A stretch of 51,108 nt of DNA from Rubellimicrobium roseum. Lineage in GTDB: Bacteria > Pseudomonadota > Alphaproteobacteria > Rhodobacterales > Rhodobacteraceae. A program made the translations under genes and the position numbers. How positions within the stretch are numbered: position 1 is the stretch's first letter; each line of letters opens with the position of its first letter. The DNA is taken from contig NZ_VDFV01000024.1 in assembly GCF_006152145.1 (NCBI RefSeq), forward strand, positions 1 to 51,108, in the 5' to 3' direction. Under the pieces are notes generated by a model. The model had not been told where the DNA came from and did not search any database. It saw only the letters and a list, made by a program, of their open reading frames with translations. Shown here piece by piece: positions 1-51,108 of the stretch.

Positions 1-684
1 TCACGCGCGTCGCCTGACCTCGAGGGGAAAGGGGCGAACTCGGCCTCAACTCGAGTTGCGCAACAACGCCCCGGTTCGATGTCCCGTGGATACGATCTGA
101 TTTGTGGCGCGCAGCGGCTGTCTGTGGCGAGCGATGGACGCCGCGAGTGGCTGTTCCTCGGCGACCGCTGAACGGCGCTTCAGAGGGACGACGCGAGTGC
201 AGGTCGTCGACTGCCTTCATGAGATGCGTCGGAAATTGTCGCAACAGGGACAGTCACTGCTTGCTCCAGATTATGAACCGATGGTCATCTGGAAGCGCTG
301 CTGTCGCGTAGGGAACAAGAGGGCCGTCACGGCTCGACTGGCGCGAGCAGGAAACGCCCGGCGACCCACAACCGCGTCGCCCCCATACGGCGCGCTGCCC
401 ATCGCGAACGCTTGCGGCTGACCGAAGGAGGGCCTTGCCAGGCAGGACACCTGACACGGCAACTTGTTGCTCCGAGCCGTCGCAACCGCCGTCATCGCCG
501 GACCTGTATGGCATGTGCTGGATCTATCAGTCACAGCGAGTACGTCGCGCCCGCCAAGGGCGCGTGACAGGTAGCGCCTCCTTGGAGCGACGCGCAGGGC
601 CGGCACCGAAACAGGGGCACCCCCTATGTAGCTTACGACCTCCGCGAAACGGATCCGGAGAGCGCTTCTCCCTCGTGGGCAAAT
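1..684. other. Left-edge stretch without a convincing gene
   Basis: I see no supported gene here. Several open frames exist on both strands, but they overlap one another, translate into arginine/serine/proline-rich sequence typical of GC-rich noncoding DNA, and show no family motif or well-placed ribosome binding site. The segment is the 3' flank of the aldolase gene, which runs on the minus strand and ends at 719. The start of whatever lies to the left is outside the window. Confidence 0.5.
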
Positions 685-708
685 GGCGACCCAGGCAGAA
701 TGGTCGCC
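685..708 (-). terminator. Possible terminator hairpin after the aldolase/SDR gene
   Basis: A perfect 7-bp stem (GGCGACC at 685-691, GGTCGCC at 702-708) with a 10-nt loop lies just downstream of the aldolase stop on the minus strand. On that strand it is followed by a short ATTT rather than a full U tract, so it is only a candidate terminator. Confidence 0.4.
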
Positions 709-718
709 CGATTGCTCG

Positions 719-2782
719 CTAACGCAGCGCCGCCTCGATGTTGCCGCCGTCGACCGTCATGGCATGGCCAGTGGTTCTCTCGGCGAGAGCCAGCATCACG
801 AAGGCCTCGGCCACGTGACGCGCCTCGACCTCCTGCCCCAGGAGGTTGCCGGCCATGTAGCGCTCGGGCGTGACACCCCTCGCTTGTGCGCGCTCGGCAA
901 TGAAGGCCTCGGTTACAAGGCCTGAGCGGATACGGTCGGCGTTCACCCCGTTCACGCGGATCCCCTCGGGACCGAGCTCGAGCGCGAATTGACGCAGCAG
1001 GAAGAAGGTCGCGGCCTTGGGCAGACCGTAGGCGCCGAAGCCCTTTCCCGGGTTCACGGCCTGCTTGGAGACGTTGAAAATAATCTGCCCGCCCGCCCGC
1101 CCGCCCAGTCCACGGGCCTGCTCGCGGAAGACGGCGACCGCCGCCTGCGCCAAGGCCTGATGGGCGAAGAAGTTGAGCTCGAAGCTTTCGCGCAGAGTGG
1201 CGTCGGAGAGCGTTGCCATCTCGCCCTGCCAGGCGGCGCCGGCGTTGGAGAGGAGGATGTCGAGCCCGCCGAAGCGGCGGACGCAGGCGGCCACGATCCG
1301 CGCCGCCGCGCCGGGGGCGGTCAGGTCCGCCGCCACCGCGCCATGGTCCCGCCCCAGGTCCTTGAGCGCGGCGCCGAGCGCGCCCTCGTCGCGGTCGGTC
1401 AGGACCACGGTTGCGCCCTGCCCTGCGAAGGCCCTGGCCGCCGCACGCCCGATAGCTCCGGCCCCGCCTGTCACGAGCACGATGCGGCCCTGGAGCGGGG
1501 GCTTGGCGCCCTTGCCAAGCTTGGCCTGCTCCAGCGACCAGTACTCCATGTCGAAGGTGTCAGCTTCGCCAATAGGGTGGTAGCCGCCGACGGACTCGCC
1601 TTGCTCCATCACGCGCAACGTCTGCGTGCCGATGTCGCCCGCGATGCGGGCGGCGGCGGCTGTCGCGCCGACGCCCACCACGCCTAGCCCCTCGGCCCAG
1701 ACAAGGCCGGGCATGGGCGGGAGCATCGTCTTGGGCGTGGCGGCGCGCCTGGCCTGCCGGTCGAAGTACGCGCGGTACCGGTCAGCGAAGGCGACCACGG
1801 CCTGCCGCATCGCCTCGGGGCCGGCTTCCAGCGTCGGGCGGTTGAGGTGCAACGGACCGGCTTTGGTGCGGATCACATGGTCTGGCGTGGCGACGCCCCG
1901 CGTGGCGAGGTCCGCGAGGTCAGGGCGTTCAAGAAAGCTTCGCACCCCATCGTCGTCGCGCAGGTCGAGGACGGGCAGCGCCGCGCGCTTGGGGAGAGCC
2001 GAAGCGAGCGCCCCCCGAAGCGCGGCCAGGACAGGCCCGGCCTCTGGGTCGGACCGGCGCGCCTGCGCGGGGCGGTTCGTGGGACGACCCTGGGCCGCGA
2101 GCCAGACCGCGACATCGTTGGTCTGGTCGATCAGGCGATCGTAGGATTCGCGCGGGGTCGCGCCCCAGGTGAAGTGGCCGTGGTTGACAAGAAGCAGGCC
2201 CTCGGCCTCGGGATGCGCGTCGCGGACGGCTGCCGCCGCCTTGGCCAGGGCGAAGCCCGGCATGATGTAGGGCACGAGCGCGAGGCGCGACCCGAAGATC
2301 TCGCGCACGGCTGCCTCGACCTCGGGCAGGTTCGCCAGCGCCAAGAAAGGCGTGGCGTGGGTGTGGTCGATCACCCGGTCGGGGAGCCAAGCGTGGAGCA
2401 GCGTTTCCACCGATGGATTCGGCGCAGCGCTGTCGAGGAGGTTGGCGCGCTGGACATTCACCATGGCCTCGTCCGACAGCGCGCCGAGTCCCCGCAAGCG
2501 GTGGAGCGGCTGGAGCCGCACGGCCGGCAGGCCCGCGGGCGTGATCGAGTCGAGGTCGGCCCCGGAACCCTTGACATGCAGGACCTCCACCTCGTCGCCA
2601 AAGACGTCGCGGGCAGTGAGCTTGATCGAAGTGTTGCCGCCTCCATGCATCACGAGGTCCGGCACGCGGCCGATCAGGCGCGAGCTGTAGACGCGGAGCG
2701 CGAGCAGCCGGGCATTCGGGTCGTCGCCTGCCGCCGTCTCGAACGCCGCCGCTTCGTCGTCGCGCCACAAGTTCTCGAACAT
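719..2782 (-). CDS. Bifunctional class II aldolase / short-chain dehydrogenase (RhaD-SDR type)
   Basis: This 687-residue cytoplasmic enzyme has two domains. Residues 1 to about 400 are a class II aldolase/adducin domain, with a GGGNTS phosphate-binding segment near 47-52, a metal-binding HTH at 140-142 and NHGH at 200-203. Residues from about 430 are a short-chain dehydrogenase with a TGGAGAIG nucleotide-binding loop at 438-445, NAG at 513-515 and YxxxK at 585-589. The architecture and length match the rhamnulose-1-phosphate aldolase/alcohol dehydrogenase family, which cleaves a ketose 1-phosphate to DHAP plus an aldehyde and then processes the aldehyde. No rhamnose isomerase or kinase is nearby. 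The partner kinase and isomerase are MtnK- and MtnA-like, so I infer that the substrate is a 5-modified ribulose 1-phosphate rather than rhamnulose 1-phosphate. The ATG at 2782 has a GGGGAGGGGG ribosome binding site. The gene diverges from the SorC regulator across a shared operator. Confidence 0.85.
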   Translation of the reverse strand: MFENLWRDDEAAAFETAAGDDPNARLLALRVYSSRLIGRVPDLVMHGGGNTSIKLTARDVFGDEVEVLHVKGSGADLDSITPAGLPAVRLQPLHRLRGLGALSDEAMVNVQRANLLDSAAPNPSVETLLHAWLPDRVIDHTHATPFLALANLPEVEAAVREIFGSRLALVPYIMPGFALAKAAAAVRDAHPEAEGLLLVNHGHFTWGATPRESYDRLIDQTNDVAVWLAAQGRPTNRPAQARRSDPEAGPVLAALRGALASALPKRAALPVLDLRDDDGVRSFLERPDLADLATRGVATPDHVIRTKAGPLHLNRPTLEAGPEAMRQAVVAFADRYRAYFDRQARRAATPKTMLPPMPGLVWAEGLGVVGVGATAAAARIAGDIGTQTLRVMEQGESVGGYHPIGEADTFDMEYWSLEQAKLGKGAKPPLQGRIVLVTGGAGAIGRAAARAFAGQGATVVLTDRDEGALGAALKDLGRDHGAVAADLTAPGAAARIVAACVRRFGGLDILLSNAGAAWQGEMATLSDATLRESFELNFFAHQALAQAAVAVFREQARGLGGRAGGQIIFNVSKQAVNPGKGFGAYGLPKAATFFLLRQFALELGPEGIRVNGVNADRIRSGLVTEAFIAERAQARGVTPERYMAGNLLGQEVEARHVAEAFVMLALAERTTGHAMTVDGGNIEAALR
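1087..1106. repeat. (GCCC)5 tetranucleotide repeat inside the aldolase/SDR gene
   Basis: Five perfect GCCC units (GGGC on the coding strand) lie in the dehydrogenase half, between the NAG and YxxxK motifs, and encode a Gly/Arg/Ala-rich turn. Gain or loss of one unit would shift the frame before the catalytic Tyr-Lys pair. Five units is short for a true contingency repeat. Confidence 0.6.
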
Positions 2783-2833
2783 CCGACCCCCTCCCCTTTG
2801 TCGCCGTTGACCTCAGGGCGGTTTTCGACAGAA

Positions 2834-2849
2834 GTCAAGAAACCCTGAC
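2834..2849. promoter_or_regulatory. Putative SorC-family operator (GTCA-N8-TGAC) between aldolase and regulator genes
   Basis: The palindrome GTCA-N8-TGAC lies between the divergent aldolase/SDR and SorC regulator genes. The identical half-sites with identical spacing recur at 6259-6274 in the mtnK/transporter divergent promoter. On the minus strand the left half-site overlaps a -35-like TTGACT (2833-2838) aimed at the aldolase gene, which fits control of that promoter. Assignment to the adjacent regulator is inferred from position and repetition. Confidence 0.55.
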
Positions 2850-2867
2850 AAATGACGGAGCATGGGG

Positions 2868-3830
2868 ATGGTGGGCGGGCGGCGGCGCGGGCCGGGGCGC
2901 ATGGGCGGCGACGTGCTGATCGAGGTCGCTTGGCTCTACTATCAGGACGGTCTCAATCAAAAGGAAATCGCCGACCGGCTGGGCCTGTCGCGGGCGACCG
3001 TGGTGAACCATCTCCAGGAGGCGCGGGCGCAGGGCCTCATCCGCATCTCGCTGGCCGCCCCGGCCTTTGTGCAGCATCGGCTGGCGGTCGCGCTCTGTGA
3101 GAGGTTCGGCCTCCGCGCTGCCTATGTCCTGCCCGACGAGGGGCTGGCGGAGGAAGAGCAGTTCCGCCGCGTCGTGGCTGGGGGCGCGATGTGGCTGCCG
3201 TCGCTCCTCGGGCCCGGGGACCGGCTGGGGGTGGCCTGGGGACGGACGGTGCATGACTTGGCAGAGGCCGTAGAGCCGAGTCGCGTCCCCGACCTGACTG
3301 TCCTTCAACTGGTAGGCAGCATGGCCACCCCTTACGGCTTCACCGCCGAGGCCTGCTCGACGCTCCTTGCCCAGCAGCTCGGCGCGCGCTGCGTCAACAT
3401 CTTCGCCCCGGCGATCCTGAGCCGGCCGGAACTGGCGGAGGAGTTGCGGGCCGAGCCAATCCTGCGGGCGCAGCTCGACCAGATCGGAACGGTGAACAAG
3501 TTCCTGTTCTCAACCGGCACCGCCGGACCCGACAGCCACATCGTCCTCTCGGGCCTCGCCACGGCAGAGGACCTCCGCCGCAACGTCGCCAAGGGGGCGG
3601 CGGGGGTGATCTGCGGGCGCTTCGTGGACGAGAGCGGGCGGGCGGTGCCGGACGTCATGGAGGAGCGCATGATCGGCGTCCCCCTGCCTCGCCTCGTAGG
3701 GCTGGAGATGGGGATCATGGTCACCCCCGGGCATGACAAAGTCCTACCGTCGCTCGCTGCGATCCGGGGGGGTTATGTCACTCACCTCGTGACCGGGGCG
3801 AGCGTGGCCGAGGCGATGCTGTCCGCCTAG
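2868..3830 (+). CDS. SorC/DeoR-type sugar-responsive transcriptional regulator
   Basis: This is a DNA-binding regulator of about 320 residues, the usual SorC-family length. An N-terminal helix-turn-helix ([19 protein letters not shown], roughly residues 30-50) is followed by a sugar-binding domain resembling the NagB/RpiA fold, with the family-typical LVGSMATP and [10 protein letters not shown] segments. Effectors in this family are usually phosphorylated sugars, so here a pathway sugar phosphate would be expected. I chose the ATG at 2868 because GGAG at 2857-2860 is then 7 nt upstream; the in-frame ATG at 2862 would place that site directly against the start. The gene diverges from the aldolase/SDR gene. 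It converges on mtnA, and the two stop codons share the tetramer CTAG at 3827-3830. Confidence 0.85.
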
Positions 3831-4939
3831 ACCTTGTTGGCCCGGTCGGGGAACATGGTGGCCAGCGCCTCGGGCGAGGCTTCGCAGACGCCGCGCTCGG
3901 TGATGAGGCCGGTGACCAGCGCCCTTGGCGTCACGTCGAATGCGGGGTTGCGCGCGTCCGTGCCGTCGGGAGAGACCTGCACCGTCACGATCCGGCCTTC
4001 GGCGTCGCGGCCCTGGACATGGGTGACCTCGGCGCCCGATCGTTCCTCGATGGGAATCTCCCTGACGCCGTCCTTCACGGTCCAGTCGATGGTGGGCGAC
4101 GGGAGCGCCACGTAGAAAGGCACCTCGTTGGCCCGCGCGGCCAGCGCTTTCAGGTAGGTCCCGATCTTGTTGCACACGTCGCCGTTCGCCGTGGTCCGGT
4201 CGGTGCCGACGATCACCATGTCAACCTCGCCGTGCTGCATCAGGTGGCCGCCCGCGTTGTCCACGATCAGCGAATGCGGCACGCCGTGGGAGTTCAGCTC
4301 CCAAGCGGTGAGCTGCGCGCCCTGGTTGCGGGGGCGCGTCTCGTCCACGAAGACGTGGACGGGGATGCCCGCCTCGACCGCTTGGTAGATGGGCGAGGTT
4401 GCGGTGCCCCAGTCCACCGTCGCGGGCCAGCCGGCGTTGCAGTGGGTGAGGATGCGCACGGGCTCGCCCGGCTGCTTCTTGGCCGCGATGTCCCGAATGA
4501 TGGCGAGGCCGTGCTCGCCTATCTTCCGGTTCATCTCCACGTCCTCCTCGCAGATCGTGTCCGCGCGGGCAAAGGCCGCTCGGGCACGCTCCTCGGGCGG
4601 CAGGGGGCGCAGGCGGGCCCGCATGTCGTCCAGCGCCCAGCGCAGGTTGATCGCGGTGGGGCGCGTCTCGTGCAGCACCTCCCAGGTTTCGTCCAGCGAG
4701 GCGTTGGAGGGGTCCTCGGCCATCTGCACGGCCACGCCATAGGCGGCCGTGGCGCCGATCAGGGGAGCGCCGCGCACCCACATGTCGCGGATCGCGACCG
4801 CGAAGGCCTGCCGATCAACCAGCGCCTCGATCCGCAGGTCGTGGGGCAGCCAGCGCTGGTCGATGATCTTCACCACGCCCCAGGGCGAGCCGTCCTCCTC
4901 GCGCCAGATGGAGCGGAAGGGTTTCCCGTCGATCTTCAT
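3827..4939 (-). CDS. mtnA: Methylthioribose-1-phosphate isomerase family protein (MtnA homologue)
   Basis: This 370-residue protein belongs to the eIF2B-like aldose-1-phosphate isomerase family, which converts 5-methylthioribose 1-phosphate to the ribulose 1-phosphate. Visible signatures are [16 protein letters not shown], an ETRPTAINL segment, the CNAG loop carrying the expected catalytic cysteine, [17 protein letters not shown], and [18 protein letters not shown] with the expected catalytic aspartate. The ATG at 4939 overlaps the mtnK stop (TCAT at 4936-4939, read as ATGA on the minus strand) and has an AAGGGA site upstream. The open frame continues upstream to 5128, but that part is arginine/proline/histidine-rich and lies inside mtnK. 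No mtnB, mtnC, mtnD or mtnE homologue is in the window, so the classical methionine salvage pathway is not supported here; a DHAP-shunt-like use is more likely. Confidence 0.88.
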
Positions 4940-6189
4940 AGCCAATCCCTTTCCGAGATGCTGCGCGTGAGGCCGAGGAGCGCCTCGATGCCTGCGATGT
5001 CCCCCTGCCCCATCAGGAGCGCACGGCCCAAGACCAGTGCCTTGGCCTCGCAAGCCGCGCGAAGACCCTCGTCCGCGATGCGCTCGAACTCGGCGTTGTG
5101 GGCGAGGCCCAGGATGCGGCGGTGGCATTCAAGGCCCGCGATGCCCAACGCGTCGCGCCAGACCTGCCCCAGCCACCGTTCGCGCGCGGACTCGGCGGCC
5201 CAGGCCTGGCTCTGATCCTCGAAGAGCGTCCGAGGGAACAGCATTCCCGTCCGCTCCGTGCGCCACAGATGGGTGAACTCGGCCGTGAAGTTCGTCCAGA
5301 TCGCGCGGACGACGGACAGGATCCACTCCTGATGGTCAGCGCGGTCGCCGTGGCCGGGCTGCGCGCAATGGGCCATCAGGAAATTGGCCATCAGCATGCC
5401 GACGTCGAAGCCCATGGGCCCGTACATCGCGAACTCGGGGTCGATGACGCGGGCCCTGTCGCCCTGCACCATGACGGAGCCGGTGTGGAGGTCGCCGTGC
5501 AGCATCGTCTCGGCGCGAGTGGCAAAGGCGGCCTTGAGCCGCTGTGCCTCGATCTTGAGAGCGGCGTCGGCGCGAAGGTCCCGGACGATCGGATCGAGCG
5601 CCGGCGTGTGACGGTTGAGCGGGGCATCGAAGTAGGGCTCGGTGAACACGAGCGCCTCGGTGATGTCGCACAGCTCCACGTTGCCGGCGAAGAGAGCGAG
5701 GTCAGCTTTGCGATCGGCGGCAGACATCGACAGGTCCGAGCCGCGGAACAGCGTGCGCGCGCAGAAGCGGCCGAGAAACTCGCCCAGGCCCTCGTGCCGG
5801 TTCCCCTCGATCAGGCTGCGGCGCAGGATGATGTGGCCGTCGAGGTATTCCATGACGATCAGTGCCTGCGCCTCGTCGAAGTGGATCACCTCTGGCACGC
5901 TGCCCGGGTCGCGCGCATCCTGCCGGCGGAGCGCGTGATATTCGAAGAAGGAGCGCCGCAGCGGCAGCGGCCAGCTTTCGCCCACGAGCCGAACGTAGGG
6001 CAGCGCCTGTTTGACCACGAGCCCGCCCGCCTCGCCCTCGACGATGAAGACGAGGTTGAGATTCCCGTCGCCCACCTCGCGCACCTGCCACGTCCCCGCA
6101 TCGCCCAGACGGTCCCGCAACGCGGGCAGGTCGCCCAGCCGCTGCGGCAGCGTCTCCACCGTCAGGGGGGCATAGGGGTCCTGCATCAT
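4936..6189 (-). CDS. mtnK: S-methyl-5-thioribose kinase family protein (MtnK homologue)
   Basis: This ATP-dependent sugar kinase of 417 residues has a protein-kinase-like fold. It would phosphorylate the anomeric hydroxyl of 5-methylthioribose or a related 5-substituted ribose. Family marks are the [13 protein letters not shown] glycine-rich segment near the N-terminus, the catalytic HGDLHTGS loop and the metal-binding [13 protein letters not shown] segment. The length matches MtnK. The ATG at 6189 is preceded by CGGGAG with 6 nt spacing. The open frame reaches 6270, but that upstream part contains the -10 and -35 elements and the operator, so it is not coding. The gene is translationally coupled to mtnA through an ATGA overlap and is controlled from the divergent promoter it shares with the ABC importer. 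Confidence 0.9.
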
Positions 6190-6234
6190 CGAAAACTCCC
6201 GTTCGTCGGGCCTCCTCCCGGGCCGCTTGGCCGG

Positions 6235-6263
6235 ATAATCCCCGCATTCCTGTCTTTTGTCAA
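6235..6263 (-). promoter_or_regulatory. Candidate sigma-70 promoter for mtnK-mtnA
   Basis: On the minus strand, a perfect -35 TTGACA (6258-6263) is separated by 17 nt from GATTAT (6235-6240), which matches the -10 consensus at four of six positions. The predicted start of transcription is near 6228, about 40 nt before the mtnK ATG. The -35 lies inside the operator palindrome, which suggests repression by steric exclusion. Confidence 0.5.
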
Positions 6264-6283
6264 AGCGCATTGACTTTTGACAG
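6250..6283. promoter_or_regulatory. Extended operator palindrome in the mtnK / ABC-importer divergent promoter
   Basis: The sequence has an outer CTGTC (6250-6254) paired with GACAG (6279-6283) and an inner GTCA-N8-TGAC core (6259-6274). The core is the same palindrome seen at 2834-2849 next to the SorC regulator gene. It overlaps the minus-strand -35 and contains a perfect TTGACA on the plus strand (6277-6282) that may serve the importer operon, although no good -10 is visible on that side. Confidence 0.6.
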
Positions 6284-6320
6284 GCGATGGGGTCGCCTGC
6301 AGGGAAAGAGGGAGGATGGC

Positions 6321-7823
6321 GTGGACGGCTCGGCGATCCGCGTGAGGGGGCTCAGCAAGGCGTTCGGGCCCAACCGAGTGCTGCGGGGCATCGACTTCGA
6401 CCTGCCAGCGGGGGCAGTCACGGTGCTCATGGGCGCGAACGGCGCGGGCAAGTCGACGCTCGTAAAGGTGCTCTGCGGCGTCCACCCGACCGACCGGGGC
6501 GAGGTCACGCTGGGCGGGCGGCCCTTCGCGCCGGGCTCGCCCGCGCAGGCCCTGCGCGCGGGCGTCGTGACCGTGCATCAGAACATCGACGACGGCGTGG
6601 TGCCTGACCTCGACGTGGCATCGAACCTTCTGCTCGACCAGATTGCGGACGGGTCCGTGGGCGTGGCCTCAGGCCGCAAGCTGCGGGACCGCGCTCGCGC
6701 CGTGGCCGAGGCGGTGGGACTCCGCGTGGACCTGCGCCGGCCGATGGCGGAGCTGCCGCTTGCCGACCGGCAACTCGTGGCCATTGCGCGGGCCATGGCG
6801 CACAAGCCGCGCCTGCTGATCCTCGACGAGCCCACCTCGTCGCTCTCGGCCGCCGAGGCCGAGCGCCTCTTCGCACTGATCGACCGGCTTCGGGCACAGG
6901 GTGTGGCTCTCCTCTACATCTCGCACCGCATGTCGGACATCCGGCGCATCGCCGACAGGATCGTGTCGATGCGCGACGGGGTCGTGTCGGGGGTCTTCGA
7001 AGCCCAGCCGCTCGACACCGGGGGCGCGGTGCGGGCAATGCTCGGCCGCGACCTGTCCGAGGCCGCCATCACCATCCCGGCGCCGGGGCCGGTCGTACTG
7101 TCGATGCAGGGTACCGTCCTTAGGCCGGGCGCACGTCCCTTCGACCTAATCGCGCGGGCGGGCGAGGTCGTCGCCGTCACCGGCCTCGTCGGCGCGGGAA
7201 AGTCGGCGCTGGCGGCCGCGCTCTTCGGGCTCGCGGCGCCGGTAGCGGGCGCGATGCGTTTGGACGGGGCGCCGTACGCGCCCGCCTCGCCCATCGCAGC
7301 CATCGCCCGCGGCGTCTACATGGTCCCGCGGGACCGGCGGGCGAACACGCTGATCGCGGACTTCGACATCGCGCGGAATCTGTCCTTGCCCTTCCTGCGC
7401 CGCCATGCACGCGGTCCCTTCCTGCGCCGCCGCTCCGAGGCCGCCTTGGGCGCCCGCATGGTGGCCGAGATGGGCGTGGTCTGCCGCTCGCCGCGTGACG
7501 GCATCCTCACGCTCTCGGGCGGCAACCAGCAGAAGGTGGCGGTGGGGCGCTGGATGGCCGAGGCCTCGCGTCTCCTCGTCCTCGACGAGCCGTTCCAGGG
7601 TGTGGACATCCAGGCCCGGCGCGACATCGGTGCCAAGATCCGTGCGACCGCGCGGGACCGGGCCACGCTGGTACTGGTCGCCGAACTGGACGAGGCCATG
7701 GAGATCGCCGACCGAATCCTCGTGATGAGCGAGCACACGGTCGCGGGCGAGCACCGCAACGAGAACCTCGACCTGTCCTCCGTCATGCGACAGGTCACCG
7801 ACGCGCACGGAGCCGCCGCATGA
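6321..7823 (+). CDS. Sugar ABC transporter ATP-binding protein (RbsA/MglA type)
   Basis: This 500-residue protein has two tandem nucleotide-binding domains, typical of carbohydrate-uptake-2 importers. Domain 1 has Walker A GANGAGKST, a signature region reading LPLADRQLVAIARAM and Walker B LLILDEPTS. Domain 2 has GLVGAGKSALA, LSGGNQQKVAVGRWM and LLVLDEP. It would energise uptake with the permease and binding protein that follow. I prefer the GTG at 6321 because GGGAGG is 5 nt upstream and translation then begins just before the first beta strand (AIRVRGLSKAFG). The open frame extends to 6270, but that part overlaps the operator. Its stop overlaps the permease start (ATGA). Confidence 0.9.
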   Translation: MDGSAIRVRGLSKAFGPNRVLRGIDFDLPAGAVTVLMGANGAGKSTLVKVLCGVHPTDRGEVTLGGRPFAPGSPAQALRAGVVTVHQNIDDGVVPDLDVASNLLLDQIADGSVGVASGRKLRDRARAVAEAVGLRVDLRRPMAELPLADRQLVAIARAMAHKPRLLILDEPTSSLSAAEAERLFALIDRLRAQGVALLYISHRMSDIRRIADRIVSMRDGVVSGVFEAQPLDTGGAVRAMLGRDLSEAAITIPAPGPVVLSMQGTVLRPGARPFDLIARAGEVVAVTGLVGAGKSALAAALFGLAAPVAGAMRLDGAPYAPASPIAAIARGVYMVPRDRRANTLIADFDIARNLSLPFLRRHARGPFLRRRSEAALGARMVAEMGVVCRSPRDGILTLSGGNQQKVAVGRWMAEASRLLVLDEPFQGVDIQARRDIGAKIRATARDRATLVLVAELDEAMEIADRILVMSEHTVAGEHRNENLDLSSVMRQVTDAHGAAA

Positions 7824-8809
7824 CCGCCCGGGACCTCGCCATCCGCTATGGCTTCCTCGTGCTGATGGCGGGCCTCATCGTGGTTTTCGGCGTGACGGCG
7901 AGCGGCTTCCTGACGGTGCCCAGCGCGGTCTTCATCCTTCAGTCGGTGGCGATCACCGGCATCCTGGCGCTGGGCGTCACCTGCACGCTGGTCGTCGGTG
8001 GCTTCGACCTGTCCATCGGTGCGGTCGCCACCTCGGCCCTGATGCTCTCGGCCTATGTCATGGTGGTGTGGGAGATGGGCGCGGTCGCGGCGGTAGCCTT
8101 GTGCCTACTCATGGGCGCGGGCGTGGGGCTCATCAACGGGTTCCTCATCGTCAAGATGAAGGTGCCGGACCTGCTCGCGACGCTCGGCATGATGTTCGTG
8201 CTCCTGGGCATCCAGCGTATTCCCACGGAAGGAAACTCGATCGCCACCGGCATGGCGCTGCCGGACGGGACGACGGCCACGGGAACCTTCTCGCCCGCCT
8301 TCCTGGCACTGGGGCGGCTGCGGCTTGGGGACGTGCTGCCTCTGTCGGTGGTGTTCCTGCTTCTCATCGCTGTGCTGGTCTGGAGCTTTCTGGAACTGAC
8401 GCGCCATGGGCGGCTCATGTACGCCATCGGCTCCAACGCGCAGGCCGCTGCGCTCGCCGGGGCGAACGTCGAGCGTTACAAGGTCGCGGCCTACGTGATC
8501 TCGGGGGTGCTGGCCTCGGTAGGCGGCATCCTTCTGGCGGCGCGGCTCGGGCGCGGGGACGTGGCTTCGGGGAACAACCTTCTCCTCGACAGCGTGGCGG
8601 CGGCGCTGATCGGCTTCGCGGTGCTGGGGGCCTCCAAGCCAAACGCCTTCGGCACGGCCATCGGCGCGCTCTTCGTGGGCATCCTGCTGCAGGGTCTCAC
8701 GATGCTGAACGCCCCCTACTACACGCAAGACTTCGTGAAGGGGGCGGTCCTGGTCGTGGCCCTCGTCTTCACATTCGCGCTGACCGGGCGGCGAACCCGG
8801 AGCGCCTGA
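7820..8809 (+). CDS. Sugar ABC transporter permease (RbsC type)
   Basis: This is an integral inner-membrane permease of 329 residues with about 8-10 hydrophobic segments. It carries the family segments GGFDLSIGAV near the N-terminal third and GSNAQAAALAGANVERYKV in the cytoplasmic coupling region. It forms the channel for the ATPase encoded just upstream, whose stop codon it overlaps by ATGA. The C-terminal GASKPNAFGTAIGALFVGILLQG region is typical of RbsC. Context points to uptake of the sugar that is then phosphorylated by the divergent MtnK homologue. Confidence 0.9.
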   Translation: MTARDLAIRYGFLVLMAGLIVVFGVTASGFLTVPSAVFILQSVAITGILALGVTCTLVVGGFDLSIGAVATSALMLSAYVMVVWEMGAVAAVALCLLMGAGVGLINGFLIVKMKVPDLLATLGMMFVLLGIQRIPTEGNSIATGMALPDGTTATGTFSPAFLALGRLRLGDVLPLSVVFLLLIAVLVWSFLELTRHGRLMYAIGSNAQAAALAGANVERYKVAAYVISGVLASVGGILLAARLGRGDVASGNNLLLDSVAAALIGFAVLGASKPNAFGTAIGALFVGILLQGLTMLNAPYYTQDFVKGAVLVVALVFTFALTGRRTRSA

Positions 8810-8833
8810 CGGCCAACCTTGGGAGGAGAAACC

Positions 8834-9883
8834 ATGCTGAACAGACGGACCTTCGGGGCGCTTCTCGCCTCCGCCGCGCTCGCGCCGGGGCTGGCGCTGG
8901 CGCAGTCCATGCCCGCCCCCTTCGACAATCCCGGCGAGGTCGAGATCGCGTTGGTGCGCTATCTCTCCACCGGCGACTTCTTCCAAGCCTATCTGTCGGG
9001 CGTGGAGCGTCAGGCCGAAGCGCTGGGCGTGAACCTGCGCGTGCTCGACAGCCGGCAGGACGCGGCGCTTCAGGCCGACATGGTGGACCAGGCCATCGCG
9101 CTGGGCGTGGATGGCATCATCATCCAGCATGGCCTGACCGAGTCGATGAAGGAGGCCGCGCAGCGGGCGCTCGACGCCGGCATCCCCGTCGTGGCTTTCG
9201 ACGTGAACGTCGAAAACGAGAACATCCCGCAGATAGAGCAGTCCGACCGCGACCTCGCCCGCCTCGCGCTCGAGCAGGCCATCGCGGACAACGGCGAGGA
9301 ATGGACGGCCGGCTACGTCTACGTGCCGGGGATCGCGCCGCTCGACCGCCGTCACGAGACCTGGACCGAGTTCAAGGAACGCTATCCGGGGATCAACGAG
9401 GTCGCGCAGTTCGGCACGCTCGACAACCCCATCGCCAACTCGGTTGCCAACCAAGCGCGTTCGGTAATCTCGGCCAACCCGAACATCACCGTCATGTTCG
9501 CGCCTTACGACGAGTTCGCCAAGGGCGTGAAGATCGCCGTGGACGAGGCGGGGATGTCGGGGCAGGTCTCGATCTATTCGGCCGACATCTCGACCGCCGA
9601 CATCGCCGCCATGCGCGAGCCCGGGTCGGCCTGGAAGGCCACCGCCGCGACCAATCCCGCCGTGGTGGGCGAGGTCTCTGTGCGGGCGCTGGCGATGCTG
9701 CTGGCGGGCGAGGACCCGGGCGATCAAGTCATCGTGCCGCCGACGCTCATCACGCAACAGCAGCTCAACGACGAGAACATCACCAATATGGAGGAGTTGT
9801 CGGCCCGCGTGCCCGCCTTCGCCCATGCGGACGTGGCCGCGCCCGACTGGATGCCCCTGCCCAGCGCGCCGTCGCAGAACTGA
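8834..9883 (+). CDS. Periplasmic sugar-binding protein of the RbsB-like ABC importer
   Basis: This is a 349-residue secreted type I periplasmic binding protein. It begins MLNRRTFGALLASAALAPG and has a likely signal-peptidase site after ALA near residue 23; the RR-T-F start also resembles a Tat motif. The mature part shows RbsB-like features, including DMVDQAIALGVDGIIIQHG and VPVVAFDVNV-like strands (here IPVVAFDVNVE). The ATG at 8834 has a strong GGGAGGAG 8-12 nt upstream; an earlier in-frame start at 8819 lies before this site and is not favoured. A hairpin between this gene and the transketolase genes probably lets the binding protein be made in excess. Confidence 0.9.
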   Translation: MLNRRTFGALLASAALAPGLALAQSMPAPFDNPGEVEIALVRYLSTGDFFQAYLSGVERQAEALGVNLRVLDSRQDAALQADMVDQAIALGVDGIIIQHGLTESMKEAAQRALDAGIPVVAFDVNVENENIPQIEQSDRDLARLALEQAIADNGEEWTAGYVYVPGIAPLDRRHETWTEFKERYPGINEVAQFGTLDNPIANSVANQARSVISANPNITVMFAPYDEFAKGVKIAVDEAGMSGQVSIYSADISTADIAAMREPGSAWKATAATNPAVVGEVSVRALAMLLAGEDPGDQVIVPPTLITQQQLNDENITNMEELSARVPAFAHADVAAPDWMPLPSAPSQN

Positions 9884-9892
9884 GACAGCCGG

Positions 9893-9913
9893 GGGCGCGG
9901 CTCGTCCGCGCCC
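9893..9913 (+). terminator. Intra-operon attenuator hairpin after the sugar-binding protein gene
   Basis: An 8-bp GC stem (GGGCGCGG 9893-9900, CCGCGCCC 9906-9913, loop ctcgt) follows the binding-protein stop by about 10 nt and has no U tract. The downstream genes are close and codirectional, so partial termination or 3'-end protection is more likely than full termination. Confidence 0.45.
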
Positions 9914-9933
9914 TCCCCCAAGGAGGCCCCGCC

Positions 9934-10863
9934 TTGCGCAACGAGCGAACAACCGAGGACGTGGCCCGAGGCATCCGCCGTCGGGTCTTCGAGCATTCCA
10001 TCCGTAACAACGGCGGCTACCTGAGCCAGGCCTGCTCAGCCGCCGAGCAGCTCGCCTTCCTCTATAACGAGGCGCTGAACCTCGGCCCCTCGACCCGGCC
10101 CCTGGTCCCGCCGCCCTTCGCAGGCGTACCCTCGGCAGGCAACCCGGACTACGTGACGGGCGCGGGCTACAACGGGCCGTTCACGCCGGAGCATGACCGC
10201 CTGTTCATCGCGCCCGCGCATTACGCGCTCGTGGCCTATGCCTGCCTGATCGAGGTCGGGCGGATGGCACCCGAAGGGCTGGAGCAGTTCAACAAGGACG
10301 GCAGCAGCGTCGAGATGATCGGGGCCGAGCATTCTCCCGGCATGGAGGTCCACAACGGCACGCTGGGGATCGGGCTCTCGACCGCTGCGGGCCTTGCCTG
10401 GGGTCGCAAGCGCAAGGGCGAGGCGGGAAAGATCTGCGTCTTCATGTCGGACGGCGAGGTGCAGGAAGGCCAGACCTGGGAAGCCGTGCAGGCCGCCGCG
10501 CACCACCGGGTCGACAATCTCTGGGCCGTCATGGACGTGAACCGGCAGCAATGCGACGGCGCCATGGACAGCGTCATGGAGGTGGGCGACATCGCCGCCA
10601 AGCTGCGCCAGTTCGGCGCCGTGGTGGCCGAAGTGGACGCGCACGACCTTGCCGCGCTGCGCGAGGCGGCGGGGACCGAACACGCAGGGCGACCCTTGAT
10701 CGTGCTCGCCCATTCCTCGCCCACGAAGGGGATGGAGTTCCTAATGCGCCGCTTCCCGCGCCTCCACTACGTCCGCTTCAGGGACGAGGCCGAACGGCGC
10801 GAGATGAACGCGGCGATCGCGGCCGAGCTGGGCGTGCCGCCCGTCGAGTTGGAGGCCCACTGA
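9934..10863 (+). CDS. Transketolase, N-terminal (TPP-binding) subunit
   Basis: This 309-residue protein corresponds to the first half of transketolase. It carries the thiamine-diphosphate motif (MSDGEVQEGQTWEA near residue 172) and the expected HSPGMEVHNGTLG-type loop. The start is an unusual TTG at 9934, supported by a perfect AGGAGG 7 nt upstream (9921-9926); no ATG or GTG is available before the conserved region. Split transketolases form A2B2 complexes with the partner encoded next. In D-apiose catabolism a split transketolase (AptA/AptB) cleaves apulose 4-phosphate, and others serve in general or sugar-specific C2 transfer. Which applies here cannot be told from sequence alone. Confidence 0.88.
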   Translation: MRNERTTEDVARGIRRRVFEHSIRNNGGYLSQACSAAEQLAFLYNEALNLGPSTRPLVPPPFAGVPSAGNPDYVTGAGYNGPFTPEHDRLFIAPAHYALVAYACLIEVGRMAPEGLEQFNKDGSSVEMIGAEHSPGMEVHNGTLGIGLSTAAGLAWGRKRKGEAGKICVFMSDGEVQEGQTWEAVQAAAHHRVDNLWAVMDVNRQQCDGAMDSVMEVGDIAAKLRQFGAVVAEVDAHDLAALREAAGTEHAGRPLIVLAHSSPTKGMEFLMRRFPRLHYVRFRDEAERREMNAAIAAELGVPPVELEAH

Positions 10864-10864
10864 C

Positions 10865-11866
10865 ATGGAGATGGTGAACCGACCCTACGCGAAGGCCTTC
10901 GAGGACTACGCCGTCCGGCACCCCGAGGTGCTGTGCCTCTCGGCGGACCTCACCTCCTCCTGCGAGGTCGACGGCTTCCGCGACCGCAATCCCGACCAGT
11001 TCCTGAGCCTCGGCATGGCCGAGCAGAACATGATGAGCTTCGCGGGCGGCCTAGGCCTCGCGGGGTTCCGGCCCTTCCTGCACTCCTTCGGCGTGTTCCT
11101 ATACCGGCGGCCCTACGACCAGCTCATGGCCTCGGTCGCCTATCCGCGCCGCAAGGTCCGGCTCATGGGCTTCCTGCCGGGCGTGACGACGCCGGGCGGC
11201 ATGACCCACCAGGCGATCGAAGACATCTCGATCATGCGCACGATTCCCAACATGACCGTGCTGGAGGCCGGGGACGCCACCGAGGTCGAGAGCATCGTGG
11301 CCGAGGCCGACACGGTGGACGGTCCGGTCTACTGCCGTATCCTGCGCGGCTCCGTCCCCCGCCTCTTCGACACGCCCCTGAAGGTCGGCCGGATGCGCGT
11401 GCTGGCCGAAGGGTCGGACGTGCTGGTGGTCACGGCCGGGATCGCCACCGAAGAGGCGCTGCGCGCGCGGGGCGCGCTGGACCGCGCGGGCGTGTCAGTG
11501 CGCCACCTGCACCTGAGCACCCACAAGCCCTTCGACGCCGCCCAGATCGTCGACCACGCGGTCAGCGTCCGGCACGGCGTCGTCACGCTGGAGAACCACC
11601 TCGTCACCGGCGGGATCGGCAGCATGGTCGCCGAGGCACTGGCCGAGGCGGGGCTGGCCAAGCGCCTCGTGCGGCTGGGCTTGCAGGACACTTACGCGCA
11701 CGGCGGCTCGCGGCCCTACCTCATGCGGCACTACGGGCTCGATGCGCTGGCGCTGGTGCGCGGCGTGGAACGGCTGACAGGCCAGAGCACCGGGATCACC
11801 GAAGAGGACCTGAGCGCGGTGCGCGTCGAGGCCGTCCATTCGGCCGTGAAGGCGGAGGCGCTGTGA
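10865..11866 (+). CDS. Transketolase, C-terminal subunit
   Basis: This 333-residue partner carries the pyrimidine-binding and C-terminal transketolase domains. The key segment SLGMAEQNMMSFAGGLGLAG contains the glutamate expected to activate the thiamine cofactor, followed by GGMTHQAIEDISIMRTIPNM, which is diagnostic of transketolase/DXS-like proteins. It starts one base after the stop of the N-terminal subunit, so both are probably made in equal amounts. It overlaps the RuBisCO-like gene by GTGA at 11863-11866. Together with the kinase, isomerase and aldolase it suggests a catabolic route that includes a two-carbon transfer or cleavage. Confidence 0.88.
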   Translation: MEMVNRPYAKAFEDYAVRHPEVLCLSADLTSSCEVDGFRDRNPDQFLSLGMAEQNMMSFAGGLGLAGFRPFLHSFGVFLYRRPYDQLMASVAYPRRKVRLMGFLPGVTTPGGMTHQAIEDISIMRTIPNMTVLEAGDATEVESIVAEADTVDGPVYCRILRGSVPRLFDTPLKVGRMRVLAEGSDVLVVTAGIATEEALRARGALDRAGVSVRHLHLSTHKPFDAAQIVDHAVSVRHGVVTLENHLVTGGIGSMVAEALAEAGLAKRLVRLGLQDTYAHGGSRPYLMRHYGLDALALVRGVERLTGQSTGITEEDLSAVRVEAVHSAVKAEAL

Positions 11867-12972
11867 GCCGCTTCGCCGTCACCTACCGCATCCGGGCCAC
11901 CGACGCCGCCGAGGCCCGCGCCCGCGCCGAGGGCATCGCCTACGAGCAGACGGTCGAGGTGCCCCCCGACGTGGTGCCCCCCGGCTTTGTCCGGGACGAG
12001 ATCGTGGGCCGGATCGAGGAGATCGGCCCCGACAGCGACGGCTTCCGGGCGACCATCTCCTACAGCCCCGAGAGCGCGGGAGACGACTTCCACCAGTTCC
12101 TGAACGTCGTCTTCGGCAACTCCTCGCTGCAGAAGGGCATCCGTGTCATCGCCATCGACCCGGGCCCCGAGATCCGGCGCCGCCACCCCGGCGCGCGCTT
12201 CGGCGTCGAGGGCATCCGCCGCATGGCCCGGCGGCCCGAGGGCGGACTGATCTGCCCCGTCCTCAAGCCGCAGGGCATCGGGGCCGAGGAGATCGCGCGC
12301 ATCGCCTGTCTCTGCGCGCTGGGCGGGGCCGACATCATCAAGGAGGACCACGGCCTTTCGGACCTGCGCACCGCCCCCTTCCGCGCGCGGGTCGAAGCGG
12401 TCGTCGCCGCTCTCGACCGCGCCGAGCTCGAGACGGGACGGCGTCCCGCCTATTTCGCCACCCTGCCCGGCCCCTTCGAACGGATCGAGGCGAACCTCGC
12501 CTTCGCCAAGGCGGCGCGGGTGGACGGGCTTGTCGTGATGCCGGGTCTCTTCGGTTGGGGACTTGTGTCGCGGATCGCCCGCGACGAGGCGCTGAACCTC
12601 GCTGTCATGATGCATCCGAGCCTCACGGGCCCCTTCGTGGTGTCCGAGGGGTCGGGGATGGATTGCGCCGTGATCTACGGCACGCTCCAGCGCCTCGCGG
12701 GGTCTGACCTGTCCATCTTCCCCAACGTGGGCGGCCGATTCGGCTTCACGGAAGGCGACTGCCGCGCCATTGCAAAGGCCTGCCTGGACCCGAATGGCCC
12801 CGGTCGCCCGATCCTCCCCAACCCTGGCGGCGGCATGAGCGTGGACCGCGCGCAGGAGATGCAGGCCATGTACGGTCAGGACGTGGCCTATCTCCTGGGC
12901 GGGAGCCTCCTGCGCCACGGCGAGGGGCTGGGCGCCGAGATTGCGCGGATGCGTCGGGCGCTGGACGGCTGA
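11863..12972 (+). CDS. RuBisCO-like protein (form IV), predicted non-carboxylating
   Basis: This 369-residue member of the RuBisCO large-subunit superfamily is shorter than true RuBisCO. Recognisable positions are NVVFGN (81-86), the KPxG motif with K135 (equivalent to K175), GGADIIKEDH with K160 (carbamylated K201) and D162 (D203), H251 (H294) and the phosphate-binding GG at 346-347. The usual KDDE is KEDH, so the E204 metal ligand is a histidine; no loop-6 lysine is evident and the S379 SGG is NPGGG. It is therefore not a CO2 fixer. Known RuBisCO-like activities include DK-MTP-1P enolase, MTRu-1P isomerisation and, in D-apionate catabolism, a 3-oxo-isoapionate-4-phosphate decarboxylase. The GTG start overlaps the preceding stop and has GGAGG just upstream. 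Confidence 0.85.
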   Translation: MSRFAVTYRIRATDAAEARARAEGIAYEQTVEVPPDVVPPGFVRDEIVGRIEEIGPDSDGFRATISYSPESAGDDFHQFLNVVFGNSSLQKGIRVIAIDPGPEIRRRHPGARFGVEGIRRMARRPEGGLICPVLKPQGIGAEEIARIACLCALGGADIIKEDHGLSDLRTAPFRARVEAVVAALDRAELETGRRPAYFATLPGPFERIEANLAFAKAARVDGLVVMPGLFGWGLVSRIARDEALNLAVMMHPSLTGPFVVSEGSGMDCAVIYGTLQRLAGSDLSIFPNVGGRFGFTEGDCRAIAKACLDPNGPGRPILPNPGGGMSVDRAQEMQAMYGQDVAYLLGGSLLRHGEGLGAEIARMRRALDG

Positions 12973-12979
12973 GGGCCGC

Positions 12980-13828
12980 TCATTTCCTGCGTCCGGGCGT
13001 TTCGTCCGCGCCATCCCTGACGCGTTCCGACAGGCGCTCCAGGAAGTCGGTGAGACCGGCCTCAGGGTCCGTGGTCTGCGAGGTCACGACCGTCAGGCCC
13101 CACCGCGCGAGCACGGCCTTCTGCGCCGGACCCGCACGGGGCAGGAAGATGTAGCTGCGTGGCCGGTTCCGCTCGTAGGGCGACCGGCTCCAGCTCTCCC
13201 AGATCCGGTGCAGGAGCAACCGGATGTTCAGGTCCCGCAGCGAGTAGCCGATGAAGAGAAGCGTCCGGCTCATCGCGTCAGCGCGGAACTTCACGTCCAG
13301 CGGGCTGTCGAAGCTCATGCGCGAGAAGTAGTCGGACTCCGTGATGACGAGGCTCGCGTCATCCTCGAAGTCACCGTGGAACTTGACTATCTGCGTGCAG
13401 GTCGGGTCGGCGATGGTCAGGTCGCGCTCGTTGGCGATCTTGACATAGGGCTGGCCCTGCGCCTCGAAGGCGACCTCCAGGTTGCGGTCGTAGTTGGTCG
13501 TGTAGATCAGAGGAAACCCCAAGGACACGATGAGCTGGTGGATGCGCGAGTCGCGCACGCTGTCCTCGCTCACCTTCCATTCGCGGTCCATCCAGCTGCG
13601 CAGGGGGCCGATCGTCCCGTAGCGGATGCGGTAGTATTCGGCCAGGATCGGGTGGCCCAGGCTCGCCTCGGGGTCGGTCTCGGGCTCCAGGCCCAGTTCC
13701 TCCATGATGTGGTCGATCAGCGCCTGCCACGACGGCAGGCCCACGGTCATCGAGATCCCCGCCCCGACGAAGAGGATCGCCCGGCGGTCCCGGACGGAGG
13801 CGGCGAGGTCGTCAAGGTCGTCCTGCAT
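12980..13828 (-). CDS. Stand-alone SIR2-like domain protein
   Basis: This 282-residue protein consists essentially of one SIR2-type NAD-binding domain. Visible are the nucleotide-binding FVGAGIS (20-26), TTNYD (110-114), the catalytic-type HGD with H151, and GYSLRDLN (194-201). The zinc-ribbon cysteines of true deacetylase sirtuins are absent. Such SIR2-like domains act as NAD+ hydrolases in several antiphage systems, but stand-alone proteins of this size are also common and uncharacterised. The ATG at 13828 is the first codon before the conserved region; the open frame extends further but overlaps the divergent MFS gene. It has a weak ribosome binding site. No companion effector or sensor gene is adjacent. 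Confidence 0.75.
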   Translation of the reverse strand: MQDDLDDLAASVRDRRAILFVGAGISMTVGLPSWQALIDHIMEELGLEPETDPEASLGHPILAEYYRIRYGTIGPLRSWMDREWKVSEDSVRDSRIHQLIVSLGFPLIYTTNYDRNLEVAFEAQGQPYVKIANERDLTIADPTCTQIVKFHGDFEDDASLVITESDYFSRMSFDSPLDVKFRADAMSRTLLFIGYSLRDLNIRLLLHRIWESWSRSPYERNRPRSYIFLPRAGPAQKAVLARWGLTVVTSQTTDPEAGLTDFLERLSERVRDGADETPGRRK

Positions 13829-13970
13829 GGGACGGGGAACGGGGGTGGCCCCGCCGGGTTCCCGGCCCGGCTTGCGCCTTGGGCCCGACTGGCCTACGGC
13901 GCGGAGACCGCGGGAACCCGCCGCCGGTCCGCAGCTTGCATTCTCGCCATCCCTTCCGCCGGAGGCCGCC

Positions 13971-15278
13971 ATGAGATCCATCGCCGTCGAGGACGCGCTG
14001 ACGCGGGCCGGCACCGGCCCGTTCCAGAAACGCCTCCTGGGCGTCTTCGGCTTCGTCTGGGCCGCCGATGCCATGCAAGTGCTGGCCGTGGGTTTCACCG
14101 CCCCCTCCATTGCCGCAAGCTTCGGCCTCACGGTGCCGCAAGCGCTCCAGACGGGAACGCTGTTCTTCCTGGGGATGCTGGTGGGGGCGAGCCTCTTCGG
14201 CCGTCTGGCCGACCGGATCGGGCGCCGCCGCGTGCTGCTCGTGACGGTGGCCTGCGACGGGATCTTCGGGCTCCTGTCGGTGTTCGCGCCCTCCTTCGAA
14301 ATGCTGCTTGCGCTGCGCTTCCTGACCGGCGCGGCGGTGGGGGGCACGTTGCCCGTGGATTATGCGCTCATGGCCGAGTTCCTGCCGCCCCGGTCGCGCG
14401 GGCGGTGGCTGGTGTTCCTCGAAGGCTTCTGGGCGGTGGGCACGGTGGCGATCGCGCTGGCCGCCTGGGCCCTGAGCGGGGCGGGCGTGGCCGAGCCCTG
14501 GCGATGGCTCTTCGCCCTGACCGCTCTGCCCGCGCTCATCGGGATCTGGCTGCGGCTCTGGGTCCCGGAATCGCCCATGTACCTGCTGCGCCGGGGCGAG
14601 GCGGCCGAGGCCCGCGCCGTGCTCGACCGCGTGCTCGTAGCCAACGGCCAGCCGCCGCTGGACGGCCCAGTTGTTGCTCCGCCCGCGCGCCCCTCGGCGG
14701 GGCTCCTGTCGCCGGGGCTGCGCCGGCTCACCCTTCTGGTGCTGCCGGTCTGGTTCCTGGTCTCGATCTCCTACTACGGCGTCTTCACCTGGATGCCGGC
14801 GCGGCTGGCGGGCGAGGGCTTCGGCTTCGTGCGCGGCTACGGCTTCATCCTGCTCATCGCGCTGGCGCAGCTTCCGGGCTATGCGCTGGCGGCCTACGGG
14901 GTCGAGCGCTGGGGCCGCAAGCCCACGCTGATCGGCTTCCTCCTGCTCAGCGCCGCCGCCTGCCTGCTCTTCGTGCTGGCCCAGAGCGCCCCCCTGATCG
15001 CGGCCTCCCTCCTCATCATGAGCTTCGCGCTGCTCGGCACCTGGGGCTCGCTCTACGCCTTCACGCCCGAGATCTACCCGACCGCGAGCCGCGCCACCGG
15101 CATGGGCGCGGCCAGCGCCATGGCCCGGCTGGGCGGGCTCCTGGCGCCGTCGGCCCTGGCCGTGGTGGTCGCGCAGGGCTTCGGCGCGGCGGTGGGGCTC
15201 TTCGCGGCGCTCCTCCTTCTCGCGGCCGCCGTCGCGGCGCTCATCGACGTGGAGACGCGAAGCCGCCCGCTCGCCTGA
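13971..15278 (+). CDS. MFS transporter (NiaP/sugar-porter-like)
   Basis: This 435-residue protein has twelve predicted hydrophobic segments. The loop 2-3 signature GRLADRIGRRR and the segment LPVDYALMAEFLPPRSRGRW resemble the NiaP/SV2-like branch of the major facilitator family, which moves nicotinate, aromatic acids or other small organic acids. A second half-repeat signature, YGVERWGRKP, lies after helix 8. The ATG at 13971 has GGAGG 6 nt upstream. It diverges from the SIR2 gene and is followed by a small protein gene, so the substrate is not indicated by context. Confidence 0.85.
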   Translation: MRSIAVEDALTRAGTGPFQKRLLGVFGFVWAADAMQVLAVGFTAPSIAASFGLTVPQALQTGTLFFLGMLVGASLFGRLADRIGRRRVLLVTVACDGIFGLLSVFAPSFEMLLALRFLTGAAVGGTLPVDYALMAEFLPPRSRGRWLVFLEGFWAVGTVAIALAAWALSGAGVAEPWRWLFALTALPALIGIWLRLWVPESPMYLLRRGEAAEARAVLDRVLVANGQPPLDGPVVAPPARPSAGLLSPGLRRLTLLVLPVWFLVSISYYGVFTWMPARLAGEGFGFVRGYGFILLIALAQLPGYALAAYGVERWGRKPTLIGFLLLSAAACLLFVLAQSAPLIAASLLIMSFALLGTWGSLYAFTPEIYPTASRATGMGAASAMARLGGLLAPSALAVVVAQGFGAAVGLFAALLLLAAAVAALIDVETRSRPLA

Positions 15279-15336
15279 TCGGAACCGCTCGCGCGACTTG
15301 CTCATTGCGACCGGGCAAGACGGAGGGAGCCCGGCC

Positions 15337-15504
15337 ATGGAAGAGAAGCTCAGGACGGCGATCATCGAGGAACTGCAGCGCCAGTCCGAGGAGGACGGCG
15401 GACCAGAGGTCCGCGTCGAGGAGGACCGGCTGGTCGTGAACGGGTCCGTGGACCTGGACTCGCTGGTCATGGCGGTCGTGGGATCGGTTGCCGGCGGGCC
15501 CTGA
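15337..15504 (+). CDS. Small acidic hypothetical protein (55 aa)
   Basis: This 55-residue protein is rich in Glu/Asp with a short hydrophobic C-terminal part (DSLVMAVVGSVAGG). I do not recognise it. The ATG at 15337 is preceded by GGAGGGAG at good spacing, and third-position GC bias fits coding DNA. It sits 3 nt before the phosphoesterase gene and is probably cotranscribed with it. An in-frame upstream start at 15298 is less likely because it precedes the ribosome binding site. Confidence 0.6.
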   Translation: MEEKLRTAIIEELQRQSEEDGGPEVRVEEDRLVVNGSVDLDSLVMAVVGSVAGGP

Positions 15505-15507
15505 GCC

Positions 15508-15975
15508 GTGGCAACGCTGCGGGTCGGCGTGATCGCGGATACCCACGGGCTGCTGCGGCCGGCGGCAGTGGCGTGCCTGCGGGGTTCGGACCACATCCTT
15601 CATGCGGGCGACATCGGCGCGCCCGGCATCGTGCCGGCGCTGGAGGCGCTCGCGCCCGTGACGGCCATACGGGGCAACATCGACCGAGACGCCTGGGCGC
15701 GGGCCTTTCCCGAGACGCGCACCGTGACACTTGGCGGCATCGACGTGCATCTGGTCCACGACGTGAAGGATCTTGACCCCGATTTTCCTGTCGGAAGAAT
15801 CGGAGTCGTGGTTTCGGGGCACTCGCATCGGGCTGGAATTGATCGGCGCGGAGGGACGCTGTTCCTCAACCCGGGCAGCGCCGGACCTCGGCGCTTTCGC
15901 CTGGCGGTGACGGTGGCGCACCTGACCCTCGACGGGGACCGGGCCGAGGCCCGGATCGAAGCCTTGGATGTCTAG
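15508..15975 (+). CDS. YfcE/MJ0936-type metallophosphoesterase
   Basis: This 155-residue calcineurin-like phosphoesterase carries the dinuclear metal motifs in order: IADTHG near residue 9, HAGDIG near 34, RGNID near 54, VHDVKD and SGHSHRAGID, followed by NPGSAGPRR. These are diagnostic of the small YfcE family, which shows phosphodiesterase activity on artificial substrates; the physiological substrate is unknown. The start is GTG at 15508, three bases after the stop of the small acidic protein. OtsA follows after about 95 nt in the same direction. Confidence 0.85.
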   Translation: MATLRVGVIADTHGLLRPAAVACLRGSDHILHAGDIGAPGIVPALEALAPVTAIRGNIDRDAWARAFPETRTVTLGGIDVHLVHDVKDLDPDFPVGRIGVVVSGHSHRAGIDRRGGTLFLNPGSAGPRRFRLAVTVAHLTLDGDRAEARIEALDV

Positions 15976-16069
15976 AGCGGGCCCGAAACCCTTGCGCCCG
16001 GCGCCAGTACGGTCCTTGATGCCCGCCGCGGCGCCCTCGACCGGCCCCGCCAACGAAAGGAATGATGCC

Positions 16070-17443
16070 ATGGGTCGCCTTATCGTCGCCTCGAACCGTA
16101 CCGCCGCCCCGGGCGAGGAGCGCGCGGGCGGCCTTGCGGTGGCGCTCTGGGACGCGCTGACCGAGCGGGGCGGCCTCTGGTTCGGCTGGTCGGGCGAGAC
16201 CGTCGAGCGCGAGACGCGCGGCCTGCGGATCGTGACCGAGGGCAACGTCGAGTTCGCTCTCGCCGACCTCACCGCGGCCGAGCTGGCGGGCTACTACCTG
16301 GGTTATGCCAATCGCGCGCTCTGGCCGGTGTTCCATTACCGCATCGACCTCGCCCGGTTCGTCGACGAGGACTGGGACTGTTACGCCACCGTGAACCGGC
16401 GCTTCGGTCGGCTCCTGCACCAGCTCCTGCGCCGCGACGACATCGTCTGGGTGCACGACTACCATTTCCTGCTCCTCGGGCAGGAGCTGCGCAACAACGG
16501 CTGGCAGGGGCCGCTGGGCTTCTTCCTTCACATCCCCTTTCCGCCCGCCGAGGTCTTTGCGGCGCTGCCCCAGCATCAGCGGATCGCCCGCGGTCTGGCC
16601 GACTTCGATCTCCTCGGCTTCCAGACCGAGCGCGACGTGGGCAATTTCCACCGCTACATGGTCGAGCAGCACGGCGCCGAGCTGCTGCCCGACGGTCGCC
16701 TGAAGGCCTATGGTCGCATCATCCGCGCCGAGGCCTTCCCCATCGGCATTGATCCCGCCGAGATGCGTCGCTTTTCGGAAGGCGAGGAGGCGCGCACGGC
16801 GGCCGACCGCGTCCGGCGCATGATCGGCGACCGCGCCCTGGTGATCGGCGCGGACCGGATGGACTACTCCAAGGGCCTGCCGCAGCGGATTCAGGCCTTC
16901 GGGCGCCTCCTCGACGAGCATGACGAGCTCCGGGGCCGCGTGAACTTGCTCCAGGTCGCCCCGCCCTCGCGTGAGACGGTGGGCGCCTACCGCGACCTGC
17001 GCGAAGAGATGGACCGCTTGGCCGGGCGGGTGAACGGGGACTACTCGGACCTCGACTGGACGCCGATCCGCTACCTCGCGCGGGGCTATTCGCGCGAGGT
17101 GCTGGCGGGACTCTACCAGTTGGCCCGGGTTGGCCTCGTGACGCCACTGCGGGACGGGATGAACCTCGTCGCCAAGGAATACGTGGCCTCGCAGGTCCCC
17201 GAGGACCCGGGCGTGCTCATCCTGTCGGAGTTCGCGGGAGCGGCCGAGCGGATGCCCTCGGCCCTTCTGGTGAACCCTCACGACGTGGGTGGCGTCGCCG
17301 ACGCCATCCTGCGGGCCCTGCGGATGTCGCGCGAGGAAAGGGTCGAGCGCTGGCAGGCGCTGGACGAGGAGGTGCGGCGCAACGATGTCGCCACCTGGCG
17401 GCGGAACTTCCTCGACGCGCTGCGGGACGTGGAGATGGCATGA
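16070..17443 (+). CDS. otsA: Trehalose-6-phosphate synthase
   Basis: This 457-residue GT20 glycosyltransferase makes trehalose 6-phosphate from UDP-glucose and glucose 6-phosphate, the first step of osmoprotectant synthesis. Signatures are RLIVASNR at the start, GGLAVAL near 20, the [10 protein letters not shown] active-site segment, [15 protein letters not shown] and [11 protein letters not shown]. The ATG at 16070 is the only in-frame ATG near the family start and is preceded by GAAAGGAA. The stop overlaps the otsB start by ATGA at 17440-17443. Confidence 0.95.
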
Positions 17444-18165
17444 GCTTGGGCGATCTTGGGGAACTTCGGCTGGGATCCGGCTGGGCGCTGGTGCTCGACT
17501 TCGACGGCACGCTCGCGGAGATCGGGCCCGACCCGGACGAGATATGGCTTCCCGAGGCGGCCGGGGCCGCCATCGAGGGGCTGGCCCGTCGGCTGGACGG
17601 GGCAGTGGCAATCCTGTCGGGACGCGACCTGCGCGACCTCGCGCGGCGCACGCCGGGGGGCGTCTGGCGACTGGGCGGGCATGGGCTGGAGGTTCTGCCG
17701 CCGAACGAGCCGCCCCCGCCCCCTCTTCCCCCGCCACCCGAGGAGGTGCTCGCGCCCCTGCGTGCGGCCTGCCGGGCCCCGGGGGTGCGGCTGGAGATCA
17801 AGGGACCGGTGGCCGCACTCCACTTCCGCGCCGCGCCCGAGGCCGGGCCGGACTGCCTGCGAGCCGCCGAGGCCGCCGCACGGGCCCAGCCGGGTCGCGT
17901 CTGGCAGGCGGGCAAGATGGTGGTGGAGGTCAAGCCGGACAGCGCTCACAAGGGCCGCGCGCTCCGGGCGCTCATGGATCGGCCGCCCTTCGCCGGCCGC
18001 CGCCCATTGATGCTGGGCGACGACGTCACCGACGAGGATGCCATGGGCGCGGCGCTGGACCTGGGGGGCCTCGCGGTCAAGGTGGGGCTCGGCGACAGCG
18101 TGGCTGCGCTGCGCACCCCCGATCCTGCCGCCGTCCGCGCCTGGCTCGGGCGGGAAGCAGCCTGA
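17440..18165 (+). CDS. otsB: Trehalose-6-phosphate phosphatase
   Basis: This 241-residue HAD-superfamily phosphatase converts trehalose 6-phosphate to trehalose. It contains the catalytic LDFDGTLAEI motif near residue 19, ILSGRDLRDL (motif II region), a KxD lysine segment and the metal-binding GDDVTDEDAM. A proline-rich stretch (NEPPPPPLPPPPEE, roughly residues 88-101) in the cap region is longer than usual but in frame. It is translationally coupled to otsA by ATGA. Confidence 0.93.
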   Translation: MSLGDLGELRLGSGWALVLDFDGTLAEIGPDPDEIWLPEAAGAAIEGLARRLDGAVAILSGRDLRDLARRTPGGVWRLGGHGLEVLPPNEPPPPPLPPPPEEVLAPLRAACRAPGVRLEIKGPVAALHFRAAPEAGPDCLRAAEAAARAQPGRVWQAGKMVVEVKPDSAHKGRALRALMDRPPFAGRRPLMLGDDVTDEDAMGAALDLGGLAVKVGLGDSVAALRTPDPAAVRAWLGREAA

Positions 18166-18321
18166 CACCGGCGGCCCTCTGCCAAAGGCGCCACAGGCGG
18201 GACAGAAGCACCCCGGTCTGCGGACCTCCGTCCCTATCGGCGGGCCGGCTTCCCCGGTGCTAGCCTGTCGCCGGGAGGACGGCACGGGACGACTGTGCCG
18301 CAGAACAAGGCGAGGCAGACG

Positions 18322-18630
18322 ATGGACGGATCCGACCGGCTGAGCGACCTTTTTTCCCTGGCTGATCTGGTGGAGGAATGGGGAGCGGCCGTTCCGCGCT
18401 GGAACCCCACGGCGGGCGAGCGCTGGGACCGTCTGGCGCAGCGCCGCTACGAGGCCGAGCAGTCGCTGCGCTCCCGGCTCCGGCGGCTGCCGACCTGCGT
18501 CCTGCGCACCAGCCCCCTGCTCACCGACGTCGACTTCTCGCTAGCCGGGATCCGGGTGGAAGGCTGCCCGAGCCTCGACGCCGCCTGCCGCGCCTGGGCG
18601 GCCGAGGCCCGCCGTCTGGCCGGGGGCTGA
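18322..18630 (+). CDS. Small hypothetical protein upstream of the GTPase pair (102 aa)
   Basis: I do not recognise this protein. It is mostly helical, with charged amphipathic stretches (DLVEEWGAAVP, GERWDRLAQRRYEAEQSLRSR) and no membrane segment. The ATG at 18322 has GAGG (18312-18315) 6 nt upstream; a GTG at 18295 in the same frame is the alternative. It is codirectional with the two GTPase genes about 100 nt downstream and may belong to their operon. The 156 nt before it, after otsB, hold no gene and presumably include its promoter. Confidence 0.55.
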   Translation: MDGSDRLSDLFSLADLVEEWGAAVPRWNPTAGERWDRLAQRRYEAEQSLRSRLRRLPTCVLRTSPLLTDVDFSLAGIRVEGCPSLDAACRAWAAEARRLAGG

Positions 18631-18734
18631 CCCCGCCACGGACGGCCGGGCCGGCGATCGTCACGGCGCGCTTGCCCTGGCGGCCGCTTCGTCGCAGTCC
18701 TGGGGCGCAGATGCGCCGACGCAGGAGATCGACG

Positions 18735-19793
18735 ATGACGACCGCCCCGTCCGACTGGCTCCGGTCCCGACGACCGCCGCCCGAGCCGCAGGGGCCGCTG
18801 CTTCCCGTGGTCTGGCTGCTGGGGCGCACCGGGTCGGGCAAGTCGTCCTTGGTGCGCGCTCTCACCGGCCTGTCAGAAGCCGAGATCGGCAACGGCTACG
18901 CCCCCTGCACCCGCACGGCGCGCCGCTATGACCTGCCTGCGGAACAGCCGGTCCTGCGGTTTCTCGATACGCGCGGCCTGGGCGAGGCGGGCTACGATCC
19001 GGCCGAGGACCTGGCCGCCGCCGCGCGGTCCTCGCACCTCGTGCTGGCGCTCGCCCGGCTCGACGATCCCGCGCAGGGCGAGGTGGCCGAAGCGCTCGCG
19101 CGGGTGGTCCGGCGCGACCCGGCCATCCGCGTGATCGTCGTCCACACCGGCCCCGACCTCGTGCCCGATCCCGAGGAGCGCGCCCGCGCTCGCCACGCCA
19201 CGCAGGCCCGCTTCGAGCGGGCGGCGGGCCACGGCCTGCCTTTTGTCGAACTCGACCTCGCCACGCCCGACCCCGACCGGGCCGAGCCGCTGCGCCCGCT
19301 CCTGGGCGAGGCGCTTCCAGATGTGGCTCTCCTCCTCGCCCGCGCGGCGCACCGGGGCAGCGAGTCGGCCCGCTGGGCCGCGAACCGCGCGGTGGTGCTG
19401 GGCTACGCGGGCAGCGCGGGGGCGGTGGACGCGGCGCCGATCCTGGGGGCGGTGGCGGTCCCTGCCATCCAGGCCGCGATGCTGGCGGCCCTGGCGGGGC
19501 GCTACGGCGTCGAATGGACCCGACCGCGCATGATCGAGTTCGCGACCGCCCTGGGCGGCGGCGTGGCGCTGCGGGTCGGGGCGGGCTTCGGGTTGCGGCA
19601 GATGGCCAAGCTCGTCCCCGTCCTGGGCCAGACCGCCGGGGCGGCCGCTGCAGGCGCGCTCAGCTTTGCCACGACCTATGCCCTGGGCCGGGCGGCGGCG
19701 CTCTATCTCCACGCCCTCGGCCGGCAGGAGCAGGTCTCGCCCGAGGCCCTGCGCGCGACCTTCGCCGAGGCGCTGCGGCAGGGGCGCCCATGA
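18735..19793 (+). CDS. GTPase with C-terminal hydrophobic domain (DUF697-like), first of a pair
   Basis: This 352-residue P-loop GTPase has G1 GRTGSGKSS (30-38), a G2-like APCTRTARRY, G3 DTRG (78-81) and a G4-like HTGPD in place of NKxD. The C-terminal third is alanine/glycine-rich and hydrophobic, with segments AAPILGAVAVPAIQAAMLAAL and VLGQTAGAAAAGALSF reminiscent of DUF697-type domains that associate with membranes. The ATG at 18735 has AGGAG 7 nt upstream. The stop overlaps the start of a second GTPase gene by ATGA, which argues for a functional pair. The cellular role is unknown; related pairs are annotated only as HSR1-related GTPases. Confidence 0.75.
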   Translation: MTTAPSDWLRSRRPPPEPQGPLLPVVWLLGRTGSGKSSLVRALTGLSEAEIGNGYAPCTRTARRYDLPAEQPVLRFLDTRGLGEAGYDPAEDLAAAARSSHLVLALARLDDPAQGEVAEALARVVRRDPAIRVIVVHTGPDLVPDPEERARARHATQARFERAAGHGLPFVELDLATPDPDRAEPLRPLLGEALPDVALLLARAAHRGSESARWAANRAVVLGYAGSAGAVDAAPILGAVAVPAIQAAMLAALAGRYGVEWTRPRMIEFATALGGGVALRVGAGFGLRQMAKLVPVLGQTAGAAAAGALSFATTYALGRAAALYLHALGRQEQVSPEALRATFAEALRQGRP

Positions 19794-21367
19794 GCCCTGC
19801 CTCGACCTCCGCACGCCTGCGACGGGCGCTCCTGCGCTGGGACCGGCTCCTGGTCCTCACCGCGGCGGCGCTGCCGACGCTCGTCTCCGCGGTCCTAGGC
19901 TTCCTCTGGTTGGGCGAGCGTGGCCTTCTCCTGCCCTTCGCCGGGGGCTGCGCGGCGCTCGCGGCCCTCGTGGCGGGCGCGCGCGTGCTGGCGCGGTGGC
20001 GCCCGGTCACCGCCCCGTCCGCCCTGTCCCCCGACCTTGCCGTGGCCCCCGACCCGGACTGGTCCGAGCGGGAGACCGCCGTCTTCGGGCGGGTGCGCGC
20101 CCGGATCGAGGCGCGAACGGCCGAGGCGCAGCCCTGGAATCGGATGCCCGACCTCGTGATGGAGGTGCTGCGCGAAGTGGCCACGGGCCTGGGCGGCCGG
20201 GGCGTGCTCGACTTCACCCTGCCCGAGGCGCTCCTGCTCGTGGAGCGCACCGCCTCGCGCTACCGCGCCCGGATGCGCCGCCACGTGCCCTTCGTCGACC
20301 GTGTCTCGATCCGCACCATCGAATGGGCCTGGACCCGGCGCAGGGCGCTGCACCAAGGCTACACCTGGGCCAGCGCCGCGCACCGGCTCGCGCGGATTGC
20401 AAGCAATCCGCCTGCCGCCATCCTGCGCGAGGTCGAAGGCCTCGTCGCGGGCGGCAACGCAGGCTGGCTGGGTGGGCAGATGCAGGGAGTGGCGCAGGCG
20501 CTCCTGCTGGAGGAGGTCGCCCATGCGGCGGTCGAGCTCTACGGCGGTCGGCTGCGGTTCTCGGATGCGGAGCTGCTGGAACTGGGCCTCGCGGGCGCGG
20601 ACCTCGACCGGGCGCGCCTCGTCGCCCCCGACGCCCCACTACGGGTCCTCCTCGTGGGCCAGACCGGCGCGGGCAAGTCGACCATGCTCAACGCGCTTCT
20701 CGGGGCCGACCACGCCGAGACCGACGCCGCGCCCACCACGCCGGGCTTCGTGGCTCACGAAGGCGAAATCGATGGCCTTCCCTGCTTTCTGGTGGACAGC
20801 GCGGGCCTCGACGGGGGCGAGGCCGGGCTCGACACGCTCCTGGCCGAGATGGAGCGGGCGGACCTGATCCTCTGGGTCCTGCGCGCCAACCGTCCGGGAC
20901 GTGCCGTCGACCAGCGACTCCTGCGCCGCTTCCAGGCCGCCTTCGACGCCACGCCCGAGCGGCAGCGGCCCGAGATCGTCGCCGTCGCGACCGGCGTCGA
21001 CCGGCTCCTGCCCGGCTGGCCGTTCCCCGAGAACCTCCTGCCGCCCGAGGCGCAGGTCCGGGTGGCTGAAGCGGTGCAGGCCATCGGCGCCGACCTCGAC
21101 GTGCGGCTGCCGGTCCCGGTCTGCGCGATCGCGCCCGAGTGGAACATCGAGGCGCTGCGGACCGCGCTCATCGCTGCCCTGCCGCGCGCGATCAAGGCCC
21201 AGCGCAACCGACGGCGACTGGAGGCGACGCAGGGCAGCGGCCTGCGGCAGGAGGTCGGGCGCGCCGGTCGCGGCTTGGTCCTTGGGGCCGAGACGCTCGG
21301 CGGCCGGCTCCTGCGGCGCGTTCGGCCGGGGGGCGAGAGGCCCAGGGGATCGACCGACCCGGCCTAG
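19790..21367 (+). CDS. Membrane-anchored GTPase, second of a pair
   Basis: This 525-residue protein begins with two hydrophobic segments (about 20-40 and 45-66), then a helical region of about 200 residues, then a GTPase domain. The domain has G1 GQTGAGKST (290-298), conserved threonines at 315-316 (G2), G3 DSAGLD (336-341) and a G4-like TGVD (401-404). The basic C-terminal tail is rich in Arg and Gly. The layout suggests an inner-membrane GTPase working with the soluble partner encoded just before it. It converges on the LacI-type regulator gene, and the two stops share CTAG at 21364-21367. Confidence 0.75.
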   Translation: MSPASTSARLRRALLRWDRLLVLTAAALPTLVSAVLGFLWLGERGLLLPFAGGCAALAALVAGARVLARWRPVTAPSALSPDLAVAPDPDWSERETAVFGRVRARIEARTAEAQPWNRMPDLVMEVLREVATGLGGRGVLDFTLPEALLLVERTASRYRARMRRHVPFVDRVSIRTIEWAWTRRRALHQGYTWASAAHRLARIASNPPAAILREVEGLVAGGNAGWLGGQMQGVAQALLLEEVAHAAVELYGGRLRFSDAELLELGLAGADLDRARLVAPDAPLRVLLVGQTGAGKSTMLNALLGADHAETDAAPTTPGFVAHEGEIDGLPCFLVDSAGLDGGEAGLDTLLAEMERADLILWVLRANRPGRAVDQRLLRRFQAAFDATPERQRPEIVAVATGVDRLLPGWPFPENLLPPEAQVRVAEAVQAIGADLDVRLPVPVCAIAPEWNIEALRTALIAALPRAIKAQRNRRRLEATQGSGLRQEVGRAGRGLVLGAETLGGRLLRRVRPGGERPRGSTDPA

Positions 21368-22431
21368 GCCCCAGTGCCGTTGGGCGCCGAGCCCGTGCTG
21401 CCCCGTACAAGGAGCGTGAGCGGCAGCACCTCGCGCCCTTGCGGCATGGGTCCGTCGAGGATGGCAGCGACGGCGCGCTCGGCGATGCGGCGGAAGGGCT
21501 GCTCGACGGTGCTGAGCGGCGGCTCGGTCCGCGCGCCCTCGGGCACCCCGTCGAAGCCCATGACCGAAACCTGCCCCGGCACGGCCAAGCCCCGCTCCGC
21601 GAGCCAGCCCAGCGCCGCCATCGCCACCTTGTCCGACATGGCCAGCAGCCCGGTGGGCGGCTCGGGCTCATCGAACAGGAGAGCCAGCGCCGCGCCCACG
21701 TTGCTGCCGTCGTCGCGGATCGCCAGAATCGGGACCTCGGCCTCGGGAAGGCCCGCCTCGGCCAGGGCCGCCCAATAGCCGCGCGCGCGCTCGCGCACGT
21801 TCATGTAGCGTGTGGCGCGCACGCGGTCGGGCTGGACCCGGTCGGGAGCCGCGCCCAGCCCGATCCCCAGGATGGCGAGCCGGCGGTGGCCGAGCCCCAG
21901 AAGGTGCCGCGCCGCGAGTCTGGCCCCGCCGAAGTCGTCGATGTCCACCGCCGGCACATCCGGCTCGGCGTGGTCCAGCGAAAGCGCCACGAAGGGCAGC
22001 CCCCGCCGTTGGGCGATCTCCACCAGAAGCTCGCGCCCCCCGCAGCGCAGCAGAAAACCGTCCACGAGCGCACTCTCGATGCTCCAGCCGGGCTGCCCCG
22101 CGGCGACGGACACCAGCGCGAGGCCCGCCCCGCGGGCGTCGCAGGCCCGCGCTACCTCGGTCATCAGCCGCCGCGCCCAGGGATCGGCGAAGAAGTATTC
22201 CAGCGGCTCGGCCGCCGCCACGCCGATCGCATTGGTCTTGCCCGCGCGCAGGAGCCGCCCCTTGGGGCTCGGCCCCGCATAGCCCAGCGCGCGCGCCGCC
22301 TCGCGCACCCGCTCGCGCACCTCCTCGCGCACGACCTCGGGACGGTTGAAGACGTTCGAGGCGGTGCCCTGCGACACCCCCGCCGCCTCGGCCACATCCC
22401 GAAGCCGGATGGTCCGGCCGCTGCCCGTCAT
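21364..22431 (-). CDS. LacI-family transcriptional regulator
   Basis: This 355-residue repressor has an N-terminal LacI helix-turn-helix (RLRDVAEAAGVSQGTASNVFNRP, with the first helices at residues 9-30), the hinge helix region and a periplasmic-binding-protein-like effector domain (VDGFLLRCGG, GVPAVDIDDFGGARLAARHLLGLGHRRLAILG). Two LacI-type operators lie 40-100 bp upstream, between this gene and the NlpC/P60-like gene, so autoregulation is likely. No sugar-use operon is adjacent; targets may lie elsewhere in the genome. Its stop codon overlaps that of the preceding GTPase gene. Confidence 0.88.
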   Translation of the reverse strand: MTGSGRTIRLRDVAEAAGVSQGTASNVFNRPEVVREEVRERVREAARALGYAGPSPKGRLLRAGKTNAIGVAAAEPLEYFFADPWARRLMTEVARACDARGAGLALVSVAAGQPGWSIESALVDGFLLRCGGRELLVEIAQRRGLPFVALSLDHAEPDVPAVDIDDFGGARLAARHLLGLGHRRLAILGIGLGAAPDRVQPDRVRATRYMNVRERARGYWAALAEAGLPEAEVPILAIRDDGSNVGAALALLFDEPEPPTGLLAMSDKVAMAALGWLAERGLAVPGQVSVMGFDGVPEGARTEPPLSTVEQPFRRIAERAVAAILDGPMPQGREVLPLTLLVRGSTGSAPNGTGA

Positions 22432-22469
22432 GGTCGGGTTCCCCCTGCTCCGCGAATCCTCGCCATCGT

Positions 22470-22529
22470 TTGGATCGATTCAAAATGGCTCTTGACGCAG
22501 ACCTACCATCGGGTGTTGAATCGGTTCAA
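22470..22529. promoter_or_regulatory. Two LacI-type operators around a candidate promoter
   Basis: TTGGATCGATTCAA (22470-22483) and TTGAATCGGTTCAA (22516-22529) are near-palindromes of the same LacI-family form, 46 bp centre to centre. Between them a plus-strand -35 TTGACG (22492-22497) is followed after 18 nt by TTGAAT, which overlaps the second operator. The layout suits repression of the plus-strand NlpC/P60-like gene, autoregulation of the minus-strand lacI gene, or both. Confidence 0.6.
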
Positions 22530-22587
22530 TAGGAAAGCATTTCACGATCCTTTGCACGGCCCACCTTTCGTTCCACGGAGTTTTCCG

Positions 22588-23019
22588 ATGACCGACCGAA
22601 TTGCCGCCCCGCACCCTGCCCAGCCGTCCGCTTGGGCCCAGGCCTATGTGGGGCTGCCCTATATCCTCGGCGCGGGAGAATGCGCCCATCGCGCCGCCCT
22701 GGTCTGGCGGCAGGAGTTCGGGCTGGAGATCGAGGTCTCGCCCGCCCATGGCAATCTGCAACTCGCCCAAGACCTGATCCGGGCCGAGCTGCAAAGGCCG
22801 AACTGGACCCCTGTGCGCCGCCCGCAGGAGGGCGACGCGGTCGTGATGTGGAAAGGTCGGCTCCTTGCCCATGTCGGCGTCTGGGTGGCGCCCGGCCATA
22901 TCCTTCACTGCACCCGTGCCGACGGCATGACGCTGACGCCCGAGGCCGAGCTGGAGGCGCAGGGTTTCCGCGTCTTCGGCTTCTTCCGCTGGCAGGCGGC
23001 CGAGGCGCTGGCCGCCTAG
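22588..23019 (+). CDS. NlpC/P60-like cell-wall peptidase homologue
   Basis: This 143-residue single-domain protein resembles phage-tail/GTA-type NlpC/P60 peptidases. The start AQAYVGLPYILGAGEC places a candidate catalytic Cys at 32, and LLAHVGVWV gives a candidate His at 95. The usual DCxGLV around the cysteine reads ECAHRAALV, so activity is uncertain. There is no signal peptide. The ATG at 22588 has GGAG 7 nt upstream. It stands alone, with no phage structural genes beside it, and its promoter lies between two LacI operators. It converges on dnaE, sharing CTAG at 23016-23019. Confidence 0.6.
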   Translation: MTDRIAAPHPAQPSAWAQAYVGLPYILGAGECAHRAALVWRQEFGLEIEVSPAHGNLQLAQDLIRAELQRPNWTPVRRPQEGDAVVMWKGRLLAHVGVWVAPGHILHCTRADGMTLTPEAELEAQGFRVFGFFRWQAAEALAA

Positions 23020-26000
23020 ACCTCCTCCACCTCCACGACGCCGGCGACCGAGCGCAGCGCACGCCGGATCTCGGGCGAGACGGGGAAGTTGTCCCCCAGC
23101 TCCAGTTCCACCTCGCCCGGCAAACTCGGGTGCTGGAGCAGGAGTGTCACCGGCCCGCCCCTCGCGCGCCGGGCGGCGGCCCGGGCCTGCTCCAGCACGC
23201 GCGCGACCGAGGTCAGCGCCTCCTCGGCCTCCACGAAGACCCTCAGCCCCATCAGGCCTGCCGCCACCACCTCGTCGATGGGCGTGACCGTCCGGCCCGT
23301 CAAGCGAAGCTGGTCGCCCTCGGAGGTGCACTCGACCTGGATCACGACGCGGTTGCCTGGCTCCAGATGCGGCCGTCCTGCCTCCAGCGCCTCGGAGAAC
23401 AGCGTCACCTCGAACTGCCCCGTCGGGTCGGACATGGAAACGAAGGCGAAGCGGTTGCCCCGCGCGCTCTTCCTTTCCTGCCGGGCAGCGACGGTGCCGG
23501 CGATGCGGGTGACGAAGGGGCCGTCCTGCACCTTCAGCGCCACCTCGTCGTAGGTCATCACCTTGGCCCGCTTCAAGGCCGACAGGTGGTCGTCCAGCGG
23601 ATGGCCGGTGAGATAGAAGCCCACGGCCTTGAACTCCTCGGCCAGCCGCTCGGGCGGGTCCCAGTCGGGGCCGTTGGGCAGGCGCGGCTCAGGCAGGTCC
23701 GCCCCTGCCTCGCCGAAGAGCGAGACCTGCGACGACGATCGCTGCTCGTGCACGGCCGCCGAATAGGCCACCAGCGCATCGAGAGATTCGCAGACCCGCC
23801 GGCGGTTCTTGTCCAGCTGGTCGAAGGCCCCGGCGCGGGCCAGCATCTCCAGCGGCCGCTTGCCGACCTTCTTGAGGTCCACCCGCCGGGCCATGTCGAA
23901 GAGCGTTGCAAAGGGCCGCCGGTCGCGCCCCCGCACGATCAGCTCCATCGCCTCCACGCCCACGTTCTTGAGCGCTCCCAGCCCGTAGACGAGCTTCCCG
24001 TCCTCGACGCTGAACACGGCCTGCGAACGATTCACGCAGGGGGGCACGGTCGGGATCTTCAGGTGCTTGCGCACCTCCTGAAAGTAGACGGCCAGCTTGT
24101 CGGTAAGATGCAGGTCGCAGTTCATGACGCCCGCCATGAACTCGACCGGGTGGTTCGCCTTGAGCCAGGCGGTCTGGTAGCTGACCAGCGCGTAGGCGGC
24201 GGCGTGGGATTTGTTGAAGCCGTAGTTGGCGAACTTCTCCAGAAGGTCGAAGACCTCGCCGGCCTTGTCCTTGGGGACGCCGTTGCGGATGGACCCTTCG
24301 ATGAACTTGGGGCGCTCCTTGGCCATCTCCTCGGGGATCTTCTTGCCCATGGCGCGGCGCAGGAGGTCCGCGCCGCCGAGCGAATAGCCCGCCATGACCT
24401 GCGCGATCTCCATCACCTGTTCCTGGTAGACGATGATCCCCTGCGTTTCCTTCAGGATGTGGTCGATGGTGGGGTGGAGCGGCTCCAGCGCGCGGGTGCC
24501 GTTCTTGACCTCGCAGTAGACGGGGATGTTCTCCATCGGGCCGGGGCGGTAGAGCGCCACGAGAGCCACGATGTCCTCGATGCAGGTGGGCTTCATGCGC
24601 TTGAGCGCGTCCATCATGCCGGTGGATTCCACCTGGAACACGGCGACGGTGCGGGCGCGGGAGTAGAGGTCGTAGGTCGGCTTGTCGTCCAAGGGGATGG
24701 CGAGGATGTCGTTCTCGGTCCCCGGGGCGGGGTCGTAGATGCGGCGGCCGTCGGCGGCGATGTGGAGGTCGCGCGTCTTGCGGATCAGCTTGACCGCGTT
24801 GTCGATCATGGTGAGCGTCTTGAGGCCCAGGAAGTCGAACTTCACGAGGCCCGCCTGCTCCACCCACTTCATGTTGAACTGGGTCGCGGGCATGTCGTCC
24901 GTGCCCGGCGCGCGGTAGAGCGGCACGAGTTCATCGAGCGGACGATCCCCGATCACTACGCCGGCCGCGTGGGTGGAGGCGTTGCGGAGGAGCCCTTCGA
25001 GCTGCTCGGCATACTCCATGCAGCGTTTGACCACCTCGGCGGCGCGCATCTCCTCGCGCAGGCGCGGCTCGTCGGCCAGCGCCTTGGTGATGGAGACGGG
25101 CTTCACGCCCTCCATCGGGATCATCTTGGACAGGCGATCCACCTGTCCGTAGGGCATCTGGAGCACGCGGCCCACGTCGCGCACGGCGGCCTTGGACAGC
25201 ATCGCGCCGAAGGTGATGATTTGGCCGACCTTGTCCTCGCCGTACTTCTGCTGGACGTAGCGGATGACCTCCTCGCGGCGGTCCATGCAGAAGTCGATGT
25301 CGAAGTCGGGCATCGACACGCGCTCGGGGTTCAGGAACCGCTCGAACAGCAGGGAATAGCGCAGGGGATCGAGGTCGGTGATGGTCAGTGCATAGGCGAC
25401 GAGCGAACCCGCGCCCGAGCCCCGCCCCGGTCCCACGGGGATGCCCTGCGCCTTGGCCCACTTGATGAAGTCGGCCACGATCAGGAAGTAGCCGGGGAAG
25501 CCCATCTGCTCGATGATGCCGACCTCGAAGGCCAAGCGCTTCTCGTATTCCTCCACCGGGGCGGCATGGGGGATGACCTTGAGCCGGGCCTCCAGCCCCT
25601 CCTTGGCCTGCCGCCGCAGCTCCTCGACCTCGTTCTCGGCAAAGCGTGGCAGGATCGGCTTGCGCTTGGGCGCCTTGAAAGCGCAGCGCCGGGCGATCTC
25701 GACGGTGTTCTCCAGCGCCTCGGGCAGGTCGGCGAACAGCGTCGCCATCTCGGCCTGAGACTTGAAATAATGCTGGGGCGTCAGCTTTCGCCGTGGCTGC
25801 GGCTGGTCGACATAGGCCCCCTCGGCGATCGCTAGAAGCGCGTCATGCGCCTCGTAAAGTCCTTCCTTGGGGAAATAGACGTCGTTCGTCGCCACGATGG
25901 GCAGATCGAGCGCGTAGGCCAGCTCCAGCGTCGGACGTTCGGTCAGACGCTCGGCCTCGGGGAGCCCGCCGTCCACCGGGTGGCGCTGCAGCTCGACATA

Positions 26001-26516
26001 GAGCCGGCCCGGGTAGATCCCGGCCAGCCGTCGCAGGAACTCCTCCGCCTTCCCCTGGCTCCCCTGCCGCAGAAGCCGCCCCAAGGGGCCGTCCGGGCCG
26101 CCCGTCAGGCAGATCAGCCCCGCCGAATGCCGCTCCAGATCCTCGAGCGTCACCTGCGGCAGCCCGTCCCCGTTGGTGTCCACGAGATAGGCGCAGGTGG
26201 ACAGCTTCATCAGGTTCATCCACCCCGCCTCGGTCTGGGCGAGGAGGACGACCGGCGCGGGGCGATAGGGCGCGCGGCCGGGGTCGGGCGGCAGGTAGCA
26301 GAGGTCCCACTGCGCGCCCACGATGGGCTGCACGCCCATCTTGGCCGCGGTCTCCGAGAACTCCAGCGCCGCGAACATGGCGTTGGTGTCGGTGAGCGCC
26401 ACGGCGGGCATCCCCGCCTCGGCGGCGAGCTTGGGCAGCTTCTTCACCGGAACCGCGCCCTCGAGGAGCGAGTGTTCGGAATGGACGCGCAGATGGATGA
26501 AGCGGGGATCGGCCAT
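23016..26516 (-). CDS. dnaE: DNA polymerase III alpha subunit
   Basis: This is a replicative polymerase of 1166 residues, the normal DnaE1 length. The N-terminal PHP domain begins FIHLRVHSEHSLLEGAVPV. The catalytic palm motif MPDFDIDFCMDRREEVIRYV lies near residue 405 with its metal-binding aspartates. NYGFNKSHAAAYALVSYQTA marks the finger region, and an OB-fold domain (VTRIAGTVAARQERKSARG) lies near residue 1000. I favour the ATG at 26516; a GTG three codons earlier (26525) is also open. The length and PHP start distinguish it from DnaE2 error-prone polymerases. It is flanked by unrelated genes and its stop overlaps that of the NlpC-like gene. Confidence 0.95.
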   Translation of the reverse strand: MADPRFIHLRVHSEHSLLEGAVPVKKLPKLAAEAGMPAVALTDTNAMFAALEFSETAAKMGVQPIVGAQWDLCYLPPDPGRAPYRPAPVVLLAQTEAGWMNLMKLSTCAYLVDTNGDGLPQVTLEDLERHSAGLICLTGGPDGPLGRLLRQGSQGKAEEFLRRLAGIYPGRLYVELQRHPVDGGLPEAERLTERPTLELAYALDLPIVATNDVYFPKEGLYEAHDALLAIAEGAYVDQPQPRRKLTPQHYFKSQAEMATLFADLPEALENTVEIARRCAFKAPKRKPILPRFAENEVEELRRQAKEGLEARLKVIPHAAPVEEYEKRLAFEVGIIEQMGFPGYFLIVADFIKWAKAQGIPVGPGRGSGAGSLVAYALTITDLDPLRYSLLFERFLNPERVSMPDFDIDFCMDRREEVIRYVQQKYGEDKVGQIITFGAMLSKAAVRDVGRVLQMPYGQVDRLSKMIPMEGVKPVSITKALADEPRLREEMRAAEVVKRCMEYAEQLEGLLRNASTHAAGVVIGDRPLDELVPLYRAPGTDDMPATQFNMKWVEQAGLVKFDFLGLKTLTMIDNAVKLIRKTRDLHIAADGRRIYDPAPGTENDILAIPLDDKPTYDLYSRARTVAVFQVESTGMMDALKRMKPTCIEDIVALVALYRPGPMENIPVYCEVKNGTRALEPLHPTIDHILKETQGIIVYQEQVMEIAQVMAGYSLGGADLLRRAMGKKIPEEMAKERPKFIEGSIRNGVPKDKAGEVFDLLEKFANYGFNKSHAAAYALVSYQTAWLKANHPVEFMAGVMNCDLHLTDKLAVYFQEVRKHLKIPTVPPCVNRSQAVFSVEDGKLVYGLGALKNVGVEAMELIVRGRDRRPFATLFDMARRVDLKKVGKRPLEMLARAGAFDQLDKNRRRVCESLDALVAYSAAVHEQRSSSQVSLFGEAGADLPEPRLPNGPDWDPPERLAEEFKAVGFYLTGHPLDDHLSALKRAKVMTYDEVALKVQDGPFVTRIAGTVAARQERKSARGNRFAFVSMSDPTGQFEVTLFSEALEAGRPHLEPGNRVVIQVECTSEGDQLRLTGRTVTPIDEVVAAGLMGLRVFVEAEEALTSVARVLEQARAAARRARGGPVTLLLQHPSLPGEVELELGDNFPVSPEIRRALRSVAGVVEVEEV

Positions 26517-26589
26517 GTCTGCCACCCTACCCCCGCGGCCCCCGAGTTGGGAAGTCGGGACGGCGCAGGTTGCCGCGCGGTCGTGGCCG

Positions 26590-27117
26590 TCAGGCTGCCC
26601 GAGCCGCTCCGTCGTCCAGGGACGTCAGCAATGCGGCCGCCAGTGCGAGGCAGGCCAGCAGCCCGCCCAAGATGGCGATTCCGCCCCAGCCGGGCCGCAG
26701 CAGCAGGAGCAGGATCGTCGGCACCTGCAGCGCAAGGCCTCGCCGCGCGTGCCGCAGGGCCCGCCGCCCGGCCATGAGCGCCGCCTCGCCGTCACGTCGC
26801 AGGGCGCGGGCGCAGGCGGGCTGGAACCCCGCCCGGCCCAGCGCCAGCGCGAGGCTCCCCAGGGCGGCCGCCAGCAGCGCCCAGGCCTCCACCGCGACGC
26901 CCTCGGTCGCCGCCAGCACGCCGCCCGAGATCAGCACGGCCAGCAGCGAGGGCCGAAGCGCCCGCCGGTCGAGCCGGGCCCCCTCGCGCACCGCGCGCAG
27001 CACGGCGGCCTCGTCGCGACGCGCGGCCGCCAGTCGCAAGCCCAACCGGAGCGCCGCGCCGGACCAGAGAAGGACGCCCAGGACGTGGGCCAGGGCGAGA
27101 AAGAGGATCGGCTCCAT
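26590..27117 (-). CDS. Small integral membrane protein, DUF2269/copper-resistance-D-like topology
   Basis: This 175-residue protein has about four hydrophobic segments. The first, FLALAHVLGVLLWSGAALRLG, has an early histidine as in DUF2269-type proteins, and the overall layout resembles the protein encoded by the next gene in the same direction (27290-27844). The function is unknown. The ribosome binding site before the ATG at 27117 is weak. It lies about 75 nt from dnaE, and 170 nt separate it from the related gene upstream. Confidence 0.65.
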   Translation of the reverse strand: MEPILFLALAHVLGVLLWSGAALRLGLRLAAARRDEAAVLRAVREGARLDRRALRPSLLAVLISGGVLAATEGVAVEAWALLAAALGSLALALGRAGFQPACARALRRDGEAALMAGRRALRHARRGLALQVPTILLLLLRPGWGGIAILGGLLACLALAAALLTSLDDGAARAA

Positions 27118-27289
27118 CGCACGCGTTCCGCCACAAGGAGAGTTGCGGCCGCCTCTTTACGCGGCGGCCGGACACGGGGGGAGGTGGTTGCATTCGGCTC
27201 GGAGCATTCCCGCGCAGGCGTAGGAACGATCCCGCGCAGCCGGACGGGAACGGCCGTGGCCACACCCGCCGAAGTTCCTTGCACCAGGG

Positions 27290-27844
27290 TCAGGCAGGCT
27301 GGGCCGCCGAGGCGCGAGCCCGGCCCGGCATCAGTCCAAGCGCCACGCCGCAGCCCAGAAAGGCGACGGGCACGAGCAGCGCGGGGTCGGTCCAGCCGGG
27401 CTTCAGCACCATCAACGCGATGATGGCGAACTGTCCGCCCAGGTCGACCTTGACGAGCCGCAGCACCCGGCGGCCGAGCGCGATGGCCTGCGCCATGTCG
27501 CCCTCGTCGCGCCAGACCTTGACCGCCCGTTCCGTGGTCGGGCCCAACACCGCGCCGCCCAGCGCCGCCGTGGCCACGACGACCGCCGTGGCCAGCACCG
27601 TCCACGCCGCGAAGCCCCAGCCCCCTAGCCAGGCCAGCCCGAGCCCGGTGAGGATGACGAGAAGGCTCAGCGGCAGGAACACGCGGTTGCCGAGGAGCGC
27701 CACGTAGGAGACGCCGGTCATCGTGGCGGCATCGTCGCCCCGGCGGTCGAGGAGCAGGACGAGCAGGGTCATGATCGAGGCGCCGCCGACCCAAAGGATC
27801 GCGCCGACGACGTGGACGAGTTTGAGAAGAAGATAAGGGTCCAT
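27290..27844 (-). CDS. DUF2269-family membrane protein
   Basis: This 184-residue integral membrane protein has four or five hydrophobic segments. The start [22 protein letters not shown] is typical of DUF2269 proteins, and the family-like segments include [21 protein letters not shown]. The biochemical role is not established. The ATG at 27844 lacks a clear Shine-Dalgarno site; the open frame extends to 27967, but that part is Gly/Arg/Ser-rich and lies in the xdhA divergent promoter region. It is paralogous in layout to the neighbour at 26590-27117, which suggests an old duplication. Confidence 0.7.
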
Positions 27845-27883
27845 GGGAATGGGTCCGGTCCAAAAGGGGAAACTGGCAAAATC

Positions 27884-27908
27884 GTGGCGCCAGATGGCAC
27901 GGCGCCAC
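27884..27908. promoter_or_regulatory. 8-bp inverted repeat upstream of xdhA
   Basis: GTGGCGCC (27884-27891) and GGCGCCAC (27901-27908) form a perfect inverted repeat around 9 nt, in the gap between the divergent DUF2269-like gene and xdhA. It could be an operator for purine control or an RNA hairpin. No regulator gene is adjacent, so the assignment is open. Confidence 0.35.
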
Positions 27909-28064
27909 CCCGGCCCGACAGTCAGGAAATCCCGACCGCGCGAGGAGTTGCCTCCAGGGCTTGCCAAGAGGGGCGGCTTGCGCCTTGATGGCGCCCGGGC
28001 CGCGGTCTACGCCGCATCGACCGCGCGCCTTTTCGGCCAACAGGGTAACGCGGCGGGCTTTCAC

Positions 28065-29654
28065 ATGGAGATCGAGTTTCTCCTCAACGGGGAACGGGTC
28101 GCGGCGCGGGGGCCGGCGACGCGGACGCTCCTGGACTGGCTGCGCGAGGAACGCAGACTCACGGGCACCAAGGAGGGCTGCAACGAGGGCGACTGCGGCG
28201 CCTGCACCGTGATGGTGACGGACGCAAGGGGCGCGCGGGCGCTCAACGCCTGCATCCTGTTCCTGCCCCAGCTCGCCGGCAAGGCCGTCCGCACCGTCGA
28301 GGGGATCGCCTCGCCCGAGGGCGACCTTCATCCCGTGCAGCAGGCGATGATTGACCACCACGGCTCGCAATGCGGCTTCTGCACCCCGGGCTTCGTGGTG
28401 GCGATGGCGGCCGCGCACCTGAACGGGGACCGCGACCACGACACGGCGCTCGCCGGGAATCTTTGCCGCTGCACGGGCTACGCCCCCATCATTCGTGCGG
28501 CCGAGGCGGCGGCCCTCGTCCCCGTGCCCGACTGGTTGCGCGACGAACCCTTCGGAGAAGCACCCTCTGGGGCGCTGGGCACCCCCTCCGGCCCCGGCGC
28601 GGGCGACATGCCCCCATCCGAGGGCTGGGCCGGCCGGCGCGAGGATGCGGTGGACACCGCCCAGACCCGCGTCACCGGCTCAGGCCCCGTGCCCGACCCC
28701 ACAGGCACGCGCGGCGAGACCACGGGCGGCGCCGTCCCGGCCGGGACGGCAAAGCCCGCGCCCATCGCCCTGCCCTTCCCTGCGCCAATCCCTGACGGCG
28801 CGGCTTTCCTGCCCGACAGCGCCGACGCGCTCGCCGCCTGGTATGCCGCCAACCCCGACGCCACGCTGGTCGCCGGGGCGACGGATGTGGGGCTCTGGGT
28901 GACCAAGGGCCTGCGCGACCTGCCCAAGGTGGCCTTCCTCCACCGCGCCCGCGACCTCGCCCGGATCGAGACCCAGGGCGACCGCCTCCGCTTCGGCGCG
29001 GGCGCCACCATGACCGAGGTGCTTTCGGCCGTCGCCCACCGCTACCCGAGCTGGGCCGCGCTCATCCGCCGCTACGGTTCGGCGCAGGTGAGGAACGCCG
29101 CCACCATCGGCGGCAACATCGCCAACGGCAGCCCCATCGGGGACAACCCGCCCGCTCTGATCGCCCTGGGGGCCACGCTCCACCTGCGCAAAGGGGACAC
29201 CCGCCGCGACATACCCTTGGAGGCCTTCTTTCTCGCCTACGGCAAGCAGGACCGCCAGCCCGGCGAGTTCGTGGAGGCAGTGACGATCCCTGCCGCGGCT
29301 CCTGCCTTCCGGGTCTACAAGCTCTCCAAGCGCTTCGACCAGGACATCTCGGCCGTCTGCGGCGGCTTCCACGTGACCATCGAGAACGGGGCCGTGACCG
29401 CCGCCCGCATCGCCTTCGGCGGCATGGCCGGCGTGCCCAAGCGCGCGTCCCATGTCGAGGCGGCCCTCCTCGGCCAGCCCTGGACCGCCGAGACCATTGC
29501 GGCGGCGATGCCCGCCTTCGCGCAAGACTTCACGCCCCTCTCCGACATGCGTGCCTCGGCGACCTACCGGCTGGAGGCCGCCGCAGGAATGCTGATGCGC
29601 TACCACGCCGAGCTCTCCGGCGCCGTCATCGACATCCGGGGGATCACGCCATGA
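28065..29654 (+). CDS. xdhA: Xanthine dehydrogenase small subunit (2Fe-2S and FAD domains)
   Basis: This 529-residue subunit passes electrons from the molybdenum centre to NAD+. The N-terminal ferredoxin domain has C39, C44, C47 and C63; the second cluster domain has CGFC (103-106) and CRC (134-136). The FAD domain starts near 240, with [11 protein letters not shown] and [12 protein letters not shown]. Compared with the usual length of about 460 residues, there is an extra Gly/Pro/Thr-rich linker of roughly 65 residues (about 160-235) between the iron-sulfur and FAD parts. It stays in frame with no stop. The ATG at 28065 begins exactly at the family start but has no clear Shine-Dalgarno site. 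It overlaps xdhB by ATGA. Confidence 0.93.
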
Positions 29655-31936
29655 CCGTGGGCCTGCGCGAGACGCACGACTCCGCCCTTCTCCACGTCAC
29701 GGGGCAGGCGCGCTACGTCGACGACATCCCCGCTCCTGCGGGCTGCCTGCACCTGGCCTTCGGCCTGTCCGACATCGCCCATGGGCGGCTCCTTTCGCTG
29801 GACCTCTCGGACGTGCGCGCCGCGCCGGGGGTGGTGGACGTGATGGCAGCCGGGGACCTCCTCCGCCCCGCCGATTGCTCCCCTTCCGTCCACGACGAGC
29901 CGCTCCTCTGCGACGGCACGATCCACTACCTCGGCCAGCCGCTCTTCCTCGTCATCGCCACGAGCCACCTCGCCGCGCGCAGGGCCGCCAAGCTGGCCCG
30001 AGCCGAGGTCGAGGCCGCCCCGCCCCTCCTCACCATCGACGAGGCGCTGGCCGCCGACAGCCGCTTCGAGGACGGCCCCCGCACCTGGACCAAGGGTGAC
30101 GTCTCCGCGGCCCTTGCCAGTGCCCCTCGGCGGCTCAGGGGCGTGCTGGAGATGGGCGGTCAGGAGCACTTCTACCTCGAAGGCCAGGCCGCCCTCGCCT
30201 TGCCCGGAGAAGGGCAGATGGAGGTCCACTCCTCGACCCAGCACCCGAGCGAAATCCAGCACAAGGTCGCCGATGCCCTCGGGCTCCACATGAACGACGT
30301 GCGCGTGGTGATGCGGCGGATGGGCGGCGGCTTCGGCGGCAAGGAAAGCCAGGGCAACGCGCTCGCCATCGCCTGCGCCGTGGCCGCCGAGCGGACGGGG
30401 CGCGCCTGCCGGATGCGCTACGACCGCGACGACGACATGGTCATCACCGGCAAGCGCCACGACTTCCGCATCGACTACGAGGTGGGCTTCGACGACGAGG
30501 GCCACCTCCTCGCGATCGACGTCACGCAATACGCCCGCTGCGGCTGGTCGCAGGACCTGAGCCTCGCCGTCTGCGACCGCGCGATGCTCCACGCCGATAA
30601 CGCCTACCTCATCCCTCACATGAGGATCACCTCGCATCGCCTCAGGACGCATACGCAATCCGCGACCGCCTTCCGCGGCTTCGGGGGTCCTCAGGGCATG
30701 CTGGGAATGGAACGGATCATCGACCACGTCGCGCAGGAGTTGGGCCGCGACCCTGTGGAGGTCCGCCGCCTGAACTTCTACGCTCCGGCGGGAACCCAGG
30801 CGGGCCAGACCACGCCCTACGGCATGGAGGTGACCGACTTCCCGCTCCATGAGATGACCGACGCACTCCTCGCCTCCTCGGACTACGAGGCCCGGCGCGC
30901 GGCCATCCGCGACTGGAATGCCGGAAGCCCGATCCTCAAGCGTGGCCTCGCCTACGCCCCGGTCAAGTTCGGCATCTCCTTCACGCTCACCCACCTCAAC
31001 CAGGCGGGCGCACTGGTGAACGTCTACCGGGACGGCTCGATCCTGCTGAACCATGGCGGGACCGAGATGGGTCAGGGCCTTCATCGCAAGGTCACGCAGG
31101 TCGCGGCCTCACGGCTGGGCGTGCCGCTGTCGCGCGTCCGCATCAGTGCGACCGACACGACCAAGGTGCCCAACACCTCGGCCACCGCCGCCTCCTCTGG
31201 CGCGGATCTCAACGGCATGGCGACGCAGGCGGCCTGCGACACCATCCGCGACCGCATGGCCCAGCGTCTCGCCGGCCTCCACCAGACCACGCCCGACCGG
31301 GTCGAGTTCGCGGACGGCATGGTCACGGTCGGCGGGCAGGAACTCACCTGGGACGCGGCCGTCGAGGCCTGCTATCTCGGCCGGGTGTCGCTGTCGGCCA
31401 CGGGCTACTACGCCACGCCCGACCTCGAATGGGACCGGCGGCGCGGCCAGGGACGGCCCTTCTTCTACTTTTCCTACGGTTGCGCGGTGACCGAGGTCGT
31501 CCTCGACACGCTCACGGGCGAGAACCGCATCCTGCGCGCCGACATCCTGCACGACTGCGGGTCGTCGCTGAACCCCGCGCTGGACATCGGCCAGATCGAA
31601 GGCGGCTACGTTCAAGGCGCAGGCTGGCTCACCACCGAGGAGCTGGTCTGGGACGACAAGGGTCGGCTTCGGACCCACGCGCCCTCGACCTACAAGATCC
31701 CCGCCGTCTCCGACCGCCCGGCCGTGTTCAACGTGCGCCTCTGGGACGCGCCGAACCCATCCGCAACGATCTACCGTTCCAAGGCCGTGGGCGAGCCGCC
31801 GTTCATGCTAGGCATCTCGGTTTTCCTCGCGCTCGGGGACGCCTGCGCGGCCTGCGGGCCGCACTTTCCCGACCTCCAGGCCCCCGCGACGCCGGAACGG
31901 GTGCTCCAGGCGGTCCACCGGGCGCGGGGCGGATGA
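29651..31936 (+). CDS. xdhB: Xanthine dehydrogenase large (molybdopterin) subunit
   Basis: This 761-residue catalytic subunit oxidises hypoxanthine to xanthine and xanthine to urate at a molybdenum cofactor. Signatures are [12 protein letters not shown] near the start, [10 protein letters not shown] (cofactor binding), [21 protein letters not shown] and the C-terminal [11 protein letters not shown] with the expected catalytic glutamate. The ATG at 29651 overlaps the xdhA stop. It ends overlapping xdhC, giving the order xdhA-xdhB-xdhC typical of Rhodobacterales. Confidence 0.95.
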
Positions 31937-32855
31937 GCCTCGACCTTCCTGCCCTCCGCGCGGCGGTCGCCACCCAAGGCGCGGTGGTCCGCATCCTCGT
32001 GGTCACCGTCGCGGGCTCGGTCCCGCGCGAGGCCGGGACCTCCATGCTCGTCTGGGCAGGCGGCGAGGACGGCACCATCGGCGGGGGCGAACTGGAGAAC
32101 CAGGCCATCGCCGAGGCGCGGGCCATGCTGGCCGAGCCCGCGCCCGCCCCGCGGCTGCGCCCCATCCCGCTCGGGCCCGCGCTGGGCCAGTGCTGCGGCG
32201 GCTCGGTCACGCTCGCCTGGGAGCGGTTCGACGCCGCCACGCTCCCGACCGCGCTGCCCTACACGCGGCCCCTCGGGGGCAGCGCCACCCCGCGCCCCGC
32301 GCTCGACCCCGCGCCCGGCACGCCGCCGCAGGTCCGCGACGGCTGGCTGGTCGAGACCGCGCCCGCGCCGGGTCGCCCGCTCTGGGTCTGGGGCGCGGGC
32401 CATGTCGGGCGCGCGATCGTGGACGTGCTGGCCCCCTGGCCGGGCGTGGCGATCACCTGGATCGACCTGGGCCCCGACCGCTACCCCGACCGCGTGCCCG
32501 CGGGCGTGACGAGACTGCCCGCCGCCGAGCCCCCCGCGCTGGTCCGCTACGCGCCCACCGACGCCGACCATCTGGTCCTCACGCGCTCGCACGAGCTCGA
32601 TCTCCAGCTCTGCCACGCGCTCCTGCGGCACGGCTTCGCCAGCCTCGGCCTGATCGGCTCGGCCACCAAGATGGCCCGCTTCCGCACAAAGCTCGCTGCG
32701 CTTGGCCACACGGCCGCTCACATTTCGCGCATTGCCTGCCCGATAGGCGATCCCACCTTGGGAAAGCACCCCCAAGCCATTGCCGTCGGCGTCGCCGCTG
32801 CGCTAATGCGGGCCGCAGGGGCAGGCGATCTACGCCAGGAAAGGGACGCGACCGG

Positions 32856-32859
<4 letters not shown>
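31933..32859 (+). CDS. xdhC: Xanthine dehydrogenase accessory protein (Mo-cofactor insertion)
   Basis: This 308-residue XdhC/CoxI-family chaperone binds the molybdenum cofactor and delivers it to XdhB. Family marks are REAGTSMLVW, GTIGGGELENQA, GQCCGGSVTL with adjacent cysteines, a Rossmann-like VWGAGHVGRA and GLIGSATKMARF. ATGA overlaps join it both to xdhB and to the ABC ATPase that follows, so enzyme assembly and purine uptake are expressed together. Confidence 0.92.
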
Positions 32860-34379
<1,520 letters not shown>

Positions 34380-34487
34380 CCGGCCCGCCCCTGTCCGCCG
34401 TCGCAGGCGTATTTCTGCCAAGTTGATAGGGCATCGCTCATCGACCTGGTCCCAATACGCATCCCACCCCGGCCGGAGGCGCACCGC

Positions 34488-35609
34488 ATGATCGTCCTAG
34501 AGAAGCGCCCGAACCCGTCCCGCGCCTGGGCCTTCGCGACGCCGGTCCTGGCGGTGATCGCCACCATGATCGCGGGCGGGCTCCTCTTCGCCGCGCTGGG
34601 CAAGGACCCGGTCCTCGCCATCCGAACGATCTTCTGGGACCCGCTCTTCGGCGATTTCGCGAGCTACACGCGCCCGCAGTTGCTCATCAAGGCGGGGCCG
34701 CTCATCCTCATCGCTGTCGGCCTGTCCTTCGGCTTCCGCGCCGGCATCTGGAACATCGGGGCCGAGGGGCAATACATCTTGGGCGCGCTCACGGGCGCCG
34801 CCGTGGGCTTGGCCTTCTACCCGACCGAGTCGCGCCTTGTCTTTCCGCTCATGGTCGCGGCCGGAGCGCTGGGCGGCATCGCCTGGGCGCTGATCCCCGC
34901 GCTCCTCAAGATCCGCTTCGGCACGAACGAGATCCTCGTCTCGCTGATGCTGGTCTACGTGGCCACCAACCTTCTGGCCTATGCGGCCCTGGGGCCGCTC
35001 CAGAATCCCGAAGGCATGGGCTTCCCCGGCTCGCGCAACCTGTCCCAGTGGCTGGCCGCCGCGAACCTCGAGCTGTTTCCGGGCACCGGCATCCACTGGG
35101 GCGTGATCGCGGCGGGGCTTGCGGTGATCGTGGCCCATGTCCTGCTCGCCCGCCACGTCTTCGGCTTCGCGGTGCGCCTGGCCGGCCAGAGCCCCCGCGC
35201 CGCCGCCTTCGCGGGCGTCTCGCCATCGCGGCTGGTGCTGGCCTGCATGGCGATGTCCGGCGGCCTTGCCGGTGCGGCCGGCCTCTTCGAGGTGACGGGG
35301 CCCGCCGGGCAGATCTCCATCGACTTCAACGTGGGCTACGGCTTCACGGCCATCATCGTGGCCTTCCTGGGCCGCCTGCACCCCGTCGGCATCCTGCTCG
35401 CGGGGCTCCTGATGGCGCTCACCTACATCGGGGGCGAGATGGCGCAGCTCCAGCTCTCGCTGCCCGCCGCCGCCATCCAGCTCTTCCAGGGGATGCTCCT
35501 GTTCTTCCTTCTCGCCATGGACGTGCTCACGCAGTTCCGCCTTCGCTGGAAGGGAGCCCCGGTCGTCCCCGCACCCGCAGCCGCAGCCGCCCCGCAGGAG
35601 GCGAGCTGA
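34488..35609 (+). CDS. BMP-type ABC transporter permease 1
   Basis: This 373-residue inner-membrane permease has about 8-10 hydrophobic segments and the family motifs GFRAGIWNIGAEGQYILGA and GTNEILVSLMLVYVA. It pairs with the shorter permease encoded next. The stop overlaps that gene's start (TGATG at 35607-35611). The C-terminus is an alanine/proline-rich tail. Confidence 0.9.
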   Translation: MIVLEKRPNPSRAWAFATPVLAVIATMIAGGLLFAALGKDPVLAIRTIFWDPLFGDFASYTRPQLLIKAGPLILIAVGLSFGFRAGIWNIGAEGQYILGALTGAAVGLAFYPTESRLVFPLMVAAGALGGIAWALIPALLKIRFGTNEILVSLMLVYVATNLLAYAALGPLQNPEGMGFPGSRNLSQWLAAANLELFPGTGIHWGVIAAGLAVIVAHVLLARHVFGFAVRLAGQSPRAAAFAGVSPSRLVLACMAMSGGLAGAAGLFEVTGPAGQISIDFNVGYGFTAIIVAFLGRLHPVGILLAGLLMALTYIGGEMAQLQLSLPAAAIQLFQGMLLFFLLAMDVLTQFRLRWKGAPVVPAPAAAAAPQEAS

Positions 35610-36541
35610 TGGATCTGGGCGGCATCTCCCCCATCCTCCTCCTCGCCTCCCTCATGGTGGCATCGACGCCCATCCTCCTCGCCGCGCTGGGCGAGCTGGT
35701 GGTGGAGCGCGCGGGCGTCCTCAACCTGGGCGTCGAGGGCATGATGATCACCGGCGCCATCACCGGCTTCGCCACGGCCGTCGCCACGGGCTCGCCCGCC
35801 CTGGGCTTCCTTGGCGCGGCAGCCGGCGGGGCGGCGCTGTCGGTGATCTTCGCGGTCCTGGTGCTCTGGCTCAAGTCGAACCAGGTGGCGACCGGCCTCG
35901 CGCTCACCCTCTTCGGGCTCGGCCTCGCCTCGCTGATCGGCCAAGGCTACCAGGGCATCCGCGCGCCCTCGACGGCGCGGCTCGACATCCCGCTCCTGTC
36001 CGACATTCCCGCGCTGGGGCCCATCCTCTTCCGACACGACTGGGTTGTCTACCTGGGCCTCGCGCTGGTCGCGGGCACCTGGTGGTTCCTGAGTCGCACC
36101 CGCGCGGGCCTGACCTTGCGAGCGGTGGGCGAGAACCATGACGCGGCCCACGCGCTGGGCTACCACGTCCTGCGGCTGCGCTTCCTGGCCATCCTCTTCG
36201 GCGGGGCCTGCGCGGGCCTGGGCGGCGCCTATCTCAGCCTCGTCCGCGTTCCCCAATGGACCGAGGGCGTCACGGCGGGCGCGGGCTGGATCGCGCTGGC
36301 CATCGTGGTCTTCGCCTCCTGGCGGCCCCTGCGGCTCCTCCTCGGCGCCTGGCTCTTCGGTGGCATCTCGGTCCTGCAGCTCAACCTTCAGGCCGCGAAT
36401 GTCCCAGTCCCGGTCGAGGTCCTGTCGATGGCCCCCTATCTCGTCACCATCCTCGTGCTGGTGCTGATCTCCTCGGGCCGAGGCCGGGCGCGGCTGGCCG
36501 CGCCGGGCTCGCTCGGGCAACCCTTCCACGCCTCGCGCTAA
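35609..36541 (+). CDS. BMP-type ABC transporter permease 2
   Basis: This 310-residue permease is the usual shorter partner in nucleoside-type importers. It carries GELVVERAGVLNLGVEGMMITGA near residue 30 and the coupling segment LRAVGENHDAAHALGYHVLRLRF. The ATG at 35609 shares a base with the preceding TGA. The substrate-binding protein gene follows after 31 nt, which include a GGGAG ribosome binding site. Confidence 0.9.
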   Translation: MDLGGISPILLLASLMVASTPILLAALGELVVERAGVLNLGVEGMMITGAITGFATAVATGSPALGFLGAAAGGAALSVIFAVLVLWLKSNQVATGLALTLFGLGLASLIGQGYQGIRAPSTARLDIPLLSDIPALGPILFRHDWVVYLGLALVAGTWWFLSRTRAGLTLRAVGENHDAAHALGYHVLRLRFLAILFGGACAGLGGAYLSLVRVPQWTEGVTAGAGWIALAIVVFASWRPLRLLLGAWLFGGISVLQLNLQAANVPVPVEVLSMAPYLVTILVLVLISSGRGRARLAAPGSLGQPFHASR

Positions 36542-36572
36542 GAGGCGTCTCATCCAAGCAGGGAGTTTTGGC

Positions 36573-37664
36573 ATGAAACTGAACAGACGGACGCTGCTCG
36601 CCTCGGGCGCCTCGGCCGCGACGCTCGCGACTCTGGGCCTGCCCGTCCGGGCGCAGACGGAGCCGCTCAAGGTCGGCTTCATCTACGTGGGCCCGATCGG
36701 CGACGGCGGCTGGACCTTCCAGCACGACCTGGGCCGCCTTGCGGTCGAGGAGCACTTCGGCGACGCGGTCGAGACGATCTACCAGGAATCCGTCCCCGAG
36801 GGCGCCGACGCCGAGCGCGCGATCACCCAGATGGTCCTCGCGGGCGCCGACCTGATCTTCACGACCTCCTTCGGCTTCATGGACGCGACCGCCAACGTCG
36901 CCGCCCAGTTCCCGGACGTGAAGTTCGAGCATGCGACCGGCTACAAGACGGCCGACAACCTCGCCGTCTACGACGCCCGCTTCTACGAGGGCCGCGCGGT
37001 CATCGGCCACATTGCCGGCAAGATGACCAAGACCAACAAGATCGGCTACATCGGCTCCTTCCCGATCCCCGAGGTCATCCAGGGCATCAACTCGTCCTTC
37101 ATCCATGCCAGGAAGGCGAACCCGGACGTCGAGATGGTGGTGATCTGGGCCTATACCTGGTTCGATCCCGCCAAGGAGGCCGACGCCGCCCAGGCCATGA
37201 TCGAGCAGGGCGTGGACGTCATCCTGCAGCACACCGACTCGACCGCCCCGCAGGCCGCCGCGCAGGCCGCCGGGAACGTCTTCACCTTCGGTCAAGCGTC
37301 CGACATGGAGGCCTTCAAGCCCGTGCCGCGGATCTCCTCGATCATCGACAACTGGGCACCCTACTACATCGGCCGCGTGCAGGCGGCGATCGACGGCACC
37401 TGGGCCACCCACTCCTTCTGGGGCGGCATCGCCGACGGCGAGGTGCTGATCGGCGAGATCACCGAGGCCGTGCCGGCCGAGGTCAAGGCCGAGGCCGAGG
37501 CCCTGCGCGACCAGATCGCCGCCGGGACGTACCACCCGTTCACCGGTCCGCTGAACAAGCAGGACGGCACGCCCTGGCTGGCCGAAGGTCAGACCGCCAC
37601 CGACGAGGAGCTGCGCGGCCTGAACTTCTACGTCGAAGGCATCGCGGGCGAGATCCCGGCCTGA
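36573..37664 (+). CDS. BMP-family purine/nucleoside-binding protein
   Basis: This 363-residue secreted binding protein begins MKLNRRTLLASGASAATLATLG, a twin-arginine-like signal, with cleavage likely after VRAQ/RAQT near residue 27. The BMP family features are VGFIYVGPIGDGGWTFQHD, FDPAKEADAAQAMIEQGVD and VLIGEITEAVP. It has no lipobox cysteine. It closes the xdhABC-transporter operon, which ends in a strong hairpin. Confidence 0.92.
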   Translation: MKLNRRTLLASGASAATLATLGLPVRAQTEPLKVGFIYVGPIGDGGWTFQHDLGRLAVEEHFGDAVETIYQESVPEGADAERAITQMVLAGADLIFTTSFGFMDATANVAAQFPDVKFEHATGYKTADNLAVYDARFYEGRAVIGHIAGKMTKTNKIGYIGSFPIPEVIQGINSSFIHARKANPDVEMVVIWAYTWFDPAKEADAAQAMIEQGVDVILQHTDSTAPQAAAQAAGNVFTFGQASDMEAFKPVPRISSIIDNWAPYYIGRVQAAIDGTWATHSFWGGIADGEVLIGEITEAVPAEVKAEAEALRDQIAAGTYHPFTGPLNKQDGTPWLAEGQTATDEELRGLNFYVEGIAGEIPA

Positions 37665-37677
37665 CGACCACGACCGT

Positions 37678-37704
37678 CCGGGCCCGCCCAAGCGGCGGGC
37701 CCGG
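37678..37704. terminator. Strong bidirectional hairpin between the purine operon and the lectin-like gene
   Basis: A perfect 11-bp stem (CCGGGCCCGCC 37678-37688, GGCGGGCCCGG 37694-37704) with a 5-nt loop lies 13 nt after the binding-protein stop and 8 nt before the convergent lectin-like gene end. It has only a weak pyrimidine tail, but position and symmetry fit termination of both transcripts. Confidence 0.75.
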
Positions 37705-37712
37705 TCTCCGGA

Positions 37713-38315
37713 TCAGCCCGTGCGGCGGCGCGCGGCGACGCCCAGCAGGCCCAGCCCGGCCGCCAGCAGCGGCAGGCCGGCGGGCAGCGGAACGGGGGCC
37801 ACGTCGTACTCGACGACGTAGGCTAGCGCCGCATAGTTATCCTGCATGTCGTTCCACATGGTGTCATACCACCAACCGACAGCGAAGTTCTCCGCCCCGT
37901 CACGACCCATGTTGTTCGGCTCCCAATCGGCCCAGTTGTCCCAGGTCGAATACAGGGACTGACCCGCTTCCGGGCCCGTGACCCAACGCCAGTCGCCTTC
38001 CTCCTCGGCATCCGAGGCCCCCAGCCAAGCCGACGTGTAGCCATGGAAACCTTCTCCGTTGCCCGACGAGGTCCAGTTGAGGACATCGAGGAACATCTGC
38101 TCCGACGCTGACGTCACCGTCGCAAGATGGCCGCTCGCACCCAGGAAGCTGAGTCCGGCCGCAGCCGCCATCGCTCCGCCGAACGTCGCCTGCGAGTACC
38201 AGGTGACCAATTCGTAGTAGTGTCCGTTCCCCTCCCACTTGACCGGTCCGGCCAAGGCCGGCGTGGCCAGTCCAATGGCCAGCGCGAGCGCCGACAGTTT
38301 CTTCAGCCTGTTCAT
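37713..38315 (-). CDS. Secreted C-type-lectin-like protein with VPLPA-CTERM sorting signal
   Basis: This 200-residue exported protein begins with a Sec signal (KKLSALALAIGLATPALA). The central domain has C-type lectin traits: GGHLATVTSASEQMFLDVL-like (here SGHLATVTSASEQ), WLGASDAEEEGDWRWVTG and WADWEPNN, the last a typical sugar/calcium-binding motif. The end reads VPLPAGLPLLAAGLGLLGVAARRR, a VPLPA-CTERM signal processed by exosortase-like enzymes in Rhodobacterales. No exosortase gene is in the window. The AAGGAG before the ATG at 38315 abuts it with no spacer, which is unusual and may limit translation. It lacks cysteines for the usual lectin disulfides. Confidence 0.85.
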   Translation of the reverse strand: MNRLKKLSALALAIGLATPALAGPVKWEGNGHYYELVTWYSQATFGGAMAAAAGLSFLGASGHLATVTSASEQMFLDVLNWTSSGNGEGFHGYTSAWLGASDAEEEGDWRWVTGPEAGQSLYSTWDNWADWEPNNMGRDGAENFAVGWWYDTMWNDMQDNYAALAYVVEYDVAPVPLPAGLPLLAAGLGLLGVAARRRTG

Positions 38316-38437
38316 CTCCTTGAAAGCGAAGCGGGCTGCGAGGTATGTACGATCCTAGCATTTTCACGTTTGATTTCCGCCTGTTCCCGTTCAGCCCGGG
38401 GACTTGCCACGTCGGCGCCGCCGGTGTTGATGGCGCC

Positions 38438-39499
38438 ATGACCGACTTCCTCATCATCGGCGGCGGCATCGCCGGCGTCTCCGCCGCCGCGCGGCTCTCC
38501 GCCCTGGGCTCCGTCACGCTGCTCGAAGCGGAAGGCAGCCTCGCCCATCACGCCTCGTCGCGCTCGGCCGCCGTCTTCGAGGGCACCTATGGCGCCCCCT
38601 CCACCGTCGCGCTCAACCGCGCCTCGCGGCCCGAGCTGGAGGCGCGCGGCGCGCTGTCCCCCCGTGGCCTGATGACCGTCGCGCGCGACGAGGACGAGGC
38701 GCTCTTCGAAGCCGACCTGCGGGCCCTGGAGATGGAGGAGATCCCCCTCGACGAGGCCCGCGCTCGCCTGCCCGTGCTCGGCCCGGCCGTCACCCGCGCC
38801 GCCGTCCAGCCCGACACGCTCGACCTCGACACCGACCTCCTTCTCCAAGGCTTCCTGCGCGAGGCGCGCGCCAACGGCGCGACCGTCCTCACCCGCGCGC
38901 CCGTCACGGCCATCCACCGCACCGCGATGGGCTGGGCCGTCGAGGCGGGCGACACGCACGAGGCCCGTGTCCTCGTGAACGCCGCCGGCGCCTGGGCCGA
39001 CCGTATCGCCACGTTCGCGGGGCTGCCGCCCCTGGGCTTCCAGCCGCTGCGCCGTTCCATGGCGCGCATTCCGTCGCCCGGCGACCCCTCCGCCTGGCCT
39101 ATGGTCGTCGGCGCGGGCGAAAGCTGGTACATGAAGCCCGACGCCGGCGCCCTCCTCGTCTGCCCGGCCGAGGAGGACCCGCAGGAGCCCCACGACGCCT
39201 GGGCCGACGACATGATCCTGGCCGAGGGCCTCGCCCGGTTCGAGGCTCATGTCACCATGACGGTCACGCGCCTCCTCGCGTCCTGGGCGGGCCTTCGGAC
39301 CTTCGCGCCCGACCGGCAGCTCGTCCTCGGCCCCGACCCGCTGGAGCCGGCCTTTCTCTGGTGCGCAGGCCAGGGAGGCTACGGCTTCCAGACGGCCTGC
39401 GCCGCCAGCCGCCACCTGGCCGAGCTGGCCGCAGCCGCGCCGCCCACGCTCGGCCCGGACCTCGTCGCGGCGCTCGGCCCGGCCCGCCTCCGGCGCTAG
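38438..39499 (+). CDS. FAD-dependent oxidoreductase (DadA/glycine-oxidase family)
   Basis: This 353-residue flavoenzyme has the N-terminal dinucleotide-binding motif FLIIGGGIAGVSAA, followed by LEAEGSLAHHASSRSAAVFEGTYG, and a C-terminal segment GQGGYGFQTA that contacts FAD. The family oxidises D-amino acids, glycine, sarcosine or similar amines; the exact substrate is not indicated. The ATG at 38438 is used here; an in-frame ATG at 38429 is an alternative, and neither has a clear ribosome binding site. It diverges from the lectin-like gene across about 120 AT-richer bases. Confidence 0.82.
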   Translation: MTDFLIIGGGIAGVSAAARLSALGSVTLLEAEGSLAHHASSRSAAVFEGTYGAPSTVALNRASRPELEARGALSPRGLMTVARDEDEALFEADLRALEMEEIPLDEARARLPVLGPAVTRAAVQPDTLDLDTDLLLQGFLREARANGATVLTRAPVTAIHRTAMGWAVEAGDTHEARVLVNAAGAWADRIATFAGLPPLGFQPLRRSMARIPSPGDPSAWPMVVGAGESWYMKPDAGALLVCPAEEDPQEPHDAWADDMILAEGLARFEAHVTMTVTRLLASWAGLRTFAPDRQLVLGPDPLEPAFLWCAGQGGYGFQTACAASRHLAELAAAAPPTLGPDLVAALGPARLRR

Positions 39500-39701
39500 G
39501 TCGCAGGTGCGACCCGACTCCTCCGCAAGAGCGTCACAATCCCCTCCTATCCCCAAAGGGCCGTCATGGCCGCGCGGCGGGGACTCCGGCCTCCGTCGCG
39601 TGGAGGAGGCCGTCCCCGAGTTCTGGCGATCGTCGGGGGCGGCTGCCCTCTGGCGGCGAACCCCCTTCCCTCGCGGCCCCCGCGCCGCTACGTGGCGCGC
39701 C

Positions 39702-40481
39702 ATGCTTTCCTACCAGCACGGCTATCACGCGGGGAACCTCGCCGACGTCCAGAAGCACGCGATGCTGGCCTGGCTGCTCGCGGACCTCGCGCGCAAGGAC
39801 AAGCCCCTGTCCTACCTCGAAACCCACGCCGGCCGGGGCCTCTACGACCTGGGCGCCCCCGAGGCGCGCAAGACCGGCGAGGCGGCCGCCGGCATCGCGC
39901 GGGCCGAGTCGTGGTTCCCGGCCTCGGACCCCTACGCACGCGTCCTGGCCGAGACGCGCCACCGCCACGGCTCCCGGGCCTATCCTGGCTCGCCGCTGGT
40001 GGCCGCGCTCTCCCTGCGCCCGCAGGACCGCCTGACGCTGGCCGAGCTGCACCCGCGCGAATGGGACGAGCTCGACTACAACCTCGTCCCTTACGGCGCA
40101 GAGGTCGAGCGATGCGACGGCCTGGCGATGGCTCTGGAGCGCACGCCCCCGACACCGCGCCGCGGCGTCCTCCTCGTCGATCCCTCCTGGGAGGTGAAGG
40201 ACGACTACGCCTCGGTTCCGGACATCCTCGAGCAGGTCCACGCGCGCTGGAACACCGGCATCCTCCTGCTCTGGTATCCGCTCCTCGCGGACGTCCGTCA
40301 CGCGCCCATGCTCGATCGCCTCGCCCGCGCCTTTCCGGGCGCGCTGCGCCACGAGGTCCGCTTCCCCCCCGTGCGCGCGGGGCACGGCATGGTCGGCTCG
40401 GGCCTCTTCGCCGTGAACCCGCCCCGAGGGCTGGAGGAACGGGCGGCCTGGCTGTCGGACCGCTTCGCGACACTGGGTTGA
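39702..40481 (+). CDS. rlmJ: 23S rRNA (adenine-2030-N6)-methyltransferase RlmJ
   Basis: This 259-residue SAM-dependent methyltransferase begins MLSYQHGYHAGNLADVQKHA, a hallmark of RlmJ, followed by YLETHAGRGLYDL (SAM binding) and a catalytic-loop DPSW near residue 162, where many homologues have DPPY. It modifies A2030 of 23S rRNA. The ATG at 39702 is at the family start; the open frame extends to 39507, but that part is low-complexity. The roughly 200 nt upstream hold no gene I can support. Confidence 0.92.
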   Translation: MLSYQHGYHAGNLADVQKHAMLAWLLADLARKDKPLSYLETHAGRGLYDLGAPEARKTGEAAAGIARAESWFPASDPYARVLAETRHRHGSRAYPGSPLVAALSLRPQDRLTLAELHPREWDELDYNLVPYGAEVERCDGLAMALERTPPTPRRGVLLVDPSWEVKDDYASVPDILEQVHARWNTGILLLWYPLLADVRHAPMLDRLARAFPGALRHEVRFPPVRAGHGMVGSGLFAVNPPRGLEERAAWLSDRFATLG

Positions 40482-40501
40482 TCCTTAGGCGGCCGGGCCT
40501 G

Positions 40502-40523
40502 CCTCGGACCCGCCGCCGAGGCG
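40502..40523 (+). terminator. Probable rlmJ terminator hairpin
   Basis: A perfect 7-bp stem (GCCTCGG 40502-40508, CCGAGGC 40517-40523) with an 8-nt loop begins 20 nt after the rlmJ stop. There is no U tract. Confidence 0.45.
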
Positions 40524-40885
40524 CGACCGCCATACGCCAGAAGAAGCGCCGTCAGCAGGCCTATGTCGTTGCTGCCGTTACCGGCGGCCGTGGCCCTAGG
40601 ATGCGCCGCCCCTTGACCGCAGTACGTCGCCAAAGCCCACCATCTTGCTGGCCGCGAGCGCAATAGACCACGGTCTCGAATCCCGAAACACCCGAACCGG
40701 GCAAAGGCCTCGGCCCAGATTCAGACCTCCGACAGCACCAGCGCGCCCGCGTGGATCAGGATCGGCTGCAGCGTGCCGCCTCCCTCGTGGCTCTCGCGGC
40801 CGGATCCGGGGCCACGCTCCTGCCGCGCGCTCCGGTTCCCCGGCGGGGCTTCCCCCGCAGCGAGCGCGCGCTATACCTCGGGGCC
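40524..40885. other. Intergenic stretch between rlmJ and the TerB-like gene
   Basis: This 362-nt stretch shows no gene with family motifs or a convincing start on either strand. It should contain the promoter of the TerB-like/PhnD-like pair, but no consensus elements are clear. Confidence 0.45.
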
Positions 40886-41329
40886 ATGTTCGAGAACCTG
40901 CTCCGCCGCCTCCTTTCCCCCGCGCCCGAGATCCTGCCCGACCCCGACGCGCGGCTGGCGCTCGCCGCGCTGCTGGTCCGGCTTGCCCGCGCCGACGACC
41001 ACTACGACGCCGCCGAGGTCCAGCGGATCGACGCCGTCCTGCGCGCCCGCTTCGGCCTTTCACCCTTCGAGGCCACGCGTCTGCGCGGCCAAGCCGAGGT
41101 GCTGGAGGAGGAGGCCCCCGACACCGTCCGCTTCACGCGCGCCATCAAGGACCACGTCCCCTACGAGGACCGCCTGGGCGTCATTGAGGCGCTGTGGGAA
41201 GTGGCCCTGGCCGACGGACGGCGCGACGTGGACGAGGACGGGCTCATGCGGCTCGTGGCGCCCATGCTGGGGGTCGAGGACGCCGACAGCGCGCTGGCGC
41301 GGCAGCGGGTCGAGGCGCGGCCCCGGTGA
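40886..41329 (+). CDS. TerB-like tellurite-resistance-family protein
   Basis: This 147-residue all-helical protein of the TerB/DjlA-like metal-binding fold has acidic positions in ARADDHYDAAEVQRID and a second repeat LADGRRDVDEDGLMRLV, which are the two characteristic Asp/Glu-rich helix turns. The ribosome binding site before the ATG at 40886 is weak. It overlaps the PhnD-like gene by GTGA at 41326-41329, suggesting coexpression. No other ter gene is in the window, so a tellurite function is not implied. Confidence 0.78.
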   Translation: MFENLLRRLLSPAPEILPDPDARLALAALLVRLARADDHYDAAEVQRIDAVLRARFGLSPFEATRLRGQAEVLEEEAPDTVRFTRAIKDHVPYEDRLGVIEALWEVALADGRRDVDEDGLMRLVAPMLGVEDADSALARQRVEARPR

Positions 41330-42066
41330 TCGCCAGCCTGCCGATGTACGACCGGCCCGAGACTGCGGCCGCCCATGACGCGTTCTGGGCGCTGGTCCGC
41401 CACGGGCTGCGCGCCCGCGGAGTCGCCGCGCCCGACGCGCTCGACCGCGCCACGCCCTACGATGCGGGCTGGGGCCGGCCCGACCTCGTGCTGGGCCAGA
41501 TCTGCAACCTGCCCTTCCGCGCGCGGCACCGGGGCCGGGTCACCGTCATCGCCGCCTCGGACTACGGCCTGCCCGAGGTCCCGCCCGGCCACTACTACAG
41601 CGTGATCGTGGCGCGGGCCGACGATCCAGCGCCGGGGCCCCGCCTCGCGATCAGCGATCCCCTGTCCTGCTCGGGCTGGGACGCGCCGCAGGACTGGCTG
41701 CGCGCGCAGGGCATCCCCTTCAGCCCCGTGCTCGTCACCGGCTCGCACGCCGCTTCGGCCCGCGCGGTGGCCGAGGGGCGCGCGGACCTCGCCGGGATCG
41801 ACGCCATCACCTTCCGCAACCTCCAGCGGTGGGAGCCCGCCGCCGCCCGCCTGCGCATCCTGGGCCGCACGGTGGCCACGCCCGGCATGACCTTCATCAC
41901 CGCTCCGGGCCGCGACTCCGCCCCCTTCCGCGCGGCCATCGGCGACGCCATCGCCGCCCTGCCCGCAGCAGAGGCGGACCTGCTCGGCCTTCGGGCGATC
42001 GTCGAACTACCCCCCTCCGCCTACGACCGCCCCCTGCCCCCGGAACCCGACGTCACGGCCGTTTGA
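41326..42066 (+). CDS. PhnD-like phosphate/phosphonate-binding-domain protein without a signal peptide
   Basis: This 246-residue protein resembles type II periplasmic binding proteins of the PhnD group: SLPMYDRPETAAAHDAFW at the start, DLVLGQICNLPF, and TGSHAASARAVAEGRADLAGIDAI, the hallmark of this family. It has no export signal and no cognate permease nearby, so it may act in the cytoplasm or bind a small anion as a sensor. The GTG at 41326 overlaps the TerB-like stop; the amino-acid ABC ATPase begins about 65 nt downstream. Confidence 0.75.
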   Translation: MIASLPMYDRPETAAAHDAFWALVRHGLRARGVAAPDALDRATPYDAGWGRPDLVLGQICNLPFRARHRGRVTVIAASDYGLPEVPPGHYYSVIVARADDPAPGPRLAISDPLSCSGWDAPQDWLRAQGIPFSPVLVTGSHAASARAVAEGRADLAGIDAITFRNLQRWEPAAARLRILGRTVATPGMTFITAPGRDSAPFRAAIGDAIAALPAAEADLLGLRAIVELPPSAYDRPLPPEPDVTAV

Positions 42067-42130
42067 GCCCAAAATCATTGCAACTACTCGGCAAATGGCG
42101 TCTCCTGCCCGGAATCACAGGGAAGACACC

Positions 42131-42910
42131 GTGCCAGCCGACGCCGCCCCGGTCATTGAAATCCGCAACCTCCACAAGGCCTACGGCTCGCTCGAGGTGC
42201 TCAAGGGTGTCGACATCCGCGCGCCCGCCGGGCACGTCGTGGCGATGATCGGCTCCTCGGGCTCGGGCAAGTCGACGCTGCTGCGCTGCTGCAACCTCCT
42301 CGAAGACAGCCAGCAGGGCGAGGTCCTCTTCTGCGGCGAACCGGTCCGGTGGCGAGGCACGGGCATGGACCGCCGCCCCGCCGACCGCGCGCAGGTCACG
42401 CGCATCCGCACCAACCTGTCCATGGTGTTCCAGAGCTTCAACCTCTGGTCCCACATGACGATCCTCCAGAACGTCATGGAGGCGCCCGTCACCGTGCTCC
42501 GCCGCAACCCCCGCGAGGTCGAGGACAGCGCCCGCCGCTACCTGGCGCAGGTGGGCATCGCCGACAAGGCCGACGCCTGGCCCGCGCAGCTCTCGGGCGG
42601 GCAGCAGCAGCGCGCCGCTATCGCCCGCGCCCTCTGCATGGAGCCCAAGGCGCTTCTCTTCGACGAGCCCACCTCCGCGCTCGACCCCGAGCTGGAGCAG
42701 GAGGTGATCCGCGTCATCAAGGCCCTCGCGCAGGAGGGCCGCACCATGATCATCGTGACCCACGACATGCGGCTCGCGGCCGACGTGGCCGACCATGTCG
42801 TGTTCCTGCACAAGGGGCGCATCGAGGAGGAAGGCCCTCCCGACCAGCTCTTCGGCAATCCCAGGACCGAGCGCCTTCGGGGCTTCCTGTCGGCCACGCA
42901 GGCCGCGTGA
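42131..42910 (+). CDS. Polar amino-acid/amine ABC transporter ATP-binding protein (HisP type)
   Basis: This 259-residue ATPase has Walker A GSSGSGKST, Q-loop VFQSFNLWSHMT, signature LSGGQQQRAAIARAL, Walker B ALLFDEPTSALDPE and the H-loop THDMRLA. I prefer the GTG at 42131, with GGGAAG just upstream and a length that then matches HisP homologues; an ATG twelve codons earlier (42095) is also open. It is the first gene of an operon with two binding proteins, two permeases and a glutamine-synthetase-like enzyme. Confidence 0.92.
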   Translation: MPADAAPVIEIRNLHKAYGSLEVLKGVDIRAPAGHVVAMIGSSGSGKSTLLRCCNLLEDSQQGEVLFCGEPVRWRGTGMDRRPADRAQVTRIRTNLSMVFQSFNLWSHMTILQNVMEAPVTVLRRNPREVEDSARRYLAQVGIADKADAWPAQLSGGQQQRAAIARALCMEPKALLFDEPTSALDPELEQEVIRVIKALAQEGRTMIIVTHDMRLAADVADHVVFLHKGRIEEEGPPDQLFGNPRTERLRGFLSATQAA

Positions 42911-42945
42911 CAAGGACGACCGCTCGCCATGGGGAGAGACGACGA

Positions 42946-43668
42946 ATGAGGACCCTGACACTGGCAGGCGCCGTGGCATGTCTGGCCACCGGCGCGCTGG
43001 CGCAGGAGGTGGTGCGGCTGGCGACCGAGGGCGCCTATCCGCCCTACAACTTCATCAACGACCAGGGCGAGGTCGACGGGTTCGAGCGCGAGCTGGGCGA
43101 CGCGCTCTGCGCCCGCGCGGGCCTCACCTGCGAATGGGTCGTGAACCAGTGGGACTCGATCCTGCCGAACCTCCTGGGCGGCAACTACGACGTCATCATC
43201 GCGGGCATGAACATCACCAACGAGCGCGACGCGCTCATCGACTTCACCCAGCCCTACATGCCGCCTGCGCCGGCGGGCTACGCCGCGCTCTCCGGCGACG
43301 CCGACATCGCCGGGGGCACCGTCTCGGCGCAGGCGGGCACGGTCCACGCGGGCCATGTCGCTGACACCGGGGCCACGCTCCTCGAATTCGCCACGCCCGA
43401 GGAAACGGTGCAGGCCGTGCGCGACGGCGAGGCCGACGCCGTCTTCGCCACCCACGATTTCCTCCTGCCGATCGTCGCCGCTTCGGACGGCGAGATGACG
43501 ATAGTGGGCGAGCCCGTCATCATCGGCCGGGGCGTCGGCATGGGCCTGCGCGAGAGCGACGCCGAGCTCCGGGACAGGTTCGATACGGCGATCGCCGCCA
43601 TGAAGGAGGACGGGAGCCTGAACGGCCTCCTCGCCAAGTGGTTTCCCGACAACTCCCCACAGTTCTGA
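42946..43668 (+). CDS. Amino-acid/amine ABC transporter binding protein, copy 1
   Basis: This 240-residue type II periplasmic binding protein has a signal peptide ending LATGALA. The mature start is EVVRLATEGAYPPYNFINDQ, and the ligand-pocket segments IAGMNITNERDALIDFTQPY and FATPEETVQAVRDGEADAV match lysine/arginine/ornithine/octopine-type binders. It is the same length as the next gene product and about two-thirds identical to it by eye, so the two are tandem duplicates. A 6-bp hairpin follows it. Confidence 0.9.
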   Translation: MRTLTLAGAVACLATGALAQEVVRLATEGAYPPYNFINDQGEVDGFERELGDALCARAGLTCEWVVNQWDSILPNLLGGNYDVIIAGMNITNERDALIDFTQPYMPPAPAGYAALSGDADIAGGTVSAQAGTVHAGHVADTGATLLEFATPEETVQAVRDGEADAVFATHDFLLPIVAASDGEMTIVGEPVIIGRGVGMGLRESDAELRDRFDTAIAAMKEDGSLNGLLAKWFPDNSPQF

Positions 43669-43680
43669 ACGACATACAGA

Positions 43681-43697
43681 GGGCGCGCACGGCGCCC
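43681..43697 (+). terminator. Attenuator-like hairpin after binding protein 1
   Basis: GGGCGC (43681-43686) pairs with GCGCCC (43692-43697) around a 5-nt loop, 12 nt after the stop. There is no U tract. An equivalent hairpin follows the second binding-protein gene. Confidence 0.45.
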
Positions 43698-43730
43698 CGA
43701 TCCTCTCCGACCAGCCACAGGGATACCACC

Positions 43731-44453
43731 ATGACCAGGATCATCTTCGCCTCTGCCCTGGCGCTCGCCGCCACGGGCGCGCTCGCGCAGGACGTGGTGC
43801 GCCTCGCCACCGAGGGCGCCTACCCCCCCTACAACTTCCTGAACGACCAGGGCGAGGTCGACGGCTTCGAGCGCGGGCTCGGGGACGAGCTCTGCGCCCG
43901 CGCCCAGCTCACCTGCGAATGGGTGACGAACGAATGGGACTCGATCATCCCCAACCTCGTTTCGGGCAACTACGACGCCATCATCGCCGGCATGTCGATC
44001 ACCGACGAGCGCGACGAGGTGATCGACTTCACCCAGAACTACTATCCGCCCAGCCCCTCGGCCTATGCCGCGCTGTCCCCGGACGTGGACGTGAACACAG
44101 GCACCGTGACGGCGCAGACCGGCACGATCCAGGCCGCGCACGTGGCCTCGACCGGCGCCACGCTGGTCGAGTTCGCCACCCCCGAGGAGACCGTCGCCGC
44201 CGTCCGCAACGGCGAGGCCGACGCGGTGCTGGCCGACAAGGACTTCCTCGCGCCCATCGTCGGGGAGTCGGGCGGCGAGCTCACCTTCGTGGGCGAGGAC
44301 GTTCCCCTGGGCGGCGGCATCGGCCTCGGCTTCCGCGAGAGTGACGCCGAGCTGCGCGAGACCTTCGACGCGGCGATCCAGTCCATGAAGGACGACGGCA
44401 CGCTCAACACGATGCTCATCAAGTGGTTCGGCGAGGAAACCCAGACCTTCTGA
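43731..44453 (+). CDS. Amino-acid/amine ABC transporter binding protein, copy 2
   Basis: This is a tandem paralogue of the preceding gene, also 240 residues, with signal ASALALAATGALA and mature start DVVRLATEGAYPPYNFLND. The pocket differs at several positions (for example ITDERDEVIDFTQNYYPPSPS against ITNERDALIDFTQPYMPPAPA), which suggests a different ligand preference for one shared permease. The ATG at 43731 has only a weak ribosome binding site (ACAGGGA). Confidence 0.9.
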   Translation: MTRIIFASALALAATGALAQDVVRLATEGAYPPYNFLNDQGEVDGFERGLGDELCARAQLTCEWVTNEWDSIIPNLVSGNYDAIIAGMSITDERDEVIDFTQNYYPPSPSAYAALSPDVDVNTGTVTAQTGTIQAAHVASTGATLVEFATPEETVAAVRNGEADAVLADKDFLAPIVGESGGELTFVGEDVPLGGGIGLGFRESDAELRETFDAAIQSMKDDGTLNTMLIKWFGEETQTF

Positions 44454-44463
44454 CCCAGGAGAA

Positions 44464-44482
44464 GGGCGCCCCCGCGGCGCCC
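44464..44482 (+). terminator. Attenuator-like hairpin after binding protein 2
   Basis: A perfect 7-bp stem (GGGCGCC 44464-44470, GGCGCCC 44476-44482) with a 5-nt loop lies 10 nt after the stop. The 215 nt that follow, up to the permease start, hold no supported gene. Confidence 0.5.
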
Positions 44483-44697
44483 CGCCCCGCCATGATCGAC
44501 GCCCAAGCCCCCCGGACCCACGCTTCTCGCGCTTCCCTTCGCGACCCGGCCTCGGGCTCCCGCGTTGCGGGTCCTTCGGCCCGCAGCGTCGCGATTGCCG
44601 GCCGCTCCGACCTCCCCCATGATGCGCGGGAGGGCGGGGCGGGTCCGGTCCGCTGCCTCGCCCCTCCCGCCGCGCCCCGAGAGGAGGCCACTGCCTG

Positions 44698-45594
44698 ATG
44701 CTGCCCGCCTGCGCCGACCCGTCCACGCTCGAAGGGCTGAGCTGGTATCTGTGCTACCTGACGACCGGCAAGCACCTGAGCTTCTACACCTCCTTCGGAA
44801 CGGTGCTCCTGCTGCTGGCCGTGACCGCGCCGGCCGCACTGGCCCTCGGCTTCGGCGGCGCCATGCTGGCGCGCTCGCGCGTGCCGCCCCTGGCCTGGAT
44901 CGGCAAGGGCTACGTCGCGATCGTGCGCGGCGTCCCGGACATCGCCTTCTTCCTGTTCTTCGTGGTCGCGCTGGACCAGGGCTTCGAATACCTTCGCCAC
45001 CGCATCATGTGTGCCGACTGGGACCAGCCCGTCCGCCAGGGCAACGACTTCGTGGTCTGCGACATCGCCAAGCTGCCGCTCAACTCCTCGCCCCAGTGGA
45101 TGCACGAGATCTATGGTTTCGCGCTCGCGGTCCTGACCTTCGCCATCGTCTTCGGCGCCTTCGCGGCGAATGTCCTTTACGGGGCCATGCGCGCGGTTCC
45201 CCGTGCCCAGATGGAGACGGCCGAGGCCTACGGCATGACCCATCGCCAGACCTTCTGGCGCGTCCTCGTCCCGCAGATGTGGGTCTATGCGCTGCCGGGC
45301 CTGTCGAACCTCTGGATGGTGCTCATCAAGGCCTCGCCCCTCCTCTTCCTCCTGGGCGTCGAGGACATCGTCTACTGGGCGCGCGACCTCGGCGGCTCCA
45401 AGACCCCGCAGTTCACCGACTACCCGCACGGCGACTGGCGGATGTGGTACTTCCTCTTCCTTCTGGTCTTCTATCTCGCCTTCACCCGCGTCTCCGAGGT
45501 CGTGCTCGACCGTCTGATGCGCCGCCTGACCCACGGCCAGGCCATCGCCGGCGGAGAGGCGCAGCGCAAGACCGCCATGGTAGGCCCCGCATGA
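44698..45594 (+). CDS. Amino-acid/amine ABC transporter permease (HisQ type)
   Basis: This 298-residue inner-membrane permease has the coupling segment AMRAVPRAQMETAEAYGM and an upstream conserved YVAIVRGVPDIAFFLF. It has a longer periplasmic/loop insertion (about residues 95-140, containing two cysteines) than typical HisQ proteins of about 230 residues. The ATG at 44698 has GAGGAGG roughly 10 nt upstream. ATGA joins it to the second permease gene. Confidence 0.9.
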   Translation: MLPACADPSTLEGLSWYLCYLTTGKHLSFYTSFGTVLLLLAVTAPAALALGFGGAMLARSRVPPLAWIGKGYVAIVRGVPDIAFFLFFVVALDQGFEYLRHRIMCADWDQPVRQGNDFVVCDIAKLPLNSSPQWMHEIYGFALAVLTFAIVFGAFAANVLYGAMRAVPRAQMETAEAYGMTHRQTFWRVLVPQMWVYALPGLSNLWMVLIKASPLLFLLGVEDIVYWARDLGGSKTPQFTDYPHGDWRMWYFLFLLVFYLAFTRVSEVVLDRLMRRLTHGQAIAGGEAQRKTAMVGPA

Positions 45595-46394
45595 GCTGCC
45601 TCGACACCCTCCAGTCCTACGCCCTCCGCTCCCTCGGCCTGGGCGAACGGGCCCTGCCCACGACCGACTTCACCTTCTGCCAGCAGGCGACGCTGATCGG
45701 CTCGGGGCTGGCCTGGAACATCTACTTCGGCGCGCTGGCGCTCCTGACCGGCTTCTTCCTCGCCGTGGCCGTGGCGCTGGCCAAGGGCTCCGACCACGCG
45801 TGGCTCCGCAAGCCGGCCGACTGGTTCACCTTCGTCTTCCGCGGCTCGCCGCTCTTCATCCAGTTCTTCTTCGGCTACTTCCTGTTCCTGTCGCTCAAGC
45901 AGAGCGTCCCGGTCTTCAGCCCGCTGACCTCGGCGGCGCTCGGCGCCCTGATCGTGCTCTTCCTCAACACCTCCGCCTATTCGGCCGAGATCTTCCACGG
46001 CGCGCTCCAGGCCATCCCCAAGGGCGACCTGGAGGCCGCCGACGCCTACGGCCTCGCGGGCTGGACCAAGTTCCGGCGCGTGACCTTCCCGACCATGCTG
46101 CGCCTGGCCTGGCCCGCCTACACCAACGAGGCGATCTTCCTCTTCCATGCCACGACGCTGGTGTTCTTCACCGGCTTCCCGGCCATCCAGCAGAAGGGGG
46201 ACGCGCTCTACTACGCGAAGTACTTCGCGGAAAAGACCTTCAACCCCTTCGTCCCCTACCCCATCCTCGCGGGGTACTTCATCCTCCTGACCCTGGCCAT
46301 TATCGGCCTGTTCCAGCTCGGGTCCAGAAGGCTCAACCGTCACATGCCCGCCCAGGGGAGACGCTGGCGGGCCAAGTTCCAGGTGATCCGATGA
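45591..46394 (+). CDS. Amino-acid/amine ABC transporter permease (HisM type)
   Basis: This 267-residue partner permease has FVFRGSPLFIQFFFGYFLF and the coupling segment ALQAIPKGDLEAADAYGLAGW. It would form the heterodimeric channel with the preceding permease. Its start overlaps the previous stop by ATGA. The glutamine-synthetase-like gene follows after 70 nt in the same direction. Confidence 0.9.
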   Translation: MSCLDTLQSYALRSLGLGERALPTTDFTFCQQATLIGSGLAWNIYFGALALLTGFFLAVAVALAKGSDHAWLRKPADWFTFVFRGSPLFIQFFFGYFLFLSLKQSVPVFSPLTSAALGALIVLFLNTSAYSAEIFHGALQAIPKGDLEAADAYGLAGWTKFRRVTFPTMLRLAWPAYTNEAIFLFHATTLVFFTGFPAIQQKGDALYYAKYFAEKTFNPFVPYPILAGYFILLTLAIIGLFQLGSRRLNRHMPAQGRRWRAKFQVIR

Positions 46395-46464
46395 CATGGC
46401 CCCCACGGCGATAGGCCGTCGGCTCGACACGCGACCCAACCTATCCAAGCCCAACAGGTGACCC

Positions 46465-47796
46465 ATGAGCTGGCTCGACCAGCACCCCGAGGTGCGCAAC
46501 ATCCGTTGCGGCGCCGTCGACCTCAATGGACAGGCGCGCGGCAAGCGCATCCCCGTCCGCTTCGCCCGCAAGATCGAGGAGGAAGGCACCCGCTTCCCCC
46601 TCTCCGTCCTCAACCTCGACATCTGGGGCGAGGACGTTGAGGACTCCCCCCTCGTCTTCGAGATCGGCGACCCCGACGGGGTCCTGCGCCCGACCGAGCG
46701 CGGCTACGTTCCGATGCCCTGGCTGTCCACCCCCTCCGCGCTCCTGCCGATGTGGATGTACACCGAGGAGGGCGAGCCCTTCGCCGGCGACCCCCGCCAC
46801 GCCCTGCGCGCCATCGTGGACCGCTTTAAGGCCCGCAATCTCACGCCCTGCGTCGCCACCGAGATGGAGTTCTATCTCGTCGACGACTCCGGCGTGGACC
46901 TGCGCCAGCCGCCCTCGCCCCGCTCCGGCAAGCGCCGCCCGGGGGCCGAGATCCTCTCCCTGCGGGCGCTGGACGCCTTCGACAGCTTCTTCAACGACCT
47001 TTACGACGCCTGCGACGCGATGGACATCCCGGCCGAGGCCGCGATCAGCGAGGTGGGCTTGGGCCAGTTCGAGATCAACCTGAGCCACGTCCCCGACGCG
47101 CTCAAGGCCGCCGATGACGCCTGGCTCTTCAAGCAGCTCGTGCGCGGCCTCGCGCGAAACCACGGCTTCGCCGCCTCGTTCATGGCCAAGCCCTACGAGG
47201 ACTACGCCGGCAACGGCCTGCACACCCACTTCTCGGTGCTGGACGCCGGGGGGCGCAACGCCTTCGCCGACGGCAGCTTCGAGGGCACGCCGCTGCTCAG
47301 GAACGCCATCGCCGGCTGTCTCAAGGGCATCCCGGAACTGGCGCTGATCTTCGCCCCCCACGCCAACAGCTACCAGCGGCTCGTGCCCGAGAGCCACGCG
47401 CCCACCGGCATCTGCTGGGCCTACGACAACCGCACCGCCTCGGTGCGCGTGCCCGGCGGCAGCGTTCAGGCCCGGCGGGTGGAGCATCGCGTCGCCGGTG
47501 GCGACGTGAACCCCTACCTGTTCCTCGCCGCCGTCCTGGGCTCCGCGCTCGTCGGCATCGAGGACGACCTCCAGCCCCCCCCGCCCATCATGGGCAACGC
47601 CTACGAGCAGGACCTGGCCCAGATCCCCGACACCTGGGAGCAGGCCATCGACGCCTTCGAGGGCAGCGCCTTCGTGCGCCGCATCTTCCCGCCCCAGCTC
47701 ATCGACAACCTCGTCATGACCAAGCGGCAGGAATTGCACTACATGGCCGAGCTCACGCCCCGCCAGCAGCTCGAACTCTACCTCGACACGGTCTGA
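46465..47796 (+). CDS. Glutamine-synthetase-family enzyme (likely gamma-glutamylamide ligase)
   Basis: This 443-residue member of the GS superfamily keeps the core active-site segments: EMEFYLV near 133, GQFEINL near 200, NGLHTHFSV, NSYQRLVPESHAPTG and NRTASVRVPGG. The N-terminal beta-grasp segment reads IRCGAVDLNGQARGKRIP, as in PuuA/GlnT-type proteins, whereas housekeeping GlnA is longer (about 470 residues) with a tyrosine adenylylation loop that I do not see. With the amine/amino-acid importer just upstream, ATP-dependent gamma-glutamylation of an imported amine is the most likely role. Glutamine synthesis itself is a weaker alternative. Confidence 0.85.
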   Translation: MSWLDQHPEVRNIRCGAVDLNGQARGKRIPVRFARKIEEEGTRFPLSVLNLDIWGEDVEDSPLVFEIGDPDGVLRPTERGYVPMPWLSTPSALLPMWMYTEEGEPFAGDPRHALRAIVDRFKARNLTPCVATEMEFYLVDDSGVDLRQPPSPRSGKRRPGAEILSLRALDAFDSFFNDLYDACDAMDIPAEAAISEVGLGQFEINLSHVPDALKAADDAWLFKQLVRGLARNHGFAASFMAKPYEDYAGNGLHTHFSVLDAGGRNAFADGSFEGTPLLRNAIAGCLKGIPELALIFAPHANSYQRLVPESHAPTGICWAYDNRTASVRVPGGSVQARRVEHRVAGGDVNPYLFLAAVLGSALVGIEDDLQPPPPIMGNAYEQDLAQIPDTWEQAIDAFEGSAFVRRIFPPQLIDNLVMTKRQELHYMAELTPRQQLELYLDTV

Positions 47797-47824
47797 CCGG
47801 TCGCACCGGCCCGGCCGGGACGCA

Positions 47825-47858
47825 GGCCGCCGCCCGGCTCCCCGGCCGGGCGGCGGCC
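47825..47858 (+). terminator. Strong terminator hairpin after the GS-like gene
   Basis: A perfect 14-bp stem (GGCCGCCGCCCGGC 47825-47838, GCCGGGCGGCGGCC 47845-47858) with a 6-nt loop lies 28 nt after the stop. It lacks a U tract but is among the strongest structures in the window. Confidence 0.7.
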
Positions 47859-48176
47859 CTGTGCCGCCTGCTCCTCTTCGGCCGGCAAGGTCCCAGTTTC
47901 GTCGGCATGCAGACAAGATCGGGTCAAAATGCCGTGACACCCTGTCGTGACCAAGGACGGGATCGAAAGGCCGATGCAAGCCGGACAGCGCCACGACGAC
48001 CCAGAAGCGCGGACCCACGTTCCCGAACGCCGTTCCCATACAACCGCGCACCAGGTCCACCAAAGCCCCGTCCACCTTCGCGCCTTCCCCCCAAGGAACA
48101 GGAACCGCCCCAAGCGATGCGCAGGCTCCCATGCGGCCGGCCGTCGCCCCAGGGCGTCAGGAGGGAGGAATTGCCG
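47859..48176. other. Gap between the amine operon and the roadblock cluster
   Basis: About 320 nt with no gene I can support. The end of it carries an unusually strong ribosome binding site (AGGAGGGAGGA, 48159-48169) in front of a tiny open frame. Confidence 0.45.
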
Positions 48177-48254
48177 ATGCAGATCAGACGGATCGAAGAC
48201 CGCCATATCGTGAACCCGGTCGGGCAGCCGCCCCCGTCCGCGCCGTCGGCCTAA
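48177..48254 (+). CDS. Possible 25-aa peptide at the start of the roadblock cluster
   Basis: A 25-codon frame (MQIRRIEDRHIVNPVGQPPP...) starts with ATG at 48177, 7 nt after GGAGGA (48164-48169). The ribosome binding site is better than that of most genes here. The product has a basic start and a Pro/Ser tail and matches nothing I know. It could be a leader peptide for the downstream stress/roadblock gene. Confidence 0.3.
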   Translation: MQIRRIEDRHIVNPVGQPPPSAPSA

Positions 48255-48444
48255 GCCCACCCCGCCCAATCTCACCCCAGTGACGCCACCGGAGCGCCCC
48301 AATGCGGGCCTGCCGGTCGTCGTATTGCGCCCTGCCCAAAGACGCGCCCGAGCCCAGGATACCGACGGACCCGGACGCCGACGATCCCGGGAAACAGAAG
48401 GCCGGCCAGAGCGCCGCCGCAACGCCAGCAAGGAAGGAACAAGG

Positions 48445-49239
48445 ATGGAGACGACCATCAGCGACATGCGCTCCGTGACCGCGATCTTCGACGAGGCCGC
48501 CAAGGCCGAGCGGGCGATCGCCTGGCTGCGCAACATCGGCGTGAAGGACAGCCAGATCCGGCAGTCGGCGGCGGAGGTCCCGGAACAGGCGCGCCCGGCC
48601 ACGCCGGCGACCCCGCCTCCGGCCAAGCGGCGCCGCAGCTTCGTCGACTCCTTCGTGGACTTCATGATGCCCGACGATGCGCCGAAAGGGTCGGCCAAGG
48701 GGATGGCGAACGGCGGGCCGCGCATCGTGACCATCCTGAACGTCCCCGCTACGATGCAGGGCGCGGTCACGAGCATCCTCAACGACGAGGGTCAGGTCCA
48801 GGAGGACCGGGCCGAGCCGGAGGCGCCGTCGTCCCCGGTGGAAGCCCGCGACCCGAGCCCCGCCTGGACCGGCGCGCCTTCGGTCGACATGGCCGATGCC
48901 AACCAGATCCGCGGCCTGATCGGGGCCTGTCTGGTCGATGGCGGCTCGGGCCACCTCCTGGCCGCCGAGGGGGACGGACGCATCGACCTCGAACTGGTCG
49001 CCGCGCTCAACACCGACTTCATGCGGACCTGGAACTACACCGTGGACCAGCTCGAACTGGACGAGGACACGGTGGACATCGACGAGATCCTCATGACCAT
49101 GGACACGCAGATCCACCTGTTCCGCCCCCTGGAGCAGCACCGGTCGATCTTCCTGTACGTCGCGCTCGACAAGGCCACCTGCAACCTCGGCATGGCGCGG
49201 CTGCAGATCCGGCACATCGAGGCCAACCTGGCGCTCTGA
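48445..49239 (+). CDS. Stress-protein-like domain fused to a roadblock/LC7-like domain
   Basis: This 264-residue protein has two domains. Residues 8-115 resemble the general-stress YflT-type module: SVTAIFDEAAKAERAIAWLRN at the start, then a basic/proline linker, then a second strand-helix unit (RIVTILNVPATMQGAVTSILNDEGQ). Residues 148-264 are a roadblock/LC7-like domain (IRGLIGACLVDGGSGHLLA, a long helix with LVAALNTDFMR, then DEILMTMDTQIHLFRPLE and SIFLYVALDKATCNLGMARLQI). The roadblock half is clearly paralogous to the two smaller proteins at 49970-50344 and 50420-50776. The ATG at 48445 has AAGGAAGGA upstream. Roadblock proteins normally regulate Ras-like GTPases such as MglA. I know of no described fusion of this kind. 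Confidence 0.7.
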   Translation: METTISDMRSVTAIFDEAAKAERAIAWLRNIGVKDSQIRQSAAEVPEQARPATPATPPPAKRRRSFVDSFVDFMMPDDAPKGSAKGMANGGPRIVTILNVPATMQGAVTSILNDEGQVQEDRAEPEAPSSPVEARDPSPAWTGAPSVDMADANQIRGLIGACLVDGGSGHLLAAEGDGRIDLELVAALNTDFMRTWNYTVDQLELDEDTVDIDEILMTMDTQIHLFRPLEQHRSIFLYVALDKATCNLGMARLQIRHIEANLAL

Positions 49240-49249
49240 CCCGATCGGC

Positions 49250-49267
49250 GGGCGCCGACCGGCGCCC
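49250..49267 (+). terminator. Hairpin after the stress/roadblock fusion gene
   Basis: GGGCGCC (49250-49256) pairs with GGCGCCC (49261-49267) around a 4-nt loop, 10 nt after the stop. There is no U tract. Confidence 0.5.
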
Positions 49268-49969
49268 CCGAACGCACCGCAGCCCGAGCCGTCGCAAGCG
49301 ACACCCGGCCCAAGCCGCTCCCGGCTCCATCGCCTTGCCCACGCTCGCTGAACCGCTCTGCCGCAATTCCGCTGGCAGACAGGTCCTGCTGGACCGCCCA
49401 TCGCCGTGGTCCGCTCCCCCGTTTTCCGATCCGCATATCGGCTCGCTCGAATCACGGGGCACCTCCGCTTCGGAGAGGCCCTGCGTCCTTCGCCCGCCGC
49501 AATTGGCCGGCCCAGCACAGGCCATGCAGCCTGTCCAGCCGCAAAACGCTCGCGAACGACAAGATCGTACACGCTATGGTCGCTGCAGGCATGATCGTTT
49601 GCAACCTTCAGTTGCCATCGCGGCCCGAACGCATTCGGTTCCCAGCTAAATCCGCGTAATCGTGCAACAATCTTCGCACACATCACCCTCTCCCATTCAG
49701 CGAGCCGTGGCTCTACTCAGGATGGCAAGGGGCTGGATGAACCAGATCCGGCCCCGCCCAACCAGAGGAGATCGGCCCATGCCAGAACCGGGCTCGACCA
49801 TACGACCGCCGTCATCCCGGCGCGCCGACCTCACCGTTCCGCCCCGCGCGAAGGGGAGAGCGGCCGACCGTTAGTCCCGCCGCCCCCTTCGCTCCACCTG
49901 TCGAACTCACGGCCGGGCGGCCCCGCACGCCCCCGGACGATCCCCTGCATCCCGAAGAAGGACACGACC
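49268..49969. other. Long gap with an AT-richer core before the second roadblock gene
   Basis: About 700 nt without a supported gene. The middle (about 49550-49700) is clearly lower in GC than the surroundings and contains a short inverted repeat, GCAAC-cttca-GTTGC (49601-49615), so it is a likely promoter/regulatory region. An open frame at 49662-49874 is Arg/Pro/Ser-rich without a ribosome binding site and was not accepted. Confidence 0.45.
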
Positions 49970-50344
49970 ATGAACATGACCATGCGCCCGACGACCACCT
50001 CGATCGCCGATGCGACCGCCATCAAGGGCTTCATCGGCGCCTGCCTGGTGGACAGTGACACCGGGCTCATGCTCGCCTCCGAAGGCGGCGGCCGGCTCGA
50101 CCTCAATCTCGTGGCCGCGCTGAACACCGATTTCGTCAAGGCCAAGCAGCACGCGATCGACCAGCTCGGCCTCAATCAGGAGATCGAGGATATCCTCATC
50201 ACGCTCGACAAGCAGGTCCACCTGATCCGGCCGCTCGAGCGCCAGCGGTCGATCTTCATCTACGTCGCCCTCGACCGGGCCACCTGCAACCTCGGCATGG
50301 CCCGGATCCAGCTCAAGACCCTGGAAGCCGCCCTGGAGATCTGA
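49970..50344 (+). CDS. Roadblock/LC7-like protein A (MglB-type fold)
   Basis: This 124-residue single-domain protein has the strand-helix-strand-strand-helix pattern of roadblock/LC7 proteins: IKGFIGACLVDSDTGLMLAS, a long helix LVAALNTDFVKAKQHAIDQL, IEDILITLDKQVHLIRPLE and SIFIYVALDRATCNLGMAR. It is about 85% identical by eye to the protein encoded convergently at 50420-50776. The ATG at 49970 follows AAGGA at about 7-8 nt. Such proteins dimerise and can act as GTPase-activating partners; no partner GTPase is seen here. A terminator hairpin follows. Confidence 0.75.
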   Translation: MNMTMRPTTTSIADATAIKGFIGACLVDSDTGLMLASEGGGRLDLNLVAALNTDFVKAKQHAIDQLGLNQEIEDILITLDKQVHLIRPLERQRSIFIYVALDRATCNLGMARIQLKTLEAALEI

Positions 50345-50366
50345 CCGGGCCTGCATCGCGACGCAC

Positions 50367-50393
50367 AGGCCGGCGCCAGCAAGGCGCCGGCCT
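50367..50393. terminator. Terminator between the convergent roadblock genes
   Basis: A perfect 11-bp stem (AGGCCGGCGCC 50367-50377, GGCGCCGGCCT 50383-50393) with loop agcaa is followed by a T/C-rich tail on the plus strand. It can serve both converging genes. Confidence 0.75.
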
Positions 50394-50419
50394 TCTCGTC
50401 TTCGGAACCGTCGATCCGA

Positions 50420-50776
50420 CTAGAACCGAAGATTGGCTTCGAGGTTCTTCAGCTGCATTCGCGCCATTCCCAGATTGGCCGAGGCTTTATCCAGCGCCAC
50501 GTAAATGAAGATCGACCGCTGGCGCTCGAGCGGACGGATCAGGTGGATCTGCTTGTCCAAGGTGATGAGGATATCCTCGATCTCCTGATTGAGTCCGAGC
50601 TGGTCGATCGCCTGCTGCTTGGCTTTCACAAAGTCGGTGTTCAGCGCGGCCACCATGTTCAGGTCGAGCCGCCCGCCGCCTTCGGAGGCAAGCATCAGGC
50701 CGGAGTCGCCGTCGACAAGGCAGGCGCCGATGAAGCCCTTGATCTGGACCGCGTCGGCAATGGAGGTGGTTGGCAT
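50420..50776 (-). CDS. Roadblock/LC7-like protein B (MglB-type fold)
   Basis: This 118-residue protein is nearly identical in sequence to protein A (IKGFIGACLVDGDSGLMLAS, LVAALNTDFVKAKQQAIDQL-type helix, ILITLDKQIHLIRPLE). I chose the ATG at 50776 because GAAGGA is 7 nt upstream and it matches the start of protein A. The frame is open to 51091 and an ATG at 50932 would add a basic/Pro-rich N-terminal extension; that part has weaker third-position GC bias by eye. The two copies face each other around a terminator, an inverted duplicate arrangement. Confidence 0.72.
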   Translation of the reverse strand: MPTTSIADAVQIKGFIGACLVDGDSGLMLASEGGGRLDLNMVAALNTDFVKAKQQAIDQLGLNQEIEDILITLDKQIHLIRPLERQRSIFIYVALDKASANLGMARMQLKNLEANLRF

Positions 50777-51108
50777 GTCATCGTCCTTCGTGGATGGGAT
50801 GCCCGGAGTCGCAGGCCCGGAAGGCGGCTTCTCGGGGATTTGGATTGGTTGTCCAGCGTCGAGATCGTCCGTTCCGATCATGCGCTTCAAGCGCTGGACG
50901 AGCATTTGGCCACTCGTTCTGATTCCACTCATGTCACTGCAGCTTGTCCTCTCCGCCGCTGATGGCGGATGGAACGGATGTCGATGCCCCCTCCCTCGTT
51001 GCTCCCCCCTTACGGCTCGCTTCGCTTTCAGACCGGATCTAGGTTCAGGACCCATTGATCTGCTCGCTCCCGCTGTGACGGTGTGATTCAAGCTCCCGGT
51101 CTGAGGGG
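50777..51108. other. Right edge upstream of roadblock gene B
   Basis: This is the 5' flank of the minus-strand roadblock gene B and should hold its promoter. It is lower in GC than most of the window. An in-frame N-terminal extension of gene B (to 50932 or 51091) is possible but not favoured. No other gene is supported before the window ends. Confidence 0.4.

Follow-up and report, generated by a model that had tools for sequence, protein, structure and literature searches.

In the DHAP shunt, MtnK or MtnP acts with MtnA and the class II aldolase Ald2/DrdA (excerpts of PMC6079011 and PMC12632272). The same excerpts of PMC6079011 report that shunt genes accompany sugar transporters, with a fucose-mutarotase homologue in one genome, and that the Drd kinase accepts 5-deoxyribose and 5-methylthioribose (MTR) equally; the word "transketolase" is absent from the main text of both papers. 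In the MTA-isoprenoid shunt of R. rubrum and R. palustris, a RuBisCO-like protein (RLP) of the DeepYkr type works with a cupin methylsulfurylase. According to excerpts of PMC5893883, the source for this shunt, RLP1 of R. palustris is a 5-methylthioribulose-1-phosphate 1,3-isomerase, and the RLP exit and the aldolase exit of that organism share one intermediate. Split transketolases are represented by SqwGH of sulfoquinovose catabolism (excerpts of PMC11659671) and by the two-subunit enzyme of C. hydrogenoformans (6YAJ/6YAK).

Genes related to parts of these systems lie together in Rubellimicrobium roseum, within positions 719 to 12972 of the window (the whole 51,108-nucleotide stretch that was analyzed). 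Like the DHAP shunt, this locus encodes a kinase, an isomerase, and a class II aldolase domain, but here that domain shares one protein with a dehydrogenase, and an RLP and a split transketolase are added. As in the MTA-isoprenoid shunt, the RLP would follow MtnA, and R. palustris also combines an RLP exit with an aldolase exit, but here a split transketolase would take the place of the cupin.

Gene content and the probable imported sugar

The kinase, isomerase, aldolase/dehydrogenase, importer, transketolase, RLP, and regulator that the initial annotation listed are borne out: all ten genes are open frames at the coordinates below, and each matches its own family.

719 to 2782, reverse strand: fused class II aldolase/short-chain dehydrogenase (NF006192; PF00596 and PF00106), proposed exit 1
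2833 to 2850, unstranded: candidate operator-like site in the gap between the aldolase fusion and sorC, 10 of 12 positions matching
2862 to 3830, forward strand: SorC/DeoR-type regulator with a Sugar-bind domain (PF04198)
3827 to 4942, reverse strand: MtnA, 5-methylthioribose-1-phosphate isomerase (TIGR00512)
4936 to 6186, reverse strand: MtnK, 5-methylthioribose kinase (TIGR01767; PDB relatives 2PYW and 2OLC)
6258 to 6275, unstranded: candidate operator-like inverted repeat TGTCAA-N6-TTGACT in the mtnK/rbsA gap, 11 of 12 positions matching
6321 to 7823, forward strand: RbsA-like ABC ATPase (Pfam sugar-ABC family; start uncertain)
7820 to 8809, forward strand: RbsC-like ABC permease (PF02653)
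8834 to 9883, forward strand: RbsB-like binding protein, closest to 4RY8 in sequence and fold
9934 to 10863, forward strand: TktN, N-terminal half of a split transketolase (PF00456; nearest structure 6YAK)
10865 to 11866, forward strand: TktC, C-terminal half of the split transketolase (PF02779 and PF02780; nearest structure 6YAJ)
11863 to 12972, forward strand: RLP (PF00016; nearest structure 3QFW), proposed 5-methylthioribulose-1-phosphate 1,3-isomerase

The start of rbsA was corrected from the sequence to near 6321, and homology makes the TTG at 9934 the most likely start of tktN.

The combination by which a DHAP shunt is recognized, MtnK (or MtnP) with MtnA, is present, with both proteins above curated cut-offs (MtnK, 474 bits versus 275; MtnA, 425 bits versus 279). 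The earlier designation of kinase, isomerase, and aldolase as a DHAP-shunt core is supported. Family profiles predict a class II aldolase domain fused to the short-chain dehydrogenase, and the fusion as a whole scores 850 bits against a curated cut-off of 639. The mtnA gene of the locus is the sole MtnA match found in the R. roseum genome, which also encodes an MTA phosphorylase (449.7 versus a cut-off of 437).

RbsA, RbsC, and RbsB all match Pfam sugar-ABC families. The nearest solved relative of the binding protein is 4RY8, titled a 5-methylthioribose transporter protein, both by sequence (phmmer, 228.7 bits; runner-up, 129.8) and by fold (Foldseek rank 1, 39% identity), the closeness looked for in an MTR-binding protein. 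Because of this relationship, the imported sugar is most likely MTR. Probably 5-deoxyribose is a substrate as well. The original proposal of a single import-and-degradation regulon for a modified pentose is supported, the sugar being a 5-modified one and most likely MTR.

The RuBisCO-like protein and an altered transketolase

The RLP passes the Pfam RuBisCO_large threshold (49.1 bits versus a cut-off of 30.1) and falls far below the named equivalogs, scoring 148 versus 409 for MtnW (PRK09549) and 109 versus 514 for TIGR03332, which eliminates the MtnW enolase (YkrW RLP) as a candidate. Its nearest structure by both sequence and fold is 3QFW, an R. palustris RLP, at only about 31% identity. In RLP trees covering 33 of the 80 loci (L051 left out), the DeepYkr rows, including 3QFW, form a 14-row clade (100/100, with poor outgroup rows), and the R. 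roseum RLP, unlike that of the MTA-isoprenoid shunt, lies outside this clade and neighbors it together with L141 and L142. The root of the tree is not trusted because rows L002, translated from the wrong strand, and L001 are doubtful. A crude cupin motif scan beside the DeepYkr RLPs (L143 to L155 and L051) returned implausible open reading frames only and is uninformative.

TktN consists of the N-terminal transketolase domain and TktC of the pyrimidine-binding and C-terminal domains, with DXS as the second-best family match of TktC. In E. coli TktA numbering, the residues that hold thiamine diphosphate and Mg are kept (D155 and N185 in 76 of 76 cluster copies), as is E411 in 76 of 77 copies, the exception being a gap. 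Three substrate residues are altered almost throughout: H26 is replaced by Tyr in 75 of 76 copies (one gap), H100 by Met in all 76, where the alignment rests on local spacing, and D469 by Gly in all 77. All three residues are kept in the E. coli and C. hydrogenoformans enzymes, so that the latter shares the two-subunit architecture but not the Tyr/Met/Gly signature. H261 falls in a gap in every aligned row, and the R358 position, in a loosely aligned region, is Arg in no cluster copy. DXS likewise lacks H100 in this alignment, in which the R. roseum row from outside the cluster looks to be a DXS-like protein and is not a transketolase control. H100 presumably reads the C1 hydroxyl of the donor; a donor with a C1-methylthio group would need the loss of this reader, and the change to Met fits such a donor. 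SqwGH resembles TktN/TktC in having two subunits and in serving a sulfur-bearing sugar (excerpts of PMC11659671).

Conservation and operator-like sites

The ten genes are a conserved unit. RLP relatives are encoded at 188 places in the genome collection. Of 61 relatives with full flanks, 58 carry the RLP together with TktN/TktC (48 with MtnA and MtnK alongside), the remaining 3 having the transketolase on another contig. The question raised at the outset, whether the transketolase/RLP genes are conserved with mtnK and mtnA, is thus answered in the affirmative. In all 13 family relatives, TktN, TktC, and RLP are contiguous; in the checked genomes, TktC was found in 14 of 14 and MtnA in 13 of 14. 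Clustering of open reading frames from the 80 loci, with a tiling so rough that TktC and RLP fall into one cluster, recovered a mutarotase-like family (F10) as the only further conserved one, all others occurring in at most 13 loci. The mutarotase-like gene, present in 15 of the 80 loci, is a further likeness to the DHAP shunt. Purine nucleoside phosphorylase and/or deaminase-like genes occur in the variant clusters L112, L126, L127, L135, L138, and L142, which also carry MtnA, RLP, or transketolase.

All 64 mtnK loci have an inverted repeat, TGTCAA-N4..6-TTGACA, ahead of the gene, as opposed to 7 of 447 control regions. The same repeat precedes the aldolase fusion in 26 of 57 cases and stand-alone tktN in 21 of 45; at the scan threshold, the other 24 stand-alone tktN genes of the 80 loci are without a site, as are 8 of 10 tested tktN genes outside these loci. 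The SorC protein, whose Sugar-bind domain scores 169.8 bits, may bind these candidate sites. The transketolase/RLP pair had been assigned either to a second branch or to a second sugar; most likely the two enzymes work on the sugar that MtnK handles, downstream of MtnA.

A probable two-exit pathway and its competitors

We consider it probable that the locus is one regulon for the uptake and breakdown of MTR, and probably of 5-deoxyribose, with two exits, each reaction being deduced from the genes. The ABC importer would take up MTR, MtnK would phosphorylate it at C1, and MtnA would convert the product to 5-methylthioribulose-1-phosphate. Through the first exit, the known DHAP shunt, the aldolase domain of the fused enzyme would split this intermediate into DHAP and an aldehyde, and the other domain of the fusion would oxidize or reduce the aldehyde. 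Through the second, the RLP would shift the carbonyl, like R. palustris RLP1, to give 1-methylthio-xylulose-5-phosphate, and the split transketolase would cut this between C2 and C3, releasing glyceraldehyde-3-phosphate and leaving a methylthio two-carbon unit on thiamine diphosphate. That unit would either pass to an aldehyde acceptor or lose methanethiol. Sulfite is the group expelled by sulfoacetaldehyde acetyltransferase, and water the one expelled by phosphoketolase; a comparable expulsion of methanethiol by TktNC, giving glyceraldehyde-3-phosphate and acetyl-phosphate or acetate, is a tentative suggestion.

Counting against the two-exit reading are the low identity of the RLP to 3QFW and its failure to reach the named cut-offs, the siteless tktN genes, and loci in which RLP and transketolase lie apart (L107, L112, and L119). 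To these are added L165 (G014), with the same transketolase signature and no R. roseum-type RLP, and genomes G109 and G029, which encode a close TktC (75 and 76%) and no RuBisCO-family match; the G029 gene is near a contig end, which does not account for G109. This absence of an RLP would also suit an arrangement in which MtnK, MtnA, and the fusion act on MTR or 5-deoxyribose and the RLP/transketolase pair acts on another sugar phosphate under a shared importer and regulator, as would the occurrence of importer, MtnK, MtnA, and fusion with no RLP/transketolase nearby in L157, L159, L163, and L168 and of RLP/transketolase away from MtnK/MtnA in some genomes. We regard this arrangement as unlikely, since MtnA occurs in all 14 RLP genomes of the family sample versus only 61 of 198 genomes. 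Moreover, the RLP/transketolase genes of L126, L127, L135, L138, and L142 are accompanied by MtnA plus a gene for a nucleoside phosphorylase and/or a deaminase-like protein, with no MtnK within the stretch shown, and the nearest characterized RLP acts on the MtnA product (excerpts of PMC5893883).

If 5-deoxyribose were the only substrate, the RLP would convert 5-deoxyribulose-1-phosphate to 1-deoxyxylulose-5-phosphate (DXP) for isoprenoids or cofactors, with the transketolase returning surplus DXP to glyceraldehyde-3-phosphate. The match of TktC to DXS and the missing H100 of DXS agree with this, but DXP would need no transketolase, and the binding protein is closest to an MTR transporter protein. 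BisC-family S/N-oxide reductases near transketolase/RLP in L126, L133, L137, L139, and L170 (under the family cut-off in L126 and L137) also hint at sulfur, and we judge this version improbable even though the Drd kinase takes both sugars (excerpts of PMC6079011). An apiose/apionate pathway, with the transketolase acting on apulose-4-phosphate and the RLP on 3-oxo-isoapionate-4-phosphate, was an early lead that failed. RLPs act in apiose pathways (excerpts of PMC6302742, citing Carter et al. 2018). A split transketolase for apulose-4-phosphate exists as well. OiaX, the 3-oxo-isoapionate-4-phosphate decarboxylase, belongs like the R. roseum RLP to the RuBisCO superfamily, but the RLP scores 62 bits against an OiaX cut-off of 700, and a separate OiaX (781.6) is encoded elsewhere in the genome; we reject this reading on these grounds as very improbable, and the kinase and isomerase exceed the MtnK and MtnA cut-offs besides.

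The presence of an RLP and a dedicated, altered transketolase beside the usual MTR enzymes suggests a salvage route of which no description was found; judged by titles and abstract openings, none of the papers in the complete result lists from open-licence literature links transketolase with an RLP in the metabolism of methylthioribose. Polyamine and radical-SAM chemistry leave behind methylthioadenosine and 5-deoxyadenosine as wastes, the sugars of which can be excreted. If the two-exit reading is true, a transketolase behind an RLP would be a new mode of breakdown for these sugars and perhaps another source of methanethiol, with each step open to direct assay, and an unassigned RLP lineage and a split-transketolase subfamily would gain a role. 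Should TktNC expel methanethiol, the route would convert methylthioribose completely, and independently of oxygen, to central metabolites and methanethiol, with neither cupin nor glutathione.

Conservation of the gene set

The ten genes that the initial annotation had assigned to the regulon lie where it placed them, and each was confirmed by family search. MtnK, MtnA and the aldolase-dehydrogenase fusion exceeded curated cut-offs, the transketolase is encoded in two halves (TktN and TktC), and the RuBisCO-like protein (RLP) is a RuBisCO superfamily member that falls in no named RLP family. Other features of the window are as follows:

12980-14101, minus strand: ORF that contains a GAGIS motif and ends immediately past rlp, on the opposite strand
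27921-37664: xanthine dehydrogenase subunits, then ABC importer genes
46465-47796: glutamine-synthetase-family protein (gamma-glutamylputrescine synthetase match under cut-off)

The ORF had no NCBIfam match at 1e-30, and its motif is presumably the one known from SIR2-like proteins. The xanthine dehydrogenase subunits scored over their cut-offs (577.7 and 1182 bits), the best NCBIfam matches of the importer genes behind them were under cut-off, and this region, ~15 kb from the regulon, is possibly a purine uptake and oxidation set. Two more RLPs are encoded in the same genome, on G000:C69 (L042:9372-10643) and G000:C85 (L043:9175-10413); one is OiaX (781.6 versus a cut-off of 700), and the other, at 408 versus 700, is unassigned.

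Among 198 genomes of the family, the source genome included, an RLP matched at E <= 1e-20 in 23 and strongly in 14. In all 13 strong relatives, the TktN, TktC and RLP genes are contiguous; 11 have MtnK and MtnA nearby, and a twelfth has a diverged MtnA. A profile search of genome contigs returned 188 places encoding an RLP relative, the best 80 of which (L061-L140, from genomes partly shared with the family sample) formed a locus set with titles that name Alphaproteobacteria, or MAGs labelled Proteobacteria or Pseudomonadota. Over the 61 of these 80 loci with full flanks, TktN and TktC occur in 58, MtnA in 56, MtnK and SorC in 51 each, RbsA, RbsB and RbsC in 50 each, and the aldolase fusion in at least 43, a lower bound with many loci stopping within the fusion gene. 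MtnA, MtnK, TktN, TktC and RLP occur together in 48 of the 61, such that the neighborhood check proposed with the initial annotation finds the transketolase and RLP genes conserved with mtnK and mtnA; all ten genes are present in 33 (at looser thresholds). The gap from the end of TktC to the RLP match is 0 to 24 bases in the 58 full-flank loci with TktC.

Clustering of ORFs from the 80 loci yielded one extra recurrent family, in 15 loci, which resembles mutarotases at 63 bits, short of the cut-off of 141. An example (L078:11129-11569) is a FucU/RbsD-like mutarotase gene close to rbsB, as in the 14 other loci and in one published 5-deoxyribose cluster (PMC6079011, excerpt). The next family, found in 13 loci, has as its example an ORF that overlaps rlp on the opposite strand.

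TktC is missing from 4 of the 80 loci (L107, L112, L119 and L125). When genomes were checked for 13 hand-picked odd loci plus the source genome, TktC was found at >=75% identity in all 14 (in two pieces in the genome of L125) and MtnA in 13, the exception being a 2.3-Mb assembly. In the family sample, TktC at >=74% identity occurs in 16 of 198 genomes: all 14 with an RLP, and two (G029 and G109) in which no RuBisCO-family match was found. That of G029 is close to a contig end; G109 remains a count against strict TktC-RLP pairing. MtnA occurs in 61 of the 198, including all 14 RLP genomes (with 48% identity in G002), and MtnK occurs in 28, including 12 of the 14; Fisher tests on co-occurrence were made without regard to the kinship of genomes. 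In a sample of 385 genomes from the class, an RLP reached E <= 1e-20 in 18, but TktC at >=59% identity is confined to the source genome, G398 and G539; G398 (locus L142) has RLP, TktC, TktN and MtnA together, with a phosphorylase-like gene nearby. TktC at E <= 1e-75 occurs in 6 of 378 genomes from the phylum, all of the same class as the source genome, and in one of them (G866) RLP, MtnA and MtnK adjoin it. Four clusters (L157, L159, L163 and L168) have importer, MtnK, MtnA and aldolase fusion genes, and thereby the DHAP shunt as their only exit, in the stretch read. At L138:11147-13486, a second transketolase/aceE-like protein of 780 residues is encoded directly behind the RLP gene.

Operator-like sites

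The divergent mtnK/rbsA region contains an inverted repeat, TGTCAA-N4..6-TTGACA, and sites were scored at >=10 of 12 matches. All 64 regions upstream of mtnK, that of the window included, have a site, a count that is not independent, the motif having been picked after these regions were viewed. Sites also occur upstream of the aldolase fusion (26 of 57), of sorC (27 of 62), and of tktN where it opens its own unit (21 of 45) or follows rbsB (4 of 31), as against 3 of 81 control regions upstream of rlp and none of 63 upstream of rbsC. When bases were shuffled within the stand-alone tktN regions, the count averaged 0.81 and was at most 3 in 100 shuffles. The TTGACA half resembles a -35 box, a likeness answered by the other ORFs of the same loci, which cover ordinary upstream regions and have sites in 7 of 447 cases. 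Beyond the 80 loci, sites were found at 10 of 13 mtnK genes tested, among them 8 of the 10 whose genomes gave no RLP match, but at only 2 of 10 tktN genes. The gene set is conserved and shares operator-like sites, to which the SorC protein may bind.

Substrate and enzymes

The best solved relative of the binding protein RbsB is 4RY8, titled 5-methylthioribose transporter solute binding protein TLET_1677, both by sequence (228.7 bits, the next 129.8) and by fold of the predicted model (mean pLDDT 78; E 7e-31, 39% identity). Among solved structures, MtnK is nearest to 2PYW (titled uncharacterized), which we take to be the Arabidopsis methylthioribose kinase, and to the methylthioribose kinase 2OLC. 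Because the source genome has an MTA phosphorylase (449.7 versus a cut-off of 437) and a single MtnA match, endogenous MTA could enter the pathway. Variant clusters contain a purine nucleoside phosphorylase, a deaminase-like protein or both. The phosphorylase exceeds its cut-off in L112 and L126 and is assigned by similarity in L127, L135 and L142. The deaminase-like protein is assigned by similarity in L138; in L112 and L127 its matches, all under cut-off, include 5'-deoxyadenosine deaminase. Near or beside the transketolase and RLP genes in L126, L133, L137, L139 and L170 are BisC-family S/N-oxide reductases, those scored being under cut-off:

L126:3559-5874: BisC-family molybdopterin S/N-oxide reductase, 909 bits versus a cut-off of 1018
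L137:11131-13431: BisC-family molybdopterin S/N-oxide reductase, 848 bits versus 1018
L170:11649-13964: BisC-family molybdopterin S/N-oxide reductase

Their positions hint at sulfoxide substrates, and perhaps they reduce methylthio sulfoxides.

The best solved relative of the RLP is 3QFW, from R. palustris, by sequence (188 bits) and by fold of the predicted model (pLDDT 89.5; E 2.4e-34, 31% identity), and the two have the motifs LKPQG, K-x-DHGL, HP, FPN-x-GGRF and GGSLL in common. We infer that 3QFW is RLP1, the title of 2QYG being rlp2. The substrate of R. palustris RLP1 is 5-methylthioribulose-1-P, from which it makes 1-methylthioxylulose-5-P and 1-methylthioribulose-5-P at 3:1 (PMC5893883, excerpt). 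In an RLP tree with a poor outgroup, the DeepYkr sequences, including 3QFW, form a clade adjoining L141 and L142, and the transketolase-linked sequences fall outside it.

The split enzyme of C. hydrogenoformans, 6YAJ/6YAK, is the nearest solved relative of TktN and TktC. When the transketolase copies of the cluster were aligned to E. coli TktA (E. coli numbering), D155, N185 and H66 were kept in 76 of 76, H473 and R520 in 77 of 77, and S385 and E411 in 76 of 77 (one gap). Tyr replaces H26 in 75 of 76 copies (the other being a gap), Met replaces H100 in 76 of 76, and D469 and H461 are Gly and Phe, respectively, in 77 of 77, whereas the C. hydrogenoformans enzyme has H26, H100 and D469, with Thr replacing H461. 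H100 (yeast H103) presumably contacts the C1 hydroxyl of the donor, and D469 (yeast D477) presumably contacts an acceptor hydroxyl. Loss of H100 fits a donor having no C1 hydroxyl; the L142 transketolase has Leu at this position, and DXS also is without H100. The yeast H103 study is cited in the reference list of PMC3352088 (excerpt). Split transketolases with the same signature occur at L165 (G014; 52-53% identical) and L161 (G109; 72-75% identical), with no RLP gene within the stretch read. Since the L165 enzyme has these changes with no such RLP nearby, they mark a subfamily and are no proof of an RLP link.

Proposed exits for methylthioribose

Methylthioribose would be imported, phosphorylated and isomerized, after which one exit would be the DHAP shunt, as described in PMC6079011 and PMC12632272 (excerpts), and the other would pass through the RLP and then the transketolase. 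R. palustris also has an RLP exit and an aldolase exit from the same intermediate, but with a cupin (PMC5893883, excerpt). No description of a second methylthioribose exit via an RLP and a transketolase was found in the literature searched, and one may exist elsewhere. Most likely, the RLP and the altered split transketolase provide a second exit for methylthioribose.
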